This document shows positions 1 to 64,000 of a stretch of 64,000 nucleotides of DNA, piece by piece (positions within the stretch are counted from its first letter, which is position 1; every line of letters begins with the position of its first letter). Origin of the DNA: Fidelibacterota bacterium (GTDB lineage Bacteria; Fidelibacterota; UBA8477; JABMPR01). Position numbers and translations under genes: made by a program. Location of the stretch: NCBI GenBank assembly GCA_018650445.1, contig JABIFX010000203.1, positions 1 through 64,000 of the forward strand. The letters are read 5' to 3'. Under the pieces are notes generated by a model, which was not told where the DNA came from, made no database searches, and saw only the letters and a program-made list of their open reading frames with translations.

Positions 1-330
1 AAGTCGCTTGGAGGGTGTTGGGAGTTCCCCGGAGGAAAGGTTGAGCACAATGAGACAAAAGAGGATAGTCTTGTTCGAGAGTTAAGAGAGGAACTCAGCA
101 TGGAGGTGAGCAATATTAATTACCTCACTACTTCCAAGCACTCGTACGATGAGTTTGATATTACCCTAATAGCGTATACTTGCGCGTTCGTTTCCTCCAA
201 TTGGTTGATGCTTGATCATGATGCTTTTGAGTGGGTTTTTCCTGAGAAATTACTCGACTGGGAATTAGCACCAGCTGATATTCCTGTAGCAGAGTTCATA
301 ATTAACGGAAAACAACTAACAACGGCTTAG
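1..330 (+). CDS. NUDIX hydrolase (MutT-like), 5'-truncated by window edge
   Basis: The reading frame is open from base 1 and ends at 330. The ORF track starts it only at the internal ATG at 100. Translation from base 1 gives WEFPGGKVEHNE followed by a REL-R-EEL stretch, which matches the NUDIX box (G-x5-E-x7-REUxEE). The usual Gly after EE is replaced by Ser. NUDIX proteins of this type hydrolyse nucleoside triphosphates such as oxidised dGTP. The C-terminal part includes a WVFPEKLLDWELAPAD segment typical of MutT/CTP-pyrophosphohydrolase-like members. The N-terminus lies outside the window, so length and exact substrate are unknown. It is not obviously linked to the sugar genes downstream. 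Confidence 0.8.
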   Translation, partial: KSLGGCWEFPGGKVEHNETKEDSLVRELREELSMEVSNINYLTTSKHSYDEFDITLIAYTCAFVSSNWLMLDHDAFEWVFPEKLLDWELAPADIPVAEFIINGKQLTTA

Positions 331-422
331 AGCGGATCCACTTGAGGGGTGTGCAAAACGAAAACTTCTCGCGAAGTAGCTCAAGTCTAAGGTGTTAGCC
401 ATATTAAATGTTGGGGGTCTAT

Positions 423-602
423 ATGCCCGGATCTAGCAAAGCAAATACATTAGAAAAAAAATATAACGTCAAAGTGAAACAATCAAGATATCACAAAGAT
501 GGATCATAGTATCATCCTCTAGTCAACTTCCCTGCGGCTTATTTTGATAGAAATGGCTGTATCCTGTCAGAACAAGTTGGAGCATTTAGCATGATTTCTT
601 AA
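423..602 (+). pseudogene. Broken small ORF with one in-frame stop
   Basis: From the ATG at 423 the frame reads 28 codons to a TAG at 507-509. It then continues open in the same frame, reading YHPLVNFPAAYFDRNG, to a TAA at 600. The two halves read like one protein segment with a Trp codon (TGG) changed to TAG (…HKDGS-stop-YHPL…). I do not recognise the family with confidence. The 3' end runs into the left end of the IS3 element at about 567, so the original gene may have been longer. The 92 bases before it (331-422) hold nothing I can identify. Confidence 0.4.
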
Positions 603-624
603 GAGATACTTTTGGGTTATCCTG
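567..624 (+). repeat. IS left inverted repeat (approximate)
   Basis: The block series TCAGAACA, ATTTAGC, TTAAGAGA and ACTTT occurs here in the same order as in the reverse complement of 2008-2064, with small spacing differences. Within 599-624 alone, about 20 of 26 bases match the other end. Confidence 0.6.
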
Positions 625-645
625 AAAGCAAAAAAGGATATAAAA

Positions 646-1011
646 ATGAGCCCAAAATCAAATGTAGAAAAGCGCGTTAAAGATATAAAGAGAAACACCC
701 GCAAGAAATACTCAGCAGAAGAAAAGATCCGTATTGTATTAGAAGGTTTGAGGGGTGAAGAGTCCATAGCCTCTATCTGTCGTAAGGAAGGTATTGCCCA
801 GAATCTGTATTATAAATGGAGCAAGGATTTTCTTGAAGCCGGTAAGAAACGCCTAGCCGGGGATATAGTCCGTGAAGCCAATTCGACAGAAGTGGATGAC
901 CTCCGAAAAGAGAACAATCATCTCAAGCAGCTGTATGCTGGCATCGCCATGAAGAATGATGTATTAAAAAAAAGCTGCATTGGTCAGGGTATCGATGTGA
1001 GCGATATATGA
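646..1011 (+). CDS. IS3-family transposase OrfA (DNA-binding subunit)
   Basis: A 121-aa protein with an N-terminal helix-turn-helix of the HTH_Tnp_1 type (about residues 22-75, YSAEEKIRIVLEGLRGE… through YYKWSKDFLEAG). A short helical, leucine-containing tail follows (VDDLRKENNHLKQLYAG), typical of the leucine zipper that lets OrfA dimerise and join OrfB. OrfA recognises the IS ends. Its stop codon overlaps the OrfB start as ATGA at 1008-1011. The A8 run near its 3' end is a candidate -1 frameshift site. The protein appears intact. Confidence 0.88.
   Translation: MSPKSNVEKRVKDIKRNTRKKYSAEEKIRIVLEGLRGEESIASICRKEGIAQNLYYKWSKDFLEAGKKRLAGDIVREANSTEVDDLRKENNHLKQLYAGIAMKNDVLKKSCIGQGIDVSDI
966..972 (+). 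other. Candidate -1 programmed frameshift heptamer (A AAA AAA)
   Basis: In the OrfA frame an A AAA AAA heptamer, followed by AG, sits 37 bases before the OrfA stop. Slipping back one base joins the frame that runs without a stop into OrfB, which would give an OrfAB fusion transposase as in other IS3 elements. No downstream pseudoknot was tested. Confidence 0.5.
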
Positions 1012-2006
1012 GATTTAACCAGGCAGAGAAGTATGAGATTATCCGCACAGTGGAGGAGTCTCAACTGCCTGCTAAACAGACTCTCAAAGAACTGGGCGTT
1101 TCTACCAGTACCTTCTATAGTTGGTACGGTCGTTTCCGGGAGAATGGCTATGACGGGCTCGTTGATGATAAACCAGCACCCCGTCAGTTTTGGAACCGTA
1201 TCCCCGATGAGGAACGAGAACGGGTCAAGGATATAGCTTTGGAAAGGACTGAGATGAGCCCCCGAGAACTGGCCTGGCATATCACAGATACAGAGAAGTA
1301 TTATATCTCTGAGTCCAGTGTATACAGGATCTTACGGGACTATGATCTGATTACCAGTCCTAATTACATCGTCATGACTGCCTCTGATAAGTTTCAGAAT
1401 CCCACAACACGGATCAATGAGATGTGGCAGACGGACTTCACTTATTTCAAGGTAATTGGCTGGGGTTGGTTCTTCCTGTCTACTGTTCTTGACGATTATT
1501 CCAGGCGTATTCTATCCTGGAAGCTATTCACAAGCATGAAGGCTGAAGATGTTCAGGAGACTCTGGATATGGCTATTGCGGAAACAGGGACAGATCAGGT
1601 CATTGTGAAGCATAAGCCACGGTTACTCTCAGACAACGGCCCCTGCTACATCTCTGGTGAGCTGAAAGAGTATCTCAAGGACCAGAAAATGGATCATACT
1701 CGTGGTGCGCCTTATCATCCTCAAACTCAAGGGAAGATCGAACGCTATCACCGGAGCATGAAGAATGTGATCAAACTCGATAATTATTATCTACCGGGGC
1801 ATCTGGAGAACGAGATTGCAAAGTGGGTAAAATACTACAATAACGAGAGGCTTCATGAGTCCCTGGATAATGTGACCCCGGCTGATATGTATTTTGGAAA
1901 AAAGGAGAAAATCTTAACAGAAAGACAAATTATTAAACAAGAAACGCTTGCAGAACGTAAGCGAATAAACCTGAAATCGCAGCGCCAAGAGGTGCTAGCA
2001 AATTGA
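1008..2006 (+). CDS. IS3-family transposase OrfB (DDE integrase catalytic subunit)
   Basis: A 332-aa protein with an HTH-like N-terminal part and an rve integrase core. The catalytic triad is visible as D143 (QTDFTYF), D209 (LLSDNG) and E245 (GKIERYH), with 35 residues between the last two, which is the DD(35)E arrangement of IS3 transposases. Downstream are the usual HPQTQGKIERYHRSMK and YYNNERLHESL motifs. The nominal ATG overlaps the OrfA stop. It may be made mainly as an OrfAB fusion by frameshifting. It appears intact, so the element could still be active. Confidence 0.92.
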   Translation: MRFNQAEKYEIIRTVEESQLPAKQTLKELGVSTSTFYSWYGRFRENGYDGLVDDKPAPRQFWNRIPDEERERVKDIALERTEMSPRELAWHITDTEKYYISESSVYRILRDYDLITSPNYIVMTASDKFQNPTTRINEMWQTDFTYFKVIGWGWFFLSTVLDDYSRRILSWKLFTSMKAEDVQETLDMAIAETGTDQVIVKHKPRLLSDNGPCYISGELKEYLKDQKMDHTRGAPYHPQTQGKIERYHRSMKNVIKLDNYYLPGHLENEIAKWVKYYNNERLHESLDNVTPADMYFGKKEKILTERQIIKQETLAERKRINLKSQRQEVLAN

Positions 2007-2007
2007 A

Positions 2008-2064
2008 CTGGACTACTCGAAAGTGTCTCTTAACTTTGAGCTAAATTAGTCCGAAATGTTCTGA
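2008..2064 (-). repeat. IS right inverted repeat (approximate)
   Basis: The reverse complement reads TCAGAACA … ATTTAGC … TTAAGAGA-ACTTT and mirrors the left end of the element. It ends within a few bases of where the truncated integrase frame opens (2068). Confidence 0.6.
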
Positions 2065-2145
2065 TGACTTACACTAGCTAAAAAGCAATTCTTAAATGCT
2101 AAGCTTCACGGAATAGAGCACAGTACTTACAGAAGGTATGAAAGA

Positions 2146-2925
2146 GTGTTCACAAGCTTCGAGGGTTTCGTTGGCAACCCAGCTATGTCAGAGATTACAA
2201 GCTCGGTGATAGGCAACTACACAGCAGCTATGCTCAAACCTAGCCCCCCTGCTGTGAAAGGGCGTTCCCCTGCCGGTGTGAATCTAGATTTAAGGCACCT
2301 TAAGGCATTCCTTCGCTATTGCAAGGAAGAGGGCATGCTGGAGAAGGTTCCAAAGATAGCGATGCTAAAGGAGAAGAAGCGACCAATCTACTTTATCACT
2401 AGAGAGCAGTTTAAAGGCTGGTTGAAGAGTTGTGAGATATTGGGAGATGAAGCTGAGTTAGTACGCGATATCGCAAAAGTCGTTCTTTTTACTGCAGCGA
2501 GGATATCTGAAATACTTACCGCAAATTGGGATCAGATCGATTTAGAGAAACGAGTAATTAAGCTCTTTGACGATAATGATGATAGCATTGGCGATAAAAC
2601 CAATTCTGGTGGTAATCTCTATTTAAATGATAAAGCCTGTGAGATACTTAGGAAATACATTGATAATACACCTGGACCATTTACCGTCAATTACGACTGG
2701 TTTCAGTGGCGTATGAGGAAGGTTGCTATAAAGACAGGTCTTAGATTAAGGCCTCACGATCTCAGAAAAACCGCAGGTTCTTGGTTGGTTCAGGACGGAG
2801 TGGATATTTTTCAGGTATCCAAATTTTTGAGGCACACTTCAGTCATAGTAACCGAGAAATTCTATACTGATCTTAAGACTGACCAGCATCACAATACTGC
2901 AGATCAAATGGCTAATTTCCTCTAG
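2146..2925 (+). CDS. Tyrosine recombinase/phage integrase, N-terminally truncated
   Basis: The C-terminal catalytic domain is complete to the eye. It has the first Arg (TAARISEIL), a Lys in the beta-hairpin, HDLRKTAG (His-x-x-Arg), LRHTS (second His) and the Tyr in FYTDL. The nominal start is a GTG at 2146. The same frame is open back to 2068 and reads AKKQFLNAKLHG…STYRRYER, which is SAM-like core-binding domain sequence. There is no other in-frame start, so the true N-terminus was lost beside the IS3 element that ends at about 2064. Such enzymes integrate elements at tRNA genes, and a tRNA-Leu-derived repeat lies 253 bases downstream. Whether the remnant is expressed or active is doubtful. 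Confidence 0.85.
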   Translation: MFTSFEGFVGNPAMSEITSSVIGNYTAAMLKPSPPAVKGRSPAGVNLDLRHLKAFLRYCKEEGMLEKVPKIAMLKEKKRPIYFITREQFKGWLKSCEILGDEAELVRDIAKVVLFTAARISEILTANWDQIDLEKRVIKLFDDNDDSIGDKTNSGGNLYLNDKACEILRKYIDNTPGPFTVNYDWFQWRMRKVAIKTGLRLRPHDLRKTAGSWLVQDGVDIFQVSKFLRHTSVIVTEKFYTDLKTDQHHNTADQMANFL

Positions 2926-3177
2926 CCCTGGGATACACTCCAGTCACTGAGTAGAATTTTGCGCTAAGGGGTTAAACAAGCTCTCAATCACTATTCCCTT
3001 CATCGTTATCCTATTAATTATTTAGAAGGTCCTGCAAGCTCATTTGGATCATAATTCGACTCATATATGACCATTTCACACGAGGCATGACCTCCCTCTA
3101 CCTTAGACCGCATGATTTGAGAATAAACATGTCGAGATAGGAACTAAAATGAAGGGCAAAACAGAAATTATCTTGTG
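2926..3177. other. Intergenic spacer downstream of the integrase
   Basis: I see no ORF of note, no RNA gene and no clear terminator in this stretch. It links the integrase remnant to the tRNA-derived repeat at 3178. Confidence 0.5.
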
Positions 3178-3300
3178 TATTTTGACACATCTCCCCTAAC
3201 ACACTGATATTCAGTGGATTTCATAGGACTAAATATCCCTCGCCCCAAACAGGCGTGCCGGTTCGACCTTGTCCGCGATAGCGGATCAGGCCCCGTGTAC
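3178..3300 (+). repeat. tRNA-Leu(UAA)-derived att-like repeat, copy 1
   Basis: This 123-bp sequence aligns without gaps to 56020-56142. I count 94 of 123 identities by hand. The core resembles the 3' half of tRNA-Leu(UAA): anticodon 3' stem and variable arm (ATCCCTCG…GCGTGCC), T-arm start (GCCGGTTCGAC) and an acceptor-like end (GGCCCCGTGTAC). A small hairpin, TCCGC-GATA-GCGGA, interrupts the T arm. The 5' half of a tRNA is absent, so this is not a working tRNA gene. It is most likely an attachment-site scar at the left edge of the island. Confidence 0.65.
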
Positions 3301-3331
3301 ACACTTATTTCAGATATATAACCATCGTAGC

Positions 3332-6265
3332 TTAGCGTATATAGACAATCTTAATTGTATTGCTATAATCCCCTGCATGTAATCGACAGAAATACACACC
3401 CGTACTCACTGGATTTCCGAATCGATCCATACCGTTCCATTGGACATCGTAAGTCCCCTGAAGTTTGTCGGATTGCTCAAGTATTATCATTTCTTGTCCC
3501 CGAATATCGAATACGCCCAGTTTGACTGAGGATTGTTTTGGTAGGCTATACCTGATAGTGGTCGTGGGATTGAATGGGTTGGGATAGTTGCGCAGCAACA
3601 TGAAAGATTCAGCTTTACTTTCCGACTCAACTATTGATACAACGGGATCTGTGGCGAAGGGACCGACATTTTCTACTGTTAAAGGTGGCCTGATCAGCAG
3701 AGATGTTGAAAATTCATCAGCCCCAACATCATTGGGCAGTGTACGTGATTGTCCATGAATATCCCAGTTAATCTCCAGATGGCTTGTGGGAGCAGCATTG
3801 ATAGCTGGACTATTACTACTTAGGAACCATAGGCTATCACTTGGTGTGGCTGAGTATTCCAGCAATGGATCGATCAGGTTGATCTGCTCAGCAGTAGCGG
3901 TCATCCCCAGGGAAAAGTCATTTTGTGGAAACATGATATTACCTTCCCAGGTGAAATTGCTAGGTTCATTTATTATTTCAATAAGATCGGACTGCCCGCC
4001 AACCACAAGATTGTTGACCATTGTGACATTGCGGGGCTCTCTGGTCCAAGAATTGTCAGAACGTCCGTACCCTATCTCAATATTGGAGAAGTTATTGACG
4101 AGTGTGTTATGGGTAATGGTGGCATTGTCAATACGCCAGTGTGCGCTCAGGGAACCAGTATCGGTGTCCCCATTGGTGAGGGTTATTGCTGCATCCCAGC
4201 GGAACCCTGTAAGACCTTCAAAATAATTGTTATAGATTTTGTGGTCCCGGGCATAAATACGCACCCCCCCTGTACCCTCTTTTCCCTCACCCAGGAAGTA
4301 GTTATCATGGATAACTGACCCATCTCCATGGCGGAGCGAAAGCGTTCCCTGGGAAGTTTTAAAGGTGTTATATCTGACCGTATCCTTGCAACTTTTAATG
4401 GAGACAATTTCAGGATCGCCATCACAATCTTCGAACAGGTTGTACTCGATAACTGTAAAACCGTCTGTGAGGGAAAGCTGACTCCAGCCCACACGAATGG
4501 CTTCCATTTCATTGTCATGACGAGGACCAATATTATAGAAATAGTTGTGGTCGATTTGGTCATGCTGCGAGACATTGTCGCCACCATCAATGGTAATAAA
4601 ATTTCCAAGCTGATGTTTGTCTCTAAAAACATTGTGATCAACCCGGTTGTGATGGCTCAGGATTGTAGCATCATCCCAGACGCCACCGATATATACCCAT
4701 TTTCCATTCTGACCTTCTTCCTCAGTAATCTGGAATGTATTACGGGTGATACGGATATTGTTGCAGGCTTCCAATTTTATAACGGTATAGCGATTCGAGG
4801 TAAAGTGAAATCCTTCGATAACCAAATGAGATGATCGGCGCAAGTTAAAATATGATTCACCGGCCAGCACTGCACTACCAATATTAGCAGCTCGAATGAT
4901 TATGGGTTCAGCCTCAGTGCCTGAAATTTCCATAGAAATACCACCTGTATCATAGTTTCCATCGGCCAGCTCAATAATATCTCCAGGTCTTAAAGTTTCA
5001 TCCTCACAGATATCCTCAAAATCATCGGCATTTGAGACGCTATAAATGGTTGGGGGCGAATCATCAAAAACCACCTCAGCACCAATTTGCATATCACTGA
5101 TTACCACAAAATCCTGCTCTAGACTGGTTCCTGAGAGATCCCCGGTCCATCCTACGTTCATATAGCTGGGTGGTAAGCTCAAAGTAGCAGTTACTTCTGT
5201 ACCGCTGTAATAAACGCCTCCACCAGGTGAAAGACTAATGCTGCCATAATCCGGTTGAATTACCGTAACCGTATATTGAGCCGGGGGATTGTCTGGGTCG
5301 ATGCCAACATTGGCTCCAATCTCCATTTCACTAATTATGGTGAATGACTTCACTAATTCTGTTCCAGCGAGATCCCCAGTCCACCCTTCATTGATATATC
5401 CATCAGGTAGATTGAGTGTTGCAGTCACTATGGAGCTATCCGGGTATTCATCTAAATCAGGATCAAGACTGATTGAGCCATTTTCAGGATCTTCCACATC
5501 AATGGAGTGTGTAATCACCAAGCCAGGAAAGGTGACATCTGCAATTGGAGTTGTACTGATATAAATGTCATCCAAGGCTGCATCCACACTTCCCACAGCG
5601 CTATCGTAACCAAGATTGAAACGTAAGCCATGGTATTCCTTAAATCCCGCAGGTCGGGTTCCTGAAGCAGTAGGTGTATAACTTTCACGGAAGGAACCTG
5701 AAACTGCCTCTCCTCCGTTTAAGATTACCTGATATGCTGCATTGGTGTAATCAACTCTAGCGCTGATCCGGTTCCATTCACCAAAATTATAATTGCCAAG
5801 ATACAGTCGGGAACCCCCATTGAACATCTGAGTGGATCCTGAGGTACCGGATGGTGTATCAAATTCCACTACAAAGGTTCGTTTTTCACTTCCCCCTCCA
5901 AAAAGGTCGTAGCCACTGATGGCAAAATCTTTGATCGCCAGGAAATTTATCTTTACATACATATCGACATATACGATACCAGTGACACCCTGCTGTGAAC
6001 CACTGTAAGTAATATTGTGAACCACAAGGGTCTGGTCGTTTACCACAAAATTCAAGGCCTGGGCACCTGTATGCACAGCATCTGCATTGATGGAAACGGT
6101 GGCGACACCATTCTCAACATCCCAGTCCCCCTGGTTATGAATGCTTCCTACTGTGTTGGATTCAAAGGAGGTGATCAGGATATCCTGAGCTCTCAGCGGC
6201 ATCACCGAAATGAGCGAAATTGAAATAGTCAGGATTGACCATTTGATAGTTTTTAATATCTGCAT
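3332..6265 (-). CDS. Secreted PL6-family alginate lyase with InlB-type repeats and T9SS-like tail
   Basis: The ORF track starts at a TTG at 6280. I prefer the ATG at 6265, which opens directly on a Sec signal (MQILKTIKWSILTISIS). Order along the track numbering: signal to about 31; a concanavalin-like beta-sandwich, residues 33-250; two divergent repeats of the InlB/bacterial-repeat type ending NVGWTGDLSG, about 258-405; a PL6 right-handed beta-helix, about 412-840; and a C-terminal sorting domain (LRNYPNPFNPTTTIRYSLP to the end). The catalytic pair is present as K629 (VSIKSC) and R650 (LSLRHG), with the 21-residue spacing seen in characterised PL6 enzymes. It should cleave alginate outside the cell or on its surface. 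It is monocistronic, with its own upstream palindrome. Confidence 0.85.
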   Translation of the reverse strand: MQILKTIKWSILTISISLISVMPLRAQDILITSFESNTVGSIHNQGDWDVENGVATVSINADAVHTGAQALNFVVNDQTLVVHNITYSGSQQGVTGIVYVDMYVKINFLAIKDFAISGYDLFGGGSEKRTFVVEFDTPSGTSGSTQMFNGGSRLYLGNYNFGEWNRISARVDYTNAAYQVILNGGEAVSGSFRESYTPTASGTRPAGFKEYHGLRFNLGYDSAVGSVDAALDDIYISTTPIADVTFPGLVITHSIDVEDPENGSISLDPDLDEYPDSSIVTATLNLPDGYINEGWTGDLAGTELVKSFTIISEMEIGANVGIDPDNPPAQYTVTVIQPDYGSISLSPGGGVYYSGTEVTATLSLPPSYMNVGWTGDLSGTSLEQDFVVISDMQIGAEVVFDDSPPTIYSVSNADDFEDICEDETLRPGDIIELADGNYDTGGISMEISGTEAEPIIIRAANIGSAVLAGESYFNLRRSSHLVIEGFHFTSNRYTVIKLEACNNIRITRNTFQITEEEGQNGKWVYIGGVWDDATILSHHNRVDHNVFRDKHQLGNFITIDGGDNVSQHDQIDHNYFYNIGPRHDNEMEAIRVGWSQLSLTDGFTVIEYNLFEDCDGDPEIVSIKSCKDTVRYNTFKTSQGTLSLRHGDGSVIHDNYFLGEGKEGTGGVRIYARDHKIYNNYFEGLTGFRWDAAITLTNGDTDTGSLSAHWRIDNATITHNTLVNNFSNIEIGYGRSDNSWTREPRNVTMVNNLVVGGQSDLIEIINEPSNFTWEGNIMFPQNDFSLGMTATAEQINLIDPLLEYSATPSDSLWFLSSNSPAINAAPTSHLEINWDIHGQSRTLPNDVGADEFSTSLLIRPPLTVENVGPFATDPVVSIVESESKAESFMLLRNYPNPFNPTTTIRYSLPKQSSVKLGVFDIRGQEMIILEQSDKLQGTYDVQWNGMDRFGNPVSTGVYFCRLHAGDYSNTIKIVYIR

Positions 6266-6289
6266 GTTAAACCCCGACAAAGAGTGTTA

Positions 6290-6300
6290 TGTATGGTACA
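6290..6300. promoter_or_regulatory. Weak palindrome similar to the TGTATGACA motif
   Basis: TGTA-TGG-TACA lies 25 bases upstream of the preferred ATG of the PL6 gene. It resembles the putative GntR operator half-sites but has a one-base longer centre. Confidence 0.3.
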
Positions 6301-6308
6301 AAGCCATC

Positions 6309-6342
6309 TCAACAATGTGTATGACAACATACACATTGTTGA
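6309..6342. promoter_or_regulatory. Perfect 15-bp inverted repeat upstream of PL6, containing TGTATGACA
   Basis: The arms TCAACAATGTGTATG and CATACACATTGTTGA are exact reverse complements separated by ACAA. The left arm and spacer include TGTATGACA (6318-6326), the same 9-mer found upstream of the TonB operon and, inverted, upstream of the 55.7-kb PL6 gene. It lies 44 bases upstream of the preferred ATG and has no T-tract. An operator is therefore more likely than a terminator. Confidence 0.55.
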
Positions 6343-6408
6343 TAGTTATGGCAATTTATTTTTCAGATTAACGAATAACAGGCAGGAGATTTTACTTTAC
6401 TAATTCAG

Positions 6409-7296
6409 CTACGATTTCTCGATAGCTTCCCACAACCCCTGCAGATACATAATACCAAGGGCTCTGTCATAAAGTCCATAACCTGGAGTCCCCTGTTCAC
6501 CCCAAATCATCCGTCCATGATCTGGTCGCATGGGACCATCATACTTATGCTCATGCAGTTTTGACATGATGGCATGCATATCCAGCTCTCCAAATTCTGA
6601 AGGATGTGAGACTTCATGGAATTTTGTATCAGATTCATGCTGAACATTTCTCAGATGGACAAAATTGATACGATTCTGTTCGCCAAAAACATGGGCCGCT
6701 TCAACTATATCAATATGGGGATTGGCTCCTAAAGACCCTGTGCACAGAGTTATTCCATTTGAGGGAGAATCCACCACATCAACAAGACGTTGCAAACCAT
6801 CAATCCCAGTGATGATGCGGGGCAGACCAAATACAGACCAGGGTGGATCGTCTGGGTGAATGGCCATACGAACGCTAGATTCCTCGATCTCCTTGAGAGT
6901 TACCAATTATTCAGCTTCGGGAGTTGCTCCATCCTCCAGTGGATGTTCCAGATCGGTTCTTACCCAATCAAATACTGGCATAAAATTGTAGCATAAAACT
7001 GGGATACCAGCTTTACCCATATGACGTATACTCTCACAATAGTTGTCTATCCACTTATCTCGGGTATTCTTACCCAGTTTAATATCTTCATGAATTGGGA
7101 TACTTTCGATGACGCTCAAATTTAAGCCAGCAACCTCGACCCCATTTTTCAATTCCTTAATAGCAGCGACACTCCAGATTTCCCCTACTGGTAATTCAAA
7201 TAGAGAGCCTACCACATCTTTAACACCTGGAATTTGTCCGATATACTCCAGTGAAATTGGATCCTCTTTACCAAACCATCTAAAACTTGGATACAC
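6409..7296 (-). pseudogene. uxuA: Mannonate dehydratase (UxuA), broken by internal deletion and stop
   Basis: Two ORFs lie end to end in the same frame, separated only by a TAA at 6907-6909. The first (129 aa, GTG start) matches the UxuA N-terminus (RWFG…DPISLEYIGQIPGVK, VLCYNFMPVFDWVRTDL). The second (166 aa) matches the C-terminus (RMAIHPDDPPW, SNGITLCTGS, MRPDHG). Compared with the 359-aa Bacillus protein as I recall it, about 70 residues between the RTDLEHPLEDG and MAIHPDDPP regions are missing at the junction. UxuA converts D-mannonate to KDG. With the gap and the stop, this copy is very unlikely to work. It sits last in the uronate operon, just downstream of uxuB. Confidence 0.85.
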
Positions 7297-7316
7297 AAAC
7301 TACTCCAATTCTTTAA

Positions 7317-8123
7317 TCAGACGCCACTATAGGCAGAAAATCCACCGTCAACTGGAACCACTATACCTGTTACAAACTTGGATGCATCCGAAACCAACCA
7401 GATGGCAGTGCCGATAAGATCGTCCGGTTCTCCAAAACGACCCTGAGGTGTATGATCCATTATTTGTTCTCCGCGAGGTGTGAGTTCCCCCGTTTCTTTA
7501 TCAGTTAGGAGGAATCGATTTTGCTCAGTCAGGAAAAAGCCAGGTGCCAGAGCATTCACCCTGATGTTTGGCGAATATTCCTGGGCAATGTGTACAGCTA
7601 ACCACTGGGTGAAATTTGAGACCGCAGCCTTTGCCGCTGAATAAGCTGGAATACGGGTCAAGGGTCTGAACGCATTCATGGAGGAAATGTTTAGGATGTT
7701 TCCGTGGTTTGCTGCCACCATATGCTTCCCAAATACCTGCGAAGGAAGGATAGTCCCGCTGAGGTTTAGCCCAGAGACAAACTCAAGACTGTCTTTAGGA
7801 ATGTCAAAAAATGACATATCCGGACCAGTGGTAGCTTTTGGATGATTCCCTCCAGCCCCATTTACCAGGATGTCCACACCACCCAACCCAGCAATGCAAG
7901 CTTCCAGGGAAGTGTGAATGCTATCCGTATCTAGGACATTTATCTCTGTACCGATATGCCCATCGCCTAACTCTTTAGCCAGGACGGTAGCCTTATCTTC
8001 GGCAAGGTCAAGCACAGCAACAGAAGCACCTGCATCGGCAAAGCCTTTGGCTAGAGCAGCTCCCAGGACTCCTGCACCTCCTGTTATGGCTATCCTTTTA
8101 CCAATCAAATCAAAATTATTCAT
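7317..8123 (-). CDS. uxuB: D-mannonate oxidoreductase, SDR type (fructuronate reductase)
   Basis: A 268-aa short-chain dehydrogenase with the TGGAGVLG cofactor motif, an NGAGG segment extended to GGNHPKATT, and a YSAAK active site. The GGNHP insert is characteristic of the Bacillus YjmF-like mannonate oxidoreductases as I recall them. These reduce D-fructuronate to D-mannonate with NAD(P)H in the cytoplasm, after UxaC and before UxuA. Its place between the TRAP transporter and uxuA fits this role. The next step in the cluster is a pseudogene, so the mannonate product needs another UxuA elsewhere. Confidence 0.82.
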   Translation of the reverse strand: MNNFDLIGKRIAITGGAGVLGAALAKGFADAGASVAVLDLAEDKATVLAKELGDGHIGTEINVLDTDSIHTSLEACIAGLGGVDILVNGAGGNHPKATTGPDMSFFDIPKDSLEFVSGLNLSGTILPSQVFGKHMVAANHGNILNISSMNAFRPLTRIPAYSAAKAAVSNFTQWLAVHIAQEYSPNIRVNALAPGFFLTEQNRFLLTDKETGELTPRGEQIMDHTPQGRFGEPDDLIGTAIWLVSDASKFVTGIVVPVDGGFSAYSGV

Positions 8124-8147
8124 CTAAACATTAATCCTTATTTTCTC

Positions 8148-9446
8148 TTATAGGTATCCAAATAGTCTTGGAAGGGCTTCCGTCAACCATGGGATATAAG
8201 TGATCAGCATAAGTACAGCAATCATAACGATGTAGAATGGCATCAATGATTTGGCAAGTTGCCCGATAGTCGTCTTTCCGATTCCACATCCCACAAATAA
8301 TACTGTGCCTACAGGTGGAGTGGTGAGTCCAATGCACAAATTTAGAATCATCATGATACCAAAGTGCAGCGGTGAAATACCAAGGGTGGCAACAACCGGC
8401 AGAAAAATGGGTGTGAAGATTAATACAGCAGGTGTCATATCCATAAAGGTTCCCACCACCAGCAGAATCAAGTTGATGATAAGTAGGATTAGAAATTTGC
8501 TTTCAGTCATACTTACCAGCGCATGACTAATGCTCTGTGGGATATTTTCATATGAAAGTATCCATGACATAGCCGAGGAAGCACCAATCAATAACATGAC
8601 CATGGCTGTAATTTCTACTGTCTTCAGTAATATCTCAGAAAGCTGAGCAACTTTGACTTCCTTGTAAAATACTACCGAAAGCAACAGTGAGTAGAGCACA
8701 GCTATGGCAGAAGCTTCTGTGGCAGTAAAAATTCCACCGATAATTCCACCAATGACAATCACAATGAGCATCAGACTAGGAATTGCATCTCCGAGTTTCT
8801 TGATTGCATATATCAGTGTTGGTCGTTCACCCTTAGGATACTTTCGAATTGTGGCGATGATTGCTGCAGCACCTATCAATCCTAGACCTAATAGAATTCC
8901 TGGGATATAGCCTGCAATAAACAGAGCCGCAATAGATACACCACCACTAGCCAATGAATACACGATGAGGATATTGCTGGGAGGAATCAAAAGACCCGTG
9001 GTTGAGGCGGTAACCGTTAGAGCAGTATTAAAATTCTTGTCATAGCCTTCTTTGTTCATCACAGGGATCATAAAACCACCAATGGCTGTAGTTGCAGCAG
9101 CAGCAGACCCTGAAATGGCACCAAAGAACATACAGGCCACCACATTCACATAGGCTAATCCACCAGGGAACATCCCAACCAGGACTTTTGCAAAATCAAT
9201 GAGTCGTCTAGCAATCCCCCCTCTTCCCATGAGCTGACCAGATAAAATGAAAAATGGGATAGCCAGCAAAGCAAAACTATCAATACCCGTAGCCATTCTC
9301 TGTGCAATCGTGGTTATTGCAGGTCCCACTGGAATAGTGAATAACATTGTAAACATGGTTGAGAGACCAATACTGAAGGCAATGGGGACATTAAAAGCTA
9401 CCAGAACCACAAAACTAACGATGAGGACGAGAATCGAGATATCCAT
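8148..9446 (-). CDS. dctM: TRAP transporter large permease (DctM-like)
   Basis: A 432-aa, very hydrophobic protein of about 12 membrane segments. It has the conserved large-permease features FFILSGQLMGRGGIARRLIDFA, GSAAAATTAIGG and IGLTTPPVGTVLF. It forms the ion-coupled channel of a tripartite ATP-independent transporter in the inner membrane. Its ATG overlaps the end of dctQ by one base, so the two are translationally coupled. The neighbours uxaC, uxuB and kduI suggest uptake of a uronate such as glucuronate or an unsaturated uronate. Confidence 0.9.
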   Translation of the reverse strand: MDISILVLIVSFVVLVAFNVPIAFSIGLSTMFTMLFTIPVGPAITTIAQRMATGIDSFALLAIPFFILSGQLMGRGGIARRLIDFAKVLVGMFPGGLAYVNVVACMFFGAISGSAAAATTAIGGFMIPVMNKEGYDKNFNTALTVTASTTGLLIPPSNILIVYSLASGGVSIAALFIAGYIPGILLGLGLIGAAAIIATIRKYPKGERPTLIYAIKKLGDAIPSLMLIVIVIGGIIGGIFTATEASAIAVLYSLLLSVVFYKEVKVAQLSEILLKTVEITAMVMLLIGASSAMSWILSYENIPQSISHALVSMTESKFLILLIINLILLVVGTFMDMTPAVLIFTPIFLPVVATLGISPLHFGIMMILNLCIGLTTPPVGTVLFVGCGIGKTTIGQLAKSLMPFYIVMIAVLMLITYIPWLTEALPRLFGYL

Positions 9447-9940
9447 CAGTTCACCTCCTCAAATGAGGTTCGACCCTTTAGGGCGTCGAGGATGACATCT
9501 ATTGAGTAAATAACCATGATGCTGCCGCTTAAAGGAAGCACCAAATAGATATACCCCATTTTTAAACCCAATGAGGCTGATATCTGATTCAGTGTAAACG
9601 TGAGAGCAACTAATTTGATTCCACCTATCACCAGAATGAGCACAGAAAAGAGGATAATTGCCAGATAAATGCCAATCATGAGCATATCCTTCTGGCGTCC
9701 CTGTAACTTGGTTGAGAGTATATCAATGCCCAGATGGGCTCGGGTCCTCAGCGCATAGCTTCCCCCTAACACACCGATCCAGATAAGAAGAAATCTGGCC
9801 AATTCTTCAGTGTATGAACTGGGTGATGACATCAAAAATCGAGTTGCCACCTGCCAGGTTACAACCAGGACAATCGCGCCCATCAATCCAATGAGAAATT
9901 TTGAGAGTAATTTATCGAGAAGACTAACTATTGCTTTCAT
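9446..9940 (-). CDS. dctQ: TRAP transporter small permease (DctQ-like)
   Basis: A 164-aa protein with four predicted membrane helices and the usual small-permease features: an N-terminal LLSKFLIGLMGAIVLVVTWQV helix and YTEELARFLLIWIGVLGGSYALRT. It pairs with DctM and links it to the substrate-binding protein. Its start overlaps the dctP stop by four bases and its end meets dctM, so the three subunits form a tight P-Q-M block. Confidence 0.88.
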   Translation of the reverse strand: MKAIVSLLDKLLSKFLIGLMGAIVLVVTWQVATRFLMSSPSSYTEELARFLLIWIGVLGGSYALRTRAHLGIDILSTKLQGRQKDMLMIGIYLAIILFSVLILVIGGIKLVALTFTLNQISASLGLKMGYIYLVLPLSGSIMVIYSIDVILDALKGRTSFEEVN

Positions 9941-10941
9941 AATTCGTTTCCCTTGACTGTATCCATTGCAGCTATTTCCTGTATGAGCTCGTAGATGGGC
10001 GTCTCGCGATAACTTTCATGCATATCCCTGACTGAATTTTGAAATTTCCCTTTATGTGGCCTGATGATTTCAACGCCTGCCTTGACGACTTCGGCCAAAG
10101 CATGATCAGTTGATTCTTTCCAGAGTTTTCGTTGGTAGACAACAGACTCATCAACCGCTTCCTGAAGCCAAATTTGCTGTTGTGAAGTAAGAGATTCCCA
10201 AACAACCGTACTAATCAACAGGATATCCGGAACTGAAGTATGCTCATCCAATGAATAATATTTACAGACTTCATAGTGTTTGGAGAGATAGAAACTGGGA
10301 GGATTATTCTCTGCTCCATCGACCACCCCCTGTTGCAGAGCAGTATAGAGCTCACCCCAGGAAATGGGCGTAGCTGACCCACCCAGCGATTGGACCATCT
10401 GTACTGCTGTCTGGCTTTTCATGACTCTAATTTTTAAGCCTTCAAGATCAGATGGTGAATTGATAGGATTTTCTTTTGTGTAGAAACTGCGACTTCCAGC
10501 ATCATAATATCCTAAACCCCGTAATCTGAAATCCTGCCCAGCCAGGAGGATATCCTTCCCTAACTGCCCGGTCAGCATCTGCCATAAGTGATCCTCACTT
10601 CTAAACACATAGGGAATGCTGAATAGCTTCATTTCTGGGACAAATGATTCCATGGGACTGGCAGAAACCTTGGTCATGGCCAAACTACCAATCTGAAGAA
10701 GTTCGATAAGCTCCCTCTCTGCACCCAATTGGCCACTGGGATAGATATCCATCTGCATACTGCCAGAGGATTTTTCAGCAAGTCTTTCTGACATAAATTC
10801 CATGGCGAGATGGACTGGGTGGGTTGGATCTAAACCATGCGCAAGCTTGATTACTGCAGTATCTGATCTCTGCGAACAAGACAGGAGTAAAAGCAGTGAT
10901 AGAGAAAAGAGAATCGTCTTAATCATTTGAACTACTTTCAT
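9937..10941 (-). CDS. dctP: TRAP substrate-binding lipoprotein (DctP family), likely uronate-specific
   Basis: A 334-aa protein with an N-terminal signal and a lipobox (LLLLLSC), so probably anchored in the periplasm. The DctP fold is shown by KLAHGLDPTHPVHLAMEFM, GLKIRVMKS (with the conserved Arg that usually binds the substrate carboxylate), WGELYTALQQGVVDGAENNP and YY…HT. Family members with this P-Q-M order next to uxaC/uxuB commonly bind glucuronate or galacturonate, and that specificity is inferred from context. Confidence 0.88.
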   Translation of the reverse strand: MKVVQMIKTILFSLSLLLLLSCSQRSDTAVIKLAHGLDPTHPVHLAMEFMSERLAEKSSGSMQMDIYPSGQLGAERELIELLQIGSLAMTKVSASPMESFVPEMKLFSIPYVFRSEDHLWQMLTGQLGKDILLAGQDFRLRGLGYYDAGSRSFYTKENPINSPSDLEGLKIRVMKSQTAVQMVQSLGGSATPISWGELYTALQQGVVDGAENNPPSFYLSKHYEVCKYYSLDEHTSVPDILLISTVVWESLTSQQQIWLQEAVDESVVYQRKLWKESTDHALAEVVKAGVEIIRPHKGKFQNSVRDMHESYRETPIYELIQEIAAMDTVKGNEL

Positions 10942-10956
10942 CAGGAGGCTTTCAGG

Positions 10957-12387
10957 TTACAGGTTATAGGCTGACTTTACGAGATCATAAGCCAGAGCCT
11001 GGCTCATTTCCCTTGCAGTACCCAGTTCAATGCGATGGGTTGCCACCAGACCAGCCAAATAATTGGCATCCACACGTCGGCTTAAATCATGACGAGCCGG
11101 GATTGACAATAGTGCCCGTGTATCATCGTTAAACCCGACCGTATTATAGATAGATGCGGTTTCACTAGTGAGCTCTCTGAAGCGTGTCATCCCCTCAATA
11201 CTATCATTAAACCACCAGGCTGGTCCCAGCTTTAACGCGGGATAATGACCTGCAAGAGGCGCCAGCTCTCTGGCATAGTTGGTCTCATCAAGGGTAAAAA
11301 CTATCAACTTTAAGCGCTGGTCATTGCCATAGCGGTTCAGAAGCGCATGCAAATTCCGAGTGTACTCAGTTTGAATGGGAATATCTGCACCTTTATCCCC
11401 TCCAAAATGCTTGAACACATACTCATTATGATTTCTAAATGATCCGGGGTGAATCTGCATGACCAAACCATCCTCGATACTCATACGTGCCATTTCCATA
11501 AGCATGTGCCCAGAAAACCGGATGGTATCTTCTGCGGTAATGCTATTGTTTAGTGCCTTGGAATAAATGGTTTCAGCCTCTAATGCGCTCAACTCCATGG
11601 TAAGGGGTGTTGCTACACCGTGATCAGTCGAGGTAGCACCCATATTTTTGAAAAACTCACGACGAATCTGCAAAGCGTTTATAAACGCGGAATAAGTGGT
11701 TAATTCAGTCCCAACCAGTTCACCCAGAGCATTGATGTTAGTCCGCCAATCAGGATGAATAATGTTGGACACTCCATCAGGTCTGAAAGTGGGTATGACT
11801 TTCCCACCCCATCCTGAATCCTGGATTACCTGATGGTGCGCCAGGGTATGGGTTGCATCATCTGTGGTTGAAATCACCTCAATTTTGAAACGGTCAACAA
11901 TGTTTCGCGGAAGGAAATCCGGGGTCCTCAGAGCTGTGTCGATAGTATTGTAAAAAGATTCTGAATTTTCTGGTGTGAGATTTTCACTCATTCCGAATAC
12001 TTCAGCAAACACGTGGTCGAACCAAGCCCCTACAGGTGTCCCTGCAAATAAATAGTAATACTGACTAAATAGCTGCCAGATCTGTCGCGGGTCCTCTTCC
12101 ACTGATCCACCATCTAAACGAGGGATGCCAAGCTTCTCTAGGCCTACTCCCTGGGAGTATAGCATCCGAAATACATAGTGATCCGGGGTGATCAGCAGGT
12201 GGGCAGGATCTGTAAACGGTAGGTTCTCTGCAAACCATCTGGGATCAGTATGCCCATGAGGAGAAACAATAGGAAGATCCTTGGTCCCGGCATAAAGATC
12301 CCTGGCAATACTTCTAATCGAAATATCAGGACTAAAATATCTGTCCGGGTTGAGGAAAGATGAAGTAGGACTTATTTTGTTATTCAA
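10957..12387 (-). CDS. uxaC: Uronate isomerase
   Basis: A 476-aa protein, close to the usual 470. It carries the UxaC signature SPHGHTDPRWFAENLPF near the N-terminus (metal-binding HxH), followed by TTDDATHTL, PTFRPDG, MQIHPGSFRNHN and GFNDDTRALLSIPARHD. It interconverts D-glucuronate with D-fructuronate, and D-galacturonate with D-tagaturonate, in the cytoplasm. The start appears to be TTG at 12387, supported by an AAAGGA sequence just upstream, because no better in-frame ATG precedes the conserved region. It follows the galU-like gene by 15 bases. Confidence 0.93.
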   Translation of the reverse strand: MNNKISPTSSFLNPDRYFSPDISIRSIARDLYAGTKDLPIVSPHGHTDPRWFAENLPFTDPAHLLITPDHYVFRMLYSQGVGLEKLGIPRLDGGSVEEDPRQIWQLFSQYYYLFAGTPVGAWFDHVFAEVFGMSENLTPENSESFYNTIDTALRTPDFLPRNIVDRFKIEVISTTDDATHTLAHHQVIQDSGWGGKVIPTFRPDGVSNIIHPDWRTNINALGELVGTELTTYSAFINALQIRREFFKNMGATSTDHGVATPLTMELSALEAETIYSKALNNSITAEDTIRFSGHMLMEMARMSIEDGLVMQIHPGSFRNHNEYVFKHFGGDKGADIPIQTEYTRNLHALLNRYGNDQRLKLIVFTLDETNYARELAPLAGHYPALKLGPAWWFNDSIEGMTRFRELTSETASIYNTVGFNDDTRALLSIPARHDLSRRVDANYLAGLVATHRIELGTAREMSQALAYDLVKSAYNL

Positions 12388-12402
12388 ATACGGAATCCTT
12401 TC

Positions 12403-13263
12403 CTACTTGATGATATCTTTTAGGAAGGTTCTGAATTCCTTGGCAAACTCAGGTCGTTTGAGACCAAATTCAACAATGGTTTTGAGGTAATCCATCTTAT
12501 TCCCAATATCATGTCGTTTACCTTGAGCTCTCAACGCATAGATTGATTCTCGTTGCAGGAGGATGTTCATCGCATCTGTAAGTTGAATTTCATCATGTTT
12601 GCCAGGTGATGTTTCTTCCAAACAAGTGAAAATCTGAGAAGTAAGTATATAGCGACCTGCAAAAGCCAAATTTGAGGGTGCCTCTCCTGTATCAGGCTTC
12701 TCAATCATAATATTTATTTTTTTTAGCCGTTCAGAAAGGTCATCTCCTCCAACGATGCCATATCGAGACACCTTCTCAGCTGCGACTTCCTCCACTGAAA
12801 CCACAGATTGTTGGTACTGATCATAGATATCAATGAGTTGTCTGGTGACTGGAATAGTTGAATCCACAATGGTATCACCAAGAAGAACAGCAAAGGGTTC
12901 TTCCCCAACATGCTGTTTGGCGTGCAAAATGGCATCACCAAGGCCCTTGGTTTCCTTTTGGCGGATATAGTGAATGTCAGCCATCTCACCGATCTGTCGC
13001 AGCATCTGATACCAGGACTCATCCTCTTTCTGAGCAAGTATATTCTCAAGTTCCCAGTTTCGATCAAAATGGTCTTCTACGGCTCTTTTGCCTTTACCGG
13101 AGATGATCAGGATATCAGTAATCCCTGAATCGATGGCTTCCTGCACCACATACTGTATGACAGGTGTATCAATAATGGGTAACATTTCTTTTGGCTGTGC
13201 TTTGGTGGCTGGTAAAAATCGTGTACCGAGACCTGCAGCGGGTATGACGGCTTTTTTTATCAT
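12403..13263 (-). CDS. galU: UTP-sugar-1-phosphate uridylyltransferase (GalU-like)
   Basis: A 286-aa nucleotidyltransferase with the GalU signature AGLGTRFLPATKAQPKEMLP, then VLLGDTIVDS and the KPDTGEAPSNLA…GRYIL segment. GalU normally makes UDP-glucose from UTP and glucose-1-phosphate. Here it lies 15 bases downstream of a glucuronokinase-like gene in a uronate operon. The attractive inference is that it acts on glucuronate-1-phosphate to make UDP-glucuronate. Sequence alone does not separate these substrates, and an ordinary GalU role is possible. Confidence 0.87.
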   Translation of the reverse strand: MIKKAVIPAAGLGTRFLPATKAQPKEMLPIIDTPVIQYVVQEAIDSGITDILIISGKGKRAVEDHFDRNWELENILAQKEDESWYQMLRQIGEMADIHYIRQKETKGLGDAILHAKQHVGEEPFAVLLGDTIVDSTIPVTRQLIDIYDQYQQSVVSVEEVAAEKVSRYGIVGGDDLSERLKKINIMIEKPDTGEAPSNLAFAGRYILTSQIFTCLEETSPGKHDEIQLTDAMNILLQRESIYALRAQGKRHDIGNKMDYLKTIVEFGLKRPEFAKEFRTFLKDIIK

Positions 13264-13278
13264 AAAATGTCCTGTGCT

Positions 13279-14298
13279 CTAACTTAGAATGGGCTTAATA
13301 ACGCGAACCTTGATCCGTTTCATCTCTGAAATAAGACGAATCAATGATGCTTCACTCTCATACAAACCAACAATGGATCCACCTGATCCTGCGAATTTGG
13401 CAGAAGCACCACAGGCTCTGGCAGTTTCAATCATAGCAAGATTTTCTTCAGAGATGTTCATAATTTGACGACGGAGGTCAAAATTCCGATTAATGAGTTT
13501 GTTTAATTCAGGAAGATTGTTTCCAAGAATACATTTCCGTCCCTGGAACGCGAGATCAGCAATCTCAGACAGAGTGTCTCTGACCAGAGCTTCCCCCTGG
13601 TGGTATCTGACAAAAATATCGTTAAGCACAGCTCCAGAGACCTTCCCTAATTCCTCCTTATATGCAATAAACAAATTCCCTGCAAACTGTGGAGTTAAGG
13701 ATTCATAGACACCATGATTGACTTTTTTAAATTTTTCTTCATCAAAATCCATATAGACACAGCCTCCATAAACTTGGATCACTCTGTCCTGAAGTCCTGC
13801 ATTGATGCCCAATTCATCAGTTTCGACACTCAGAATGAGGGTAGGCAAAGTCGCTTTGGGAATTTCGACCTCATAGAATTTCATCAAGGCTGACATAGTA
13901 GCTGTAATGATGGCGCTTGACCCCGCCATGCCTACCTGTCTTGGAATTGTCGAGCGGTAGCGAATGGTGAAATTTTTATTTTGGAGTGTCTTGCCCTGGA
14001 TTATGCAATATTCATTAAATTTCTTAATAGTGGCTTTAATCAAACGCTCACCCCCATAGTATCCATGAAGCTCAATTCTCTCAATGAGACTGCTCATACT
14101 GGGAAATTCATTGATATCTTCTGGGTCAGCTTCAATTCTCAGTTCGGGACTTTCATACAAGGTCACCCAAGCACCAAAGTTCTTTATTGCTATGGAGATG
14201 GTTTTCCCGAAATAGCCGTCAGATGGGTTTCCCAGTAGCCCCGCACGAGCATAGGCTCTTTCTTCGATGATCATGATATGACCTATCTGCCCATCCAA
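13279..14298 (-). CDS. GHMP kinase, plant-type glucuronokinase-like
   Basis: A 339-aa GHMP-family kinase. The N-terminal ERAYARAGLLGNPSDGYFGK, the phosphate-binding PRQVGMAGSSAI, GLQDRVIQVYGG and the C-terminal KFAGSGGSIVGL closely follow what I recall of Arabidopsis glucuronokinase, which makes glucuronate-1-phosphate from glucuronate and ATP. The first ATG overlaps kduD by 16 bases. The ATG at 14274 (MIIEERAY) leaves an 8-base gap and may be the real start. Together with the adjacent uridylyltransferase it would form a salvage route to UDP-glucuronate. Substrate is inferred from resemblance and context. Confidence 0.8.
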   Translation of the reverse strand: MDGQIGHIMIIEERAYARAGLLGNPSDGYFGKTISIAIKNFGAWVTLYESPELRIEADPEDINEFPSMSSLIERIELHGYYGGERLIKATIKKFNEYCIIQGKTLQNKNFTIRYRSTIPRQVGMAGSSAIITATMSALMKFYEVEIPKATLPTLILSVETDELGINAGLQDRVIQVYGGCVYMDFDEEKFKKVNHGVYESLTPQFAGNLFIAYKEELGKVSGAVLNDIFVRYHQGEALVRDTLSEIADLAFQGRKCILGNNLPELNKLINRNFDLRRQIMNISEENLAMIETARACGASAKFAGSGGSIVGLYESEASLIRLISEMKRIKVRVIKPILS

Positions 14299-15044
14299 CC
14301 ACCATCGACCAAAATGGTGGTGCCGTTGATATAATCAGAGGCTGGTGAACTGAGAAAGACAACCGTTCCAGCAATATCTGATGGTTTACCCCATCTTCCG
14401 GCAGGAATTCGCTCAAGAATGGCTTTGTTCCGAACTGGATCAGCCTGCAAGGCAGCAGTGTTATCAGTTGCGATATAGCCTGGAGCAACTGCATTTATAT
14501 TCACTCCCCGACCTGCCCATTCATTGGATAGTGCCATAGTGAGGGTCTTTATACCTCCCTTACTGGCAGCATAGCCAGGAACCGTAATACCCCCCTGAAA
14601 AGAAAGCAGTGAGGCTATAAAGACAATTTTACCTCGACCCCGAGCAAGCATCCCTTTACCGATCTCGCGGCTTAGAATAAATTGTGAACGGAGATTCACA
14701 TCCAGGACCTCATCCCAGTGGTCATCTGAGTGTTCTTCTGCAGGTTGACGCTTGATGGTTCCCGCATTATTGACAAGTATATCGATTTCTTTATGGTCGG
14801 AGTTAACTGTTGAGACAAATTCTATAACTGACTGTCTATCAGAGAGATCACAGGTATACCCAAAGAAGGTTTTCTCTTTTAACTCACAATATTTCTGTAA
14901 TTCAGAGAACTGACCGGAACGGGAAACTGCCAGCATGTTCGCACCTGCATCTACCAGTGCTTTTGCTATTGCCAAACCAATCCCACGACTTGCGCCAGTA
15001 ACCAGAGCTGTACGACCTGCGACAGAAAACATGTTTTGATTCAT
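14283..15044 (-). CDS. kduD: 2-dehydro-3-deoxy-D-gluconate 5-dehydrogenase (KduD)
   Basis: A 253-aa SDR with TGASRGIG, NNAGTIKRQPAEEHSDDHWD and the KduD-typical SLLSFQGGI…GYAASKGG and IPAGRWGKPSDIAG stretches. It reduces 2,5-diketo-3-deoxygluconate to KDG in the cytoplasm, the step after KduI. Two bases separate it from the kduI stop, and its 3' end overlaps the glucuronokinase ORF. This pair handles the 4,5-unsaturated uronates released by GH105. Confidence 0.9.
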   Translation of the reverse strand: MNQNMFSVAGRTALVTGASRGIGLAIAKALVDAGANMLAVSRSGQFSELQKYCELKEKTFFGYTCDLSDRQSVIEFVSTVNSDHKEIDILVNNAGTIKRQPAEEHSDDHWDEVLDVNLRSQFILSREIGKGMLARGRGKIVFIASLLSFQGGITVPGYAASKGGIKTLTMALSNEWAGRGVNINAVAPGYIATDNTAALQADPVRNKAILERIPAGRWGKPSDIAGTVVFLSSPASDYINGTTILVDGGWMGR

Positions 15045-15046
15045 AT

Positions 15047-15880
15047 CTACCTCAATGTATCCATATCGATAAAATCCATATCTGCAAAAGCTTGATTCTC
15101 ACCACCCATACCCCAGATAAAGGTATAGTTGCTGGTACCTGCGGCAGAATGCATGGACCAGCTGGGACTGATAACAGCTTGCTTATTCTTCATAACCAGA
15201 CTTCGCATCTCATCCGGTTTTCCCATGAAGTGGAACACTCTGTCTTTCGGCTCGAGTGCGTAATACATGTAAATCTCCATCCTTCTTGGATGCAAGTGTG
15301 GTGGCATGGTATTCCAGACCTGACCTGATCCCAGAGAAGTGATACCCATAACGATCTGACAGGTATTCAGAGCGCCGGGATGGATCAGTTTGTTTATCCG
15401 ACGCATGTTTGCGGAATCTGCCTGACCAAGTTCTTCAACCTCTCCTTCATCGTTTTTTATCAGTTTTGTTGGGTAGGCAGCATGAGCGGGGAAACTCATG
15501 AGGTAGTATTCAGCTGGCTGATTGGTATTTTTGCTCGCAAAGGATATCTGCTTTGAACCCTTGCCGATATACAGGGCATCGCCATGTTCAAGCTCATAGT
15601 CTGTACCATCAACGGTGACACTACCACCCTGTCCAATGTTGATAACGCCGATTTCTCGACGTTCTGCAAATACCTCAGTTGCCATTTCCTGAAGGCTACC
15701 TACCAACTCTAGAGCAGTCCCCGTGGGAACGGCTGAGCCTACAATGGCGCGATCTACATCAGCATAGAGCAGTTTTAGCTCTCCAGGCTTAAATAGATGC
15801 TCGACGAGGAAGTTTTCACGCATTTCTTCTGTGTTCATCCGTGGGTAGGCTTTGTCGTTGGGTAGATATCTGGTTTCCAT
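15047..15880 (-). CDS. kduI: 5-keto-4-deoxyuronate isomerase (KduI)
   Basis: A 277-aa cupin-type isomerase of normal family length. Visible signatures are INIGQGG, the metal-binding PHLHPRRMEIYMYYAL and the second ligand site WSMHSAAGTSNY. It converts 5-keto-4-deoxyuronate, formed spontaneously from unsaturated uronic acids, into 2,5-diketo-3-deoxygluconate for KduD. It is directly upstream of kduD in the operon. Confidence 0.93.
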   Translation of the reverse strand: METRYLPNDKAYPRMNTEEMRENFLVEHLFKPGELKLLYADVDRAIVGSAVPTGTALELVGSLQEMATEVFAERREIGVINIGQGGSVTVDGTDYELEHGDALYIGKGSKQISFASKNTNQPAEYYLMSFPAHAAYPTKLIKNDEGEVEELGQADSANMRRINKLIHPGALNTCQIVMGITSLGSGQVWNTMPPHLHPRRMEIYMYYALEPKDRVFHFMGKPDEMRSLVMKNKQAVISPSWSMHSAAGTSNYTFIWGMGGENQAFADMDFIDMDTLR

Positions 15881-15909
15881 TTGTGCTCCGGTTCTATTGA
15901 TATGAATGT

Positions 15910-17058
15910 TTAGTCTATAATCGTTATCTGCAATGGTGCTGCGGTACGGTTGATATGTGTTAGAATATTGTCTGTCCAGGACGCTTCATCGGTGACCCAG
16001 GGACTCTTTGACCAACCCGCTCCAGCCCAATAGGCTACTTTGTCACTTGAGCCAGGATTGAGGGGCATGAGATACTGATCACCATATTTTTTGATCAATA
16101 CTTCTCTTACAACTGGAGACTGAACAATTGCGGTACCCAATGTCCCGTTATCACCTTTTATTCCTTCATGCATAATCATGTAATTATCTGAACTATTGAG
16201 ACTTACGGGAATATCCGAATGTTGTGGATGGGCAAGTAATCCAGCAACAATACATGGTCGATTCTTAGCCTGGTCGATCCATTTAAGGTGACTTTCCATG
16301 AAATTCAAGTGCTGACTCAAATCCAGACTGATGCGTTTGGTTTCGGTAAGTTTGTGTTCTTCCGGTCCCCATTCAGCATAGTCTAACTCGAAAACAAAAC
16401 GTAAGGGTCCATTGGCCAACACACGATAATCAGTAAAATTATTTGACACATATAGAGAATCATTGTAGAGCAGCCCCAGGCCGCCACAACCCACAGTGGG
16501 ACCTACTTTATAGAGATCTGCCCCTTCCCCTATATCTTTGTGATATTTTCCATGTGCATACCATTTGTCAATGATGGGATAGTCCACACGTTTAACCCAG
16601 ACATCCACCCCACTACTGATCTCACCGGTTGATTCCAGTGCTGGACCATACATGCGAAAGGCAATCCGGTCATTTTCCCAGGCAAAATCGTCCTTGCGCT
16701 CTGGTACAAATCGACCAAACACATTCGAACCCGCTGTACTGTTCTCCTCTTCGGTATTGATCAAGAACACCTCAAGGGTTTCCAAAGGATCAACATCCAC
16801 CTGAATGAGCAATGATTCCCAGGACTGGTCTTGATCAAGGTCCAGGAGTTGAATTGGCAATGTGGTACCTTCAGGGGAATCCTTGACCTGTATAGGAAGA
16901 TCACAATTGAGCTGATCTGAAAACTGGCTCCGTTGAAGGGTAATGATCTCGCTTCGCTGGAGCTCTAAAGGATTGTAGACTTCCACCACGAGACCGGTTG
17001 AGGCGCAGCTGAATAACAACACTGAAAGCAGACTTAGTATAAGCGCATTTCTAAGCAT
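15910..17058 (-). CDS. DUF4861-family lipoprotein
   Basis: A 382-aa lipoprotein (lipobox LLFSC, Cys18) of the DUF4861 type. The family pattern is visible as DKWYAHGKYHKDIGEGAD and VGPTVGCGGLGL. The rest is beta-rich. Proteins of this family occur in polysaccharide-utilisation clusters that attack uronic-acid polymers, and I am not aware of a settled function. It lies 8 bases downstream of the PL38-like gene, with which it may cooperate in the periplasm or on the outer membrane. A lyase or accessory binding role is possible but unproven. Confidence 0.72.
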   Translation of the reverse strand: MLRNALILSLLSVLLFSCASTGLVVEVYNPLELQRSEIITLQRSQFSDQLNCDLPIQVKDSPEGTTLPIQLLDLDQDQSWESLLIQVDVDPLETLEVFLINTEEENSTAGSNVFGRFVPERKDDFAWENDRIAFRMYGPALESTGEISSGVDVWVKRVDYPIIDKWYAHGKYHKDIGEGADLYKVGPTVGCGGLGLLYNDSLYVSNNFTDYRVLANGPLRFVFELDYAEWGPEEHKLTETKRISLDLSQHLNFMESHLKWIDQAKNRPCIVAGLLAHPQHSDIPVSLNSSDNYMIMHEGIKGDNGTLGTAIVQSPVVREVLIKKYGDQYLMPLNPGSSDKVAYWAGAGWSKSPWVTDEASWTDNILTHINRTAAPLQITIID

Positions 17059-17066
17059 GGTCAGAC

Positions 17067-18269
17067 CTAATCATACCATAGTATGGGAAAGCGTAGAGGG
17101 AAATTCCTCAATCCTTCCTGAGTTTCTGGTAGTGGTGGAATTTTTTTCCACATAGCCAAATAGTCTTCATTCGAGAAAGCTGTACCTGCAAAGAGTAATG
17201 CAGGATGACGGGCTGGCCATTCATCCCAATACATCACATCTGCTGGTAGGTTCCACGTAGATTTATCAGCGATAAAAGGAGTGATAAACTCCATTCCTCT
17301 CGTCATCCCCCTACCATCTTCAAGAGTATATATCCATAAATTATCTGCTTCGGTGGAGAGGATATGACAGACTGAAGCAGAGATATCCATATTGAATAGT
17401 GAGTACCCATAGGGCTTGGTACGAGAGAGTTCGAGATGATAACTACCATCAGGTGACATCTGATTTGGTAGCAGAACTCTTTTGTAACGATCTCTACAAT
17501 AGTCCAGTACCTCTTCATTTCCGGTAAGTTTAGCATAGATGCCAGCTTGTAACACCCAACAAGTTCCGTGATTGTTAGTACGCTCCCTTTCATCAATCCC
17601 ATATTCATGGGTCATCATCCAAGCCAGGAATTCCGAGAACCACGAATCATAGGCCATAAACTCTTCTTCAGATATTATTCCAGCATCATGCAAAACGATG
17701 ATGGCCTGGGCAGGTTCAACAAAGTGAATTCCATCAATGAGACCCACACCCCTACCGGGTACTCTGCCCTTGATAGCCTGAGCGTAAGCCATATTGGGAT
17801 TCATCCTGGTTTCAGGATCTATGAACCAGGCGTGGAGATGATGGACTGCTTCCATGGCATAAATTTCATCTGAGGTCAATTTGAATGCCGCTGCAAGTGT
17901 CCCCACGGTGATACTCATCTCGCGCATGGCTTGTCGATGAATCACAAAATTGTCAGGATTGGTCATCCCATCTTTGCGCATGTAAGGTCCATCAGGATTC
18001 TCAGGGTTTGGCCACCAATAGTCACCTTCTGAGTAGAAGTCATGCCTGTCCCCTTCACTTCTCACACAGATCGACTCAGTAACACTACGCGGTGTCTTAT
18101 TGAGCATGGTATCAGCTGAGGCCAAGACCCAATCACTATCCACCTGAGCTATCAACTCAGTAATGTTGGGTAATACCTGAGTTTCAGCAGGTTGCTCCAG
18201 GATAGTTGGGGCGCAGCTGAAGAACAGGTTGAGCGCAAGGACGGATATAAGTATTCTTATTAGTCTCAT
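17067..18269 (-). CDS. Alginate_lyase-superfamily lipoprotein (PL38-like)
   Basis: A 400-aa lipoprotein (LFFSC lipobox) with the (alpha/alpha)-barrel lyase features of the Alginate_lyase family: EGDYWWPNPENPDGPYMRKDG, RMNPNMAYAQAIKG, ERTNNHGTCWVLQ and LSRTKPYGYSLFN. The conserved Asn-His pair (NNHG) and the Tyr of KPYGYS are the likely catalytic residues. Relatives classed as PL38 cleave glucuronan and, in one case I recall, alginate. In this operon, with GH105, KduI and UxaC, a beta-1,4-glucuronan-type substrate is the better guess. It overlaps the GH2 stop by four bases. Confidence 0.75.
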   Translation of the reverse strand: MRLIRILISVLALNLFFSCAPTILEQPAETQVLPNITELIAQVDSDWVLASADTMLNKTPRSVTESICVRSEGDRHDFYSEGDYWWPNPENPDGPYMRKDGMTNPDNFVIHRQAMREMSITVGTLAAAFKLTSDEIYAMEAVHHLHAWFIDPETRMNPNMAYAQAIKGRVPGRGVGLIDGIHFVEPAQAIIVLHDAGIISEEEFMAYDSWFSEFLAWMMTHEYGIDERERTNNHGTCWVLQAGIYAKLTGNEEVLDYCRDRYKRVLLPNQMSPDGSYHLELSRTKPYGYSLFNMDISASVCHILSTEADNLWIYTLEDGRGMTRGMEFITPFIADKSTWNLPADVMYWDEWPARHPALLFAGTAFSNEDYLAMWKKIPPLPETQEGLRNFPLRFPILWYD

Positions 18270-20740
18270 GGGGTATCTATCCTTAAGTAACTGCCCTTAA
18301 AATCCTGCGTTCGGGCTTCGATAGTGGTGATTCCGGCTTCTCCAGGAATGAATTCAATTGATGCTTTGCCACTGGCAAACTCGATCACATCACTACCATT
18401 AGGCGTACCCTGGTATCGAAGCAGATCACCGGGACCATCAACATCGAAATAAACACGTTTGTTGTATTGGGGACAGAGTTCTCCCTTTTTATCGACTACC
18501 TGAGCCATGACTAATATTTTCCCATTGGGGAGTTCTTTACTCCACAATTTGATGTCTTGAGGTTTACCCGGTTTGCCCAAGATATAGCGTAATTCATGAT
18601 GATCCCGGGTGACTTCCAGACCCTCCGAATATCCCACTGCTTCTAGTTGATTTAATCCTTCAGAAAAAGTTAGATCCCAATGATATCCAGATGCTGGATA
18701 GTCTTTAATATCACGCAGCTTCCTACCCAGTGAGCTTCCATTCAGAATGAGTTCAACTTCATCACAGTTGCTAAACACTGAAATTTGCTTGGTCTCATCC
18801 AACTTGCCAAAACGTTCAGTCCAAGTATGTGATTCGATATAGCAAAAGCTGGGATCTGTGGTCCAATAGCTCTTGAATACATAATAAGCATCCTTGGGTT
18901 TCCCTTCCCGATCTACCAGCCCCTTCTGGTTAATGTAAGGTATTGAATTCTCTGGACGTAATGGAGTCCCAAAATCCTTAAATGCCCACTGAGCATTGCC
19001 TGTGAGCCAGTCAGCACTTTCACTCACCATAAGGTGCCAGTCAAACAGATCAACGATATAGGACTCACTCCAATCACCTGAAGCAGAGACTTTTTTAACA
19101 TTGATCATGTTGGGTTTCTCATCCCATTCGTCTTCCTTTACAAATCCTTCTCCCGTTATAGGGTTCTCACTATGTCTACCGATGTGACTGGAACCACCGT
19201 ATTCCATATGGAAGAAATGCTTATACTTTTTATTGGCTTTCTCAATGGCTGTCTGAAAGGTTTTGTACACACCAGAGTACCAGCCAGCCCAAATAGAAGG
19301 TGAAAAGACATCTGTGATCTCAGCACCGTCATAAAACTTTCGCATGGTGGTCAGACGATAAGGATCCAACTCATGCGCAAGATCATTGAGATGAGAAACA
19401 TAGGCTTTAAGATTGTCAACATCGCCTCCACCCTCAAAATCTGGTTGCCAGTACAATTCATTCCCCACCGACCATAAAATAATGCTGGGGTGATTATAGT
19501 TCTGAGCAATCTGCTCCCGGAAAAGACGTTCGGTATTGGCTTTCCACTCATCTCCACCCATTCCTCCTCGGCACCAGGGTAATTCATCCCAAACCAAGAT
19601 TCCCAACTCATCACAGGCTCTGTAAATTTCAGGGTCCTGGGGATAGTGAGCGAGCCTGACAAAGTTTGCGCCCATTTCCTTGATCATCTCCATATCCCTG
19701 CGATGCAGTGAATCTGGCAATGCATTACCTAGTCCAGCCCATCCTTCATGTCGATGGGTTCCGCGGAGGAGTAATCTTTCACCATTCAGAAAGAAGGGAC
19801 CATGATCCTTGAATTCAAACCAACGATAGCCAATCTTCTCACTGATCTCATCGCGACGCTGGTCACTTTCCAGATTTACAGCAACTGTATATAGATTGGG
19901 TGTGTCTGGTGACCAGAGCATGGGATTGAGAAGTTTGGGCAAATCTATATTTATCATTCTCTGACCGGGCTCAACCATAACTATTGTATCTAACTGAGAG
20001 ATGCTTTCCCCCTGTGGGTCAGCAAGTTGCACCTGAATGGCAAACTCCTTTTGCATGCTCATTTTGTTAGATAGCTTCATACTCAGATGGGTGGTTGCTG
20101 ATTCATGACTCACAGAAGGCGTTGAGATCTGGAGGTTTCCAAGTGACACGGGTGGGATTGCCATGAGCCACACATCTCGTGTGATTCCACCAAAGATAAA
20201 AAAATCAGATTTTTGAGACGGGATGATATTTGGATTGACAGAGTTATCCACCCAAATAAGGATCTCATTTGTCTTAAATGGGATGAGGTAATTGGTGACA
20301 TCTACTTCGAATCCCACATAACCACCTATATGGCCGCCTGCTTCGCGACCATTGACATAAACTTTTGATGAGATATTGATACCTTCAAAGTAAAGCACCC
20401 ATTGCTTATCAGTGAAGGGTACAGTGATGGACTTCCGATACCAACTGGCATCGCGACGATAGCCTGGATTATTATCCGTAGCATCCAGCGCATTCCAGGT
20501 ATGGGGCAAATTGATCTGCTCCCAATCACCTGAGGAGATGCTGCTAAGCCCCTCATACTCAGCTGCTTGTTCCAGATAGCTCCAGCCCTCATTAATGAGA
20601 ATTGATTGTCTTGATATGTTTGATCTCAATTCAATTAATTGACTCACAGATTGTGAATTACTTGAGTTCTGAGCGGGGGGAATGCAGGCGGCGAGAACAG
20701 CACATGCCAGGAATAGCTTAGATACATGTAAAAAATTCAT
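18266..20740 (-). CDS. GH2-family glycoside hydrolase lipoprotein (beta-glucuronidase/galactosidase type)
   Basis: The ORF track starts at a TTG (20764). I prefer the ATG at 20740 (MNFLHVSKLFLACAVLAAC), which gives a clean lipoprotein signal of 824 aa. The GH2 architecture is complete: a jelly-roll sugar-binding domain (NLPHTWNA, YRKSITVPF), an Ig-like domain, a TIM barrel with RGTHRHEGWAG, acid/base Glu in SVGNE and nucleophile Glu in FHMEYGG, then two beta-sandwich C-terminal domains. GH2 enzymes remove beta-linked galactose, glucuronate or mannose, and sequence alone does not decide here. The operon suggests it acts on a uronic-acid polysaccharide in the periplasm. Confidence 0.87.
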   Translation of the reverse strand: MNFLHVSKLFLACAVLAACIPPAQNSSNSQSVSQLIELRSNISRQSILINEGWSYLEQAAEYEGLSSISSGDWEQINLPHTWNALDATDNNPGYRRDASWYRKSITVPFTDKQWVLYFEGINISSKVYVNGREAGGHIGGYVGFEVDVTNYLIPFKTNEILIWVDNSVNPNIIPSQKSDFFIFGGITRDVWLMAIPPVSLGNLQISTPSVSHESATTHLSMKLSNKMSMQKEFAIQVQLADPQGESISQLDTIVMVEPGQRMINIDLPKLLNPMLWSPDTPNLYTVAVNLESDQRRDEISEKIGYRWFEFKDHGPFFLNGERLLLRGTHRHEGWAGLGNALPDSLHRRDMEMIKEMGANFVRLAHYPQDPEIYRACDELGILVWDELPWCRGGMGGDEWKANTERLFREQIAQNYNHPSIILWSVGNELYWQPDFEGGGDVDNLKAYVSHLNDLAHELDPYRLTTMRKFYDGAEITDVFSPSIWAGWYSGVYKTFQTAIEKANKKYKHFFHMEYGGSSHIGRHSENPITGEGFVKEDEWDEKPNMINVKKVSASGDWSESYIVDLFDWHLMVSESADWLTGNAQWAFKDFGTPLRPENSIPYINQKGLVDREGKPKDAYYVFKSYWTTDPSFCYIESHTWTERFGKLDETKQISVFSNCDEVELILNGSSLGRKLRDIKDYPASGYHWDLTFSEGLNQLEAVGYSEGLEVTRDHHELRYILGKPGKPQDIKLWSKELPNGKILVMAQVVDKKGELCPQYNKRVYFDVDGPGDLLRYQGTPNGSDVIEFASGKASIEFIPGEAGITTIEARTQDFKGSYLRIDTP

Positions 20741-20741
20741 A

Positions 20742-21848
20742 CTAAGGGTTCTTATTTTTAACAAGGTTTATCATTTCAGACCCAGCTAGGAGGAAGGCAC
20801 CAGCTCCATAGGCATGAGTATCATCGAAGGTGACATCTCTGGGATCCATACCGATATCCTGTACCCAACCAATCTTGCCATCTCCATGAACAGCGCGATT
20901 TAGCGCAGTCCAGCCATTTTCAACAATTGGCTGATAGTCATCTCTTTCTAAATAGCCTTGATTAATCCCCCAGGCCAAGGCATAGACAATAAATCCGCTA
21001 CCACTGCTCTCAGGATTCGGGAATTCTTCTGAGTCCAATAGACTTGATCTCCAGAAACCATCTGCGCCCTGTAGATCTTTTAATGAAAATGCCAGCGTCT
21101 TGAATAATTCGATATAGGATTCCCGTTGTTTGTCCTTTTGAGGTAGGTTGGCAATTATACGAGGCAAGCCAGCAATGACCCATCCATTGCCCCTTGACCA
21201 AAAGACCTTCTCACCATTCTCTGAACGTCGGTAGAAATAGCGTTGATCACGATAAAACAGACCGTCGTCTTTATCAAAAAGATATTCAGCAGTGTCCCAA
21301 TACATCTGATGCAAGAATTTATGATACTTCTTATTTCCAGTCACTGTGCCTAGCTGAGCTAATGTGGGAGGTGACATAAATAGAGCATCACACCACCACC
21401 AGTCCTCTCTTCCAGGCAAAGGATTGGCAATTAATTGGTCATAGACGCTTCTCACAGCCTTCAGGTGGCTTTTATTCTTGGTTTTGGTGTAGAGGCTCAG
21501 GTACACAGATCCACAGGCGTGATCATCGGCATGACGTAACCTGGGACCCAGGGTATAATTGTTTGACTCAGCCCATGTGGAGGCTTTGGCGTGGTAATAA
21601 TCATCTTCAGTTGCAAGATATGCGGCCACAACACCTATGTAAAATGAGGCTGGAACCCATCCATTGGGGAAGTCTCTATTGGTACTGCGATGGTGACTGG
21701 GATTCGCAAATTGATATTGGGCCACACTCTTCATCTGGACCTTGATATCATCCACTTTTTCGATCTGCTCCAGACTAAGATAGGTCTGTCCGAATCCACT
21801 GCTGATTATCGTGCACGTTAAAAGAAATTGAATGACGTATTTATACAT
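20742..21848 (-). CDS. GH105-type unsaturated glucuronyl hydrolase
   Basis: A 368-aa protein with a cleaved-type signal peptide (to about residue 20, SSGFGQ). The Glyco_hydro_88/105 (alpha/alpha)-barrel is marked by WWWCDALFMSPPTLAQLG (catalytic Asp), VFWSRGNGWVIAGLPRI and the C-terminal TFDDTHAYGAGAFLLAG. These enzymes remove the 4,5-unsaturated uronic acid left at the non-reducing end by lyases, which supplies KduI and KduD. It comes just after lacI in the operon. Confidence 0.9.
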   Translation of the reverse strand: MYKYVIQFLLTCTIISSGFGQTYLSLEQIEKVDDIKVQMKSVAQYQFANPSHHRSTNRDFPNGWVPASFYIGVVAAYLATEDDYYHAKASTWAESNNYTLGPRLRHADDHACGSVYLSLYTKTKNKSHLKAVRSVYDQLIANPLPGREDWWWCDALFMSPPTLAQLGTVTGNKKYHKFLHQMYWDTAEYLFDKDDGLFYRDQRYFYRRSENGEKVFWSRGNGWVIAGLPRIIANLPQKDKQRESYIELFKTLAFSLKDLQGADGFWRSSLLDSEEFPNPESSGSGFIVYALAWGINQGYLERDDYQPIVENGWTALNRAVHGDGKIGWVQDIGMDPRDVTFDDTHAYGAGAFLLAGSEMINLVKNKNP

Positions 21849-21856
21849 ATACTCCC

Positions 21857-22885
21857 CTATGCCTTTTTTCCGGGACCCATGCAGGTTCTGCCTTGATTGA
21901 TTTCGACTGGAACAATGATGTTCAGTTCTGGTGCTTTTTCTGGATTTTCGATCTGCTGCAGGAGATGAGTTAAGGCCAGCGTTCCTATTTCAGCTGCAGG
22001 TTGATTAATACCTGTAACTGAAGGTGTGATAAGATTATTGTACTCACTATTCCCAAAACAAACTAAATCCAGATCCCCTGGTATTCGAATTCCTAGTTCC
22101 CTGCTCCGCAGCAGAATACCAAGAGCTACGGGATATGTTACAGCAAAAATTATTTCAGGAAGGGAATCTTGTTCCAGAAGTTTGTCCAAACCCGAGATTC
22201 CATCTGAACGACTGAACCCACCAAAAACGAGATGCTTCTCTGCTGGTTTTAATCCGTGTGCATCGAGAGCCCTTAAAAAGCCATGATATCGATGTTTACT
22301 AATACTTACCTGCTGATATCCCCCGATGTGCCCAAAACTTGAATAGCCCTTATTGATGGCACATTCAACCAAATCTGCAGCTCCTTGTTCATCTGCAGAG
22401 CGGATACAGACAAAGCCCTGACCTTCTATAACGCGATCAAAGAAAACCAGCGGTGTACCCGAGTCCACAACTTGATGGAATATGTCTGTTTCAATTGTTT
22501 TTTCGGTTACTGATATCAGCAAACCATCTACGCGCATTGATAGAAGGGTCTCGATGTGTTTCCGCTCCAGTTCTGCATTCTCTTCGGAAACCATCATGAC
22601 GATTTCATAATTCTGTTCATTGGCCGATATATATATGGCATCAATAGCTTGAGTAAGAAAGTGATGAGCAATTTTGGGGACCACCAGACCGATAGTTCTG
22701 GTATGCTTGGCAGATAGTTTTTGAGCTAAAATGTTTGGTCTGTATCCCAATTCCTGAGCAAGGGCCAATACTTTTTCAGTAGTGACCTTGCCTATGTCAG
22801 CTTGTCCCCTTAATGCCTTAGATACAGACACCTTGGAAATACCAAGACGATTCGCCATATCCTGTAGGGTGACTGGTTTAGACAT
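21857..22885 (-). CDS. LacI-family transcriptional regulator
   Basis: A 342-aa regulator with an N-terminal HTH (VTLQDMANRLGISKVSVSKALRG) and hinge helix (ILAQKLSAKHTRTIGLVVP). A periplasmic-binding-protein-like effector domain follows and ends VPVEINQGRTC. It is the first gene of the glucuronate operon and probably represses it in the absence of a uronate-derived inducer. A 16-bp near-palindrome 27 bases upstream of its ATG is a likely autoregulatory operator. Confidence 0.93.
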   Translation of the reverse strand: MSKPVTLQDMANRLGISKVSVSKALRGQADIGKVTTEKVLALAQELGYRPNILAQKLSAKHTRTIGLVVPKIAHHFLTQAIDAIYISANEQNYEIVMMVSEENAELERKHIETLLSMRVDGLLISVTEKTIETDIFHQVVDSGTPLVFFDRVIEGQGFVCIRSADEQGAADLVECAINKGYSSFGHIGGYQQVSISKHRYHGFLRALDAHGLKPAEKHLVFGGFSRSDGISGLDKLLEQDSLPEIIFAVTYPVALGILLRSRELGIRIPGDLDLVCFGNSEYNNLITPSVTGINQPAAEIGTLALTHLLQQIENPEKAPELNIIVPVEINQGRTCMGPGKKA

Positions 22886-22911
22886 GAGCTGGGTGCTTTC
22901 TTAATCGATTT

Positions 22912-22927
22912 ACTTTACCGGTTAAGT
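22912..22927. promoter_or_regulatory. Candidate LacI-family operator
   Basis: ACTTTACCGGTTAAGT is a 16-bp palindrome with one mismatched pair and a central CCGG. This is the form expected for LacI-family sites, which have a central CpG. It lies 27 bases upstream of the lacI ATG. A half-site, ATTAACCGG, follows at about 22961. Confidence 0.6.
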
Positions 22928-22967
22928 TACTTATGCGAAAAGAAAATACAATAGTTTCATATTAACC

Positions 22968-23097
22968 GGAGGCTGAGGTTCTCGAAGCCTCCAATTCCTT
23001 GCCAGAGAGAGGACATTTCGACGAGCTCAATGTCCAGAATCTGGTGGCTGAGCTTGTTGAAGCCTCCACTTCATCGACTAATCCAGACGTTTCTGGA
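22968..23097. repeat. Cluster of REP-like imperfect palindromes
   Basis: Four hairpin-forming units lie in 130 bases. They are GGAGGCT…AGCCTCC (22968-22992), GGACATT…AATGTCC (23011-23035), GGTGGCTGAG…AAGCCTCC (23043-23067) and TCCAGA-CGTT-TCTGGA (23082-23097). The loops carry variants of the TTCGA-AGCTC theme common in bacterial REP elements. They sit between the heparinase-like gene and the lacI promoter and could end operon B transcription or be mobile REP sequences. Confidence 0.55.
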
Positions 23098-23115
23098 CCC
23101 TCAACGTCCTAGATT

Positions 23116-25323
23116 TTAGCGATCTATTGAGGCGGAACCATACAGGTTTACTTTGTCATCTTTAATAAGTACGAAAACTTGTTCCGCTTTTTGTTTGTCT
23201 ACAGTCCCCTCGTTCAAAAAGTAAAGTAAGGCTTCACCATTTTTTAGTACCCAGAAAACACCATCCATAGCTAAGTTGGGATAGGCTTGTTCTAGATCGG
23301 GGCCAACAATTAATTTCCAATCCTGAGGAAGACCTATCTGACCTGCAGCTGCAGGAAGAAGAAGTGATGTCATTCTATGAGAATTAGATGCAATGCTCTC
23401 CTGGCGAATAACTGAGCCCTTATCTTTGTAACTACCAAAGACCCAATCACAGTCCACGTCATCCAGAGAACGGATTTCAAAAGTAGAGCCATTTTCGAAG
23501 CTAGATTTGACAGCTTTTGGGTCTGACGGTAAATATTTTCCCTGCCAAAGTTGTTGATAGTCACGCTTCAACCCATCAGGATTTTCGAAGGAATCAGAAA
23601 CGATCCAAAAACCATCCTTTATGAAGAGAACCTCTCTTTGATAACTGATATTCAGCGACTTATAGCCGTTATGTGATCCGCTAAAAAAGTCTATATCTTC
23701 ACTAAAAGCGAAGGTATTTATCTGAGGTTCTGGCAGATCTAGCCATTTTCCAAAACCGGAACCACCACTATTCCCCTTCCACTTCTGAGATTGGGGAATA
23801 CTATCAATCAGGGCAACATTTTTGACCCAACTATTCTTCCAATATTGAAAATCTGGTTTGTTGTATTTGACCTGATAATTGGGCAAAATTTCATTCCCGT
23901 GAGCATACGCAACCACTCCAAGCATATCTGCATGTTGGTGATCCGGTTTGGTATCGCTCAATCCAGCAGTAATCACCATGTATTCATCATCAAGTTCCCA
24001 GCCATTTCTCATGACATAGTAGCCAGTGGATTCCAATGCGGTAGAACCAATGTCAGGTGCCATGGGTGATGTACTTTTGAGGGTACTCAGATCTTTTTCA
24101 TCGAGGAGCCAATAAAATAAAGGTGACACGCTCTCATCAACAAAATATGCATAGCGACTATCATTGTAAAGTATGGTTCCTAGCGCCATAACCCCACTCA
24201 TTTCATTGACTTCTGCGTGTAAAGCATCTGTGTCGTCTTGTAGAACAGGAAGTTTGCGATCTGGTTGACCCAAAATTAAAAGTGCATCAAACATCTTTCT
24301 GAATTGGTGAGTATATATCTCAGGTAATTCAATATTACCACGCTTAGCTAATTGCCAGACACGTAGAAAATTTTCTATATCACTCATATGGTAGTGGACG
24401 GTACGTTCAAACTGGAAGCCATCAGGATTAATCTCATGTTCCAGATGCCATGTTAATCCATCTATTGCTAGTTTAAGCCATTCGTCAGATTGAGCATACT
24501 CTCTATAGGTTGCTGCTATCTCAAATAGAGCTACCATTCCACGGGTATGATGATTCCCATGCCTGACCTTTTTCCCATTTTCGGCAAGTTGTGCTGCGGT
24601 GTGTAGGAACGTGCGCATCGTTTCTATCTGATCTTGAGGTGAGTATTCAGATGTGCTGAGATAACTGTGGTGACCAAACAACCAATGGTGAGTCCGCTTT
24701 CCTGCACGGAATACCTCATAAACAGCATTGCCGCCTTGATCATATTCGCCAGCAGTAAACGCTTTGTTAAGGTCCTCCACCTGTTCAGTCCAATATGATA
24801 AGTTTTCACGCTCGGGTGTATCGGCAAAGTACATCATTACCATATCAGGATGTTTACTCTGGCGAGCGATATGCCTCAAACGATAGGCTGTCACATCTTC
24901 CCCCCTCAAGTTCTTAAAGGGCAGTTCCCATTGGGTATCTGATGCATAGCGACCCTTAAAATAGGCTGAGTTTTTGCGGTGATAATTCAATTTTCCAGGA
25001 TAGGTCTTGAAGTACTCTGAATATTTCTGTGAGTAGTCTTCCCAGGAGAAATAGTAACGAGTTTTGGCAGTTTCTTTAAAATGTGTAGCGAGATACTGAA
25101 GCGCTTTATCCCATTCTCCCTTGTCTCTGGCTAAATAAACCTTTTTAAGTCCTGGTACATCCGACTTCAAAGCATGAAGAAGCACACTATCTGAAGGTAT
25201 TTCTGAGTACTGTATTGTAGCTGAGGGTGAGTTAGAATCACTAACAAGAACTGGTTGGCAACCAATCGTAAAGAGACCAGCAAGAATTAGGGTGAAAATG
25301 AGATTAACTGATGTCTTATTCAT
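23116..25323 (-). CDS. Heparinase II/III-superfamily polysaccharide lyase, lipoprotein
   Basis: A 735-aa lipoprotein (lipobox FTIGC). The N-terminal half is an (alpha/alpha)-toroid with RHGNHHTRGMVALFEIA and the likely catalytic Tyr/His segment FERTVHYHMSDIENFLR. The C-terminal half is the heparinase II/III beta-sheet domain with KPDHQHADMLGVVAYAHG. The family includes heparin, chondroitin, hyaluronan and alginate lyases (PL12, 15, 17, 21 and others). I cannot assign the family number. As the last gene of the alginate operon it may degrade oligo-uronides. Confidence 0.78.
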   Translation of the reverse strand: MNKTSVNLIFTLILAGLFTIGCQPVLVSDSNSPSATIQYSEIPSDSVLLHALKSDVPGLKKVYLARDKGEWDKALQYLATHFKETAKTRYYFSWEDYSQKYSEYFKTYPGKLNYHRKNSAYFKGRYASDTQWELPFKNLRGEDVTAYRLRHIARQSKHPDMVMMYFADTPERENLSYWTEQVEDLNKAFTAGEYDQGGNAVYEVFRAGKRTHHWLFGHHSYLSTSEYSPQDQIETMRTFLHTAAQLAENGKKVRHGNHHTRGMVALFEIAATYREYAQSDEWLKLAIDGLTWHLEHEINPDGFQFERTVHYHMSDIENFLRVWQLAKRGNIELPEIYTHQFRKMFDALLILGQPDRKLPVLQDDTDALHAEVNEMSGVMALGTILYNDSRYAYFVDESVSPLFYWLLDEKDLSTLKSTSPMAPDIGSTALESTGYYVMRNGWELDDEYMVITAGLSDTKPDHQHADMLGVVAYAHGNEILPNYQVKYNKPDFQYWKNSWVKNVALIDSIPQSQKWKGNSGGSGFGKWLDLPEPQINTFAFSEDIDFFSGSHNGYKSLNISYQREVLFIKDGFWIVSDSFENPDGLKRDYQQLWQGKYLPSDPKAVKSSFENGSTFEIRSLDDVDCDWVFGSYKDKGSVIRQESIASNSHRMTSLLLPAAAGQIGLPQDWKLIVGPDLEQAYPNLAMDGVFWVLKNGEALLYFLNEGTVDKQKAEQVFVLIKDDKVNLYGSASIDR

Positions 25324-25355
25324 AATAAAACCCCCGATTTACATGCCGATCCTGA

Positions 25356-27065
25356 TTAACGGTTCAGCATGACCTTATGAGTTGACAGCTCTGTATTCTG
25401 TTTGATTTGAATGAAATAGACCCCACTGCTAATTTCAGGTGTATTTACCTGAACTTTATGTGCACCTGCCGAAAGCACACCTCTGTGAATGTTGGCCATC
25501 ATCCTGCCTCGGATATCCAGCATGTTGATGCTAGTATGGGCAGTCTCTGGGACTTGAAATTCCAAAATAAAACTATCATTGTAGGGATTGGGATAACTGT
25601 TCATTACTAAGTACTTATCTGGTACCCGTATTGGATCAATCCCCACAGGTTCCCACCAGGTGACATTAACACCAAACAGAGTGTCAGACTCATTATTGCT
25701 ATGGACTGTATTGTTGGCACCATAGTGGATGTTAGTCCCATTCTCAATCCAGATACCATTTGTATTGTAATACACTTCATTGTGGTCAATGGAAACTGAG
25801 TCAGGGTCACCGTCATAATCACCCAGGGTGCCATTATCATGCTTCAAATAGATGCCAACAAAGCCTGAAGCAGTGTTGTGTCGAATGATATTATGGGCAA
25901 TTGTGGTCCGTGGACCGTTCAGGATATAGATGCCCTTCCCTCCACTCACGCTACTGCTTTCAATCAAGTTGTGTTCAATACGGGTGTAGGGTGATCCCAG
26001 ATAGACCTTCACACCTTCACGACAGTTACCAAACGAGTTGTGATGGATATAGTTGTTATAACCTGATGCATCATGGTCTGCACCGGTGTTTCCAATACCA
26101 ACTCCCCCACCCATGGTCACATTGGTCACCGTGTTATTGCATAATTCATTATTGTATTCATCCTCACCATGAAGATCCAGGGCGTCCATTGTAGTAGCAT
26201 TTAGGATATTATTTCTCACAAGGTTATTGTGTGAGTAGTATTGAATAACCACGCCATGACGAATCTGAGGACCAGAAAATGTATTATTTTCGATGAGGTT
26301 ATAGCGGCTGTCACGTTCAAACCCATAACTGTCGACGCCATGACCATTCCCTTGAACAGTAATTCCATATCCTGCGCCACCCCCACCAACGTCAGTGGCC
26401 AAACTAAAATCAGAATTGCGGACAACACAATCACTTGAATTTGCCAGACGAATAGCTGCTGCTCTAAATTTTTCAAACTTACAACTATCTACGACGACCC
26501 GTCTGGAGGGTGTGCTGCCACTATCATCAATATATAGATGAACACCCGGAGCTGAACGGTCTGGATTATTGTTGACCCTGTCGGTGTAATATTCCCCTGA
26601 AAAATCAGAGGTGAACGTAAGATTCTTGATGGTGATAGCGAATTTGCCTTGAATGGATACGGTCCTGGTGGTGGAGTTTTCGTTCACTGAGAGGGGAAAT
26701 TGAGATTTAAGAATAGCTCCCTCCATGGACTCTCCGTGGAGATGATAGCCATCGCTTAACACGATATGAGATGTGCTGGATGAGGTGGATACTGATGCCA
26801 GATTGTATACACCATTTGGGAAGTATATCAAATCCCCCATGGACGCTGCATTAACGGCAGCCTGCACCGCTGTCATGTCATCATTTCCATTGTCCAGAAC
26901 ATCAGCTCCGTAATCCACAACATTGATTGTATCACCCCAGGGCCAATAGGGATCCAGAATCTCGTGAACCGATCCATCTTCATTGTAAAAACCGGGAATA
27001 TTGAAAGCGGGTTGAGCGTGGAGGACACCTACAAGCACCAACCCTGCAATAATGAGCTTACGCAT
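25356..27065 (-). CDS. Secreted pectate-lyase-3-type beta-helix protein with sorting tail
   Basis: A 569-aa protein with a short signal peptide (MRKLIIAGLVLVGVLHAQ). A pectate-lyase-3/glycosyl-hydrolase-28-like beta-helix starts at INVVDYGADVLDNGNDDMTA (about residues 47-66) with many N-x-I/F coil repeats up to about 475. A C-terminal sorting domain follows (VMNSYPNPYNDSFILEFQVP…GVYFIQI). This N-terminal motif is shared by mannuronan C5-epimerases and several lyases. In an alginate operon, an extracellular epimerase or a lyase are both possible, and I see no residue that decides. Confidence 0.7.
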   Translation of the reverse strand: MRKLIIAGLVLVGVLHAQPAFNIPGFYNEDGSVHEILDPYWPWGDTINVVDYGADVLDNGNDDMTAVQAAVNAASMGDLIYFPNGVYNLASVSTSSSTSHIVLSDGYHLHGESMEGAILKSQFPLSVNENSTTRTVSIQGKFAITIKNLTFTSDFSGEYYTDRVNNNPDRSAPGVHLYIDDSGSTPSRRVVVDSCKFEKFRAAAIRLANSSDCVVRNSDFSLATDVGGGGAGYGITVQGNGHGVDSYGFERDSRYNLIENNTFSGPQIRHGVVIQYYSHNNLVRNNILNATTMDALDLHGEDEYNNELCNNTVTNVTMGGGVGIGNTGADHDASGYNNYIHHNSFGNCREGVKVYLGSPYTRIEHNLIESSSVSGGKGIYILNGPRTTIAHNIIRHNTASGFVGIYLKHDNGTLGDYDGDPDSVSIDHNEVYYNTNGIWIENGTNIHYGANNTVHSNNESDTLFGVNVTWWEPVGIDPIRVPDKYLVMNSYPNPYNDSFILEFQVPETAHTSINMLDIRGRMMANIHRGVLSAGAHKVQVNTPEISSGVYFIQIKQNTELSTHKVMLNR

Positions 27066-27079
27066 ATCTTTTATCTAAC

Positions 27080-28105
27080 CTACCGTTGAACGCGCCCAGA
27101 GGTGTTACCACCAGCTACATTGTTAACTTCTGCCTCCGTAACCAGATTAAAATCACCAGGTATGGTATGCTTCATTGCTGAGGCAGCTACAGCAAATTCT
27201 AGAGCGTCTTGAGGTTCTTTGCCATTCACCAAACTGTGAATCAGTCCAGCCCCAAATGAATCCCCTCCGCCGACGCGATCGACAATATGCAAATTGTATT
27301 TTTGGGAAAGGAAAAAGTCTTTGCCATCATAAAGCATAGCAGCCCAATTGTTGTCACTGGCCGAAAGACTCTCCCTCAACGTGATGGCCACTAACTTGGC
27401 TTTGCTAATTTTCATGACCTCTTGAGCTACTTCTTGATAATGAGCGACATCCAACTCACCTTTGTGGACATCTGTAGAAGAAGCGCGGATACCGAAGACG
27501 TCAGCACAGTCCTCTTCATTGGCGATGATCACATCAGTGTATTGGACCAATTCAGTCATTACGACCTTAGCTTGTTCTCTCGTCCACAACTTACCTCGAT
27601 AATTTAAATCACAACTCACCGTAACGCCTGCTGCTTTGGCTGCCTTGGCTGCCTGGAGGGTTACTTCTGCAGATTCGGACGATAAGGCTGGAGTTATTCC
27701 GGTTGTATGAAACCATTTCACTCCTTTGAAGATTGAGAGCCAATCGAAGTCCTCCAGAGTTACCTGGGAAATAGCTGTATTGGCACGATCATAAGTCACC
27801 TTTGAGGGACGGACAGAAGCACCATGCTCGAGAAAATAAATACCCATACGATCTCCACCACGGGCCACATGATCTGTCTTAACACCGTATTTGTGCACAC
27901 TTGCCAGCGCGGCGTCAGCTACAGGATTAGCAGGAAGCTTGGTTACGTATTGAACTTCATTCCCAAACATGGCAAGGGATACAGCAACATTGGCCTCTCC
28001 ACCACCAAAGGTGGCTTGATATTTATCGGCCTGAGCTAAACGTAAATAATCATATGGAGCAAGCCTCAACATGATTTCCCCGAATGTGACTACTTTATGA
28101 CTCAT
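27080..28105 (-). CDS. kdgK: 2-keto-3-deoxygluconate kinase (PfkB family)
   Basis: A 341-aa PfkB-family sugar kinase. It starts with the family pattern FGEIMLRLAPYDYLRLAQA and GGGEANVAVSLAMFG, and ends with the ATP/catalytic loop DRVGGGDSFGAGLIHSL. It phosphorylates KDG to KDPG. Both the alginate (DEH reductase) route and operon A (KduD) deliver KDG, so this kinase serves both. It sits 9 bases after the aldolase gene. Confidence 0.9.
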   Translation of the reverse strand: MSHKVVTFGEIMLRLAPYDYLRLAQADKYQATFGGGEANVAVSLAMFGNEVQYVTKLPANPVADAALASVHKYGVKTDHVARGGDRMGIYFLEHGASVRPSKVTYDRANTAISQVTLEDFDWLSIFKGVKWFHTTGITPALSSESAEVTLQAAKAAKAAGVTVSCDLNYRGKLWTREQAKVVMTELVQYTDVIIANEEDCADVFGIRASSTDVHKGELDVAHYQEVAQEVMKISKAKLVAITLRESLSASDNNWAAMLYDGKDFFLSQKYNLHIVDRVGGGDSFGAGLIHSLVNGKEPQDALEFAVAASAMKHTIPGDFNLVTEAEVNNVAGGNTSGRVQR

Positions 28106-28114
28106 AGTTTTCCC

Positions 28115-28759
28115 CTAAGCGCGTCCTTTTTCAACTTCAGCACAGTATTGGCGGGCCAGATCCGTCAGATCTCCCCATTTCGAATTTGCGATTAAATCTT
28201 TTTGCAGAAGCGCAGTACCAACCCCAACACAGACTGCACCGTTTTTCAAAAATTCAGCTACATTACTCAAATCAACACCACCTGTAGGTGTGAGTTTGAG
28301 GTGCGGCATGGGAGCCAGGATATCCTTAAAATAACCCGGTCCGAATTTTGTCGCTGGAAAAACCTTGACCACATCAGTACCAGCTGAAAAGGCGTGTTGG
28401 ATTTCAGTCGGTGTCAGCGAACCCAATATGGAGGCTTTCTCATATTTTTGGGCTGCCTTCAGGACACTTTCATCGAAAATAGGTGATACGATAAATTCAG
28501 CACCAGCATCAATTCCCTTTTCAGCCACTTTCTCATTTAGAACCGATCCTAGCCCGACCAGAAGCTTATCACCATATCTGGCTTTGAGATTCTGGATTAT
28601 TTCAAAGGGGCGAGTCGAGCTCATGGTGACTTCCATGACGGATATCCCACCAGCAATCAACGCATCAGCAGCATCCAGGACCTGTCCCCCATCCGCAATG
28701 CGGACGACGGGGACAATCCCAACATTCATTATTTTATTTAGTACTTCTTGTTTATTCAT
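28115..28759 (-). CDS. eda: 2-keto-3-deoxy-6-phosphogluconate aldolase
   Basis: A 214-aa class I aldolase of normal length. It has the motifs GIVPVVRI, VMEVTMSSTRPFEII (conserved Glu), LGSVLN and the Schiff-base Lys in DVVKVFPATKFGP, followed by LTPTGGVDL. It splits KDPG into pyruvate and glyceraldehyde-3-phosphate, the last step of uronate catabolism. It is flanked by kdgF and kdgK. Confidence 0.93.
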   Translation of the reverse strand: MNKQEVLNKIMNVGIVPVVRIADGGQVLDAADALIAGGISVMEVTMSSTRPFEIIQNLKARYGDKLLVGLGSVLNEKVAEKGIDAGAEFIVSPIFDESVLKAAQKYEKASILGSLTPTEIQHAFSAGTDVVKVFPATKFGPGYFKDILAPMPHLKLTPTGGVDLSNVAEFLKNGAVCVGVGTALLQKDLIANSKWGDLTDLARQYCAEVEKGRA

Positions 28760-28773
28760 TGTGCTACACCTTA

Positions 28774-29109
28774 TTAAGCTTCGAGAAAATCCTCGCGCAT
28801 GGGTGAAAAAGTGTCAATGAGCACACCATCTTCAAGACAGATAGCCCCATGTTCGATACCACTTTCAATGACAAAGGCATCTCCAGCAGTTAGAATTTTC
28901 TTCTCACCGCCAAGATTCACTTCGAATGAGCCAGATTCCACATAGGTGACCTGTTCATGGCGATGTTCATGTACATACCCTTCAGCCCCTTTCTTGAACT
29001 CAACTCTAACCAGCATAAGATCTTTGGTATAACCTAGTATCTGACGATCCAGACCTTCCTGAATGTTTTCTACCAGTACATCACTGGATTTTACAAATTT
29101 CGTAGCCAT
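28774..29109 (-). CDS. kdgF: KdgF-like cupin, unsaturated uronate linearising enzyme
   Basis: A 111-aa single cupin. The metal ligands expected for KdgF are in place: H47, H49 and Q53 in GYVHEHRHEQVTYV, and H87 in GIEHGAI. KdgF speeds the opening of 4,5-unsaturated monouronates, released by PL17 or GH105, to the linear keto form (DEH from alginate). It sits between the MFS transporter and the KDPG aldolase. Length and position both fit. Confidence 0.88.
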   Translation of the reverse strand: MATKFVKSSDVLVENIQEGLDRQILGYTKDLMLVRVEFKKGAEGYVHEHRHEQVTYVESGSFEVNLGGEKKILTAGDAFVIESGIEHGAICLEDGVLIDTFSPMREDFLEA

Positions 29110-29119
29110 TCTTTCTCTC

Positions 29120-30427
29120 CTACTTAACAGATTCTAGTTTCCCACCGAAGAAAAAGACGGCGAGGACACCCAGTGGGACAAATAGCGCAATGATCACAAA
29201 GGCTGGGGTAAATGATTGTGATGTAAAGATCGGAATCAAGAAGTTCATGATGATTACTGAGAACACACCTACAGTACCACCCATGCCAGCCAATGATGCT
29301 ACAGAGGAGCCCTTCAGTATATCAGAAGGAATAGTCTGTACATTTCCAATGGAGAACTGGAAACCAAACAGTACGATAGCGACAATACCGACAAATTTCT
29401 CTGGTGTATCAGCAAAGAAGATGGTTGATACCAACCCAAGAAACATCAGAGTGGAGCCGATTGTGATAGCAGTTTTACGTGCAACACCAACTGCCTTACC
29501 ACTGGCAATAAGTTTACCACTATACCAGCCACCAGCCACAGAACCCAGGGCTGCACCGACATAGGGAACCCAGGCAAATGCACCGATTTCTTTAACATTA
29601 AAACCATATGTTGCTGCGAGATAGATTGGCATCCAACCTACAAACAACCACCAGATTGGTTCATGGAAGAAGCGGGCAATAAGCACTGACCATGAAGCCT
29701 TATGGGAAACAATCTCACTTATGGTCATTGCTTTTTCTTCAGTAGCATTATTATCAACTGCAGGTCTTCCACCCAGTATATATTTCTTTTCTTCTTCTGT
29801 GATCCAGGGATGGCTCTCAGGAGCAGATTTGTTGATGAGCATCCAGGGGATGATCCATAGCAAACCGAGGATACCAACTACAACGAATGTGACCTTCCAG
29901 CCGATGGCGATAAACATAAAAGCGATCAGTGGAGGTGAAATAACCGACCCAATGGAAGCGCCAGCGTTAAATAGTCCCTGTGCCACTGCACGCTCTTGCT
30001 GTGGAAACCATTCCGCATTGGATTTGACAGCTCCAGGCCAGTTTCCGGCTTCTCCAACAGCTAATGTGCCCCTGAAAATAGAGAAGGATAGAACTCCACG
30101 GGCCAGAGCATGAAACATGGTAGAAAGTGACCAGACAAAAATTGATAGCACGAAACCAATTCTGGTACCAACTTTATCAAATACGCGACCGGTTACAGAT
30201 TGTCCGATGGCATAAAAAACCATGAACACATTCAATATGATGGCATACTTTTGTTTCGCGATATCGGCGGTTGTATATCCAAGATCTTTGGCAATACAAT
30301 CCCCTTCTGCCCACCACATGACCCCCAGCGCGGATCGATCTATATAGTTAATGACTGTTGCCAAAGAAATGAGAGCGATAATCCACCACCTCAATCCTTT
30401 AATTTTTGTTCCTTCACTTGCGTTCAT
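29120..30427 (-). CDS. MFS transporter, anion:cation symporter family, likely hexuronate/DEH uptake
   Basis: A 435-aa protein with about 12 membrane helices. The first carries ATVINYIDRSALG, typical of the ACS (ExuT/GudP-like) subfamily, and GEAGNWPGAVKSNAEWFP is the ACS signature region. Members carry hexuronates and related sugar acids with protons. Located between PL17 and kdgF, it probably imports the unsaturated alginate monomer into the cytoplasm. Confidence 0.88.
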   Translation of the reverse strand: MNASEGTKIKGLRWWIIALISLATVINYIDRSALGVMWWAEGDCIAKDLGYTTADIAKQKYAIILNVFMVFYAIGQSVTGRVFDKVGTRIGFVLSIFVWSLSTMFHALARGVLSFSIFRGTLAVGEAGNWPGAVKSNAEWFPQQERAVAQGLFNAGASIGSVISPPLIAFMFIAIGWKVTFVVVGILGLLWIIPWMLINKSAPESHPWITEEEKKYILGGRPAVDNNATEEKAMTISEIVSHKASWSVLIARFFHEPIWWLFVGWMPIYLAATYGFNVKEIGAFAWVPYVGAALGSVAGGWYSGKLIASGKAVGVARKTAITIGSTLMFLGLVSTIFFADTPEKFVGIVAIVLFGFQFSIGNVQTIPSDILKGSSVASLAGMGGTVGVFSVIIMNFLIPIFTSQSFTPAFVIIALFVPLGVLAVFFFGGKLESVK

Positions 30428-30447
30428 AACAATCTCCTAGAGTATTT

Positions 30448-32649
30448 TTAGTTCCGGATGACTTTGTAATTTCCCTTCCAGGAGTATTCCATCCCGGAAA
30501 ATTCAACAGTATGTTCAGCATCAGCGTCAGCTTCAGCATTGTTTATCATTATTGTCCAGTATAGACCCTGCTCCCCTGTTACCTCGATGATAGAAGCCTC
30601 ACTATTATGACCAACCACTCTCAGTTCCTGAATGGTGGGGTGCACGGCAACAGATTTTTCACCAGCAAGGCTATAGTATCCATGTGGTTCCAGAACACTG
30701 GCGAACACCATATCCTTACCAGATGTTCTCGTAATGAGCACAGGTTCATTCCGCAGGTTAAACTTGGGATCGTTGGCCCCTGTCATTCCAAACAGAATCT
30801 TTGATTTTGTTGAAACATCTGTGATATATGAATAATACCGATGTCCATCCAACCAGGTTACCATGGCATCAGAAGTGACTGTAGCTTCAGCAGTTTTCCA
30901 GATATGTTCATATCCATTTGATCTACCAAGCGGTTTTTGAACCTGCTTGTCAGTCTTATAGTCAAAATTTGTGTTCATGATATAGCCCTTGTAATGGATG
31001 GGCATGTCATACTGATGTTGTTTATCAGATTCAACCCTATAGATATCCACCACAACGGGATAATCCAGACGCTGGTCCTTAATAAGAAACATGGTTCTTT
31101 GCATGCTCATGCCCTTATAGTGATCATCGGAGGTAGCACTCATTACCTGAACCTCTGAATCACTACCATCAAAGAAGTGACGATTTGCATGAACCTTATC
31201 GGCTGCTTTGCGGTTGCCTCCATTCTGAGAGATCCCGTCAACGACCAAGGTATTATGGGCAACGGTCTGCTTTGCATAGCTATTATTCTCAGGCAGATAG
31301 CGACCACCATATTTGGTTTCGATATTCACCCAACGTGCATACCCATAATCTGTGACCACATCTTCTCCCTGATCATAGAACATGAACTGCAACTTGTCAA
31401 AATGTCCGTGACCCAATCCATGACCACCATATTTCATAGCCAGAACTGTTTGGTCTTTGCCTTCACCTGTACGAAGGATACCAAAGCCACCATGTGTTCC
31501 ATCATCTCCATCAACAAACTCAATGCTGGACCAGGAAGGTTCCATAACTTCTACTTCTTGAGCAAATGCTTTTGCCAGCTTCAAGCCAGCACCATTAGGA
31601 TAGACTTCACCTTGAATCTTGGCCAGGCCAAGAAGATTTTTGTCGAACCCATAGCGATCAAGAATGACTGAGGTCCCATACATAACTCCTGGTGCAAGTA
31701 TATTCATACTTACACTGGCATCATTTATTGGAAAGAATTCTCCATTGGGATTGGTCATCTGAACCATGGAGTAGAATGCTTTTTTAATTATCTGATCCTT
31801 AAACTCATATATCTTCACAAAGGGTCTATTGCGCTCTAGAGCTTCAGCAAAGAACAGTAAAGGACGAATAGCATAGCGAACGTAGTAGGCACCTTCCATA
31901 TAGTAGCCATCAGGAGAAAAAAGATGTTCAACCTGTGCCAGAAAGCCACCTGTCCCATTATTCTCAGTTCCAAAAATAGCACGATTGACATATTCATCAT
32001 TGCCCATGGCCAGTCCGATCATACCAACTGAGGCCGTAGCCCACATCCCGTGATTATGGATCTGGTCAAATGCTTCTGCGTATTGGACTGAAAACAGTTC
32101 TACCATGGGGTCAAAGATCTTGTCTTCATATTTTTGGCGATCCTCTGGACTGAGCCAGTCATAAACGCAATCATAGGCCTGGGCAGTATTAAGGAGCCAA
32201 ACCGATTCGTTGAGAACCTGGTGAAAAAGACGACCAGGTTTCTGCTTGGCAGAAAGCGGATGGGGACCCAGTGTGGGATATAAAACAGCATATTCATCGA
32301 GCATGTTTTTTACGAAGTGAGCATAGGCTGTGTCACCAGTAAAGGTGTACAAATAGCCTGCATTTTTCATATCCCGGTAATTTTGTTTATGCCGCTCATG
32401 AGCATATCCACCTGCCTCACCAGGGAGAGGAACCTCCATATCAGAAACTATGGCCAGGTCAGCAGCTTCCCTCAAATCTTGATAACTGCTCTTTAAAAGC
32501 GGATACTTCTCAAGGTTTGAGACGACTTCCTGTGCCTCAGAGACGGATAAACTCAAGGAAGGATGTGAAGAGAGCTTTCCCTCCTGATCCTGGGAACACC
32601 CCAGAATCAGGAAAGACACAAACACAACAATGCTGTTAAATTTATTCAT
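30448..32649 (-). CDS. PL17 oligoalginate lyase, lipoprotein
   Basis: The ORF track begins at 32706, but the ATG at 32649 (MNKFNSIVVFVSFLILGC) opens on a lipoprotein signal and follows an AAGGGCGG ribosome-binding site. This gives 733 aa. Features of PL17 (Alg17C-like) are GGYAHERHKQNYRDM, FDQIHNHGMWATASVGM (Asn-His), the Tyr in GYYMEGAYYVRYA, GLGHGHFDKLQFMFY and TVAHNTLVVDG. The enzyme works exolytically on alginate oligomers and releases unsaturated monomers in the periplasm. The next genes are the transporter and kdgF. Confidence 0.92.
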   Translation of the reverse strand: MNKFNSIVVFVSFLILGCSQDQEGKLSSHPSLSLSVSEAQEVVSNLEKYPLLKSSYQDLREAADLAIVSDMEVPLPGEAGGYAHERHKQNYRDMKNAGYLYTFTGDTAYAHFVKNMLDEYAVLYPTLGPHPLSAKQKPGRLFHQVLNESVWLLNTAQAYDCVYDWLSPEDRQKYEDKIFDPMVELFSVQYAEAFDQIHNHGMWATASVGMIGLAMGNDEYVNRAIFGTENNGTGGFLAQVEHLFSPDGYYMEGAYYVRYAIRPLLFFAEALERNRPFVKIYEFKDQIIKKAFYSMVQMTNPNGEFFPINDASVSMNILAPGVMYGTSVILDRYGFDKNLLGLAKIQGEVYPNGAGLKLAKAFAQEVEVMEPSWSSIEFVDGDDGTHGGFGILRTGEGKDQTVLAMKYGGHGLGHGHFDKLQFMFYDQGEDVVTDYGYARWVNIETKYGGRYLPENNSYAKQTVAHNTLVVDGISQNGGNRKAADKVHANRHFFDGSDSEVQVMSATSDDHYKGMSMQRTMFLIKDQRLDYPVVVDIYRVESDKQHQYDMPIHYKGYIMNTNFDYKTDKQVQKPLGRSNGYEHIWKTAEATVTSDAMVTWLDGHRYYSYITDVSTKSKILFGMTGANDPKFNLRNEPVLITRTSGKDMVFASVLEPHGYYSLAGEKSVAVHPTIQELRVVGHNSEASIIEVTGEQGLYWTIMINNAEADADAEHTVEFSGMEYSWKGNYKVIRN

Positions 32650-32662
32650 GTGCGCACCGCCC

Positions 32663-33427
32663 TTAAGGCATGTAAAGTCCACCATTAACCTGGATACTTT
32701 GGCCATTCACATAGGCGCCCATATCTGATGCCAGAAATAGAACGACGTTGGCGATATCAATGGATTCACCAAGACGGCCTAAGGGCACCATTCCAGTAAC
32801 TTTCTCATGTACTTCAGGTGAGGTAAAAGTGTTGTGGAAGGCTGTCCCTGCAATAAATCCAGGAGATATAGCATTCACAGTTACACCGTGGCTTGATACT
32901 TCTTTAATGACTCCCTTTGTCATAGTCCAGATGGCACCCTTTGATGCTGCATATGCTGCGGCTCCAGGTCCACCACCATCATGGGCAGCTTGACTTGAAA
33001 AGTTGATAATACGTCCAGCTTTACTTTTGATGAGGTGAGGAATACATACTGAGGTCACCAGAAAAGCAGTTTTGACATTTACATTCATGATGGTATCAAA
33101 GTGGGCTTCATCAAATTCTGCAATGGGTACGCGTTTTATCAAACCACCAGCTACGTTTATTAAAATGTCCAACCCACCACCAAACTCAACTGCAGCATTA
33201 ACAAGATTGGTAACATCATCTTTGTTAGTACAATCAGCTAGAACACCAATGGCATCGCCGCCAGCAGTTTTTATTTCATCTACCTTGGCTTGTAAGGCAT
33301 CTGCATCCATGTGGTTATTCAAAACCACTTTTGCTCCTTGAAGTGCCAACAGTTTGGCTGTCTCGAAGCCTATTCCCTGGATACTTCCAGTTACTAGCGC
33401 AGTTCTCCCTTTTAGATCAGTACTCAT
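32663..33427 (-). CDS. SDR oxidoreductase, probable DEH reductase
   Basis: A 254-aa SDR with TGSIQGIG, an NVAGG variant of the NNAG motif, SS…YAASKGA and a classical C-terminus. It lies directly upstream of PL17 and in one operon with kdgF, kdgK and eda. No other enzyme in the alginate operon could reduce DEH (4-deoxy-L-erythro-5-hexoseulose uronate) to KDG, so this role is a strong contextual inference. Sequence alone only says SDR. Confidence 0.78.
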   Translation of the reverse strand: MSTDLKGRTALVTGSIQGIGFETAKLLALQGAKVVLNNHMDADALQAKVDEIKTAGGDAIGVLADCTNKDDVTNLVNAAVEFGGGLDILINVAGGLIKRVPIAEFDEAHFDTIMNVNVKTAFLVTSVCIPHLIKSKAGRIINFSSQAAHDGGGPGAAAYAASKGAIWTMTKGVIKEVSSHGVTVNAISPGFIAGTAFHNTFTSPEVHEKVTGMVPLGRLGESIDIANVVLFLASDMGAYVNGQSIQVNGGLYMP

Positions 33428-33518
33428 TGTGAATCCTTTCCGGTTTTAATCTTTTTATAATATATCATACTTATTTATTGCGGATCTTTATCCCAGTACA
33501 TCTACTAATCAATCCGCA

Positions 33519-34238
33519 TTATTGGTTTAAAATTTTATATGAATGTTCTTCGGCAACAGCCAGATGACCCATCATGGCTTCCCTGGCTCCTTCTGCATCC
33601 TGATCTTGGATGGCATCAAAGATCTTTTGATGAAAATCCACGGCTTCGCTAAGGGCGTTATCAACTGTGCTGTAAACAATAGTTCTGATACGTGGCATGA
33701 GACGGAATATTGGATCCATCTGTAGGGCAATGATGGGATTCTTGGTTGCTTCGCAGATCCTGAGGTGAAAATTCTGATCGATCTCTCCTTGATAGGCAGA
33801 GTCTAAGGCATCACTCTTTTTTAGATCTGAAAGGTTTTTTTCCAGAAACTTGACATCAGCTTCATTGCGGTTACGAGCAGCCATCCAGGCGATCTGAGGT
33901 TCAAACATTTTCCTCACCTCAACAACCTGAATGATTAGTTCGGAGTCCAAATTCATCTCGAGGTAACGACTCATGGGTTTTATAGCATGGGATGAGTTGT
34001 ACTCACTTACATAGATACCACTCCCCTTGCGGATGGTGATGAGACCCTGAATACTCAGCATCTGCAGAGCTTCCCTCAAAGCCGTACGACTGACACCGAA
34101 CATCTCACACATTTCTTTTTCGGTGGGAAGTTTGTCTCCTGGGATAAATTTTTTCTGGAGAATGGATTTCTCGATCTCACTTTGAATTTTGTTACTCAGG
34201 GTTTCAGTGTTGCCTACTTTGGAGTAAGTATACATCAT
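33519..34238 (-). CDS. GntR-family regulator, FadR/FCD subfamily
   Basis: A 239-aa regulator with a winged-helix domain (GDKLPTEKEMCEMFGVSRTALREAL … IRKGSGIYV, residues 11-78). An all-helical FCD domain follows, with metal/effector-binding His residues in DQNFHLRICEATKNP, HQKIF and GHLAVAEEH. FCD regulators respond to sugar acids, among other ligands. Inside the alginate operon it is the likely controller of the TGTATGACA sites found upstream of the TonB operon and the stand-alone PL6 genes. Its start overlaps the preceding lyase by four bases. Confidence 0.9.
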   Translation of the reverse strand: MMYTYSKVGNTETLSNKIQSEIEKSILQKKFIPGDKLPTEKEMCEMFGVSRTALREALQMLSIQGLITIRKGSGIYVSEYNSSHAIKPMSRYLEMNLDSELIIQVVEVRKMFEPQIAWMAARNRNEADVKFLEKNLSDLKKSDALDSAYQGEIDQNFHLRICEATKNPIIALQMDPIFRLMPRIRTIVYSTVDNALSEAVDFHQKIFDAIQDQDAEGAREAMMGHLAVAEEHSYKILNQ

Positions 34239-35515
34239 TTCTTTTCCTCGATATTCTGGCCCAAGTTCATTTCTACATAAGCCGATGTGGTCAGGATGTA
34301 TGGTGAATTAGGAAATGTGGAGCCAAGCGTTTTTAGTGCCTGTTTATAGCGTTCATCCGGCCATTTGGACTGGCAATATGCCAGTAGAAAAATCATTTTT
34401 TCGTTCGATCCAGCCATACTGGATATCTGGGTATGTTTCCAAGGCTGCTCATTAAGAGCAAATGGAATTAAATAGTCGATGGCCTGCTTCAAAGCAGAGT
34501 TGTCACTACCATGTTTTGATAGATCAATACCATAGCTGTCTGCCAATATAGCGGTGCGAACCAAGGCTGAAAGGTTGAATACAGAATAGCTATATGATTT
34601 GGTACGCCCCAATTCTTCGGGTTGTGCACCTGAACTCTCAAACTGTTTTTCGAAACGGTTCCTTTGAATACTTCCTGCAACCTCTCTACCTACTTCAGAA
34701 TTGCCGCAGTATAGACTTAAGGCCAACAGTTGGAAATCACACCAGGAACCATGGTTATTGGTGCGAGCCCGTTCCTGCTGGCCCAAGTCACTTGTCACTA
34801 ACCAATTTAAAAAATCTGTCATCCATGATTTGAATTTGAGATGATCTTCATCTGTCCAGTGGATGGATCCTTCTAGGAGAACCTCATATTCGGTAAGAAA
34901 AACAAAATTTCGTGATTCAATGATTCCCACTGACCTGCCATCTGAACGACCAGGAATAAATTGGCCATAATTCAAGTTAGGATTCATGCGGGTATCGGGA
35001 TTAAGGAACCAAACCTTCAAAAACTCGACTGCTTTTTGAGCGTACTTCTCGTCCTCCGTGAAATAATACATGAGCACAAAAGCTCTTACGGCCTGCGCCA
35101 TTGTAGCGCCTGGGACTTTATCAAATTGAACCCGCTCAGGATTAACTACACCATCTTGACGAATATAAGGCAGACCATCTTCTTTATCTGGATCTGGCCA
35201 CCAGTATGGCCCCATACTTGTGTAATCATGCATGTCCCCACTAGGTGGAGGATTGTTCTTATCCATGACCGAAGGTGGGTCGAGCTCCATTGCCATGCTG
35301 GTCTGTGATTCAAGGAGCTGGAAGGGAATAATAAATAGACTGTCTCCTGCAGCAATACCAGCTTTTGCTTGAGCAAGAGCTTGAACATTTAAAACCGTAG
35401 AGAATAGCTGATTTGTGCTATCAGCTACCAGAGGTGCCACTGGTTTAGATGCGCATGATTGCGCACCAATACCAAGCAGAATGAGAAAAGTCAATTTAAG
35501 GGAAATATTGAACAT
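34235..35515 (-). CDS. Alginate_lyase-superfamily protein (PL5/PL38-like), probable lipoprotein
   Basis: A 426-aa protein with a signal and a Cys at about 21 (GAQSC). The Alginate_lyase pattern matches that of the operon A paralogue: GPYWWPDPDKEDGLPYIRQDG, RMNPNLNYGQFIPG, ERARTNNHGSW and LGRTKSYSYSVFNL. It is probably an endo- or exo-acting alginate lyase, given its place between PL6 and the GntR gene. The two paralogues are clearly diverged, so they likely have different substrates. Confidence 0.78.
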   Translation of the reverse strand: MFNISLKLTFLILLGIGAQSCASKPVAPLVADSTNQLFSTVLNVQALAQAKAGIAAGDSLFIIPFQLLESQTSMAMELDPPSVMDKNNPPPSGDMHDYTSMGPYWWPDPDKEDGLPYIRQDGVVNPERVQFDKVPGATMAQAVRAFVLMYYFTEDEKYAQKAVEFLKVWFLNPDTRMNPNLNYGQFIPGRSDGRSVGIIESRNFVFLTEYEVLLEGSIHWTDEDHLKFKSWMTDFLNWLVTSDLGQQERARTNNHGSWCDFQLLALSLYCGNSEVGREVAGSIQRNRFEKQFESSGAQPEELGRTKSYSYSVFNLSALVRTAILADSYGIDLSKHGSDNSALKQAIDYLIPFALNEQPWKHTQISSMAGSNEKMIFLLAYCQSKWPDERYKQALKTLGSTFPNSPYILTTSAYVEMNLGQNIEEKK

Positions 35516-38220
35516 TATTTGATAACCGTCATTTTTGTCATATAATTCTCAATACCCGTACTCACCTTGCATAAGTATACGCCAGATTCAAAAGCATTGA
35601 GATTGAGAGTAAGTTTGTGTGCACCAGCTGTCAATTTGTGTGAAATGGGATGAAGAAGTTGTCTTCCAGTTAAATCGAAGAGTCGTACATCAACCTGACT
35701 ATCGCGTTCCAAGGATAATTGGAGGGTGGTCTCTCCATTAAAAGGGTTAGGATAATTGCTTAACAACTGATGAGAGCCAATGGGCTGATCATCAATTGAT
35801 TGAATAATGCTAGGATCATGGCGACGTCGATCTCCATATGCTACCCCTTGATTGCCTGGGTAATCATAGAGGACTGAGGCCGCTAGTAAATCAAACTGAC
35901 CTTCTGCTGGGTTTGAGAATAGTGGATCTTCATAAAGAATACCTTCTCCCAGAGTCACATTAGGATGCAGGGTTATATCTCCACAGGAATTCGCGTTGGT
36001 ATACATGATCTGCGACCACGAGTACAATTCCACCAGACTGGCGAACTGACTGGATTGAGAAAAAATGCTGTTCTGGATCGTAGCTACATCGACGTTGCGT
36101 GCATTAATCACAGGTACGTTGTCGTATCCGCAGTAATAGAAGGTACAATGATTCACCATAACCACTGGACCACCAGAAAAGGGATTCGTGTCTCCCCCAT
36201 AGATGCTGAGTACAGTTTTTGAGATGTTCCAGAAGGTGCAATCTTCCAAAAGAACCTGATTTGCACTATATAGTCCGCTTTCATCCTCAGTAACATCCAG
36301 TGCAAACACCTCACCATCAATATCTTGAAAATCACACCTGATGAATGCGAGTGAATCGGCAAAGCTTCCAGGATTAACCTCAAGCAGTGTGGCATCATCG
36401 CCTACTGCACCTATATTCTGGAAATTTACGTCCCTGAAGCCAAGAGAATACCATTGAGTCGGATTATCATAATTTGCATGAAATACTCTTTGAGTGCGTG
36501 TACCCAGAGTCCCACCACCATCAATGGTAACACCTGATATTTTTAGAATCCCGCCACCTCTCACATCAAACATGCTAGAGATAGCAGCCGCAGGGCGGAT
36601 GATAGGAATTTCATTGAGGGCTGGGTCGGGCAGGATGAGAATATCGCGATCAATTAGGACAGGCTCATCGAGGGTATACTCAGACCCTGTTAAAAATAAT
36701 GTATCTCCTGGTAGTATGAGTGCGGCAGCCTCAACCAATGTGTTTAAACCAGCCTCTACATAGATGTTGTCCGACTCGATATAGAACCAGTCTGGTCCTA
36801 CATCTTCTGCAAAAAGAGGCGAATAGACAATGGGATCAGAAGATACCTGGTCTGCGCCGATATCGCTTGAGACTCCCCTGGTCTGACCATCCATATCGGT
36901 GTCAATGGTGTAATCAAGTGTTGCAGCCTGACCTATCAGTGGACTTCCAGATTGTGGTCTGGCCAGCACATCACTTGTAAACTCAAATAGTGGATCCTGC
37001 CAGATGTTACCGTCACTGGTATCGGGAATCCCCAAGGCACTTCCAATAACCATATTTTGTAAAAAAGTAGTTCCCTCTGGCAATCCTTCAATGTCACCGG
37101 TGTAGAATACCGCACGATTACCGGCAAAAACTGCATTGTTGGCTATGGTATTATTGATTGGTGGTAGTGTCTGATCACTAGAGCTTCCATACCCCATCAA
37201 AAAGGATTGACGACAATCTATCAGGGTGTTGTGAGCGATAAGCGTATTCTCTACTTGAAAATATCTGTTAAGAGGTGAATCCTCCACTCCCTTGACCATG
37301 GTGATCGCAGAACGGTAGCCATTTCCCTGAAGGCCATGGAAGTAGTTGTTGATGATAGTGTGGTCAGTACCGATGATGCGGACGCCACCAGCCTCATCAT
37401 TGCCCTCGCCAATAAAGAAATTTCCCTCGACCAGACAACGATTACCATGTCTGAGCGTTAAAGTGCCTTCATTATCAATAAAGGTGTTGTTGAAGTAGAC
37501 ATTCTCGCAGGATTTGTTGGAGATTATTTCAATCTCACCATCGCAGCGTTCAAAAACATTGTGGCGTACGATGCTTCGGGAATTGGTCATTGACCAGGTA
37601 CTGGTACCGATACGGATGGTTTCTCCTCCGTTAAACCCCAGTGGTGGTCTGTATCCAAAATAGTTGTATTCGATAATGTGATGGTTATCTCGATCTTGCT
37701 CTTCGGAGAGCCAGATCACAAAAGTTGCACCATCATGATTTTTTCCTGCAAAATAGCAATGATCTACTTGATTGTTTTGTCCATACATGGAAACCCATTT
37801 GTAATTGTTTCCTATGCTGGAAGGGTTGTAGTTAAAAATTGTAGTATTGGTAAGTCGGCAATTGTTGGCTCTGGTTCCAGAGCGTCTAAACTCGATTACG
37901 CCACCACTACTTGGAGAGCCCTCTGAAAAGTTCAATCCATCGATGACAATGTATGAGCCTGAAAAATTTAGTTTTGAGTTCCCGGTTAGAATTACCTGTC
38001 CAGGAGTCTCAGCCAAGAGCACAACAGGATTTTCCTCGGTACCCACAGCGTGAAAAGAGATGGGTTGATCTGTCCAGACACCATTTTCCATAAGCATCGT
38101 ATCGCCTGGAGTCAGGCTACTCATGGCATTCTGAATATCCAAAGCACTGCTAACCGGAATGGTGGCAGCACTGGCACTAATTGCCAGTATGGCTACAAAT
38201 AGGTATCTGATGATTTTCAT
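35515..38220 (-). CDS. Two-domain PL6 alginate lyase with sorting tail
   Basis: A 901-aa protein: signal peptide (to about 18); PL6 catalytic beta-helix (about 20-470); a second beta-helix (about 485-800), as in AlyGC-type enzymes; and a C-terminal sorting domain (LLSNYPNPFNGETTLQLSL…GVYLCKV). The catalytic Lys and Arg are K236 (ISNKSC) and R257 (LTLRHG), 21 residues apart. NNYFHGL coil repeats and GGVRI are typical of the family. It is expected to be surface or secreted and to cut alginate. Its ATG lies just after a strong hairpin in the operon. Confidence 0.9.
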   Translation of the reverse strand: MKIIRYLFVAILAISASAATIPVSSALDIQNAMSSLTPGDTMLMENGVWTDQPISFHAVGTEENPVVLLAETPGQVILTGNSKLNFSGSYIVIDGLNFSEGSPSSGGVIEFRRSGTRANNCRLTNTTIFNYNPSSIGNNYKWVSMYGQNNQVDHCYFAGKNHDGATFVIWLSEEQDRDNHHIIEYNYFGYRPPLGFNGGETIRIGTSTWSMTNSRSIVRHNVFERCDGEIEIISNKSCENVYFNNTFIDNEGTLTLRHGNRCLVEGNFFIGEGNDEAGGVRIIGTDHTIINNYFHGLQGNGYRSAITMVKGVEDSPLNRYFQVENTLIAHNTLIDCRQSFLMGYGSSSDQTLPPINNTIANNAVFAGNRAVFYTGDIEGLPEGTTFLQNMVIGSALGIPDTSDGNIWQDPLFEFTSDVLARPQSGSPLIGQAATLDYTIDTDMDGQTRGVSSDIGADQVSSDPIVYSPLFAEDVGPDWFYIESDNIYVEAGLNTLVEAAALILPGDTLFLTGSEYTLDEPVLIDRDILILPDPALNEIPIIRPAAAISSMFDVRGGGILKISGVTIDGGGTLGTRTQRVFHANYDNPTQWYSLGFRDVNFQNIGAVGDDATLLEVNPGSFADSLAFIRCDFQDIDGEVFALDVTEDESGLYSANQVLLEDCTFWNISKTVLSIYGGDTNPFSGGPVVMVNHCTFYYCGYDNVPVINARNVDVATIQNSIFSQSSQFASLVELYSWSQIMYTNANSCGDITLHPNVTLGEGILYEDPLFSNPAEGQFDLLAASVLYDYPGNQGVAYGDRRRHDPSIIQSIDDQPIGSHQLLSNYPNPFNGETTLQLSLERDSQVDVRLFDLTGRQLLHPISHKLTAGAHKLTLNLNAFESGVYLCKVSTGIENYMTKMTVIK

Positions 38221-38227
38221 AGAAAGG

Positions 38228-38259
38228 AATCCACGGGGTGATAAATCACCCCGTGGATT
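38228..38259 (-). terminator. Perfect 15-bp hairpin between operon genes
   Basis: AATCCACGGGGTGAT-AA-ATCACCCCGTGGATT is a perfect stem with a two-base loop, 13 bases after the end of the long beta-helix gene and before the PL6 gene. On the minus strand it is followed only by CCTTTCT, so it may be a leaky terminator or an mRNA-stabilising hairpin that sets a lower level for the downstream enzymes. Confidence 0.65.
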
Positions 38260-38272
38260 GAAGTCCTTTTAT

Positions 38273-41200
38273 TTACTTGAGCAACATGAGCTTCTTAACA
38301 TCAGAGAACTCACCGCTTGTTAGACGATAGAAATAGACACCACTGGCTAATGCAGAACCATTAAAGGTTACTGTATAGCGTCCTGGAGCCATATTCCGGT
38401 TTACAATCTGTTCCAGTTCCCTACCCCGTACATCATAGAGAATCAAGCGTGTATCTGCAGTCTCGATCAGATCGAAGGAGATTGTTGTGCTTGGGTTGAA
38501 GGGGTTAGGATAGTTCTGATTCAGAGCGTAGACCTCTGGGATAAATAGATCATCAAGAGATGTCGTATAATCCTCATCATTGTACCAGAGTGTTACTTCT
38601 GTATCACCGGTGACATCAAGAACACGATTTGGTCCGCCACCAGGAAATTCTGATGTATCCCAGTTAGCGTTAATCCTGAACTTGAATTCATGATGGAGAT
38701 CACCCAGAGCTGGAATCTCAAATGTGACTGACCAGATAGAATCTGCGCCAGTATCCATCATCCAAGTTCCTTCCCAGTTATTGAGAGTACCTACGATATC
38801 CAGAGAATCTACTGCTGGATCGAAGTTACCTGCAAAGATCTGGAAACCCATGCGTGCATTCAGTGTTACCTCATACATCGGTGTACTGAAATCTGCATAA
38901 ATCATCTTGTTGGCATCCATCGTTACTGTAGAAACAGCATCTGTGGATACAAGATCACCAGTATAGCCATCAAACTGAGCCAATGAATCTGGTGTGGCTG
39001 TCAGCGTCACAACTGTACTTGGAGCATAGAACTTCAAGGTTGGTTGTGGACTGAGTTCGACCATACCAGGACCTTCTACCATAATATCGATTGCTGCATG
39101 AGCAGTTATGTTGGTAGAAGTGGCCCAACGCAGATCACCAATTGCAGCAGATTCATCATTCTGAAGATGATATGCATATGAATCATCAAGCAGAGTGTAA
39201 TCTTCAGCAGCAACATCAGCGAACATTGGATCATACCAGAATACATCTGGACCCAAGGTTGCATCATCTCTCATCTGAAGATCCATTGCAACATTATTCA
39301 GAAGTAGATTGTCTACATATGAGTTCTCACCGGCAATACGTAATCCATAATCATAAGTAGTGTTGGGTACGTTGTTGATGATTGAGTTTGTAAAAGTCAC
39401 ATCAGTTGTGTTTTCAATGCGAACTGCACCAAACTTGGCACCTTCAGTTCCGTAACCATGACCACATGTGTCAATGGTCAAATGATCCATAACGATTACT
39501 GGATTCATGGTCTTCAGATAAAGAACTTCCCGTCCGATACGTTTGAACGTACTGTTGGTTAGAACAATACTTGCTGCGTCACCGACAGAGTTCATAAAGA
39601 TTCCTTCTTTACCAATATCTTCAACAACGCAACCATCGAAGATCATGGAATCAACATAAGCAGAAGGATAGTTCTTGTAGAAAGCTTCTTTGGTTGATTT
39701 GAAATCAACCCCAAAAGCTCTAATGGAGGTATGAAAACCAAAGTTATCCGTATCATCTGCGCGGATGAGATATTTAGCTTGAACAGTAGCTCCGTCCATC
39801 CATCCGTCGATACCGACGTTCTTCAGAGTCAGGTGTCCATCCATCTTCAGTCTGAAGAAACCTTCAGAACTTGAACCACCAGTTGAAGAGGTGTAACCCT
39901 TGATCCATGGCTTAGCTGACAAGGTATCAGCACCAAGGATCTCAACCGTCTGGTCAATAACGAGTTCGGGCATCTTACCCTCTTCACGAGAATCTTCAGC
40001 TGGTACATAAGGACCAACGTCAGTCAGGAGAATGCGGTATGCCTGAGAGTTATTCCCAGTGTACTCCAGGGCATCGAATAGATCCCAACTAGAGTCAATG
40101 GCAAGTATGCCATCAGGATGGCTGATCTCGGTGAAAGTAGCAGTTACTGCCATATCGGCAGCAAGCGTGATTACCAATGGGTTGTCCATTGAAGTAACAT
40201 CGCCACTCCAACCACCAAATTCCCAACCCAACGGGGCTGTCGCGGTGACGGTCAGCTCAGTTCCAGCATCATAGGTATCAAAACCAGGAACTGGCATTGG
40301 ATCTACAGAAACTGATCCCATACCGACTGTGGCTGTCGTTAACATAGCCTGAGTCTGTGTTGATCTGAACATGGCTGTAAAGCTGGTATCAGCATCAATG
40401 AGGTAATAAATATCACCATCAGCAATACTATCCAGAGCAGCATTCACCCAATAGGCAAATTCCCAGTTGGCTGAATCAGCAACTGCAACTAGCTCAAGGG
40501 TATCACCTTCGATGTATTCATCAAGAGGATACTGATGTCCAACGGTTTCCACGATGTGACCATAGCCAATAGTGGCTAGATCAATCTGATAATTCGTAAG
40601 TGTTGGCACAAAATGAGCCGTTACGTTACGAGATTCAGTCATCGTGATAGTAGCAACAGGATTCGTAGGTGGGAAAACAATCACTGGATCCCAGTGATCA
40701 AATGCCCAGTATTCTGCAGGAACAGCTGTCAGAGTAACCACCTGGTCTTCTCCATACACACCACCTGGAGGATCAAGTTCGATGGAACCTTCTCCAACGA
40801 TAAAGGTATTCAAGAAGTAAACACCCAGGGCTGGGGCCCAACGGGTATCACCAACAGAACCACCATCATCTGCAAATGAATACAGTGGTGAGGTTTCAGG
40901 AATGGAGAAATCAGCATTGGCTGCATCAGCAAACATGGGATCCATGTGAACGGTATCTGTTGGAGTCGCTGAACCCGTTTCAAAGTTCAACATATCCCAG
41001 ATAGCATTATGATGGAACAGATTTGCACTCTCACCTAGGTCAGCAAAATCCTCACTTAGGTCAGTGTTATCATTATGAACAAAGATGCTATTCTTAATTT
41101 CCAGATCTGTGATCAGACGGAATCGCATCATTGGTTTGTTCTCAACGCTTCCACAATCATATACTGTTACTCTGTCGATCAAAATGCGTGCATCGGCATA

Positions 41201-43750
41201 GCTCTCAGATTTGATGGCTTCGCGTTCCATAGCATAGATGGTTGTATTTGATACTTCACCATAATTCAATATGGTTGCAGGATCACTGGATGAACCTGAA
41301 TAGAACATGATTCCTTCAGATGCACCATTGTAGAACACACTGTTTGTAACAACCAGTGAATCGATTCCTGAATTTCCGTAAGGCTTAATAACCTTGTCAG
41401 CAAAATCATGAGCGACCACGTTGTCAACAAACAGACTTGTCAATGCAGTTGGATCAGAATTGTCAATACGTACAAAGTATTTGACCAAACTGCCATCATC
41501 ACGATTACCATCAAATTCAAGATTTGATACGGCTAGACGTACATTGGCTTCTGGTCTCAAGAAATATGAACTTGAACCACCATTATATTTAACGATGGGT
41601 TGTGTTGCCAGTCCAGCAGAACCACGAATGGTAAGACTATGTGGCACCTCTATATCATCATCATTGACATAGATTCCCTCAGAGACTAGCTCAAGGATGT
41701 CACCAGCTGCTGAAGCAGCAATTGCATCTTGTAATGCATTTGGCAGATCATTGGTAACCTCTGTTACCACGACTACTACAGCTTCAATCCAGCGGCTATC
41801 ACCAACAGAACCACCATCATCACCATATGTGAGCAGTGCAGCATTACCAACGGTGTAATCAGCATTTGCAGCATCTGCAAACATGGGATCAGCATGAAGT
41901 GTATCAGCAACGGTAGCATTACTCACTTCAGTATTGATCACATCCCAGACCACATTGTTATGGAATTGGTTGTTGGCAGTTGCCATATCAGCGAATTCCT
42001 CGCCAGCATCAGCATTGGTGCTATTGTAGAAAATACTGTTTTTGACAGTCACATCATCAGCATCACGGAAATAGATCATAGATTTATTTCCACCATTGCC
42101 ACAACCATCCAGGGTCAATCTATTGAGCAGGACAGTTCCACCAGTACTCGTCTGGTTTTTGATAGCTTCACGATCCGTATCCATGATGGTCGTATTTGAA
42201 ATCTCTACATAATTGTAGACCGCTGCTGGATCAGACGATGAGCCAGAATACAGTGTGATACCTTCTTTAGGTGTATTGGCAAACATGGAGTTTGTCACAA
42301 CCATGGAATCCACACCAGCGTTCCCATAATACTTGATCATTTTCTCGTTATAATCATGTACATAGACATCATCGATAAAAAGATCAAGCGTTGCAGTTGG
42401 ATCATCATTTCTTACAATGAAAAAGTATTTGGCCAGAGCAGCACCACCTTCAGCAACACCATCACCGTCAAATTCAATTCCAGAGATAGAGATGCGAGGT
42501 GAGCCGATACCTTTCATCATATAGGCACCAGTTGAGGTACCGACATACTTCACGACTGGTTTATTAGGTAACAGATCCCAGGCACGAATTGTAATATCTT
42601 CTTCAATAACAATCTGTGAAGTATTCAGATATACACCGTCTGAAACCAATTCAATAACATCACCAGCAATGGCGTCAGAGATGGCATCGGCCATAGCATT
42701 GGTATCAGCATTTGTGATCTGATAGACTGCAGGTTCACGATTGGGGATCCAGTAGGAATCTCCAACAGATCCACCATCATCAGCAAAGGTGTATAAATCC
42801 ATATTGAGAACTGTAAAATCACCCGTGGCTGCATCAACAAACATAGGATCAGTGTGAAGCGTATCAGCAACTGTTGCATTGCTTACTTCAGTATTGATCA
42901 CATCCCAGACAACATTGTTGTGGAATTGATTGTTTGATGTAGCCATGTCAGCGAATTCTTCGCCAGCATCAGCATTGGTGCTGTTCGCGAAAATACTGTT
43001 TTTGACGGTCACATCATCAGCATCACGGAAATAAATCATGGATTTGTTGCCACCGTTTCCACAGCCCACAATGGTCATCCTGTCGAGTACCACAGTTCCA
43101 CCAGGACTTGTCTGGTTTTTAATGGCTTCACGATCGGTATCCATGATGGTCGTATTAGAAAGTTCTACATAATTGTAGACCGCTTTAGGATCACTTGAAC
43201 TACCTGAATACAGGGTGATACCTTCTTTAGGCGTATTGGCAAACATGGAGTTTGTCACAACCATTGAGTCCACACCAGCATTTCCGTAATACTTAATCAT
43301 CTTCTCATTGTAGTCATGTACATAGACATCATCGATAAAGAGATCTAGTGTTGATAGTGTGTCATCATTTCTGACAATAAAGAAGTATTTTGCCAATGCA
43401 GCGCCACCCTCAGCAACTCCATCACCATCAAATTCAATACCAGAAATATTAATGCGTGGAGACCCCACACCTTTAAACATATAAGCACCTGTAGAGGTAC
43501 CCACATATTTATAGACTGGTTTGTTGTCCAGCCATTCGGCAGCTCGAATGGTAATATCTTTATCCAGCACAATCTGAGTCTTGGATAGATATACACCATC
43601 TACTGTCAATTCCAGAATATCACCAGCCAATGCAGCATCATATGCTGTGACCAGGGATGAATCTGAATCGTTGACTACTGGAATCACTGCAGCCTGCAGC
43701 ATTCCAAATGCCAGTGTCATGAGACACACGGCAATAAGTAGTTTCTTCAT
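38273..43750 (-). CDS. Giant secreted beta-helix repeat protein, likely alginate-binding, with sorting tail
   Basis: The track start (43762) is replaced by the ATG at 43750, which follows a GGGAGG ribosome-binding site. This gives about 1825 aa. Order: signal peptide; three beta-helix modules of about 320 aa, the first two very similar; two or three InlB-type repeats (GSIELDPPGGVYGEDQVVTL, WEFGGWSGDVTS); a fourth beta-helix; another InlB repeat; a short Ig-like/carbohydrate-binding-like domain (DIVGTLNNWEG); and a sorting domain (LNQNYPNPFNPSTTISFDL). The helices resemble the C-terminal helix of two-domain PL6 enzymes, but the catalytic Lys…Arg-His-Gly pair is missing. A binding or scaffolding role on alginate is inferred. 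Confidence 0.75.
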   Translation of the reverse strand: MKKLLIAVCLMTLAFGMLQAAVIPVVNDSDSSLVTAYDAALAGDILELTVDGVYLSKTQIVLDKDITIRAAEWLDNKPVYKYVGTSTGAYMFKGVGSPRINISGIEFDGDGVAEGGAALAKYFFIVRNDDTLSTLDLFIDDVYVHDYNEKMIKYYGNAGVDSMVVTNSMFANTPKEGITLYSGSSSDPKAVYNYVELSNTTIMDTDREAIKNQTSPGGTVVLDRMTIVGCGNGGNKSMIYFRDADDVTVKNSIFANSTNADAGEEFADMATSNNQFHNNVVWDVINTEVSNATVADTLHTDPMFVDAATGDFTVLNMDLYTFADDGGSVGDSYWIPNREPAVYQITNADTNAMADAISDAIAGDVIELVSDGVYLNTSQIVIEEDITIRAWDLLPNKPVVKYVGTSTGAYMMKGIGSPRISISGIEFDGDGVAEGGAALAKYFFIVRNDDPTATLDLFIDDVYVHDYNEKMIKYYGNAGVDSMVVTNSMFANTPKEGITLYSGSSSDPAAVYNYVEISNTTIMDTDREAIKNQTSTGGTVLLNRLTLDGCGNGGNKSMIYFRDADDVTVKNSIFYNSTNADAGEEFADMATANNQFHNNVVWDVINTEVSNATVADTLHADPMFADAANADYTVGNAALLTYGDDGGSVGDSRWIEAVVVVVTEVTNDLPNALQDAIAASAAGDILELVSEGIYVNDDDIEVPHSLTIRGSAGLATQPIVKYNGGSSSYFLRPEANVRLAVSNLEFDGNRDDGSLVKYFVRIDNSDPTALTSLFVDNVVAHDFADKVIKPYGNSGIDSLVVTNSVFYNGASEGIMFYSGSSSDPATILNYGEVSNTTIYAMEREAIKSESYADARILIDRVTVYDCGSVENKPMMRFRLITDLEIKNSIFVHNDNTDLSEDFADLGESANLFHHNAIWDMLNFETGSATPTDTVHMDPMFADAANADFSIPETSPLYSFADDGGSVGDTRWAPALGVYFLNTFIVGEGSIELDPPGGVYGEDQVVTLTAVPAEYWAFDHWDPVIVFPPTNPVATITMTESRNVTAHFVPTLTNYQIDLATIGYGHIVETVGHQYPLDEYIEGDTLELVAVADSANWEFAYWVNAALDSIADGDIYYLIDADTSFTAMFRSTQTQAMLTTATVGMGSVSVDPMPVPGFDTYDAGTELTVTATAPLGWEFGGWSGDVTSMDNPLVITLAADMAVTATFTEISHPDGILAIDSSWDLFDALEYTGNNSQAYRILLTDVGPYVPAEDSREEGKMPELVIDQTVEILGADTLSAKPWIKGYTSSTGGSSSEGFFRLKMDGHLTLKNVGIDGWMDGATVQAKYLIRADDTDNFGFHTSIRAFGVDFKSTKEAFYKNYPSAYVDSMIFDGCVVEDIGKEGIFMNSVGDAASIVLTNSTFKRIGREVLYLKTMNPVIVMDHLTIDTCGHGYGTEGAKFGAVRIENTTDVTFTNSIINNVPNTTYDYGLRIAGENSYVDNLLLNNVAMDLQMRDDATLGPDVFWYDPMFADVAAEDYTLLDDSYAYHLQNDESAAIGDLRWATSTNITAHAAIDIMVEGPGMVELSPQPTLKFYAPSTVVTLTATPDSLAQFDGYTGDLVSTDAVSTVTMDANKMIYADFSTPMYEVTLNARMGFQIFAGNFDPAVDSLDIVGTLNNWEGTWMMDTGADSIWSVTFEIPALGDLHHEFKFRINANWDTSEFPGGGPNRVLDVTGDTEVTLWYNDEDYTTSLDDLFIPEVYALNQNYPNPFNPSTTISFDLIETADTRLILYDVRGRELEQIVNRNMAPGRYTVTFNGSALASGVYFYRLTSGEFSDVKKLMLLK
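41780..43700. repeat. Tandem 960-bp internal repeat within the beta-helix gene
   Basis: Two adjacent copies with a period of 960 bases (320 codons) are plain at DNA level. For example, CCATGATGGTCGTATT starts at both 42181 and 43141 with matching flanks. A third, more diverged copy follows at about 40.85-41.78 kb. The first two therefore arose by a recent duplication or are kept similar by recombination. Confidence 0.85.
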
Positions 43751-43765
43751 GTTACCTCCCATTTC

Positions 43766-45247
43766 CTATTTGAGTAATATCATTTTATTAATACTTGAAT
43801 TGTTTCCCTGACGTAATTCGTAGAAATAGAGACCTCCAGCCAATTCTGATGCATCGAAATCAACGGAATAGTTCCCTTCCCACATAAATTCGTCTCTCAG
43901 GGTTGCCACCACCTGCCCAAGCACGTTAAAAACCACTAGACTGGTAAAGTCCGGACGATTGATTGTGAAATCAATTTTAGTGCTGGGGTTGAATGGATTT
44001 GGATAGTTTTGTTCTAAGCTAAAACTGATTGGTTTTACTTGAGGATCTGTTCCAACTGCAGGTGGATTGGTGGCCCAACGGGGATCTCCAATAAAGCCAC
44101 CATCACTACCCCTACTATAGAGTTGGGGAGCGTTTACTTCATAATTGCCATTGGCAGCATCGGTAAAATCTGGATCATAACCATAAATTGTGCTCTCATC
44201 GTGATCAGCACCCTTGCCACTCTGAATCCGCTCTTCTGCATACATTGTATAATACAGGTTAAAGGTGTCAATGTTTGCGATGTATGATGTGCTCAACTGA
44301 ACGTGCATGGTATAATCACCACGATCGGGCCGGTTTATAGATGTAGTCCTACCGTTGGCAACCAGGACATCGCGTACAATAGTCTGACGATAGTTCTTGG
44401 CATAGATAAAGCGAGGAGCACAATTTACGGCTGTCACTTTTTCGATGAGAGTTAAACCATCAACATATGTCGGTCCCACGAAGCTTGTATCCGTATCACC
44501 ATAGATACGCACACACTCGGCATCAACATCATCAAAGGTACAATTGCGAACAATGAGTGTATCGTAGGCTATTGTGCCACTCGTGCCGAAGGGATATTTT
44601 TCACCTTCAGAGATACGAATCGCTTCATCACCAATATCTGTAAAAGTACAACCCTCAATGAGGATTTTGTGGGCATAGATATGATCGTTAGTCACATCCA
44701 GGGGTCTTTGAAAATAGAGAACATTCCCCTGCATATCCTGATCACCCTCAGAGTGGAAGCTGTTAAAATCACAGTCTTTGATGGTAATGTTAATATCAGA
44801 GTCAGCTAGGTGGATCTGACCAGTTCCAGTATCTTCAAAGTCGCCATACCGGAGAGCATACTTCAAACCACGTGGTTGATCTAGAGCACCTTCAAAGCGA
44901 ATTCCGTTAAACTCAACTGTACTCTGGATGCGGAAAATCTCCATTGAGCTACTGGTATCAGGATTTGAATGGGTCAATATTGGTTTTTCAGCCAGTCCTG
45001 GAGCTGCCATGATGACGACTGGGCTATTGATCACCAATGGAAAAGTATCTGAAGTTGTATACTCAAATCCACTTGTAGTAAGTAGTACTGTATCTGCACC
45101 CTGAGCTACAAAATTCAGCACATTTTTAAAATCTCCCTCGTACCACGCCTCCCAGTTTTCCTCTCCTACTTCAATGAGGGTTGGAATCTGAGCAAATGAC
45201 GTTACCGCCACCAGCACTGATAAAAGAGATAGTTGCAGTTTCTTCAT
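43766..45247 (-). CDS. Secreted beta-helix protein related to PL6 C-terminal domain, with sorting tail
   Basis: A 493-aa protein: signal (MKKLQLSLLSVLVAVTSFAQ); one right-handed beta-helix module with coils such as EFNGIRFEGAL, IEGCTFTDIGDEAIRIS and IVRNCTFDDVDAECVRIYG; then a sorting domain (LEQNYPNPFNPSTKIDFTI). The YDPDFTDAANGNYEV…GGFIGDPRWA end of the helix is the same as in each module of the 1825-aa neighbour. No PL6 catalytic Lys/Arg pair is seen. It is probably a surface binding protein. Its ATG follows GGAGG, and 15 bases separate it from the next gene. Confidence 0.72.
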   Translation of the reverse strand: MKKLQLSLLSVLVAVTSFAQIPTLIEVGEENWEAWYEGDFKNVLNFVAQGADTVLLTTSGFEYTTSDTFPLVINSPVVIMAAPGLAEKPILTHSNPDTSSSMEIFRIQSTVEFNGIRFEGALDQPRGLKYALRYGDFEDTGTGQIHLADSDINITIKDCDFNSFHSEGDQDMQGNVLYFQRPLDVTNDHIYAHKILIEGCTFTDIGDEAIRISEGEKYPFGTSGTIAYDTLIVRNCTFDDVDAECVRIYGDTDTSFVGPTYVDGLTLIEKVTAVNCAPRFIYAKNYRQTIVRDVLVANGRTTSINRPDRGDYTMHVQLSTSYIANIDTFNLYYTMYAEERIQSGKGADHDESTIYGYDPDFTDAANGNYEVNAPQLYSRGSDGGFIGDPRWATNPPAVGTDPQVKPISFSLEQNYPNPFNPSTKIDFTINRPDFTSLVVFNVLGQVVATLRDEFMWEGNYSVDFDASELAGGLYFYELRQGNNSSINKMILLK

Positions 45248-45256
45248 GCTGCCTCC

Positions 45257-46795
45257 TTATTTGATAGAATAAATATAACTCACAGTAAAGGACGTCCCCT
45301 GCTCACGTGAGTAGTTTGTATTTGAATAATAATTGTCTTGGTACTTCATGTCTTGAATCTCATAACCCAGATCAATACCACCTAGCATACCTAGATCTAC
45401 TTCCAAGCCAAATCGATAGGCTACGGCTTCTGGACCACGATCCCTAATGGCTGAACCATCAGGAATATAACTCATTGGTACTGAGCGATATAGGGCATTT
45501 ACATTAACCATTTTATGTAGTTGATAGCGCATGCCAAATTGGACGATCGATTGGTCTACCCAGGCTTGCATATCACCCATTGAAAAGTTTGATAATGTAT
45601 CTCTGGACAATTCGGAATCACCATATGGATGCAGTTCATAACTGAGTAGAAAGGTAAATTTCTCTACGGGCATGAGCTGTACACCTACGCCATAACTGGC
45701 AGGAATTGTCAGGATACTCTGCCCTTCAATGGTGGATGTACTTGATGTAAGCAGGGTATCATCCTGGAGGTAGGTCAGGGTCTCCTCGTAACTCCAATCT
45801 TTGGTCAAATCCATTTTTGAGGTATAGGACAAGCCCATTCGAAAATGGTCATAATCCAGAACTAACCCCAGTTTTAGCGCTGATCCTGAAAAATCTGCAG
45901 TACCAGAGTACTTGGTATTCATGGTATCATAGGACCAGATGAACTCGTTTTGATCGATGAGGTCAAAATATCCAACCTTGTCCTGTATCTGAAGTTCATC
46001 AGAGCTTCCTGAATACATAGATAAACCGAGACCTAAATGAATGTTTTCGGTAGCCTCAAACCCTACCCCCACGCTTATCTGACTAAGATTCATCTTTTGT
46101 AGCCGCTCAAAATCATACCAATCAATCCGGGTTGTATCAGACCCATCAGCCATTGCGGGCATTTCATAGTCTACATACCCAGGATGTGGTGTCAGATAGG
46201 TTGTATTTCGATCATAACTAATCCCATTTAACAAGGATGCATATCCTGCGCTAAAGGCAAACTTTTTACCTGCTATGTTTACAGGCAACGCGACACCAAT
46301 ATGGCTCAGGCCGCTAACAGCTTCTTTTTGCTGCCAATCGGCTGCTGCTTCTGAGAAATGTTCCAAACCCATTTCAGGGTTTGAAACGAGATAGGAAGTA
46401 TCCAACAAGGATTCAAAGAATACATCTGAATCTAACCTACCATTATTGACTGGGTCGGGAACATAGAGTCCTTCCAGGTAAAAAGGCAGGGTCACAAACA
46501 GTCTATTTGGACGATAATGCTGATTCTCCCACCATTTATTCTCTATACTCAATAGCCCGGTACTTACAGTGAGTCCAGTGATCCCTGACAATCCTGCAGG
46601 ATTAGCGAATATGGATGCAGAACCGCCCAGATCAGAGATGCCATCTAGTCCACTACCAAAAGCCCCTGGCGTGAAAGTGAGGGCCTTATCTACACCCTGG
46701 AAGGAAAGGATATTGCCCCTGTTTTGGGCCTGGACATTCATGAGGAAGGCCAGAACCAGAAAACTTGTCAAAAAATATGATATTTTGCGTCTCAT
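45257..46795 (-). CDS. Outer-membrane beta-barrel protein (FadL/OmpP1-like)
   Basis: A 512-aa protein with a signal peptide (…VLAFLMNVQAQ). Regularly alternating beta-strands end in an aromatic/basic strand (GTSFTVSYIYSIK), as in outer-membrane barrels. The N-terminal GGSASIFANPAGLSGI is the typical OmpP1/FadL- and PorV-like plug motif. It follows the PorV-like gene by 11 bases. It may be a porin for oligosaccharides or a secretion-system accessory. Exact role unknown. Confidence 0.65.
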   Translation of the reverse strand: MRRKISYFLTSFLVLAFLMNVQAQNRGNILSFQGVDKALTFTPGAFGSGLDGISDLGGSASIFANPAGLSGITGLTVSTGLLSIENKWWENQHYRPNRLFVTLPFYLEGLYVPDPVNNGRLDSDVFFESLLDTSYLVSNPEMGLEHFSEAAADWQQKEAVSGLSHIGVALPVNIAGKKFAFSAGYASLLNGISYDRNTTYLTPHPGYVDYEMPAMADGSDTTRIDWYDFERLQKMNLSQISVGVGFEATENIHLGLGLSMYSGSSDELQIQDKVGYFDLIDQNEFIWSYDTMNTKYSGTADFSGSALKLGLVLDYDHFRMGLSYTSKMDLTKDWSYEETLTYLQDDTLLTSSTSTIEGQSILTIPASYGVGVQLMPVEKFTFLLSYELHPYGDSELSRDTLSNFSMGDMQAWVDQSIVQFGMRYQLHKMVNVNALYRSVPMSYIPDGSAIRDRGPEAVAYRFGLEVDLGMLGGIDLGYEIQDMKYQDNYYSNTNYSREQGTSFTVSYIYSIK

Positions 46796-46806
46796 GCTGA
46801 CATTCC

Positions 46807-47772
46807 CTAAATATTAATAAAGCCAATGCTAAAGCGATGAACACCACTGTATTTCTCACCGTAATCGCTATAGCCATAATTCAAAGCAAGTCGTTTCAAT
46901 TTGAAACCCAATCCAAAATTGAAACCCTGTGTATCATAATTGATCCGATACCCGGATCTGGCAAATACCAGATCATTAAAAGAATATTCTGCCCCAATAT
47001 TGTACTGCTGCGCATAATCGCGGGGCTGCACCAAATCCACTGTCACAAGCAGGTCATGCATGGGACTCTTCATCAACAGAGGATTGTCTGCGCCCAGGAT
47101 GTGAGAGGACAGTCCAATGTTCATTGTCTGTGGTAATGGATAGCTCTGCTCCTCGTATTTCACCTGAGGACCAAAATTTCTAACTGTTGCAGCAAGAATA
47201 ATACTCTTATACCCGGAATTATAAAGAACTCCAAGATCCCAGGCTAACAGCTCTTCACTGTCAACAGAGAGATCCTCAATGACATATTTGGATGTGAGAC
47301 CATATGAGAATTTGTCAGTAAGCTGTTGGCTTATTCCAATTCCCATATCCGTAGCTCCCATGGTAATGGTTTCACCAGTTAGACCCGGATTAAAAACACC
47401 ATTTACAAAACCCAGATTAGCAATATCAGTTACTTCAATAGAGCCATAATCGATTGACATGCCATAAACACCTACAGCAATACTCCCAAAACCCCAGGAA
47501 GCAGCTACACTGGTGTGTTGAGTTTCAAACATGTAATCAGTTTGTGAAATAAAGGTTCCTAAACCTTTCTGGTACACGAGAGCCGCTGGATTTCCATAGA
47601 GACTAGCAGTACCTCTGGAGATGGCAGCATAGGCACCACCCATTGCAGCAATCCGTGGGTCCGGAGAAATTTTCATGAATTGAAACGATGTCACTCCGAC
47701 TTTTTCAAATCCTAAAGCATTGATTGATAGGATCATGAGCAGGAGTACAATTATATCAACTTTTTTCATCAT
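46807..47772 (-). CDS. PorV/PorQ-family outer-membrane protein
   Basis: A 321-aa beta-barrel protein with signal peptide. It has the PorV/UPF0164 hallmark FMKISPDPRIAAMGGAYAAISRGTASLYGNPAAL and an outer-membrane end strand (HRFSIGFINI). In type IX secretion PorV shuttles cargo proteins from the translocon to the surface-attachment machinery. Its presence beside several sorting-tail proteins suggests a dedicated copy for this operon. A second possible start two codons apart (MMKK) does not matter. Confidence 0.78.
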   Translation of the reverse strand: MMKKVDIIVLLLMILSINALGFEKVGVTSFQFMKISPDPRIAAMGGAYAAISRGTASLYGNPAALVYQKGLGTFISQTDYMFETQHTSVAASWGFGSIAVGVYGMSIDYGSIEVTDIANLGFVNGVFNPGLTGETITMGATDMGIGISQQLTDKFSYGLTSKYVIEDLSVDSEELLAWDLGVLYNSGYKSIILAATVRNFGPQVKYEEQSYPLPQTMNIGLSSHILGADNPLLMKSPMHDLLVTVDLVQPRDYAQQYNIGAEYSFNDLVFARSGYRINYDTQGFNFGLGFKLKRLALNYGYSDYGEKYSGVHRFSIGFINI

Positions 47773-47782
47773 AACCTCACCC

Positions 47783-50104
47783 CTACTTCACTATGACAAA
47801 TTTACCGTTGGAGGTAGCACCATCAGGAGTCGTCACCACATAGAAGTAGAGTCCTGAGGCCATTTCCTGCCCCACACGGGTTGTTTGAAAATTCAGATTA
47901 GAATAAACAGCTTCATCATGTTCAATGGTTCTCACCAGTTGCATGGCATAACTATAAATCTGGATCGTACATTTTGCAGGCAGGGCATAAAAACCAATCT
48001 TACCCTCATCTGTACCACTAAACGATCCCTTACTGGCGATATATGGATTTGGCACGACACGGATGGCTCCCATTTCCTCAACCGCAGCAATGTTTTTGCC
48101 AAAACGAGTGACATTGCTCTTGCCACTCTGTTCTCCTGCATCATCTACAGAAGTCACAGCATAATAGCGATATTCACCTACTCTAAAGGTTTCTTCAGTA
48201 TCGACATACTCATAAAGATTATCCGAATTTAGAGGATCACCTACGATGACACTATCTACCAGAGTCCAGGGACCCATACCCGCTGCTGATCTCCAGACAA
48301 AATATTTTTCCAGAGTTGTAGTTAGCAGGGGATGTTCAAATTGCTCCTGATCAGCGCGCCAGGTCAGCTTGATTGTTGCTCCTTCATAATTTGCAACAGT
48401 AAGGATTGGAGCTGGGTACGGTGCAGGAATTGTATACACACCATCTTTAGGATGTGCTTCTGGCCAAACAGGTGCTGTGGGTGCTGTACCTAGATAAGTC
48501 TCAAACGCCTTCTCAGTAACTTCAGTCACATTTCTGACGGTCTTGGAATTGACATAGTCAGGATATCCAAAATCATCGAGGTATGCGCTGGTCATTAGCT
48601 GACCATCAACTGTATAGGCACGGTTCCAGCTTGGTGTGCTGGTCCACTGTGTTATAACCTGACCACCTTCAATTCTCTTGCCTGGTTCGGCCCCATATCC
48701 AACCACTTCAGCATAGCTAAACTCAATTTTATCACCGATTGAGAGACTGTAGGGTCCAAAAGTATGGTGTTTCATTCCAGCATCAGCACTCTGCCTGTAG
48801 GGATAGGCTGCACGTCCAACCCAGTGATAGCCCTTTTCATAATTCCAGGCAGTACTCCCTGGTGAATGCACTCCACTCCAACGTGTATTAGGATTAAATG
48901 CATCCTTTTCATACATCATCTTGGGACTATTTGTGTTTCCTGTTGAGACTTTGTTAGACCAGGGTTGTTTGATGTGATTATTTTCATCAATCTCATAGTA
49001 CCATGTAAAAGATCCACTTTCATTCTCACGGTAGATATCAACTCCGGAGCGTCCATCCCAGGTATCAAAATCAGCCTGATCCTCTAGAGTATTGGTTCTA
49101 AGGGCGGCCTGGGTTTCTGAGTCATTTTGACCCAAACTATCCAGCGCTTCAGGGACAACATAGGCCAGATGAGTCGTATCATAGAAAAGAACAGCATAGC
49201 CAGGTGCCTGGGGAGATCCCAGAGCGCCACCATTTTTGCCAGTTTGAGCGAATTCCATAAATAAATCTGGATCTAGTTCAGGATTTGCAGCACCAGCATT
49301 ATCTGTAAGATTATTTCTCAGATTCATATTGAAGGACAACCACCAATCTGAATCCCAAAAATTGTTCTGATCTCCACGGTAAATACCGCCAGTATATTTC
49401 CATTCAAGATAGGTTCGTTGATAACCGTACATGGATGGGGCGAATCCATAATTGAGGGCAACCATGACATCTTTGAGATCTTCAGTTTGTTCGATAGTTG
49501 CAGGATTTCCATCCAGATCACCGGTGTATTCCAGTTCATACTCATATATGATCATATCATCATAGTCTGGGTAACTCCATGCACGAGAGGTTCTCGTTAC
49601 CGTGATACCAGTAGAGGTAGCCCAAGAGGTTCTGATGATTTCTTCGGCTTCATTGGGATTGTAGTCAAGATTCAGAGTTCCATCTTCCAGAAGGGGGAAG
49701 TTCTCAATCTCTTCCATGTACAGAGGAAAGGACCAACGTCCGATGGAAACTTCAGGGGATCCTGCTCCTACCCCACCGCACAATGCAAAGAGTCGGTCGA
49801 TTTCACCAGGAGCACTTGCTAAATTTGCACCGATATAAAAACCGGCCCCTAGAATATTGTGCTGACCATCATATTCGATACCCTCAATGATGGTTTTTGA
49901 GTAGGGTGGCCATTCAAACACTGGAACACTTGTAAAATTTCCAGCTTCACCAGTCTGCCAGGCACGACCAATCTCACCTGTATTAAAAACCGTATTATGC
50001 AACATACCACGGTCATGTATTTTGTATTCCCTAATCTGCCCATAGGCAAAACTCACAAAAAGCAGGATCAGGGAAATCGAAAGTGTGTGTTTTAAGATTT
50101 TCAT
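47783..50104 (-). CDS. Secreted protein with C-terminal sorting domain, partner of TonB receptor (unknown function)
   Basis: A 773-aa protein with signal peptide (…LLFVSFAYGQ). It has a large beta-rich domain, a fibronectin-III-like segment (PAPILTVANYEGATIKLTWRAD … YRYYAVTSVDDAGEQSG) and an RVVPNPYIASKGSF…GLYFYVVTTPDG tail of the type IX-like class. I do not recognise the main domain. Its position 19 bases after the TonB receptor gene is where SusD would be in Bacteroidota. It may therefore be the surface glycan-capture partner, but it shows none of the helical TPR character of SusD. Confidence 0.6.
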   Translation of the reverse strand: MKILKHTLSISLILLFVSFAYGQIREYKIHDRGMLHNTVFNTGEIGRAWQTGEAGNFTSVPVFEWPPYSKTIIEGIEYDGQHNILGAGFYIGANLASAPGEIDRLFALCGGVGAGSPEVSIGRWSFPLYMEEIENFPLLEDGTLNLDYNPNEAEEIIRTSWATSTGITVTRTSRAWSYPDYDDMIIYEYELEYTGDLDGNPATIEQTEDLKDVMVALNYGFAPSMYGYQRTYLEWKYTGGIYRGDQNNFWDSDWWLSFNMNLRNNLTDNAGAANPELDPDLFMEFAQTGKNGGALGSPQAPGYAVLFYDTTHLAYVVPEALDSLGQNDSETQAALRTNTLEDQADFDTWDGRSGVDIYRENESGSFTWYYEIDENNHIKQPWSNKVSTGNTNSPKMMYEKDAFNPNTRWSGVHSPGSTAWNYEKGYHWVGRAAYPYRQSADAGMKHHTFGPYSLSIGDKIEFSYAEVVGYGAEPGKRIEGGQVITQWTSTPSWNRAYTVDGQLMTSAYLDDFGYPDYVNSKTVRNVTEVTEKAFETYLGTAPTAPVWPEAHPKDGVYTIPAPYPAPILTVANYEGATIKLTWRADQEQFEHPLLTTTLEKYFVWRSAAGMGPWTLVDSVIVGDPLNSDNLYEYVDTEETFRVGEYRYYAVTSVDDAGEQSGKSNVTRFGKNIAAVEEMGAIRVVPNPYIASKGSFSGTDEGKIGFYALPAKCTIQIYSYAMQLVRTIEHDEAVYSNLNFQTTRVGQEMASGLYFYVVTTPDGATSNGKFVIVK

Positions 50105-50122
50105 GTCTTCTCCGAGATCTTC

Positions 50123-53053
50123 TTAGAATTTCACGATAAGGCCGAAACGCCAGTGACGTGGCTGATTACTGAGTAGATAAATATCCTGACTGGAGATGTA
50201 CGGTTCAAAAAGCGAATAGGTCAAAATGTTGTCTGGTTCAGTTTTCCAGCGTGGTGTGTTATAAGGGTTGTCAAAGGCTCGGCCATAAGACCAGGTATAA
50301 TCGTTGGTGAGGTTGTATCCCTCAACATATATGGTAGCCTTACTACCCGAAACATTGACTTCCTTTTCAATCCTCATGCGCATTTCACGCTCATCAGGAG
50401 TCCGTTCTGTATACAACAAACCACTTTCAGGATCTGTATAGGGCCGACCTGTGTAGTATTTGTAGGTTGCACTGATACTGAATTTTGCCAGAGGGTGGGT
50501 TCCCATTATCTGAGGACCAAATTTCTTTGGAGACTTATATCTCAGATTGAATACTGCCTTGTGTGTGCGGTCATAATCGAGATAAACATCGGCAGGATCA
50601 GGTAGTTGTTCCAGACCATAGACCGGATCAGCAACTTCAAAATATGTCACAGGAGCATTTAGATCGTTACTGCTCTTTCCAGTTGCAGATTCATAATTAT
50701 ACCTGACATAGCCGCGTATCGTGCCATCTCGTCTTTCAAGATTGACATGAAAACCTTTGATGTCAGCATAATCTTTGTTGATGTAAGTGCGGTATACTGC
50801 CTGCTGTTCATCATAGTAATAGGCGGTTTCCACCAGGTTTTTTACGTCCTTGTAGTAGGCACTGATATCCAGTGTCAAGCCCAGTGATGGTATACCTTTA
50901 ACAATACCCATGTCATAGGCGTTGGTTTCCTCTGGTTTGAGTCTGGGGTTACCCAAAATTTCAATTTCATTGTTAAATGTGATTTGATTGTAAAAGAGTT
51001 GATTAAAGTTGGGTCTCTGTGAAAATGTGCCATAATTCAGGTGAAAGACTGTGGTTTCATCAACTGGAAAACTCACACCAATCCTTGGCTGAAGCTTCGC
51101 ATATAACTTTGTGTTCTCTTTAGCTGCCAAGCTATCAGAATAATATGGCCCTCGTTCCAGATATGGAACTGTGGGATCATAATTTGGATTTCTAAGCGGT
51201 CCATAGAGATCAGAATAGAAATCCTTGTTCAGTTGATAAAAGTCCAAGCGCAATCCCATATTGGCGATCATACCCTCAAATTCCATCTTATCCTGAGCAA
51301 AGAGAGCGCCCTCATATGGATTCACTTCAAAATTAAGAATACGGATATCAGCATCACCGTCCCGATTGTAAAGTCTATCTACATAGACTTCATAATAACT
51401 GAACTGAGCCCCTGCTTTGAGCATGTTTGAATTATTGATCTGAGAAGTAATGTCTCCCTGCGCTGTATAGGTTCTGGTTAGATCATCACCACTATCATTG
51501 AAAAGACGGCCTACTCGATGGTTTGAGGGACCTGTAAGATCCACCCAGTTTGAGTTCTTTGAGTAATCTGTGGTTAATTGACCTTCACCTAGAAGGTTAA
51601 TCAATTCCTCATTTTCAATCTGTAGTGCATTCAATCTGATATGACCAAAAGTAGATCCATCAAAAATGTGATTCCAGTCAAAACCTAGCTGAGTTGATGC
51701 CGATAGTCGTTGAGATGTTGATAGTGTTGGATCAAACAACCAATAACGGTAGGAACTATTAAAGTAAGTATCCCTCGAAGTATTGTAATTCCAGGTCAGT
51801 TTGTATTTATCTGATGTATTGGGTTTATAAACCAGACTGCTCATGAGCTGACGATCCAGGTCTGGTGACTGAGTCGGGATACGCGTAAATGAAGTGTTCT
51901 GTCGCAGAGCTATAAATGCTTTGACATTATTTGTGATGGGACCACCTGTTGAAAAATCCAGACGATTGTCATAGGTATTGTCATACTGCATACCCACATC
52001 TCGAACAGATTGCAACCAGCTCACCTGTCCTAACCGAGCTATCTGGATTGAGTCTGCAATTGTGAGGGGATTGGGTGGCCAGGTTGTTCTTGGAGGTAAG
52101 TACTGACCACCAAATCCATATCCGAGGTCGTACAATACGCGACCAGGTTGTTGGGGGTTATCTTCCAACCACTGGGCTGTATCCATCAATATTTCATAAA
52201 ACTCAAGACTGTTGACATCATATGGACTTCCTGCTTCGACAGTACGATTACTATCTTCGTCGAAAAATTCTTCCCACACCTTATAGTATGGAGCTGTAAC
52301 AGAAACCTCTAATCGGGATTCCCATTTCTCACGACCTTCTTTGGTAACCATGTTGATTACACCAGATTGTGCATTTCCATATTCAGCGCTGAACCCACTG
52401 GTATAGACTTCAACCTGTTCAAGACCTGTGACGATAGGACTAAAAGCTTTGGAGTTGGTGAGTGGGTTAATGATGGTTCCACCACCCAGGAGATAACTGG
52501 ACTCACCACTACGACCCCCGCGGAAGTGGTCATCCACAACATCAGCCTGTAAATTGATGATATCGCCAATATCACTTACACCTGCGATACTCTGCACATC
52601 TGAAATCTGGTATACTGTTTTTGTCGCTGTGAGATCAGTCTGAACCGTATTGTCTCGCTGTGACTCAACTACAACGATTTCACCTTCTAAGGCAGCTGCT
52701 TCCAGAGAAACGTCAATAAAGCTGGTCATATCTACTAATACATCAATTTCATTGATCTGTTTACTTGACATACCAATAAAATCGACGCGTAATGTATAGG
52801 TACCTGGGTAAATATTAAGAATGTAGTAATGACCCTCAAGGTCTGTTGCAGCACCCAGTACTGCATCCAGGGGTGATTCTTCACCATCTATCCAACGATG
52901 GGTTACCATGACGTTTGCACCAGGTAACACTTCACCGGTTTGACCGTCTGTAACTGTTCCTGCTATTTTTCCACCTTGACCGGCCAAGAGCAATGAGGGA
53001 ACCAGCAACAGCACCCCAATGGAAATTTTTAGCCACTTACCTGTATCGATCAT
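50123..53053 (-). CDS. TonB-dependent receptor with N-terminal carboxypeptidase-like domain (SusC-like)
   Basis: The track start at 53095 falls inside a putative operator. The ATG at 53053 (MIDTGKWLKISIGVLLL) follows AGAGGGAG and gives a signal peptide, so it is preferred (976 aa). Order: signal; a CarboxypepD_reg-like domain (GKIAGTVTDGQTGEVLPGANV); a plug (LGGGTIINPLTNS … EVYTSGFSAEYGNAQSGVINMVTK); a 22-strand barrel with NPRLKPEETNAYDMGI; and a final HWRFGLIVKF strand. It imports oligosaccharides, here probably alginate oligomers, across the outer membrane. It heads the large operon B. Confidence 0.9.
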   Translation of the reverse strand: MIDTGKWLKISIGVLLLVPSLLLAGQGGKIAGTVTDGQTGEVLPGANVMVTHRWIDGEESPLDAVLGAATDLEGHYYILNIYPGTYTLRVDFIGMSSKQINEIDVLVDMTSFIDVSLEAAALEGEIVVVESQRDNTVQTDLTATKTVYQISDVQSIAGVSDIGDIINLQADVVDDHFRGGRSGESSYLLGGGTIINPLTNSKAFSPIVTGLEQVEVYTSGFSAEYGNAQSGVINMVTKEGREKWESRLEVSVTAPYYKVWEEFFDEDSNRTVEAGSPYDVNSLEFYEILMDTAQWLEDNPQQPGRVLYDLGYGFGGQYLPPRTTWPPNPLTIADSIQIARLGQVSWLQSVRDVGMQYDNTYDNRLDFSTGGPITNNVKAFIALRQNTSFTRIPTQSPDLDRQLMSSLVYKPNTSDKYKLTWNYNTSRDTYFNSSYRYWLFDPTLSTSQRLSASTQLGFDWNHIFDGSTFGHIRLNALQIENEELINLLGEGQLTTDYSKNSNWVDLTGPSNHRVGRLFNDSGDDLTRTYTAQGDITSQINNSNMLKAGAQFSYYEVYVDRLYNRDGDADIRILNFEVNPYEGALFAQDKMEFEGMIANMGLRLDFYQLNKDFYSDLYGPLRNPNYDPTVPYLERGPYYSDSLAAKENTKLYAKLQPRIGVSFPVDETTVFHLNYGTFSQRPNFNQLFYNQITFNNEIEILGNPRLKPEETNAYDMGIVKGIPSLGLTLDISAYYKDVKNLVETAYYYDEQQAVYRTYINKDYADIKGFHVNLERRDGTIRGYVRYNYESATGKSSNDLNAPVTYFEVADPVYGLEQLPDPADVYLDYDRTHKAVFNLRYKSPKKFGPQIMGTHPLAKFSISATYKYYTGRPYTDPESGLLYTERTPDEREMRMRIEKEVNVSGSKATIYVEGYNLTNDYTWSYGRAFDNPYNTPRWKTEPDNILTYSLFEPYISSQDIYLLSNQPRHWRFGLIVKF

Positions 53054-53084
53054 GCAGGTACTCCCTCTTTCAATAATATGAATG

Positions 53085-53097
53085 ATGTATGACACAT
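53085..53097. promoter_or_regulatory. Putative GntR operator (proximal), TonB operon
   Basis: ATGTATGACACAT is a near-perfect palindrome (ATGT-N5-ACAT) containing TGTATGACA, 32 bases upstream of the preferred TonB-receptor ATG. The same 13-mer recurs at 53200. Confidence 0.6.
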
Positions 53098-53199
53098 TTC
53101 TGAGTCACAGTAATGGTTAGAGCTATATTCTAGAGAACGCAAGATTTTGATAATTTCCCGATTCTTTCAAATTTAGCCATACAGGAGATAATTAGTAAG

Positions 53200-53212
53200 A
53201 TGTATGACACAT
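53200..53212. promoter_or_regulatory. Putative GntR operator (distal), TonB operon
   Basis: An identical ATGTATGACACAT lies 115 bases further upstream. Two exact copies in one intergenic region make chance unlikely and could allow looping or double occupancy. Confidence 0.6.
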
Positions 53213-53289
53213 TATGTTAAAAAGGCACTAATGGGTTGTCAAGGATAATTCTGGACAAAAAACAATCCGTTTGCAACCGGGGGCAGTAC

Positions 53290-53324
53290 AAAAGAAAAAG
53301 GTCCGGATTATTTAGATCCAGACC
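53290..53324 (-). terminator. Rho-independent terminator of the 772-aa PL6 gene
   Basis: On the minus strand GGTCTGGAT-CTAAATA-ATCCGGACC forms a 9-bp stem (one G-U pair) followed by TTTTTCTTTT. It lies about 30 bases after the PL6 stop and separates this gene from the TonB operon. Confidence 0.85.
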
Positions 53325-53352
53325 TCTCCTATATACTTGGTTTGAAAACTAA

Positions 53353-55671
53353 TTAATACATCAATTTGAGCTTGAGTTGTTGCTCCACACGAATCTCGCC
53401 TGATCCAGAAACTGTGTTTCCAGAGTGGTGATTATTCTTCGCACCCCATAGCACAGCAACCAATTTAACAGGATTGTTCTTAAAAATATTATTGCTAAGG
53501 TCCACGTTGATAATGCCCCTTGTTTTCAGCAGAATCTTTGATTTTTCCTTCTTTCCACAGTTTGTGAATTTTGAATTACTCACACTGAGAACACCACCAA
53601 TAGTTGATTCATCGTACCCGCCACGATAAAAATTCAGGACATTCTGACTGACATTGGCGAAGATTGAATTGCTAATGGTCACGAATTCAGCGTTATAGTC
53701 ACCTTTATCGTTGGTCTCGGCTGCTAACACAATTCCGTTCTCGCAATCACTAATTTTAGCATTTGCGATAGTGAGGGTATCAGCAAATGAGCCTTTGTGA
53801 CCTATTAGCACATGATCAAAGCCAGATATCTCAGCTCCTTCAATCCAAAGATTGTACCCTGGGGACATATCTTCCTTCAGTGTCTCAAAGGCATATTGCG
53901 AGCCTGATCCCTGGATTTTAATATTCTCCAGATGCAACTCTCCCCTGGGCTGCATTCGAAACAGGGGTGTCTCAGCAGGACCTTCATATTTGATGACACT
54001 TGGCTCCTCTCCCTCAGCACCACGCAAAGTGATTCTCTTATCCATGTTAAGAGATGCTGTCAATGTAAGCTCACCTGCAGGCAGAATGATGATATCACCT
54101 GCGGTAGTCGCATCGATGAATTCACCTAGAGATTTCGCAGCGGGATCGTACTCATGAATTGTGGGCACAATCATTTCATTTAACTGAAACCATTTTGCAC
54201 CATATTTCGAAGCATCTATGCTAGTAATCCCTGGTTTCCCCCCAGGCAGCATGGCGCCTACATTGTCATTGAGACCACGGATATTGCCAGAGATATCGCC
54301 GGCTATTTTATCAAACTCAAATCCAGAGTAAGTATGACCAAACTCTTTACTCTGCTCTAATTCTGGTGTCAACAACCAACTACTGACTTGTTTCATACCC
54401 AGGTCAGCGGTAGCAACACCCTCGTATCCGGATTCAACACCACCAGCATTGTCCAATAGATTGTTTCTAAATCGAATACCATCAACCTTGTCGTAGGATT
54501 GGATCGGATTTGGATCAGCAGTACGATTATAAATAATATTATTAGCGACCACAGTACGAATTGGCCTAGCAGAACGAATTTCACTTTTCGGGAGGACATC
54601 TTTCATATCCATATTGGCTCCCACCCCCAATTGCCAGGGGGCCTTACAATCAATCCAGGTGTTGTAGGCTACCACGACATCAGTCACTTGATTGTAGCGG
54701 TTCAGTGGCGATTTTGGGATGCCATTCATAATTGCCAGCGGGCTACGAAACTCTATACCACTAATACGATAGAAATAATTATTGATCACCCAGTGTCCTG
54801 TGTTGATGATTCGGACACCTCCATTAAACTCGGAGTCTTCGGATCCAATAAAGTAGTTCCCATCAATGATACAGTAATTCCCATGTCTCATTACCAGCGA
54901 GCCCTCACAGTGATAAAAAACATTGTTGCGAAATTCATTGAAGTTCGATTTACTGGAGATGACTTCTACCTCGCCATTACAACGATCAAAAAGATTATCC
55001 TCTACAAAAACGTAGGAAGGTGTCATGGATGTCCCACTATCGCCGATCTGCATGGTTTCACCTCTAGGTCCACCCTTGCGTGGTCTGGGACCAAAATAAT
55101 TATTAGCGATGCGATGATAGGTTCTAATAGATTCATTCCCCTTTAGGAATACCCTAACCGTTGGCCCCTGATTGGCTTTCCCTGTAATGGTACAGTTTTC
55201 CAGAGTATTGTGTCTACCCCAGAACTCGACCCAATGATCAGGAGTAAATCGGTTTTTCTGTGTAAAACCATCAATCACGCAATTGATAACACTGGAATGG
55301 TTGGCCATCCGCTCTTTATCTATACGGAAGTCTATGACACTATTAGAAGGGGTGAAACCATTTCTGAAGTACAGACCATCAACAATGAGATACTCACCTG
55401 ACAGTTCCAGAGATGATTGTCCCTCCAGGATAACTCCACCTGCTGTTTCAGCTTGGAGGGTGATGGGTGCATCCTCTGTTCCCTGTGCTTCAAATTCAAT
55501 TTCGACGTTCTCCCATACTCCATTCTGCATGATGATCTTATCACCTGGCTGTGCTTGTTCAATGGCTGCATTTAACTCAGCGAAATTGCTAGCCCGGTGA
55601 GTCAACCCATTTTCGGTTGAGCAGGTGAACAGCAAAATGCAAATACTCAGGAGGGCAATAATCTTTGACAT
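53353..55671 (-). CDS. Two-domain PL6 alginate lyase, lipoprotein
   Basis: A 772-aa lipoprotein (lipobox LLFTC, Cys17) without a sorting tail. The PL6 catalytic beta-helix (about 25-440) holds K241 (ISSKSN) and R262 (LVMRHG) with the family's 21-residue spacing, together with GGVRI and NNYFYRI coils. A second beta-helix (about 490-760) follows. The three PL6 enzymes here thus differ in anchoring: this one is lipid-linked, the others carry sorting domains. It is a single-gene unit with its own operator and terminator. Confidence 0.9.
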   Translation of the reverse strand: MSKIIALLSICILLFTCSTENGLTHRASNFAELNAAIEQAQPGDKIIMQNGVWENVEIEFEAQGTEDAPITLQAETAGGVILEGQSSLELSGEYLIVDGLYFRNGFTPSNSVIDFRIDKERMANHSSVINCVIDGFTQKNRFTPDHWVEFWGRHNTLENCTITGKANQGPTVRVFLKGNESIRTYHRIANNYFGPRPRKGGPRGETMQIGDSGTSMTPSYVFVEDNLFDRCNGEVEVISSKSNFNEFRNNVFYHCEGSLVMRHGNYCIIDGNYFIGSEDSEFNGGVRIINTGHWVINNYFYRISGIEFRSPLAIMNGIPKSPLNRYNQVTDVVVAYNTWIDCKAPWQLGVGANMDMKDVLPKSEIRSARPIRTVVANNIIYNRTADPNPIQSYDKVDGIRFRNNLLDNAGGVESGYEGVATADLGMKQVSSWLLTPELEQSKEFGHTYSGFEFDKIAGDISGNIRGLNDNVGAMLPGGKPGITSIDASKYGAKWFQLNEMIVPTIHEYDPAAKSLGEFIDATTAGDIIILPAGELTLTASLNMDKRITLRGAEGEEPSVIKYEGPAETPLFRMQPRGELHLENIKIQGSGSQYAFETLKEDMSPGYNLWIEGAEISGFDHVLIGHKGSFADTLTIANAKISDCENGIVLAAETNDKGDYNAEFVTISNSIFANVSQNVLNFYRGGYDESTIGGVLSVSNSKFTNCGKKEKSKILLKTRGIINVDLSNNIFKNNPVKLVAVLWGAKNNHHSGNTVSGSGEIRVEQQLKLKLMY

Positions 55672-55716
55672 GGTGACATCCTTTACTCAATTTTGTCATA
55701 ATATGAGGGACAAATA

Positions 55717-55731
55717 ATTTGTCATACAAAT
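55717..55731. promoter_or_regulatory. Putative GntR operator upstream of PL6 lipoprotein gene
   Basis: ATTTGT-CAT-ACAAAT is a perfect palindrome with a 3-base centre. Read on the other strand it contains TGTATGACA, the same 9-mer as in the TonB and 6.3-kb PL6 upstream regions. It lies 46 bases upstream of the ATG. Confidence 0.6.
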
Positions 55732-56019
55732 CTAAAATAGAACGGATATTACCAGATTAAAAGCATTCAAAGTATTTGAAGTGGAGAAACCAGAACAACA
55801 TAAGCATTTAAGGTATGTGGGTTAGGATCCCCAATAAAGAACACGAACATCTGGGTTCAATGGCTAGTATCCTAAGCCTACCTGCTGTGCTACTGCTTTA
55901 CCAACAATTGACTAGTATTCATAAAGTCAAAAGTCACAGAAACCCCGCGACATTTTGAGCTGACAGCAAGAATTGGTATATTCTCTTCCTCCATTAGGAT
56001 TATTAATATGTCATTCAAA
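55732..56019. other. Intergenic region at right edge of island
   Basis: No ORF of note or recognisable RNA gene. A TTCGTGTTC-like stretch on the minus strand near 55.84 kb vaguely recalls a T arm but does not fold into a tRNA by eye. Confidence 0.4.
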
Positions 56020-56142
56020 TATTTTGACACAAATTCTGTAACCTACTGACTATCAGTGATGTTTTCTGGACTTAAAATCCCTCGGCCCTTAAAGCCGTGC
56101 CGGTTCGACTTTGTCTGCGTTAGCAGATCAGGCCCCGGGTAC
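56020..56142 (+). repeat. tRNA-Leu(UAA)-derived att-like repeat, copy 2
   Basis: This copy keeps more of the tRNA than copy 1: an anticodon arm GGACTTAAAATCC (anticodon TAA), a variable arm TCGGCCCTTAAAGCCG, TGCCGGTTCGACT and an acceptor end GGCCCCGGGTAC. Between the T loop and the acceptor end lies an extra hairpin, TCTGC-GTTA-GCAGA. In copy 1 the same stem is TCCGC…GCGGA, a compensated base-pair change. There is no 5' tRNA half. It marks the right edge of the 53-kb island. Confidence 0.65.
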
Positions 56143-56315
56143 AACTCTATTAGCCTGTATCACAGTCACTTACAGTCATCATCTAAATGCGATATCTCAA
56201 TATATCTACTAGGCATTATTTGCCTAGTAGTGCACCATTTACTATTATTTACCATTAAAACTGCACACCACGTGCACACGATTACAGCAATTATGACCAA
56301 AGAATTCATTGAAAT

Positions 56316-56612
56316 TCATATAGCAATTCTCCACTCAGAATTAGGATTCGGCTCAGAGATGTTATTGATTGCTGTTTCTATTGATTCAGACATGATGATA
56401 CAATCATCTTGAAGCAAATCAACATAATACTGCTCGGTCACTGTTACACTCGTATGCCCCAGAAATCGACTCACTGTAAATGTCAACACCCTGCTGTATA
56501 AGCAATGCCCCGGCTGTCTTACGTAATGTTTGAAGGTTCGCATTCTTAATACCAACTCGGTCGTAATACTTTCGTACAATCCGGTTGTATATATATACAT
56601 AATCGTGATTTT
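56316..56612 (-). pseudogene. Tyrosine recombinase C-terminal remnant, frameshifted
   Basis: Two minus-strand frames join to give one integrase C-terminus. The first reads VRKYYDRVGIKNANLQTLRK and TAGALLIQQGVDIY. After a frameshift near 56475 the second reads TVSRFLGHTSVTVTEQYYVDL. The final His (LGHTS) and nucleophile Tyr (YYVDL) are present, and QTLRK replaces the usual HxLR. No N-terminal part precedes it, so it is truncated as well as frameshifted. It is a different enzyme from the one at 2.1-2.9 kb but sits similarly close to the tRNA-derived repeat, whose near end lies 174 bases beyond its stop. Confidence 0.8.
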
Positions 56613-56669
56613 ATGGGAATGGACTCTCCAGGTGTCTTCTCCTCTCAAGAATATCCTGCATCGAATCGT

Positions 56670-59600
56670 TTAGCCCGATTCGTCTGGTATGCTCATGTAT
56701 GTTTCTATCTGTTCTTCAGACAATTCATAGGAACCAGCGTGAAGGGGAGCAGATTGAAATTCCCAAGATTTCAACTTAAAGTACTGACTACGACTATCTT
56801 CAACTACAACAGGACCTGTTAGGTGTCGTTCACGCTTTTCGCAATGATCGATTAATCCGGATAAAACACAACCTGTAATTCTATCTACCTGGAAATCCCC
56901 GAAAGGAGTCTCCCCCATTTGAGTCAGATATTTTTTCATTTCATCAGGCAGGAATGCCGAGACTCCAAATGGTGAATTTGATATTAGTACGCCACCCTCG
57001 GTGAAAAGGATATCCGCCGATTTGGTTAATCGTTCAACGGCATCATCAATTGAAAAACAATGTGGTCCAGAATCATCAACAATCATGCATCCTTTTTTTA
57101 AATGCTGAACATCTATCAAATCAGGGACATTTGTAGCACCAATGATCAGATCAGCCTCATAAATCCTCTTACTGACCCCACTTTCACTCAAAATGATATC
57201 CGCCTTCTTAAAATGAGGATATTTTTTGATCATCTCCTGCCCAAACAATTCGATGGCATTCTCATTGGTGAACAAATCTGCTAGCATGATTTCATGCAGA
57301 TCTGGCATTCGATCAAGCATGAGTTCCAATACTGACTTGCCTACCGATCCCAACCCCAGGAATGCAACCCGCAGATCATCTATCCTTCTGCCAGTCGTAG
57401 CCAACATTTTTTCAACAGCCAACAAAACACTTGCAGCAGTTACATCATGCCCGGTTGTGATATAGGGAAGCTTCGCATCAGCCCCCTTGATCAACTCAAC
57501 AATATCATGTCCATAGGCAGTAGCACTTGGGATGAGCCCGGTAAGCGAAATATGTGAGGCCCCAAGTGATTGAGAGAGCTCTATTGCTACCAGAATCTCT
57601 GATAGCAGACCTTGCTTATCAGAGTATATGCTCGAAGAAAATCTTGGTAGATGAATAACTCCAATTACTCCATGAGCCATGGTGATGTGATATCTCAAAT
57701 GCACACCAGAATCCGATAGTTGTAGAAAGCTCTCCTCAGTAAGGTCACTCCCTTCTATCATCGCATTCGAATAATAGCTTAAAGCAACTGAGTCAAGGGG
57801 TGCCAAGCGACCTTCTGATACAAGTGTTTCCAGTGGTTGATCATGGATATCAACGACATGTTTACTTGTTACTGTTGTTGACATTTTGGCTGCCGAGATG
57901 CCTGTCTTAGCTAAGGAGCGTTCGGGTTGTCCAATATGTGATGCAAAATCCGAGAGAGTTGGATATTGAAAAATGGTTTTAACAGAAACAGAACGCTTTA
58001 ACGCATTTGAAAGCAAGCTTGTTACCTGGATCGCAGAAAGTGAATCACCACCTGATTTGAAAAAGTGCTCCCGGGATGTCAGGATTTTCTTTTCCAGGAC
58101 AGTTTGCCAGATATCAGCACATTGTTTTTCTAAATCGCTAAATATTTCATCTGAGGCAATCGGGATATCAAAAGAGGGGTCTATGTTAACTAAGACCTTT
58201 CGATCGATTTTACCATTTACGTTCAATGGGAATCGATCCATAAATACAAAACTCGATGGGATCATATATTCAGGAAGTATATGTGAAATGCACTCCCTGA
58301 TATGCTCAGCCCCAGAGCTGTTTTCGCCAACGAGATAAGCGAGCAATCCTTTTCTTCCATCCCCGTACTCTTTATCCAATACAATGGCATCGCGCACATT
58401 TTCGACACGTTTGAGGGCTGTTTCTATTTCACCTAAATCAATCCGGTAGCCCCGTATTTTGACCTGAAAGTCTGATCTGCCTTTAAAAAACAGGTCTCCA
58501 CTTTCATCCCAGACACCCAAATCCCCTGTCCGGTACATTTTCCAGCCCACCTTAAATGGATCGTCAAGAAACCAGTTCTCATTGTCTAGCTCTCGGTTGA
58601 TATATCCCTGAGAAACACCTGCTCCAGCCAGATAAATCTCCCCTACCACACCCGGTGCAAGAAGTTGTCTGTTTTGGTCCAGAACATAGATCGCACAGTT
58701 GGCCACAGCCTGCCCCATAGGAATATCACCTTCAAGAGGACTATGTTTATCAACCTCCTGCATGGATCCGCAGACTGAAAATTCTGTCGGTCCATAGGCA
58801 TTGAAATAGCGATGCTGGCTTCGATAATATTCAACATCATCGATAATTGGCACATCACCGGCTGTCATGAGGAGTCGCAAGCTACCCAATGGTGCTCTTT
58901 CAAGAGTATGCAGATAAGCTGGAGGGAGAGTCACTACAGAAATACTTTTTGTTTGTATGAATTGAAGAAATTCAACAGGATCTGCGATAATATCATCTGA
59001 AGCAATTTCAAGCGTAGCACCCGAACATATCGCTTGAAATGTTTCAGCTAGTGCGGCATCAAAAGCGAAAGAAGCAAATTGCAGGATAACATCGTCTGGA
59101 CCAATCTCCAGACGACTGATTTGATGATTAATCATATTTACAAATGAATCATGAGAAACCAAAACCCCTTTGGGCACTCCAGTAGACCCTGATGTAAAGA
59201 TCAAATATGCTGAATCATCTGCCTGAACCGTTTCTCTCTCTAATGCTCCACCACTCAGTGATGCAATTGAAGAATATTTTTGGATCGAATATTTGTCACC
59301 ATACTCGTTGGCATATTGATCATCAACGATGAGAAGTTGCACATCCGATGCTTCAAGAATTAGCTGATTGCGCCGGACTGGTTCTTTTTTTTCAAGGGGA
59401 AGAAAAATGCCCCCTGCTTTCATAATGGAGAGCATAGCAATGATAGTGTCTTGAGTACGGTCCATGAGAACTGCAACAGGTTTCTGCCTGACAAAATCCT
59501 TATGGGTAGACAATCCCTCTGCATATTGATCAGAAATTGTTCTCAGCTCAGAGTAAGATATACTTGTGCTTCCATTCGCAATGGCTATAGCATTGGATTT

Positions 59601-62600
59601 CAGGGCGACGTGATCAAACAGCTGGCAAATTGTGAGAGGGTCTATTTGCTCCACTACCGGCCCCATTGACCAACCTAAGATTCGTTTTTTCTCATGCTCA
59701 GCAAGTAGTGGAAGGGTTGCGATTCTTGTCTCAGGTTGATCAAGAGCTGCGTCAGCAATAGTGACCCACTGCCGGAGCATAGCTTCCACACGGTCATTAT
59801 TGAATAGGTCTTTGCTGTAAGTAGCTGACAACTCAGCTCCTTTTGATGTGATGGATAGTTCAAAGGATAGATCCATGCGACTGCTGTTCATCTTTAAGGG
59901 AACAGATTCCACCTCTAACGCACCCAGAGCTGAATTGCTCTCAGTTTCCTCGTTGAGGGTAAGCATGATTCCAGATATTGGTGGACGATCAACAGTTCGA
60001 TCATTCTCGATAACATCTACTAATCTGTCAAACGGATATTGGCTATGTAATAATGCATTTTCTACGACCGCTCGAGTATGAAGCACATGATCATGGAAAC
60101 TTTTATTCAATTCAAGAGACAAAACCAGTGGTACTGTATTAAGGAACAACCCAACAGTATTCTCAATGGATGCATGAACTCGACCCGAGACCGGACAAAG
60201 CAGAACCATTTTCTCTTGCTGAGCCAAACGTCCCAATAGAACTGAGGTGATCGCTGTATACAGCGTATAGGGTGTAATGGACAATTCATGAATAAGTCCC
60301 ATCATCTTCAATTTTAGATGCTCGGGGAGGCTAATAGATACCGTGTCCCCTGCATAGCTGGGTTTAGCTGATCTTGAATGATCACGAGTTAGATCAAAGG
60401 CAGGAACACCTTGAGAGAAAAGCGCTTTCCAATGTTTCTCACTCTCCTTGAATACACCCTTTTTAATCCTCTCATTCAACCAAGCAGAATAATCCTTTTG
60501 CTGAATTTTGATATTTTTCAGGACCGGTTCATCTTTATGCTGGCTATACTTCTCGTATAGTTTACTGAACTCTTGCTCAAGGATGGTTATGGATGAGGCG
60601 TCGCAAATAATATGATGGATCTTCAATAACAGAAGGTGCTTATCCGGCTCAAGTCGCACCAGTACTAATTTCCAGAGTGGTGGTTTTGTTAAATTAAAAC
60701 CTTGCGACATCTCCTGGTAAACAAGCTCCAGCGCTTTTTGATAGCTACTCGTTGCCGCTTCAGAGCTGGATCTACCGTCAAGTCCGTTACTTGAAGTACT
60801 AAAATCATATTCAGAAATTGGGATCAAATCCAAATTGGATACTTTTTGATACGGAATACCACCGATCACTGTCATACTCGTCCTGAGAACCTCATGACGG
60901 GTCATAAGCTCAAGAAAAGATTTGTTGAAGGCATCCCGATCCAGAATTCCTTTTAGAATTGAGACACCGCCCATCAAATACAAGTGCCCATATTCAGGTT
61001 CCAGCTGATCAAGAATCCAGAATCTTTTTTGAGCATTAGAGACTTCGTATCGATCCTGCTTATCCAATGCTGGAATAGGTTGAGCGGAGGATTCTTCAGC
61101 CAGCCTGAGGCTCACAGCTAGATCAATCAGTCGGGGTTTATTGAATACTTCAAGCAGGGGGAGTTCGATTTTGGCTAATTTCTGGATACGTGAGACCAAA
61201 GCCATCGCTTTCAGGCTATGACCACCCAATTCAAAAAAGTCACTGTTTCGGCCTATGGCCTTCCCCGGAAACAACGCCTCAAATATCTTGGTCAATAATT
61301 TTTCCTCATCATCCTGAGGAGGGACCATCTCCGTTTGCTCTGGTTCGAATTGGGTCATGTTTTTCAGCAGTGCTTGTCGATCAACCTTACCACTTGTCGA
61401 AAGTGGAAAAATTTCGACCCGGTTATAGCTAGCTGGTAGCATGTATACTGGCAGCATCAATCGGGCTTGTTCCAAGAGCTCGCTGCCCCTGAAATCTTGA
61501 CCATCTGCAGCTAAAAAGGCGTGCAGCAGCTTCTGCTCTGAATCATAGACAACGACTGCCTGATCAATACCGTGTATCGTACTTAACTTTTGCTCAATTT
61601 CTCCAAGTTCAACGCGGAACCCTCTTATTTTGATCTGATTATCGTTGCGACCAAAATATTCCAGTGATCCGTCAGGAAGCCATCTGGCAATGTCTCCCGT
61701 GCGATAGTATCTACCTGTTATTTCCCCATCGTAGTCTCTGAATACAGCTCCAGTTTTCTGTTCATCACGCCAATAACCCCTGGCAACCCCTGCTCCACCG
61801 ACCAACAGGTCGCCCTGCACACCAATTGGTACAATGTGCCCGCTTTCGTTCACAACCTGGGCAGTCTCATTGAGAAGTGGCTGGCCAATTGTAACCGTAT
61901 CTGAAGTCACCTCACTTGCAGTGGACCATATCGTTGTCTCGGTGGGTCCATATACGTTCATGACCCTGGTCTCAGAAAATTGGCAGAGTTGTCCAGCCAG
62001 TTTCTTTGGCAAGGCTTCACCACCCACCAATATCACTTTCAATGTTTTTAAAATCTCCCAGTTATCACTTTCCATTAGAACAGCTAAATGGGAGGGCGTT
62101 ATCTGAATTGCAGAACAATTTCTATTTGTGATAAGCCGCAATATTGAATTTGGATCGAGAAACGAAGAGTCACCACTGATAACGATCTCGATCCCATTGA
62201 GCATTGCACCCAGAAGTTCTAATCCAGAGATATCAAATGTATAGGTCGTGAGGGCCAATAATCGATCAGTGTTAAAAAGTCCAAATCGATGTGACATATT
62301 TTCAAAAAATGAGAGCAAATTTCGGTGGGTGACCTCCACCCCTTTGGGCTTTCCTGTAGATCCAGAAGTAAACATTATGTAAGCACTATCGTTGGGATCG
62401 ATGGTGGGGAATATGGATTGAACCCGTTGTGAGTTGGACAGAGCATCTGTAAGCTGAATCACTGGATAAGATGTTACCAAGTCAGGTAATTCCATGTCGG
62501 TAAGGATCACTGTAGGTTCTGTATCCTCAAGAATGGTTTGAATACGTGCAATTGGGGTGGTTACTGACAGTGGTATATAGGAAGCTCCTGCTCTCAATAC

Positions 62601-64000
62601 GCCCAGAAGAATGGCCGGTAGATATCTACTCCGTGAGATCAGGAGCACTACTCTATCACCAGGACTCACATCATTGCCCTGAAGATATTGAGCAATATCA
62701 ATGGTCTGCTGGTAGACTGTTTGATAAGTGCAGCTCCCCTCCCCATCAGAAACTGCAACGCTTTCAGGCTGAACGGCACAGATCGCATCAAATGCTTCAA
62801 TGAGTGATTGGTGACTTGGTGGTTGCCTGTCGCCTCTCGAAAATGTATCCAGAATCAATTTTCTCTCAGCCACAGGGAGGAAGGAATGTTGGAATAGCGA
62901 GAGATCTGGATCGCTAACAAGCCTGTTGGCAATATGCTCAAGGCGTACTCCCAGATTTTCAATGTCCCATTTACTTAATCGATGTGGATCATATCCAAAT
63001 CGAAGACGAATCCTATTCTCTGGAAAAATTGAGACCTCGAGGGTGTAGTGTGTTTGCTCATGAATAGCATAAGTGTCCGCCTTTATGCCAGGAAGAAATT
63101 CCTTATTCTCATCATTCCCATCCTGTCCACCCTCAAATACAAGGATATGTTGCAGAAGATCCTTACCAGCTTCTGTATAAGTTTGAATGTCGGCCAGCGG
63201 TAAATATTGATGTTCGTTGATCTCGGCAAATCCAGCTCTGGACTGTTGTAGCAAGTCAGCAAAACTATTGTCGCCAATTTTTACTCTGAAAGGAACCGTA
63301 TTAATAAAGAGGCCAAGCATATATTTTGTACCCTGAAGCTCAACGGGTCGACCATTGATCGTTACTCCATAAACCACATCATTTCTATTTGTCAGGTAAG
63401 AGAGCAGGACACCCCATATTGAAAGCATCACCTGATTCTGTGTTACACCAAACTCTCGGGCAATGCCTTCGATTTTCTGCGTCAATGATGTCCCAAATCG
63501 GATCGAGTGCTGCTCCAACTGAGCTCCAGGGGCAATTGATCCAGCTGTTGATGGGATCTCACATTTCCCTTTGTATCCAGACAGATAGGTCTTCCAGAAT
63601 TTCTTATCCGAACTGAAATCTCGATCCTTCCACCATGCCAAATACCTGGCGTATGACGGAACAGCTTTCAGGACAGGTGATTCATTATTCTGACGGGCGC
63701 GGTAGAACTCATAGAGATCATGATGCAGGATGGGGAAGCTCAGACCATCCATTAACAGGTGATGAAAGCTGATGATCAGCTCATAGGTATTGGCAGAAGT
63801 TCTGATTAGATGGCTTCTGAACAGATTCCCCTTAGAAAAATCACACCCCTGTTTGAGATCTTCACTCATCAACCTTTCGATCTCATGATCTTGAAACTGG
63901 GTCTGCTGATCTGACAGATCGGTGAACTTCCACAGACTTTTCTTTTGCTTGAGGAATACCATGAGAGGTTGTGGGACATTCCTGGTTGTCACAATTGTTC
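56670..64000 (-). CDS. Two-module NRPS with C-terminal acyl-ACP-reductase-like domain (N-terminus outside window)
   Basis: At least 2440 residues; the frame is open to the window edge. Domains in track numbering: C1 (HHLLMDG at 77), A1 (TSGSTGKPKG at 542, YGPTETTIW, A10 SGKVDR), T1 (GGHSL at 923), C2 (HHIICDAS at 1126), A2 (TSGSTGVPKG at 1600, NAYGPTEFSV, NGKIDR), T2 (GGDSL at 1981), then about 390 residues with LTGLIPSATAYG, GHDVTAASV and a Rossmann motif GLGSVG (2213). This last part recalls cyanobacterial acyl-ACP reductases rather than the usual NRPS reductase or thioesterase. Reading the binding pockets by eye gives DILQLGVIW for A1 (glycine-like) and DAATMAAVC for A2 (aromatic-like). 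The product is perhaps a peptide aldehyde. No other NRPS gene is seen in the window. Confidence 0.85.
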   Translation of the reverse strand, partial: TIVTTRNVPQPLMVFLKQKKSLWKFTDLSDQQTQFQDHEIERLMSEDLKQGCDFSKGNLFRSHLIRTSANTYELIISFHHLLMDGLSFPILHHDLYEFYRARQNNESPVLKAVPSYARYLAWWKDRDFSSDKKFWKTYLSGYKGKCEIPSTAGSIAPGAQLEQHSIRFGTSLTQKIEGIAREFGVTQNQVMLSIWGVLLSYLTNRNDVVYGVTINGRPVELQGTKYMLGLFINTVPFRVKIGDNSFADLLQQSRAGFAEINEHQYLPLADIQTYTEAGKDLLQHILVFEGGQDGNDENKEFLPGIKADTYAIHEQTHYTLEVSIFPENRIRLRFGYDPHRLSKWDIENLGVRLEHIANRLVSDPDLSLFQHSFLPVAERKLILDTFSRGDRQPPSHQSLIEAFDAICAVQPESVAVSDGEGSCTYQTVYQQTIDIAQYLQGNDVSPGDRVVLLISRSRYLPAILLGVLRAGASYIPLSVTTPIARIQTILEDTEPTVILTDMELPDLVTSYPVIQLTDALSNSQRVQSIFPTIDPNDSAYIMFTSGSTGKPKGVEVTHRNLLSFFENMSHRFGLFNTDRLLALTTYTFDISGLELLGAMLNGIEIVISGDSSFLDPNSILRLITNRNCSAIQITPSHLAVLMESDNWEILKTLKVILVGGEALPKKLAGQLCQFSETRVMNVYGPTETTIWSTASEVTSDTVTIGQPLLNETAQVVNESGHIVPIGVQGDLLVGGAGVARGYWRDEQKTGAVFRDYDGEITGRYYRTGDIARWLPDGSLEYFGRNDNQIKIRGFRVELGEIEQKLSTIHGIDQAVVVYDSEQKLLHAFLAADGQDFRGSELLEQARLMLPVYMLPASYNRVEIFPLSTSGKVDRQALLKNMTQFEPEQTEMVPPQDDEEKLLTKIFEALFPGKAIGRNSDFFELGGHSLKAMALVSRIQKLAKIELPLLEVFNKPRLIDLAVSLRLAEESSAQPIPALDKQDRYEVSNAQKRFWILDQLEPEYGHLYLMGGVSILKGILDRDAFNKSFLELMTRHEVLRTSMTVIGGIPYQKVSNLDLIPISEYDFSTSSNGLDGRSSSEAATSSYQKALELVYQEMSQGFNLTKPPLWKLVLVRLEPDKHLLLLKIHHIICDASSITILEQEFSKLYEKYSQHKDEPVLKNIKIQQKDYSAWLNERIKKGVFKESEKHWKALFSQGVPAFDLTRDHSRSAKPSYAGDTVSISLPEHLKLKMMGLIHELSITPYTLYTAITSVLLGRLAQQEKMVLLCPVSGRVHASIENTVGLFLNTVPLVLSLELNKSFHDHVLHTRAVVENALLHSQYPFDRLVDVIENDRTVDRPPISGIMLTLNEETESNSALGALEVESVPLKMNSSRMDLSFELSITSKGAELSATYSKDLFNNDRVEAMLRQWVTIADAALDQPETRIATLPLLAEHEKKRILGWSMGPVVEQIDPLTICQLFDHVALKSNAIAIANGSTSISYSELRTISDQYAEGLSTHKDFVRQKPVAVLMDRTQDTIIAMLSIMKAGGIFLPLEKKEPVRRNQLILEASDVQLLIVDDQYANEYGDKYSIQKYSSIASLSGGALERETVQADDSAYLIFTSGSTGVPKGVLVSHDSFVNMINHQISRLEIGPDDVILQFASFAFDAALAETFQAICSGATLEIASDDIIADPVEFLQFIQTKSISVVTLPPAYLHTLERAPLGSLRLLMTAGDVPIIDDVEYYRSQHRYFNAYGPTEFSVCGSMQEVDKHSPLEGDIPMGQAVANCAIYVLDQNRQLLAPGVVGEIYLAGAGVSQGYINRELDNENWFLDDPFKVGWKMYRTGDLGVWDESGDLFFKGRSDFQVKIRGYRIDLGEIETALKRVENVRDAIVLDKEYGDGRKGLLAYLVGENSSGAEHIRECISHILPEYMIPSSFVFMDRFPLNVNGKIDRKVLVNIDPSFDIPIASDEIFSDLEKQCADIWQTVLEKKILTSREHFFKSGGDSLSAIQVTSLLSNALKRSVSVKTIFQYPTLSDFASHIGQPERSLAKTGISAAKMSTTVTSKHVVDIHDQPLETLVSEGRLAPLDSVALSYYSNAMIEGSDLTEESFLQLSDSGVHLRYHITMAHGVIGVIHLPRFSSSIYSDKQGLLSEILVAIELSQSLGASHISLTGLIPSATAYGHDIVELIKGADAKLPYITTGHDVTAASVLLAVEKMLATTGRRIDDLRVAFLGLGSVGKSVLELMLDRMPDLHEIMLADLFTNENAIELFGQEMIKKYPHFKKADIILSESGVSKRIYEADLIIGATNVPDLIDVQHLKKGCMIVDDSGPHCFSIDDAVERLTKSADILFTEGGVLISNSPFGVSAFLPDEMKKYLTQMGETPFGDFQVDRITGCVLSGLIDHCEKRERHLTGPVVVEDSRSQYFKLKSWEFQSAPLHAGSYELSEEQIETYMSIPDESG

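Follow-up and report, generated by a model that had tools for sequence, protein, structure and literature searches.

The window analysed here is a 64,000-nucleotide stretch of a contig from a Fidelibacterota bacterium, whose metagenome-assembled genome (MAG) comprises 3.9 Mb in 273 contigs. Two genes for proteins built from beta-helix modules lie within a single minus-strand run of closely packed or overlapping genes, in the following setting:

53353–55671, minus strand: two-domain PL6 lyase (772 aa; PF14592, E 6e-190)
50123–53095, minus strand: TonB-dependent receptor-like protein
47783–50104, minus strand: 773-aa protein of no known family, a constant neighbour of the TonB receptor
46807–47772, minus strand: PorV/PorQ-family protein (NF033709, E 7e-47)
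45257–46795, minus strand: FadL/BamG-like outer-membrane barrel
43766–45247, minus strand: 493-aa single-module protein with a signal-like N-terminus, one DUF4957/DUF5123-type beta-helix and a T9SS tail
44063–45172, minus strand: beta-helix module of the 493-aa protein (aa 26–395; module HMM, E 8e-87)
43778–44005, minus strand: T9SS type A sorting domain of the 493-aa protein (PF18962/TIGR04183)
38273–43762, minus strand: 1829-aa four-module array protein
42737–43687, minus strand: array module M1 (aa 26–342; module HMM)
41777–42727, minus strand: array module M2 (aa 346–662; module HMM)
40826–41770, minus strand: array module M3 (aa 665–979; module HMM)
40124–40810, minus strand: spacer of three divergent InlB B-repeats (aa ~985–1213, outer limits set by eye; PF18998, E 1e-24, three stretches, the best at 1141–1213)
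39113–40111, minus strand: array module M4, of a separate clade (aa 1218–1550; module HMM and tree)
38867–39097, minus strand: further InlB-like spacer (aa ~1556–1632; read from the sequence)
38528–38845, minus strand: possible, weak carbohydrate-binding domain (aa ~1640–1745; PF16760 below cut-off)
38285–38512, minus strand: T9SS type A sorting domain of the array protein (PF18962/TIGR04183)
35515–38220, minus strand: two-domain PL6 lyase (901 aa) with a T9SS tail, intact SNKS and RHG motifs and a C-terminal helix homologous to the modules
34235–35515, minus strand: Alginate_lyase enzyme (PF05426)
28774–34238, minus strand: remainder of the alginate pathway (GntR, SDR, PL17-type oligoalginate lyase, MFS, cupin)

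Only 3 bases separate the two module genes; the gaps to the barrel gene upstream and the PL6 gene downstream measure 9 and 52 bases. An initial annotation had described two adjacent secreted proteins of 493 and about 1825 aa; the adjacency and the smaller size agree with our analysis, whereas the larger protein measures 1829 aa. Its count of four modules in this larger protein also stands, since an HMM seeded with the modules of the window and then refined with relatives recognises four full modules in the array, none with an E-value above 2e-86, and a single one in the 493-aa protein. M1 and M2 are 81% identical, and M3 is 46–48% identical to either (BLAST). In Pfam, the array protein exceeds the cut-offs of both DUF5123 (PF17161; 135.7 bits in four stretches, cut-off 35.1) and DUF4957 (PF16318; 60.5 bits, cut-off 30.8), while the 493-aa protein has no DUF4957 match and a sub-threshold DUF5123 score of 30.4 bits, yet matches the module HMM in full. 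The T9SS tails of both proteins reach their Pfam cut-offs, as do the three InlB B-repeats, bearing out the InlB-type spacers proposed earlier. The same cannot be said of the 'carbohydrate-binding-like' domain, for which CBM53 gives only E 0.089 at aa ~1640–1745, below the Pfam cut-off, with no matching PDB chain. A GDxRW ending, originally thought to be common to modules and lyases, does mark the end of the DUF5123 profile; however, the ending of the 901-aa lyase reads GDRR, and the motif is missing from the 772-aa lyase.

The enzymes of the locus form an alginate-use set of PL6 lyases, oligoalginate lyase, KDPG aldolase and a KDG-kinase-like PfkB protein; the oligoalginate lyase scores 656 bits against NF042990, under that model's strict cut-off. 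The two module genes lie, as first described, between the import genes and the alginate lyases, and this position, next to the TonB receptor, is conserved. The locus resembles the alginate PUL of Bacteroides eggerthii (PMC11381880) and differs from it in having no SusD. Searched for as PF07980 only, SusD_RagB was not found in the organism's own genome or in the other sampled genomes of its family, all of them incomplete MAGs, and was present in 26 of the 149 genomes of the phylum. Neither module protein matches PF07980, and their predicted models are beta-rich where SusD is helical. The genome has type IX secretion genes, namely SprA and one for a PorU-like protein that clears the cut-off of its model, along with 113 sorting tails; both module proteins therefore combine a type A sorting domain with secretion genes in the genome, as is characteristic of T9SS cargo. 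Both also have their genes next to that of a TonB receptor within a glycan locus, the position of surface glycan-binding proteins (SGBPs). They share this position and a presumed capture role with SGBPs of the SusD/SusE type, but differ in having an unrelated fold and a T9SS tail.

The gene order from the TonB receptor through the 773-aa, PorV-like and FadL-like proteins to the single-module and array proteins reappears, whole or partial, in Marinimicrobia families f1, f6, f13, f8 and f5. It is found in genomes of the same genus (G005, G019), in those of other families (G028, G051 and, partly, G055, G025, G022 and G068, contig ends cutting some loci) and in a MAG labelled 'Bacteroidetes' (L042). 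A very similar locus in a Candidatus Neomarinimicrobiota MAG (L041) encodes an array protein 82% identical to that of the window. Complete arrays in these loci contain two to four modules by the module HMM, and the array is usually followed by a PL6 lyase, or by a heparinase-type lyase in G022 and G054. Arrays away from lyases are also found (L036/L074). Whole-genome searches covered the 149 genomes of the phylum, where DUF5123 and PL6 each occur in 15 and together in 12 (Fisher p 1.2e-12); outside the genus, PL6 is present in 8 of the 10 DUF5123 carriers (counts 8, 2, 0 and 120; p 3e-11), an association that is partly trivial because some DUF5123 matches are the C-terminal halves of PL6 lyases.

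The modules had been likened to the second helix of two-domain PL6 lyases, and sequence, profile and fold all confirm this homology. BLAST aligns M1–M3 with the C-terminal helix of each of the window's two PL6 enzymes (E 1e-5 to 1e-11). For M4 the values are 1e-11 with the 901-aa lyase and only about 0.02–0.05 with the 772-aa lyase, and the 493-aa module matches the helix of the 901-aa lyase at 1e-9 with no significant match to the 772-aa lyase. A phmmer search with the array aligns residues 435–728 of BcAlyPL6 (7dmk; E 9e-14). Against the PDB, a 15-module profile retrieves the C-terminal halves of 7dmk (2.5e-39; residues 428–742, the top match), followed by those of Patl3640 (7o77), AlyGC (5gkd) and 8bwk. 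The AlphaFold model of the 493-aa module is mostly beta (pLDDT 74.8, pTM 0.81), and that of M1–M3 is beta-rich (pLDDT 82.2), both showing repeated strands, although the low pTM of 0.43 for M1–M3 means that the relative arrangement and orientation of the three modules cannot be read from their model. The comparison of predicted structures that had been proposed as a check came out in favour of the homology, Foldseek placing two-domain PL6 lyases first for both models, with 7dmk the best match of the 493-aa module (E 8.7e-8).

The catalytic signature of PL6 is missing, as had been noted for its Lys and Arg-His-Gly. The motifs 'RHG' and '[IV]S[NS]KS' occur in neither module protein and once each in both lyases, and Pfam finds no match to the catalytic helix (PF14592, Chondroitinas_B) in either module protein. 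The C-terminal helix itself, whose role has been stated as unknown (PMC11381880), forms one clade (SH-aLRT 99), apart from the clades of single modules, M4 and M1–M3. The modules share with the lyase domains (7dmk, 5gkd, 7o77) detectable sequence homology and the best fold match, but are free-standing, arranged in tandem and placed in clades of their own.

A further difference concerns the PB1 face. In the predicted models each coil has three strands, of which the first is called PB1; the assignment relies on DSSP run on these models and on HMM alignments rather than on coordinates. Conservation was scored in a common set of six genomes, each of them contributing one sequence to the module classes and to the PL6 C-terminal domains. 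PB1 is the most conserved face of the free modules, at 0.73 against 0.45 and 0.50 on the other faces for M1, 0.68 against 0.43 and 0.52 for M2, 0.74 against 0.48 and 0.62 for single modules (p <= 1e-4 in each) and, more weakly, 0.54 against 0.35 and 0.52 for the C-terminal array module (p 0.018), whereas it is the least conserved face of the PL6 C-terminal domains (0.32 against 0.38 and 0.51; p_lower 0.016), these p-values being indicative only because the permutation assumes independent columns and the segments were picked by eye from models. Near-invariant in the PB1 strands of the arrays are AKY, a Lys in coil B, a Glu in coil C and RE-I-K/R/Y in coil D. The face carries on average 8.5 Lys, Arg or His per module in M1–M3, 8.5 in M4 and 7.1 in single modules, compared with the 5.5 counted for PL6 C-terminal domains and the 4.2 for modules of pectin loci, though its net charge is modest because 5–6.5 acidic residues accompany the basic ones. 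PB1 is thus conserved and basic in the free modules and variable in the lyase domain. Such a face fits a groove for an acidic chain; an unrecognised active site would fit too, and the conserved residues could alternatively serve folding or catalysis.

Taking the homology, predicted fold, motif loss, T9SS tails, gene order and PB1 conservation together, we consider it probable that both proteins are multivalent, T9SS-exported SGBPs whose PB1 groove holds alginate for the lyases and the importer. In such a scheme, the type IX system would export both proteins to the surface from within an alginate utilisation locus. PB1, which holds substrate in the PL6 catalytic helix, would have been kept as a Lys/Arg-rich groove able to grip polyuronate chains, presumably with no cutting. 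Three or four tandem modules together with the single-module protein could then provide a multivalent hold, keeping alginate close to the lyases on the surface and to the TonB receptor, the genus being one with no detected SusD. Alginate is the favoured ligand on account of the locus content and the conserved Lys/Arg-rich PB1 face.

The main challenge to this reading is that the modules are enzymes, with a rearranged lyase or C5-epimerase site on PB1 in which conserved Lys, Arg and Glu replace the Lys and Arg-His of PL6. Alignment of the module HMM with the PL6 catalytic helix is weak but significant (E 1e-7 to 1e-11) and brings the catalytic Lys and Arg-His strands onto PB1 at coils D and E, where M1–M3 keep REAIK and a frequent Arg in YFRD. 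A weak fold match to the AlgE4 epimerase A-module (E 1.5e-3) points the same way, and the C-terminal domain of BcAlyPL6 has, according to a review, weak lyase activity (PMC8618178). Catalysis stays a live rival because of this activity and because the most conserved face would suit an active site as well as a groove. Against it, the PL6 motifs and the AlgE-like DPH[DE] motif are absent from both proteins, Lys or Arg takes the place of an acidic position in the catalytic-helix strand, several lyases are already present in the locus, and tandem near-copies with InlB spacers look like binding arrays. AlgE mannuronan C5-epimerase A-modules share a right-handed beta-helix, repeated modules and alginate with the proteins described here, but the fold match is weak, DPH[DE] is lacking and the spacers are of a different type. 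We regard an enzymatic role as unlikely, and quite unlikely in the form of a new polyuronate-modifying family of lyases or epimerases whose free-standing modules, with a rearranged PB1 site, would make up tandem catalytic arrays on the surface.

Adhesins commonly have InlB repeats, tandem modules and T9SS tails. The two proteins might accordingly be adhesins, or have a structural part at the surface, and serve to attach the cell to particles of brown-algal or detrital origin, binding being uncoupled from import, and the arrays found away from lyases would be in keeping with this. Such a function appears improbable, however, given that gene order by the TonB receptor and lyases is conserved across families and that module clades follow locus type. 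It is very improbable that the modules are helpers of PL6 lyases, as assembly or allosteric partners that are not themselves glycan binders, for although a review credits the BcAlyPL6 C-terminal domain with shaping the catalytic pocket and holding the substrate in place (PMC8618178), and AlyGC dimerises through its own (PMC6879350), the window's lyases have their own C-terminal helix and free modules occur in pectin-enzyme loci with no PL6 seen nearby. Nor does the earlier suggestion of a scaffold find backing in the sequences, where no docking partner domain is recognised and the 901-aa PL6 lyase has its own T9SS tail.

The SGBP reading gains a likely precedent from relatives elsewhere. Single and array proteins of the same build occur in loci with PL1 pectate lyase, pectinesterase, GH28 and GH43 (L063, L068/L077, L060/L079, L065) and beside sulfatases and alpha-L-fucosidase (L032–L035). 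Pectin-locus modules form one clade (SH-aLRT 96), and module clades as a whole track locus type. An alginate-specific family, considered as a candidate, is rejected because of these relatives. Function is not assigned to DUF4957 or DUF5123 in Pfam and the literature on the pair is scarce. Nevertheless, BT4112 of B. thetaiotaomicron is, per a review, a homogalacturonan-binding SGBP (PMC8002723), and a table places a DUF5123 gene within BT4109-14, between pectin esterases and a TonB receptor (PMC10434189); reading the two papers together, and by order in the list, BT4112 is likely to be the DUF5123 gene. The 'new class' of protein suggested in the initial annotation is rejected on both counts, the modules being Pfam DUF4957 and DUF5123. 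With Bacteroidota PUL proteins such as BT4112, as the papers describe it, those of the window share the Pfam families, the TonB neighbour and a polyuronate locus; they differ in the alginate locus, T9SS export, three to four tandem modules with InlB spacers and lack of SusD.

What is new here is the recurring TonB-to-array gene order in several Marinimicrobia families, the tandem T9SS-exported form in a locus with no detected SusD, the failure to find PF07980 across the sampled genomes of the family, the PB1 signature, and the concerted evolution of the first two array modules. As PB1 is conserved in the free modules and under relaxed constraint in the C-terminal domains of lyases, particular residues can be singled out for testing binding in either type. 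Should it be borne out, our reading would describe a way in which a T9SS-bearing marine lineage with no detected SusD captures alginate, and would indicate that one lyase-related beta-helix fold may serve glycan binding across alginate, pectin and perhaps sulfated fucan loci.

In the arrays themselves, M1 and M2 are within-genome sisters (SH-aLRT 99–100) in the window and in L041, L073, L056 and L042, rather than grouping by position, and in the G028/G055 pair they group within the family. At the DNA level, M1 and M2 of G019 are identical over ~160 codons, nearly so over another 80 and 64–66% identical in the first 80, figures to be read with the caveat of repeat collapse in MAG assembly. To judge from the sequences, M1 and M2 undergo concerted evolution inside individual genomes, a pattern that repeated duplication or gene conversion between modules would explain. 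The same mosaic is present in milder form in the window and in L041.

Retention of residues of the AKY, KEG or EA type on PB1 (the first face of each beta-helix coil) in some PL6 C-terminal domains (L042 14251-17193, L066 9048-11882 and L067 6830-8530, all related loci on other contigs) suggests that the PB1 site may be ancestral; the C-terminal domain of the window's own lyase lacks such residues. In the array at L073 10016-14563, some 160 codons of the first two modules, M1 and M2, are identical in DNA, and their first 80 codons are only 64-66% identical, a mosaic attributable to recent gene conversion, duplication or an artefact of repeat assembly.

Further proteins lie in the window and at a related locus:

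3332-6280, (-) strand, third PL6-type (PF14592) protein, 982 aa
25356-27065, (-) strand, Beta_helix protein with T9SS tail, 569 aa
47783-50104, (-) strand, 773-aa protein
56670-63992, (-) strand, NRPS-like protein, 2440 aa
L036 10746-17590 (= L074), two multi-module proteins side by side

The 773-aa protein, without a match in Pfam or PDB searches, always has the TonB receptor on one side and the PorV-like protein on the other, both in loci for alginate and in those of the sulfatase/fucosidase kind; more distantly, this also holds for pectin loci. It is a candidate stand-in for SusD.

The adjacent L036 proteins have no lyases nearby, and by eye one appears fused to a metallophosphatase-like domain. 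The 982-aa protein carries an InlB-like repeat and T9SS tail, and several genomes of the phylum encode similar PF14592 proteins of ~980 aa. Uronate catabolism genes surround the 569-aa protein, which is kept in G005 and G019, two genomes of the own genus. Directly adjoining the alginate locus is the non-ribosomal peptide synthetase-like protein, with two condensation and two AMP-binding domains.

Follow-up and report, generated by a model that had tools for sequence, protein, structure and literature searches.

The NRPS encoded at the far end of the window (the whole 64,000-nucleotide stretch of DNA analysed, bases 1-64000 of a 74422-base contig in a Neomarinimicrobiota genome of 3.9 Mb) terminates in a domain that is a divergent addition to a recently described family, that of the TAD from the carmabin pathway; on present evidence it is not a new release mechanism. 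Judged from its sequence, the domain is probably a carmabin-type terminal amidation domain with the fold of acyl-ACP reductase (AAR), standing in for the thioesterase, and would release the peptide as a C-terminal amide. An undescribed mode of release by reduction, suggested in the initial annotation, finds no support: the nearest characterised relatives of the domain terminate cyanobacterial NRPSs that make products bearing a primary amide, and since a homologous NRPS terminal domain is represented by five PDB entries released in 2025, a domain of this family has already been solved and the present one is not undescribed.

The reading frame of the NRPS gene is open, and Pfam gives the domain order C-A-T-C-A-T, after which the TAD/AAR-like domain follows (Table 1). 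The domain is real where it had been placed (56670-57850), except that its outer edge lies approximately 25 nt further out than 57850, and all motifs quoted for it earlier (LTGLIPSATAYG, GHDVTAASV, GLGSVG, GPHCFS and GGVLISNS) are found in its sequence. Nothing significant was detected by Pfam C-terminal to the last carrier domain. With Pfam and NCBIfam, the ~400 residues beyond that carrier domain match neither an alpha/beta hydrolase (thioesterase) nor an SDR or thioester-reductase model, as the initial annotation had supposed; the GxTGxxG start is also absent from the domain. Searches of the NRPS genes in both Neomarinimicrobiota clusters, this one and that of the sister species, likewise revealed no release domain of the thioesterase or SDR type. 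The only NCBIfam matches in the domain are weak and of Rossmann type, the best being PigE (E 5e-8) and SbnB (E 9e-6). The acyl-ACP reductase model TIGR04058 (family cut-off 449.7 bits) has no match in the domain up to E 1 and none in the genome; weak matches in sister genomes were set aside as not AAR, being broken by stops or far under the cut-off.

Table 1. Features of the terminal NRPS gene and of the genes beside it (window coordinates unless stated otherwise).
Feature	Position	Strand	Remarks
Terminal NRPS gene	56670..64000; start outside the window at contig base 64136	-	2488 aa
Adenylation domain 1	61359..62789	-	Pfam; code D-I-L-Q-L-G-V-I-W-K, read by eye
Carrier (T) domain 1, FFELGGHSL	61104..61286	-	Pfam PP-binding
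Condensation domain 2	59676..61061	-	Pfam
Adenylation domain 2	58191..59651	-	Pfam; code D-A-A-T-M-A-A-V-C-K, read by eye
Last carrier (T) domain, FFKSGGDSL	57933..58115	-	Pfam PP-binding
Terminal domain, TAD/AAR-like, 401 aa	56673..57875	-	Full-length homology to carmabin-pathway TAD (9e4s/9e4x)
TTGH motif, residues 140-143	57447..57458	-	Counterpart of AAR TTGN; invariant in family
GLGSVG dinucleotide-binding loop, residues 174-179	57339..57356	-	
Asp200, end of second beta strand	57276..57278	-	Invariant in family, lacking in AAR
Cys273 of DDSGPHCF	57057..57059	-	Invariant in six aligned family members; no AAR counterpart
GGVLISNS	56973..56996	-	Aligned with AAR GGVVEHCF (Cys271), not with the acyl-binding Cys
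Cys336 of ITGCVLSG, candidate nucleophile	56868..56870	-	Aligned with AAR acyl-binding Cys294; invariant in six aligned members
ParA/MinD-like ATPase and DUF697 genes	L008 2205-2939, 2951-3928 (contig bases 64205-65928, just past the window)		
ParA/MinD-like ATPase and DUF697 genes, sister species	L002 1947-3671		

Homology to the carmabin TAD extends over practically the whole domain. A phmmer search of the PDB returned 9e4s (also 9e4u) and 9e4x (also 9e50 and 9e56) at E ~5e-67 and 34.5% identity, residues 7-392 of the 401 in the query corresponding to residues 23-408 of the chain. The molecule in 9e4s and 9e4x is named 'Amino acid adenylation domain protein', and the entries, released on 2025-02-26, are titled 'TAD from Carmabin Biosynthetic Pathway', alone, with NADH and with NAD; one title reads 'with Disulfide between Cys2238 and Dephosphocoenzyme A'. 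Two invariant cysteines of the window domain (273 and 336) are possible counterparts of Cys2238. In a tree of eight rows, with long branches for AAR and PigE and a partial row for PigE, the window domain, the carmabin TAD and a protein from Pantoea fall together with support of 100/100, and AAR and PigE stand apart. Like the carmabin TAD, then, the domain ends an NRPS and shows full-length homology, both invariant cysteines, the NAD-type Asp, GLGSVG and DDSGPHCF; it differs in sequence (34.5% identity) and in its host, a member of the Neomarinimicrobiota as against the cyanobacterial source of carmabin (Lyngbya/Moorena in the cited literature).

In Rossmann folds of this sort, an Asp at the end of the second strand usually marks NAD(H) binding. 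From the invariant Asp200 the cofactor of the window domain is thus predicted to be NAD(H), not NADP(H), which agrees with the complexes of the carmabin TAD with NADH and with NAD.

The abbreviation TAD is not spelled out in the entry titles; 'terminal amidation domain' is our own expansion, which fits the product and the account in PMC10949194. According to that paper the NRPSs for hectoramide B and the vatiamides carry, after the last PCP and in place of a thioesterase, a domain of ~434 residues annotated as terminal amidation and believed to release the chain by that reaction; the products of these pathways have a primary amide end, as carmabin A does, the dragonamides and vatiamides E/F also terminate as amides, and the mechanism of the domain was called unstudied in 2024. 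The window domain resembles these 'amidotransferase' domains of VatR (vatiamide) and HcaD (hectoramide B) in its place after the last PCP, its length (theirs being ~430 aa) and the lack of a thioesterase (PMC10949194), a likeness of description, homology to VatR and HcaD being taken to run through the carmabin TAD.

The domain is also, as far as sequence comparison goes, a distant relative of AAR and PigE, and the initial assignment to an AAR-like superfamily is right. A profile built from six relatives finds (hmmsearch) PigE (4ppm, E 1.6e-11) and the Synechococcus AAR structures 6jzu, 6jzq and 6jzz (E ~6e-6 to 7e-6), and hhalign against the Synechococcus AAR (96.5%, E 8.7e-10) aligns 255 columns, pairing FAC294FAE of AAR with ITGC336VLSG. 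The sequence and numbering of AAR were compared residue by residue with the PDB chain: Cys271 lies in GGVVEHC and Cys294 in FACFAE. It is Cys294 that binds the acyl group (PMC9594044). The earlier remark that the acyl-binding Cys appears to be absent, with GGVLISNS at its position, is therefore mistaken, since the comparison had been made with Cys271; the true counterpart, Cys336, is present in all six aligned members. The further Cys seen nearby in GPHCFS is indeed there, as Cys273. PigE (Cys296) and TamH (Cys887) have a cysteine at the same place and reduce thioesters to aldehydes (PMC8341465, PMC9594044), TamH being described as NADH-dependent.

With the cyanobacterial AARs (6jzq/6jzu/6jzy/6jzz) the window domain shares the fold family, the TTGx motif and the aligned cysteine, but identity is ~20%, and AAR is a stand-alone enzyme of fatty acyl chains that has neither the Asp at the NAD position nor DDSGPHC, which in the form DDSxP[HY]C is a mark of the family. 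PigE and TamH are likewise natural-product enzymes with an AAR-like reductase domain; theirs, however, are fused to an aminotransferase and convert fatty-acid-like thioesters to aldehydes, and the similarity is far weaker. With the classic NRPS reductase (R) domain, an extended SDR of another superfamily, only the place at the end of an NRPS is shared. AlphaFold models (pLDDT 36 from one sequence, 42 from two) were too poor to place residues; Foldseek scores obtained with them (TM ~0.3) are not evidence, and that search served to supply titles for entries already found by sequence.

By analogy with Cys294 of AAR, Cys296 of PigE and Cys887 of TamH, we infer that the completed peptide, held as a thioester by the last carrier domain, would be transferred to Cys336, in a pocket beside bound NAD(H), and that from acyl-Cys336 the peptide would be set free as a C-terminal primary amide. 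NAD(H) might serve in a redox-neutral path, in which the thioester becomes an aldehyde, ammonia adds to give a hemiaminal, and this is oxidised back to the amide; we know no other example of such a path among NRPS release domains. Alternatively, the cofactor might be a structural relic, with release by plain ammonolysis. Release as an amide is suggested by the full-length homology to the carmabin TAD, the fully supported grouping in the tree, the amide products of TAD-bearing pathways, Asp200, purifying selection on the domain, and the lack of a thioesterase or SDR domain. Counting against it, no gene for supplying ammonia was seen among the NRPS genes or their neighbours; moreover, the level of identity to the carmabin TAD is no proof of the same chemistry, and the farther relatives PigE, AAR and TamH make aldehydes.

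It is this last point that keeps an aldehyde route in play, the outer relatives being true thioester reductases. If the window domain were one too, the peptide would be held on Cys336 and reduced with NADH, leaving as an aldehyde or, after imine formation, as a cyclic imine. The fold and the position of the acyl-binding Cys are as in AAR, and the cysteines of PigE and TamH occupy the same place in enzymes with aldehyde products; yet in sequence the window domain lies closer to the carmabin TAD than to AAR or PigE, carmabin has an amide end and AAR lacks the DDSxP[HY]C mark, all of which makes reduction rather unlikely. An inactive remnant, or a domain capable of hydrolysis only, with an unlinked thioesterase performing the true release, is a good deal harder to credit. 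Room for a type II thioesterase is left by the scope of the search, which covered the NRPS genes of both clusters, but the Cys and NAD site are conserved, an intact copy of the domain is present in each of two species in the genus, and purifying selection on it, as in the catalytic domains, equals that on the rest of the protein (dN ~0.10, dS ~0.65). As for an amino-acid dehydrogenase or SbnB-like domain unconnected with thioester chemistry – the fold that would have undone the AAR-like reading – the SbnB match mentioned above and weak Pfam matches to AlaDH/FolD point that way, all in the Rossmann part. They are far weaker than the TAD match and confined to the cofactor half, whereas TAD matches over the full length and AAR can be aligned with the Cys region; the sequence searches did not bear this identity out, and we dropped it as highly improbable.

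It is possible, though we regard it as doubtful, that members of the AAR-fold release family differ in their chemistry, those outside cyanobacteria, this one among them, releasing an aldehyde or imine by way of the AAR-type Cys, in which case a single fold would have both amidation and reduction as outcomes, or that amidation runs redox-neutrally on NAD(H).

The fusion is not confined to this gene: a search found it in the carmabin NRPS, in the NRPS of the sister species (L002; 82%) and in a PKS/NRPS of Streptomyces fungicidicus. Within the phylum, 2 of 245 genomes carry the terminal domain, and these two belong to one genus; a match in a third genome (G150, L007) was rejected as a chance resemblance, the protein being UDP-sugar dehydrogenase-like. 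No relative was detected in the viral contigs scanned. On a plasmid of Pantoea stewartii a stand-alone TAD-like gene lies beside a two-gene NRPS, the last module of which ends in A-T without a release domain; this arrangement suggests that the TAD-like protein acts in trans. The same cluster (NZ_CP046586.1, L003 9689-31113) also encodes KS-AT-ACP and a MupA/Atu3671-type monooxygenase. On plasmid p1 of S. fungicidicus (L004 9207-20984) the TAD-like domain is at the C-terminus of a 3925-aa PKS/NRPS, in which a condensation-like domain lies between the last carrier and TAD-like domains. Streptomyces sp. NBC_00470 has a divergent relative adjoining an ACP and a ketosynthase.

Codes of the adenylation domains were read by eye from a motif alignment with the GrsA positions. 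That of the first is close to the glycine code DILQLGLIWK, and that of the second is predicted to be aromatic-like; as a prediction only, this suggests a peptide ending in Gly followed by an aromatic residue. A second NRPS gene upstream has the order A-T-C-A-T-E, and its second module contains a methyltransferase-like insert. In both species the two NRPS genes are separated by a ParA/MinD-like ATPase gene and a gene for a DUF697 membrane-protein-like product; a partitioning-type ATPase within an NRPS operon is unusual. Upstream, the sister cluster (G233 contig 36) has an Asn-like A domain (prediction only) and a KS-AT-T-aminotransferase module. The latter, with a class III aminotransferase (L009 2117-6823), is part of the same assembly line and presumably belongs to the kind that produces beta-amino acid units. 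A polysaccharide-breakdown region adjoins the NRPS cluster (window 3332-6280, 18266-38220 and 53353-55671), comprising several genes of chondroitinase-B-like, heparinase II/III-like, alginate-lyase-like and GH2 type whose products carry Por secretion tails, as well as a TonB-type receptor.

What is new here is the presence of the TAD family in the uncultivated marine phylum Neomarinimicrobiota, in Pantoea (stand-alone) and in Streptomyces (fused). Pfam and NCBIfam both lack a model that names the family, and annotation built on these collections therefore leaves such NRPS ends blank. C-terminal amides aid the survival and cell entry of peptide drugs; the relatives from Neomarinimicrobiota, Pantoea and Streptomyces extend the range of the family well beyond cyanobacteria and provide divergent members for work on its mechanism.
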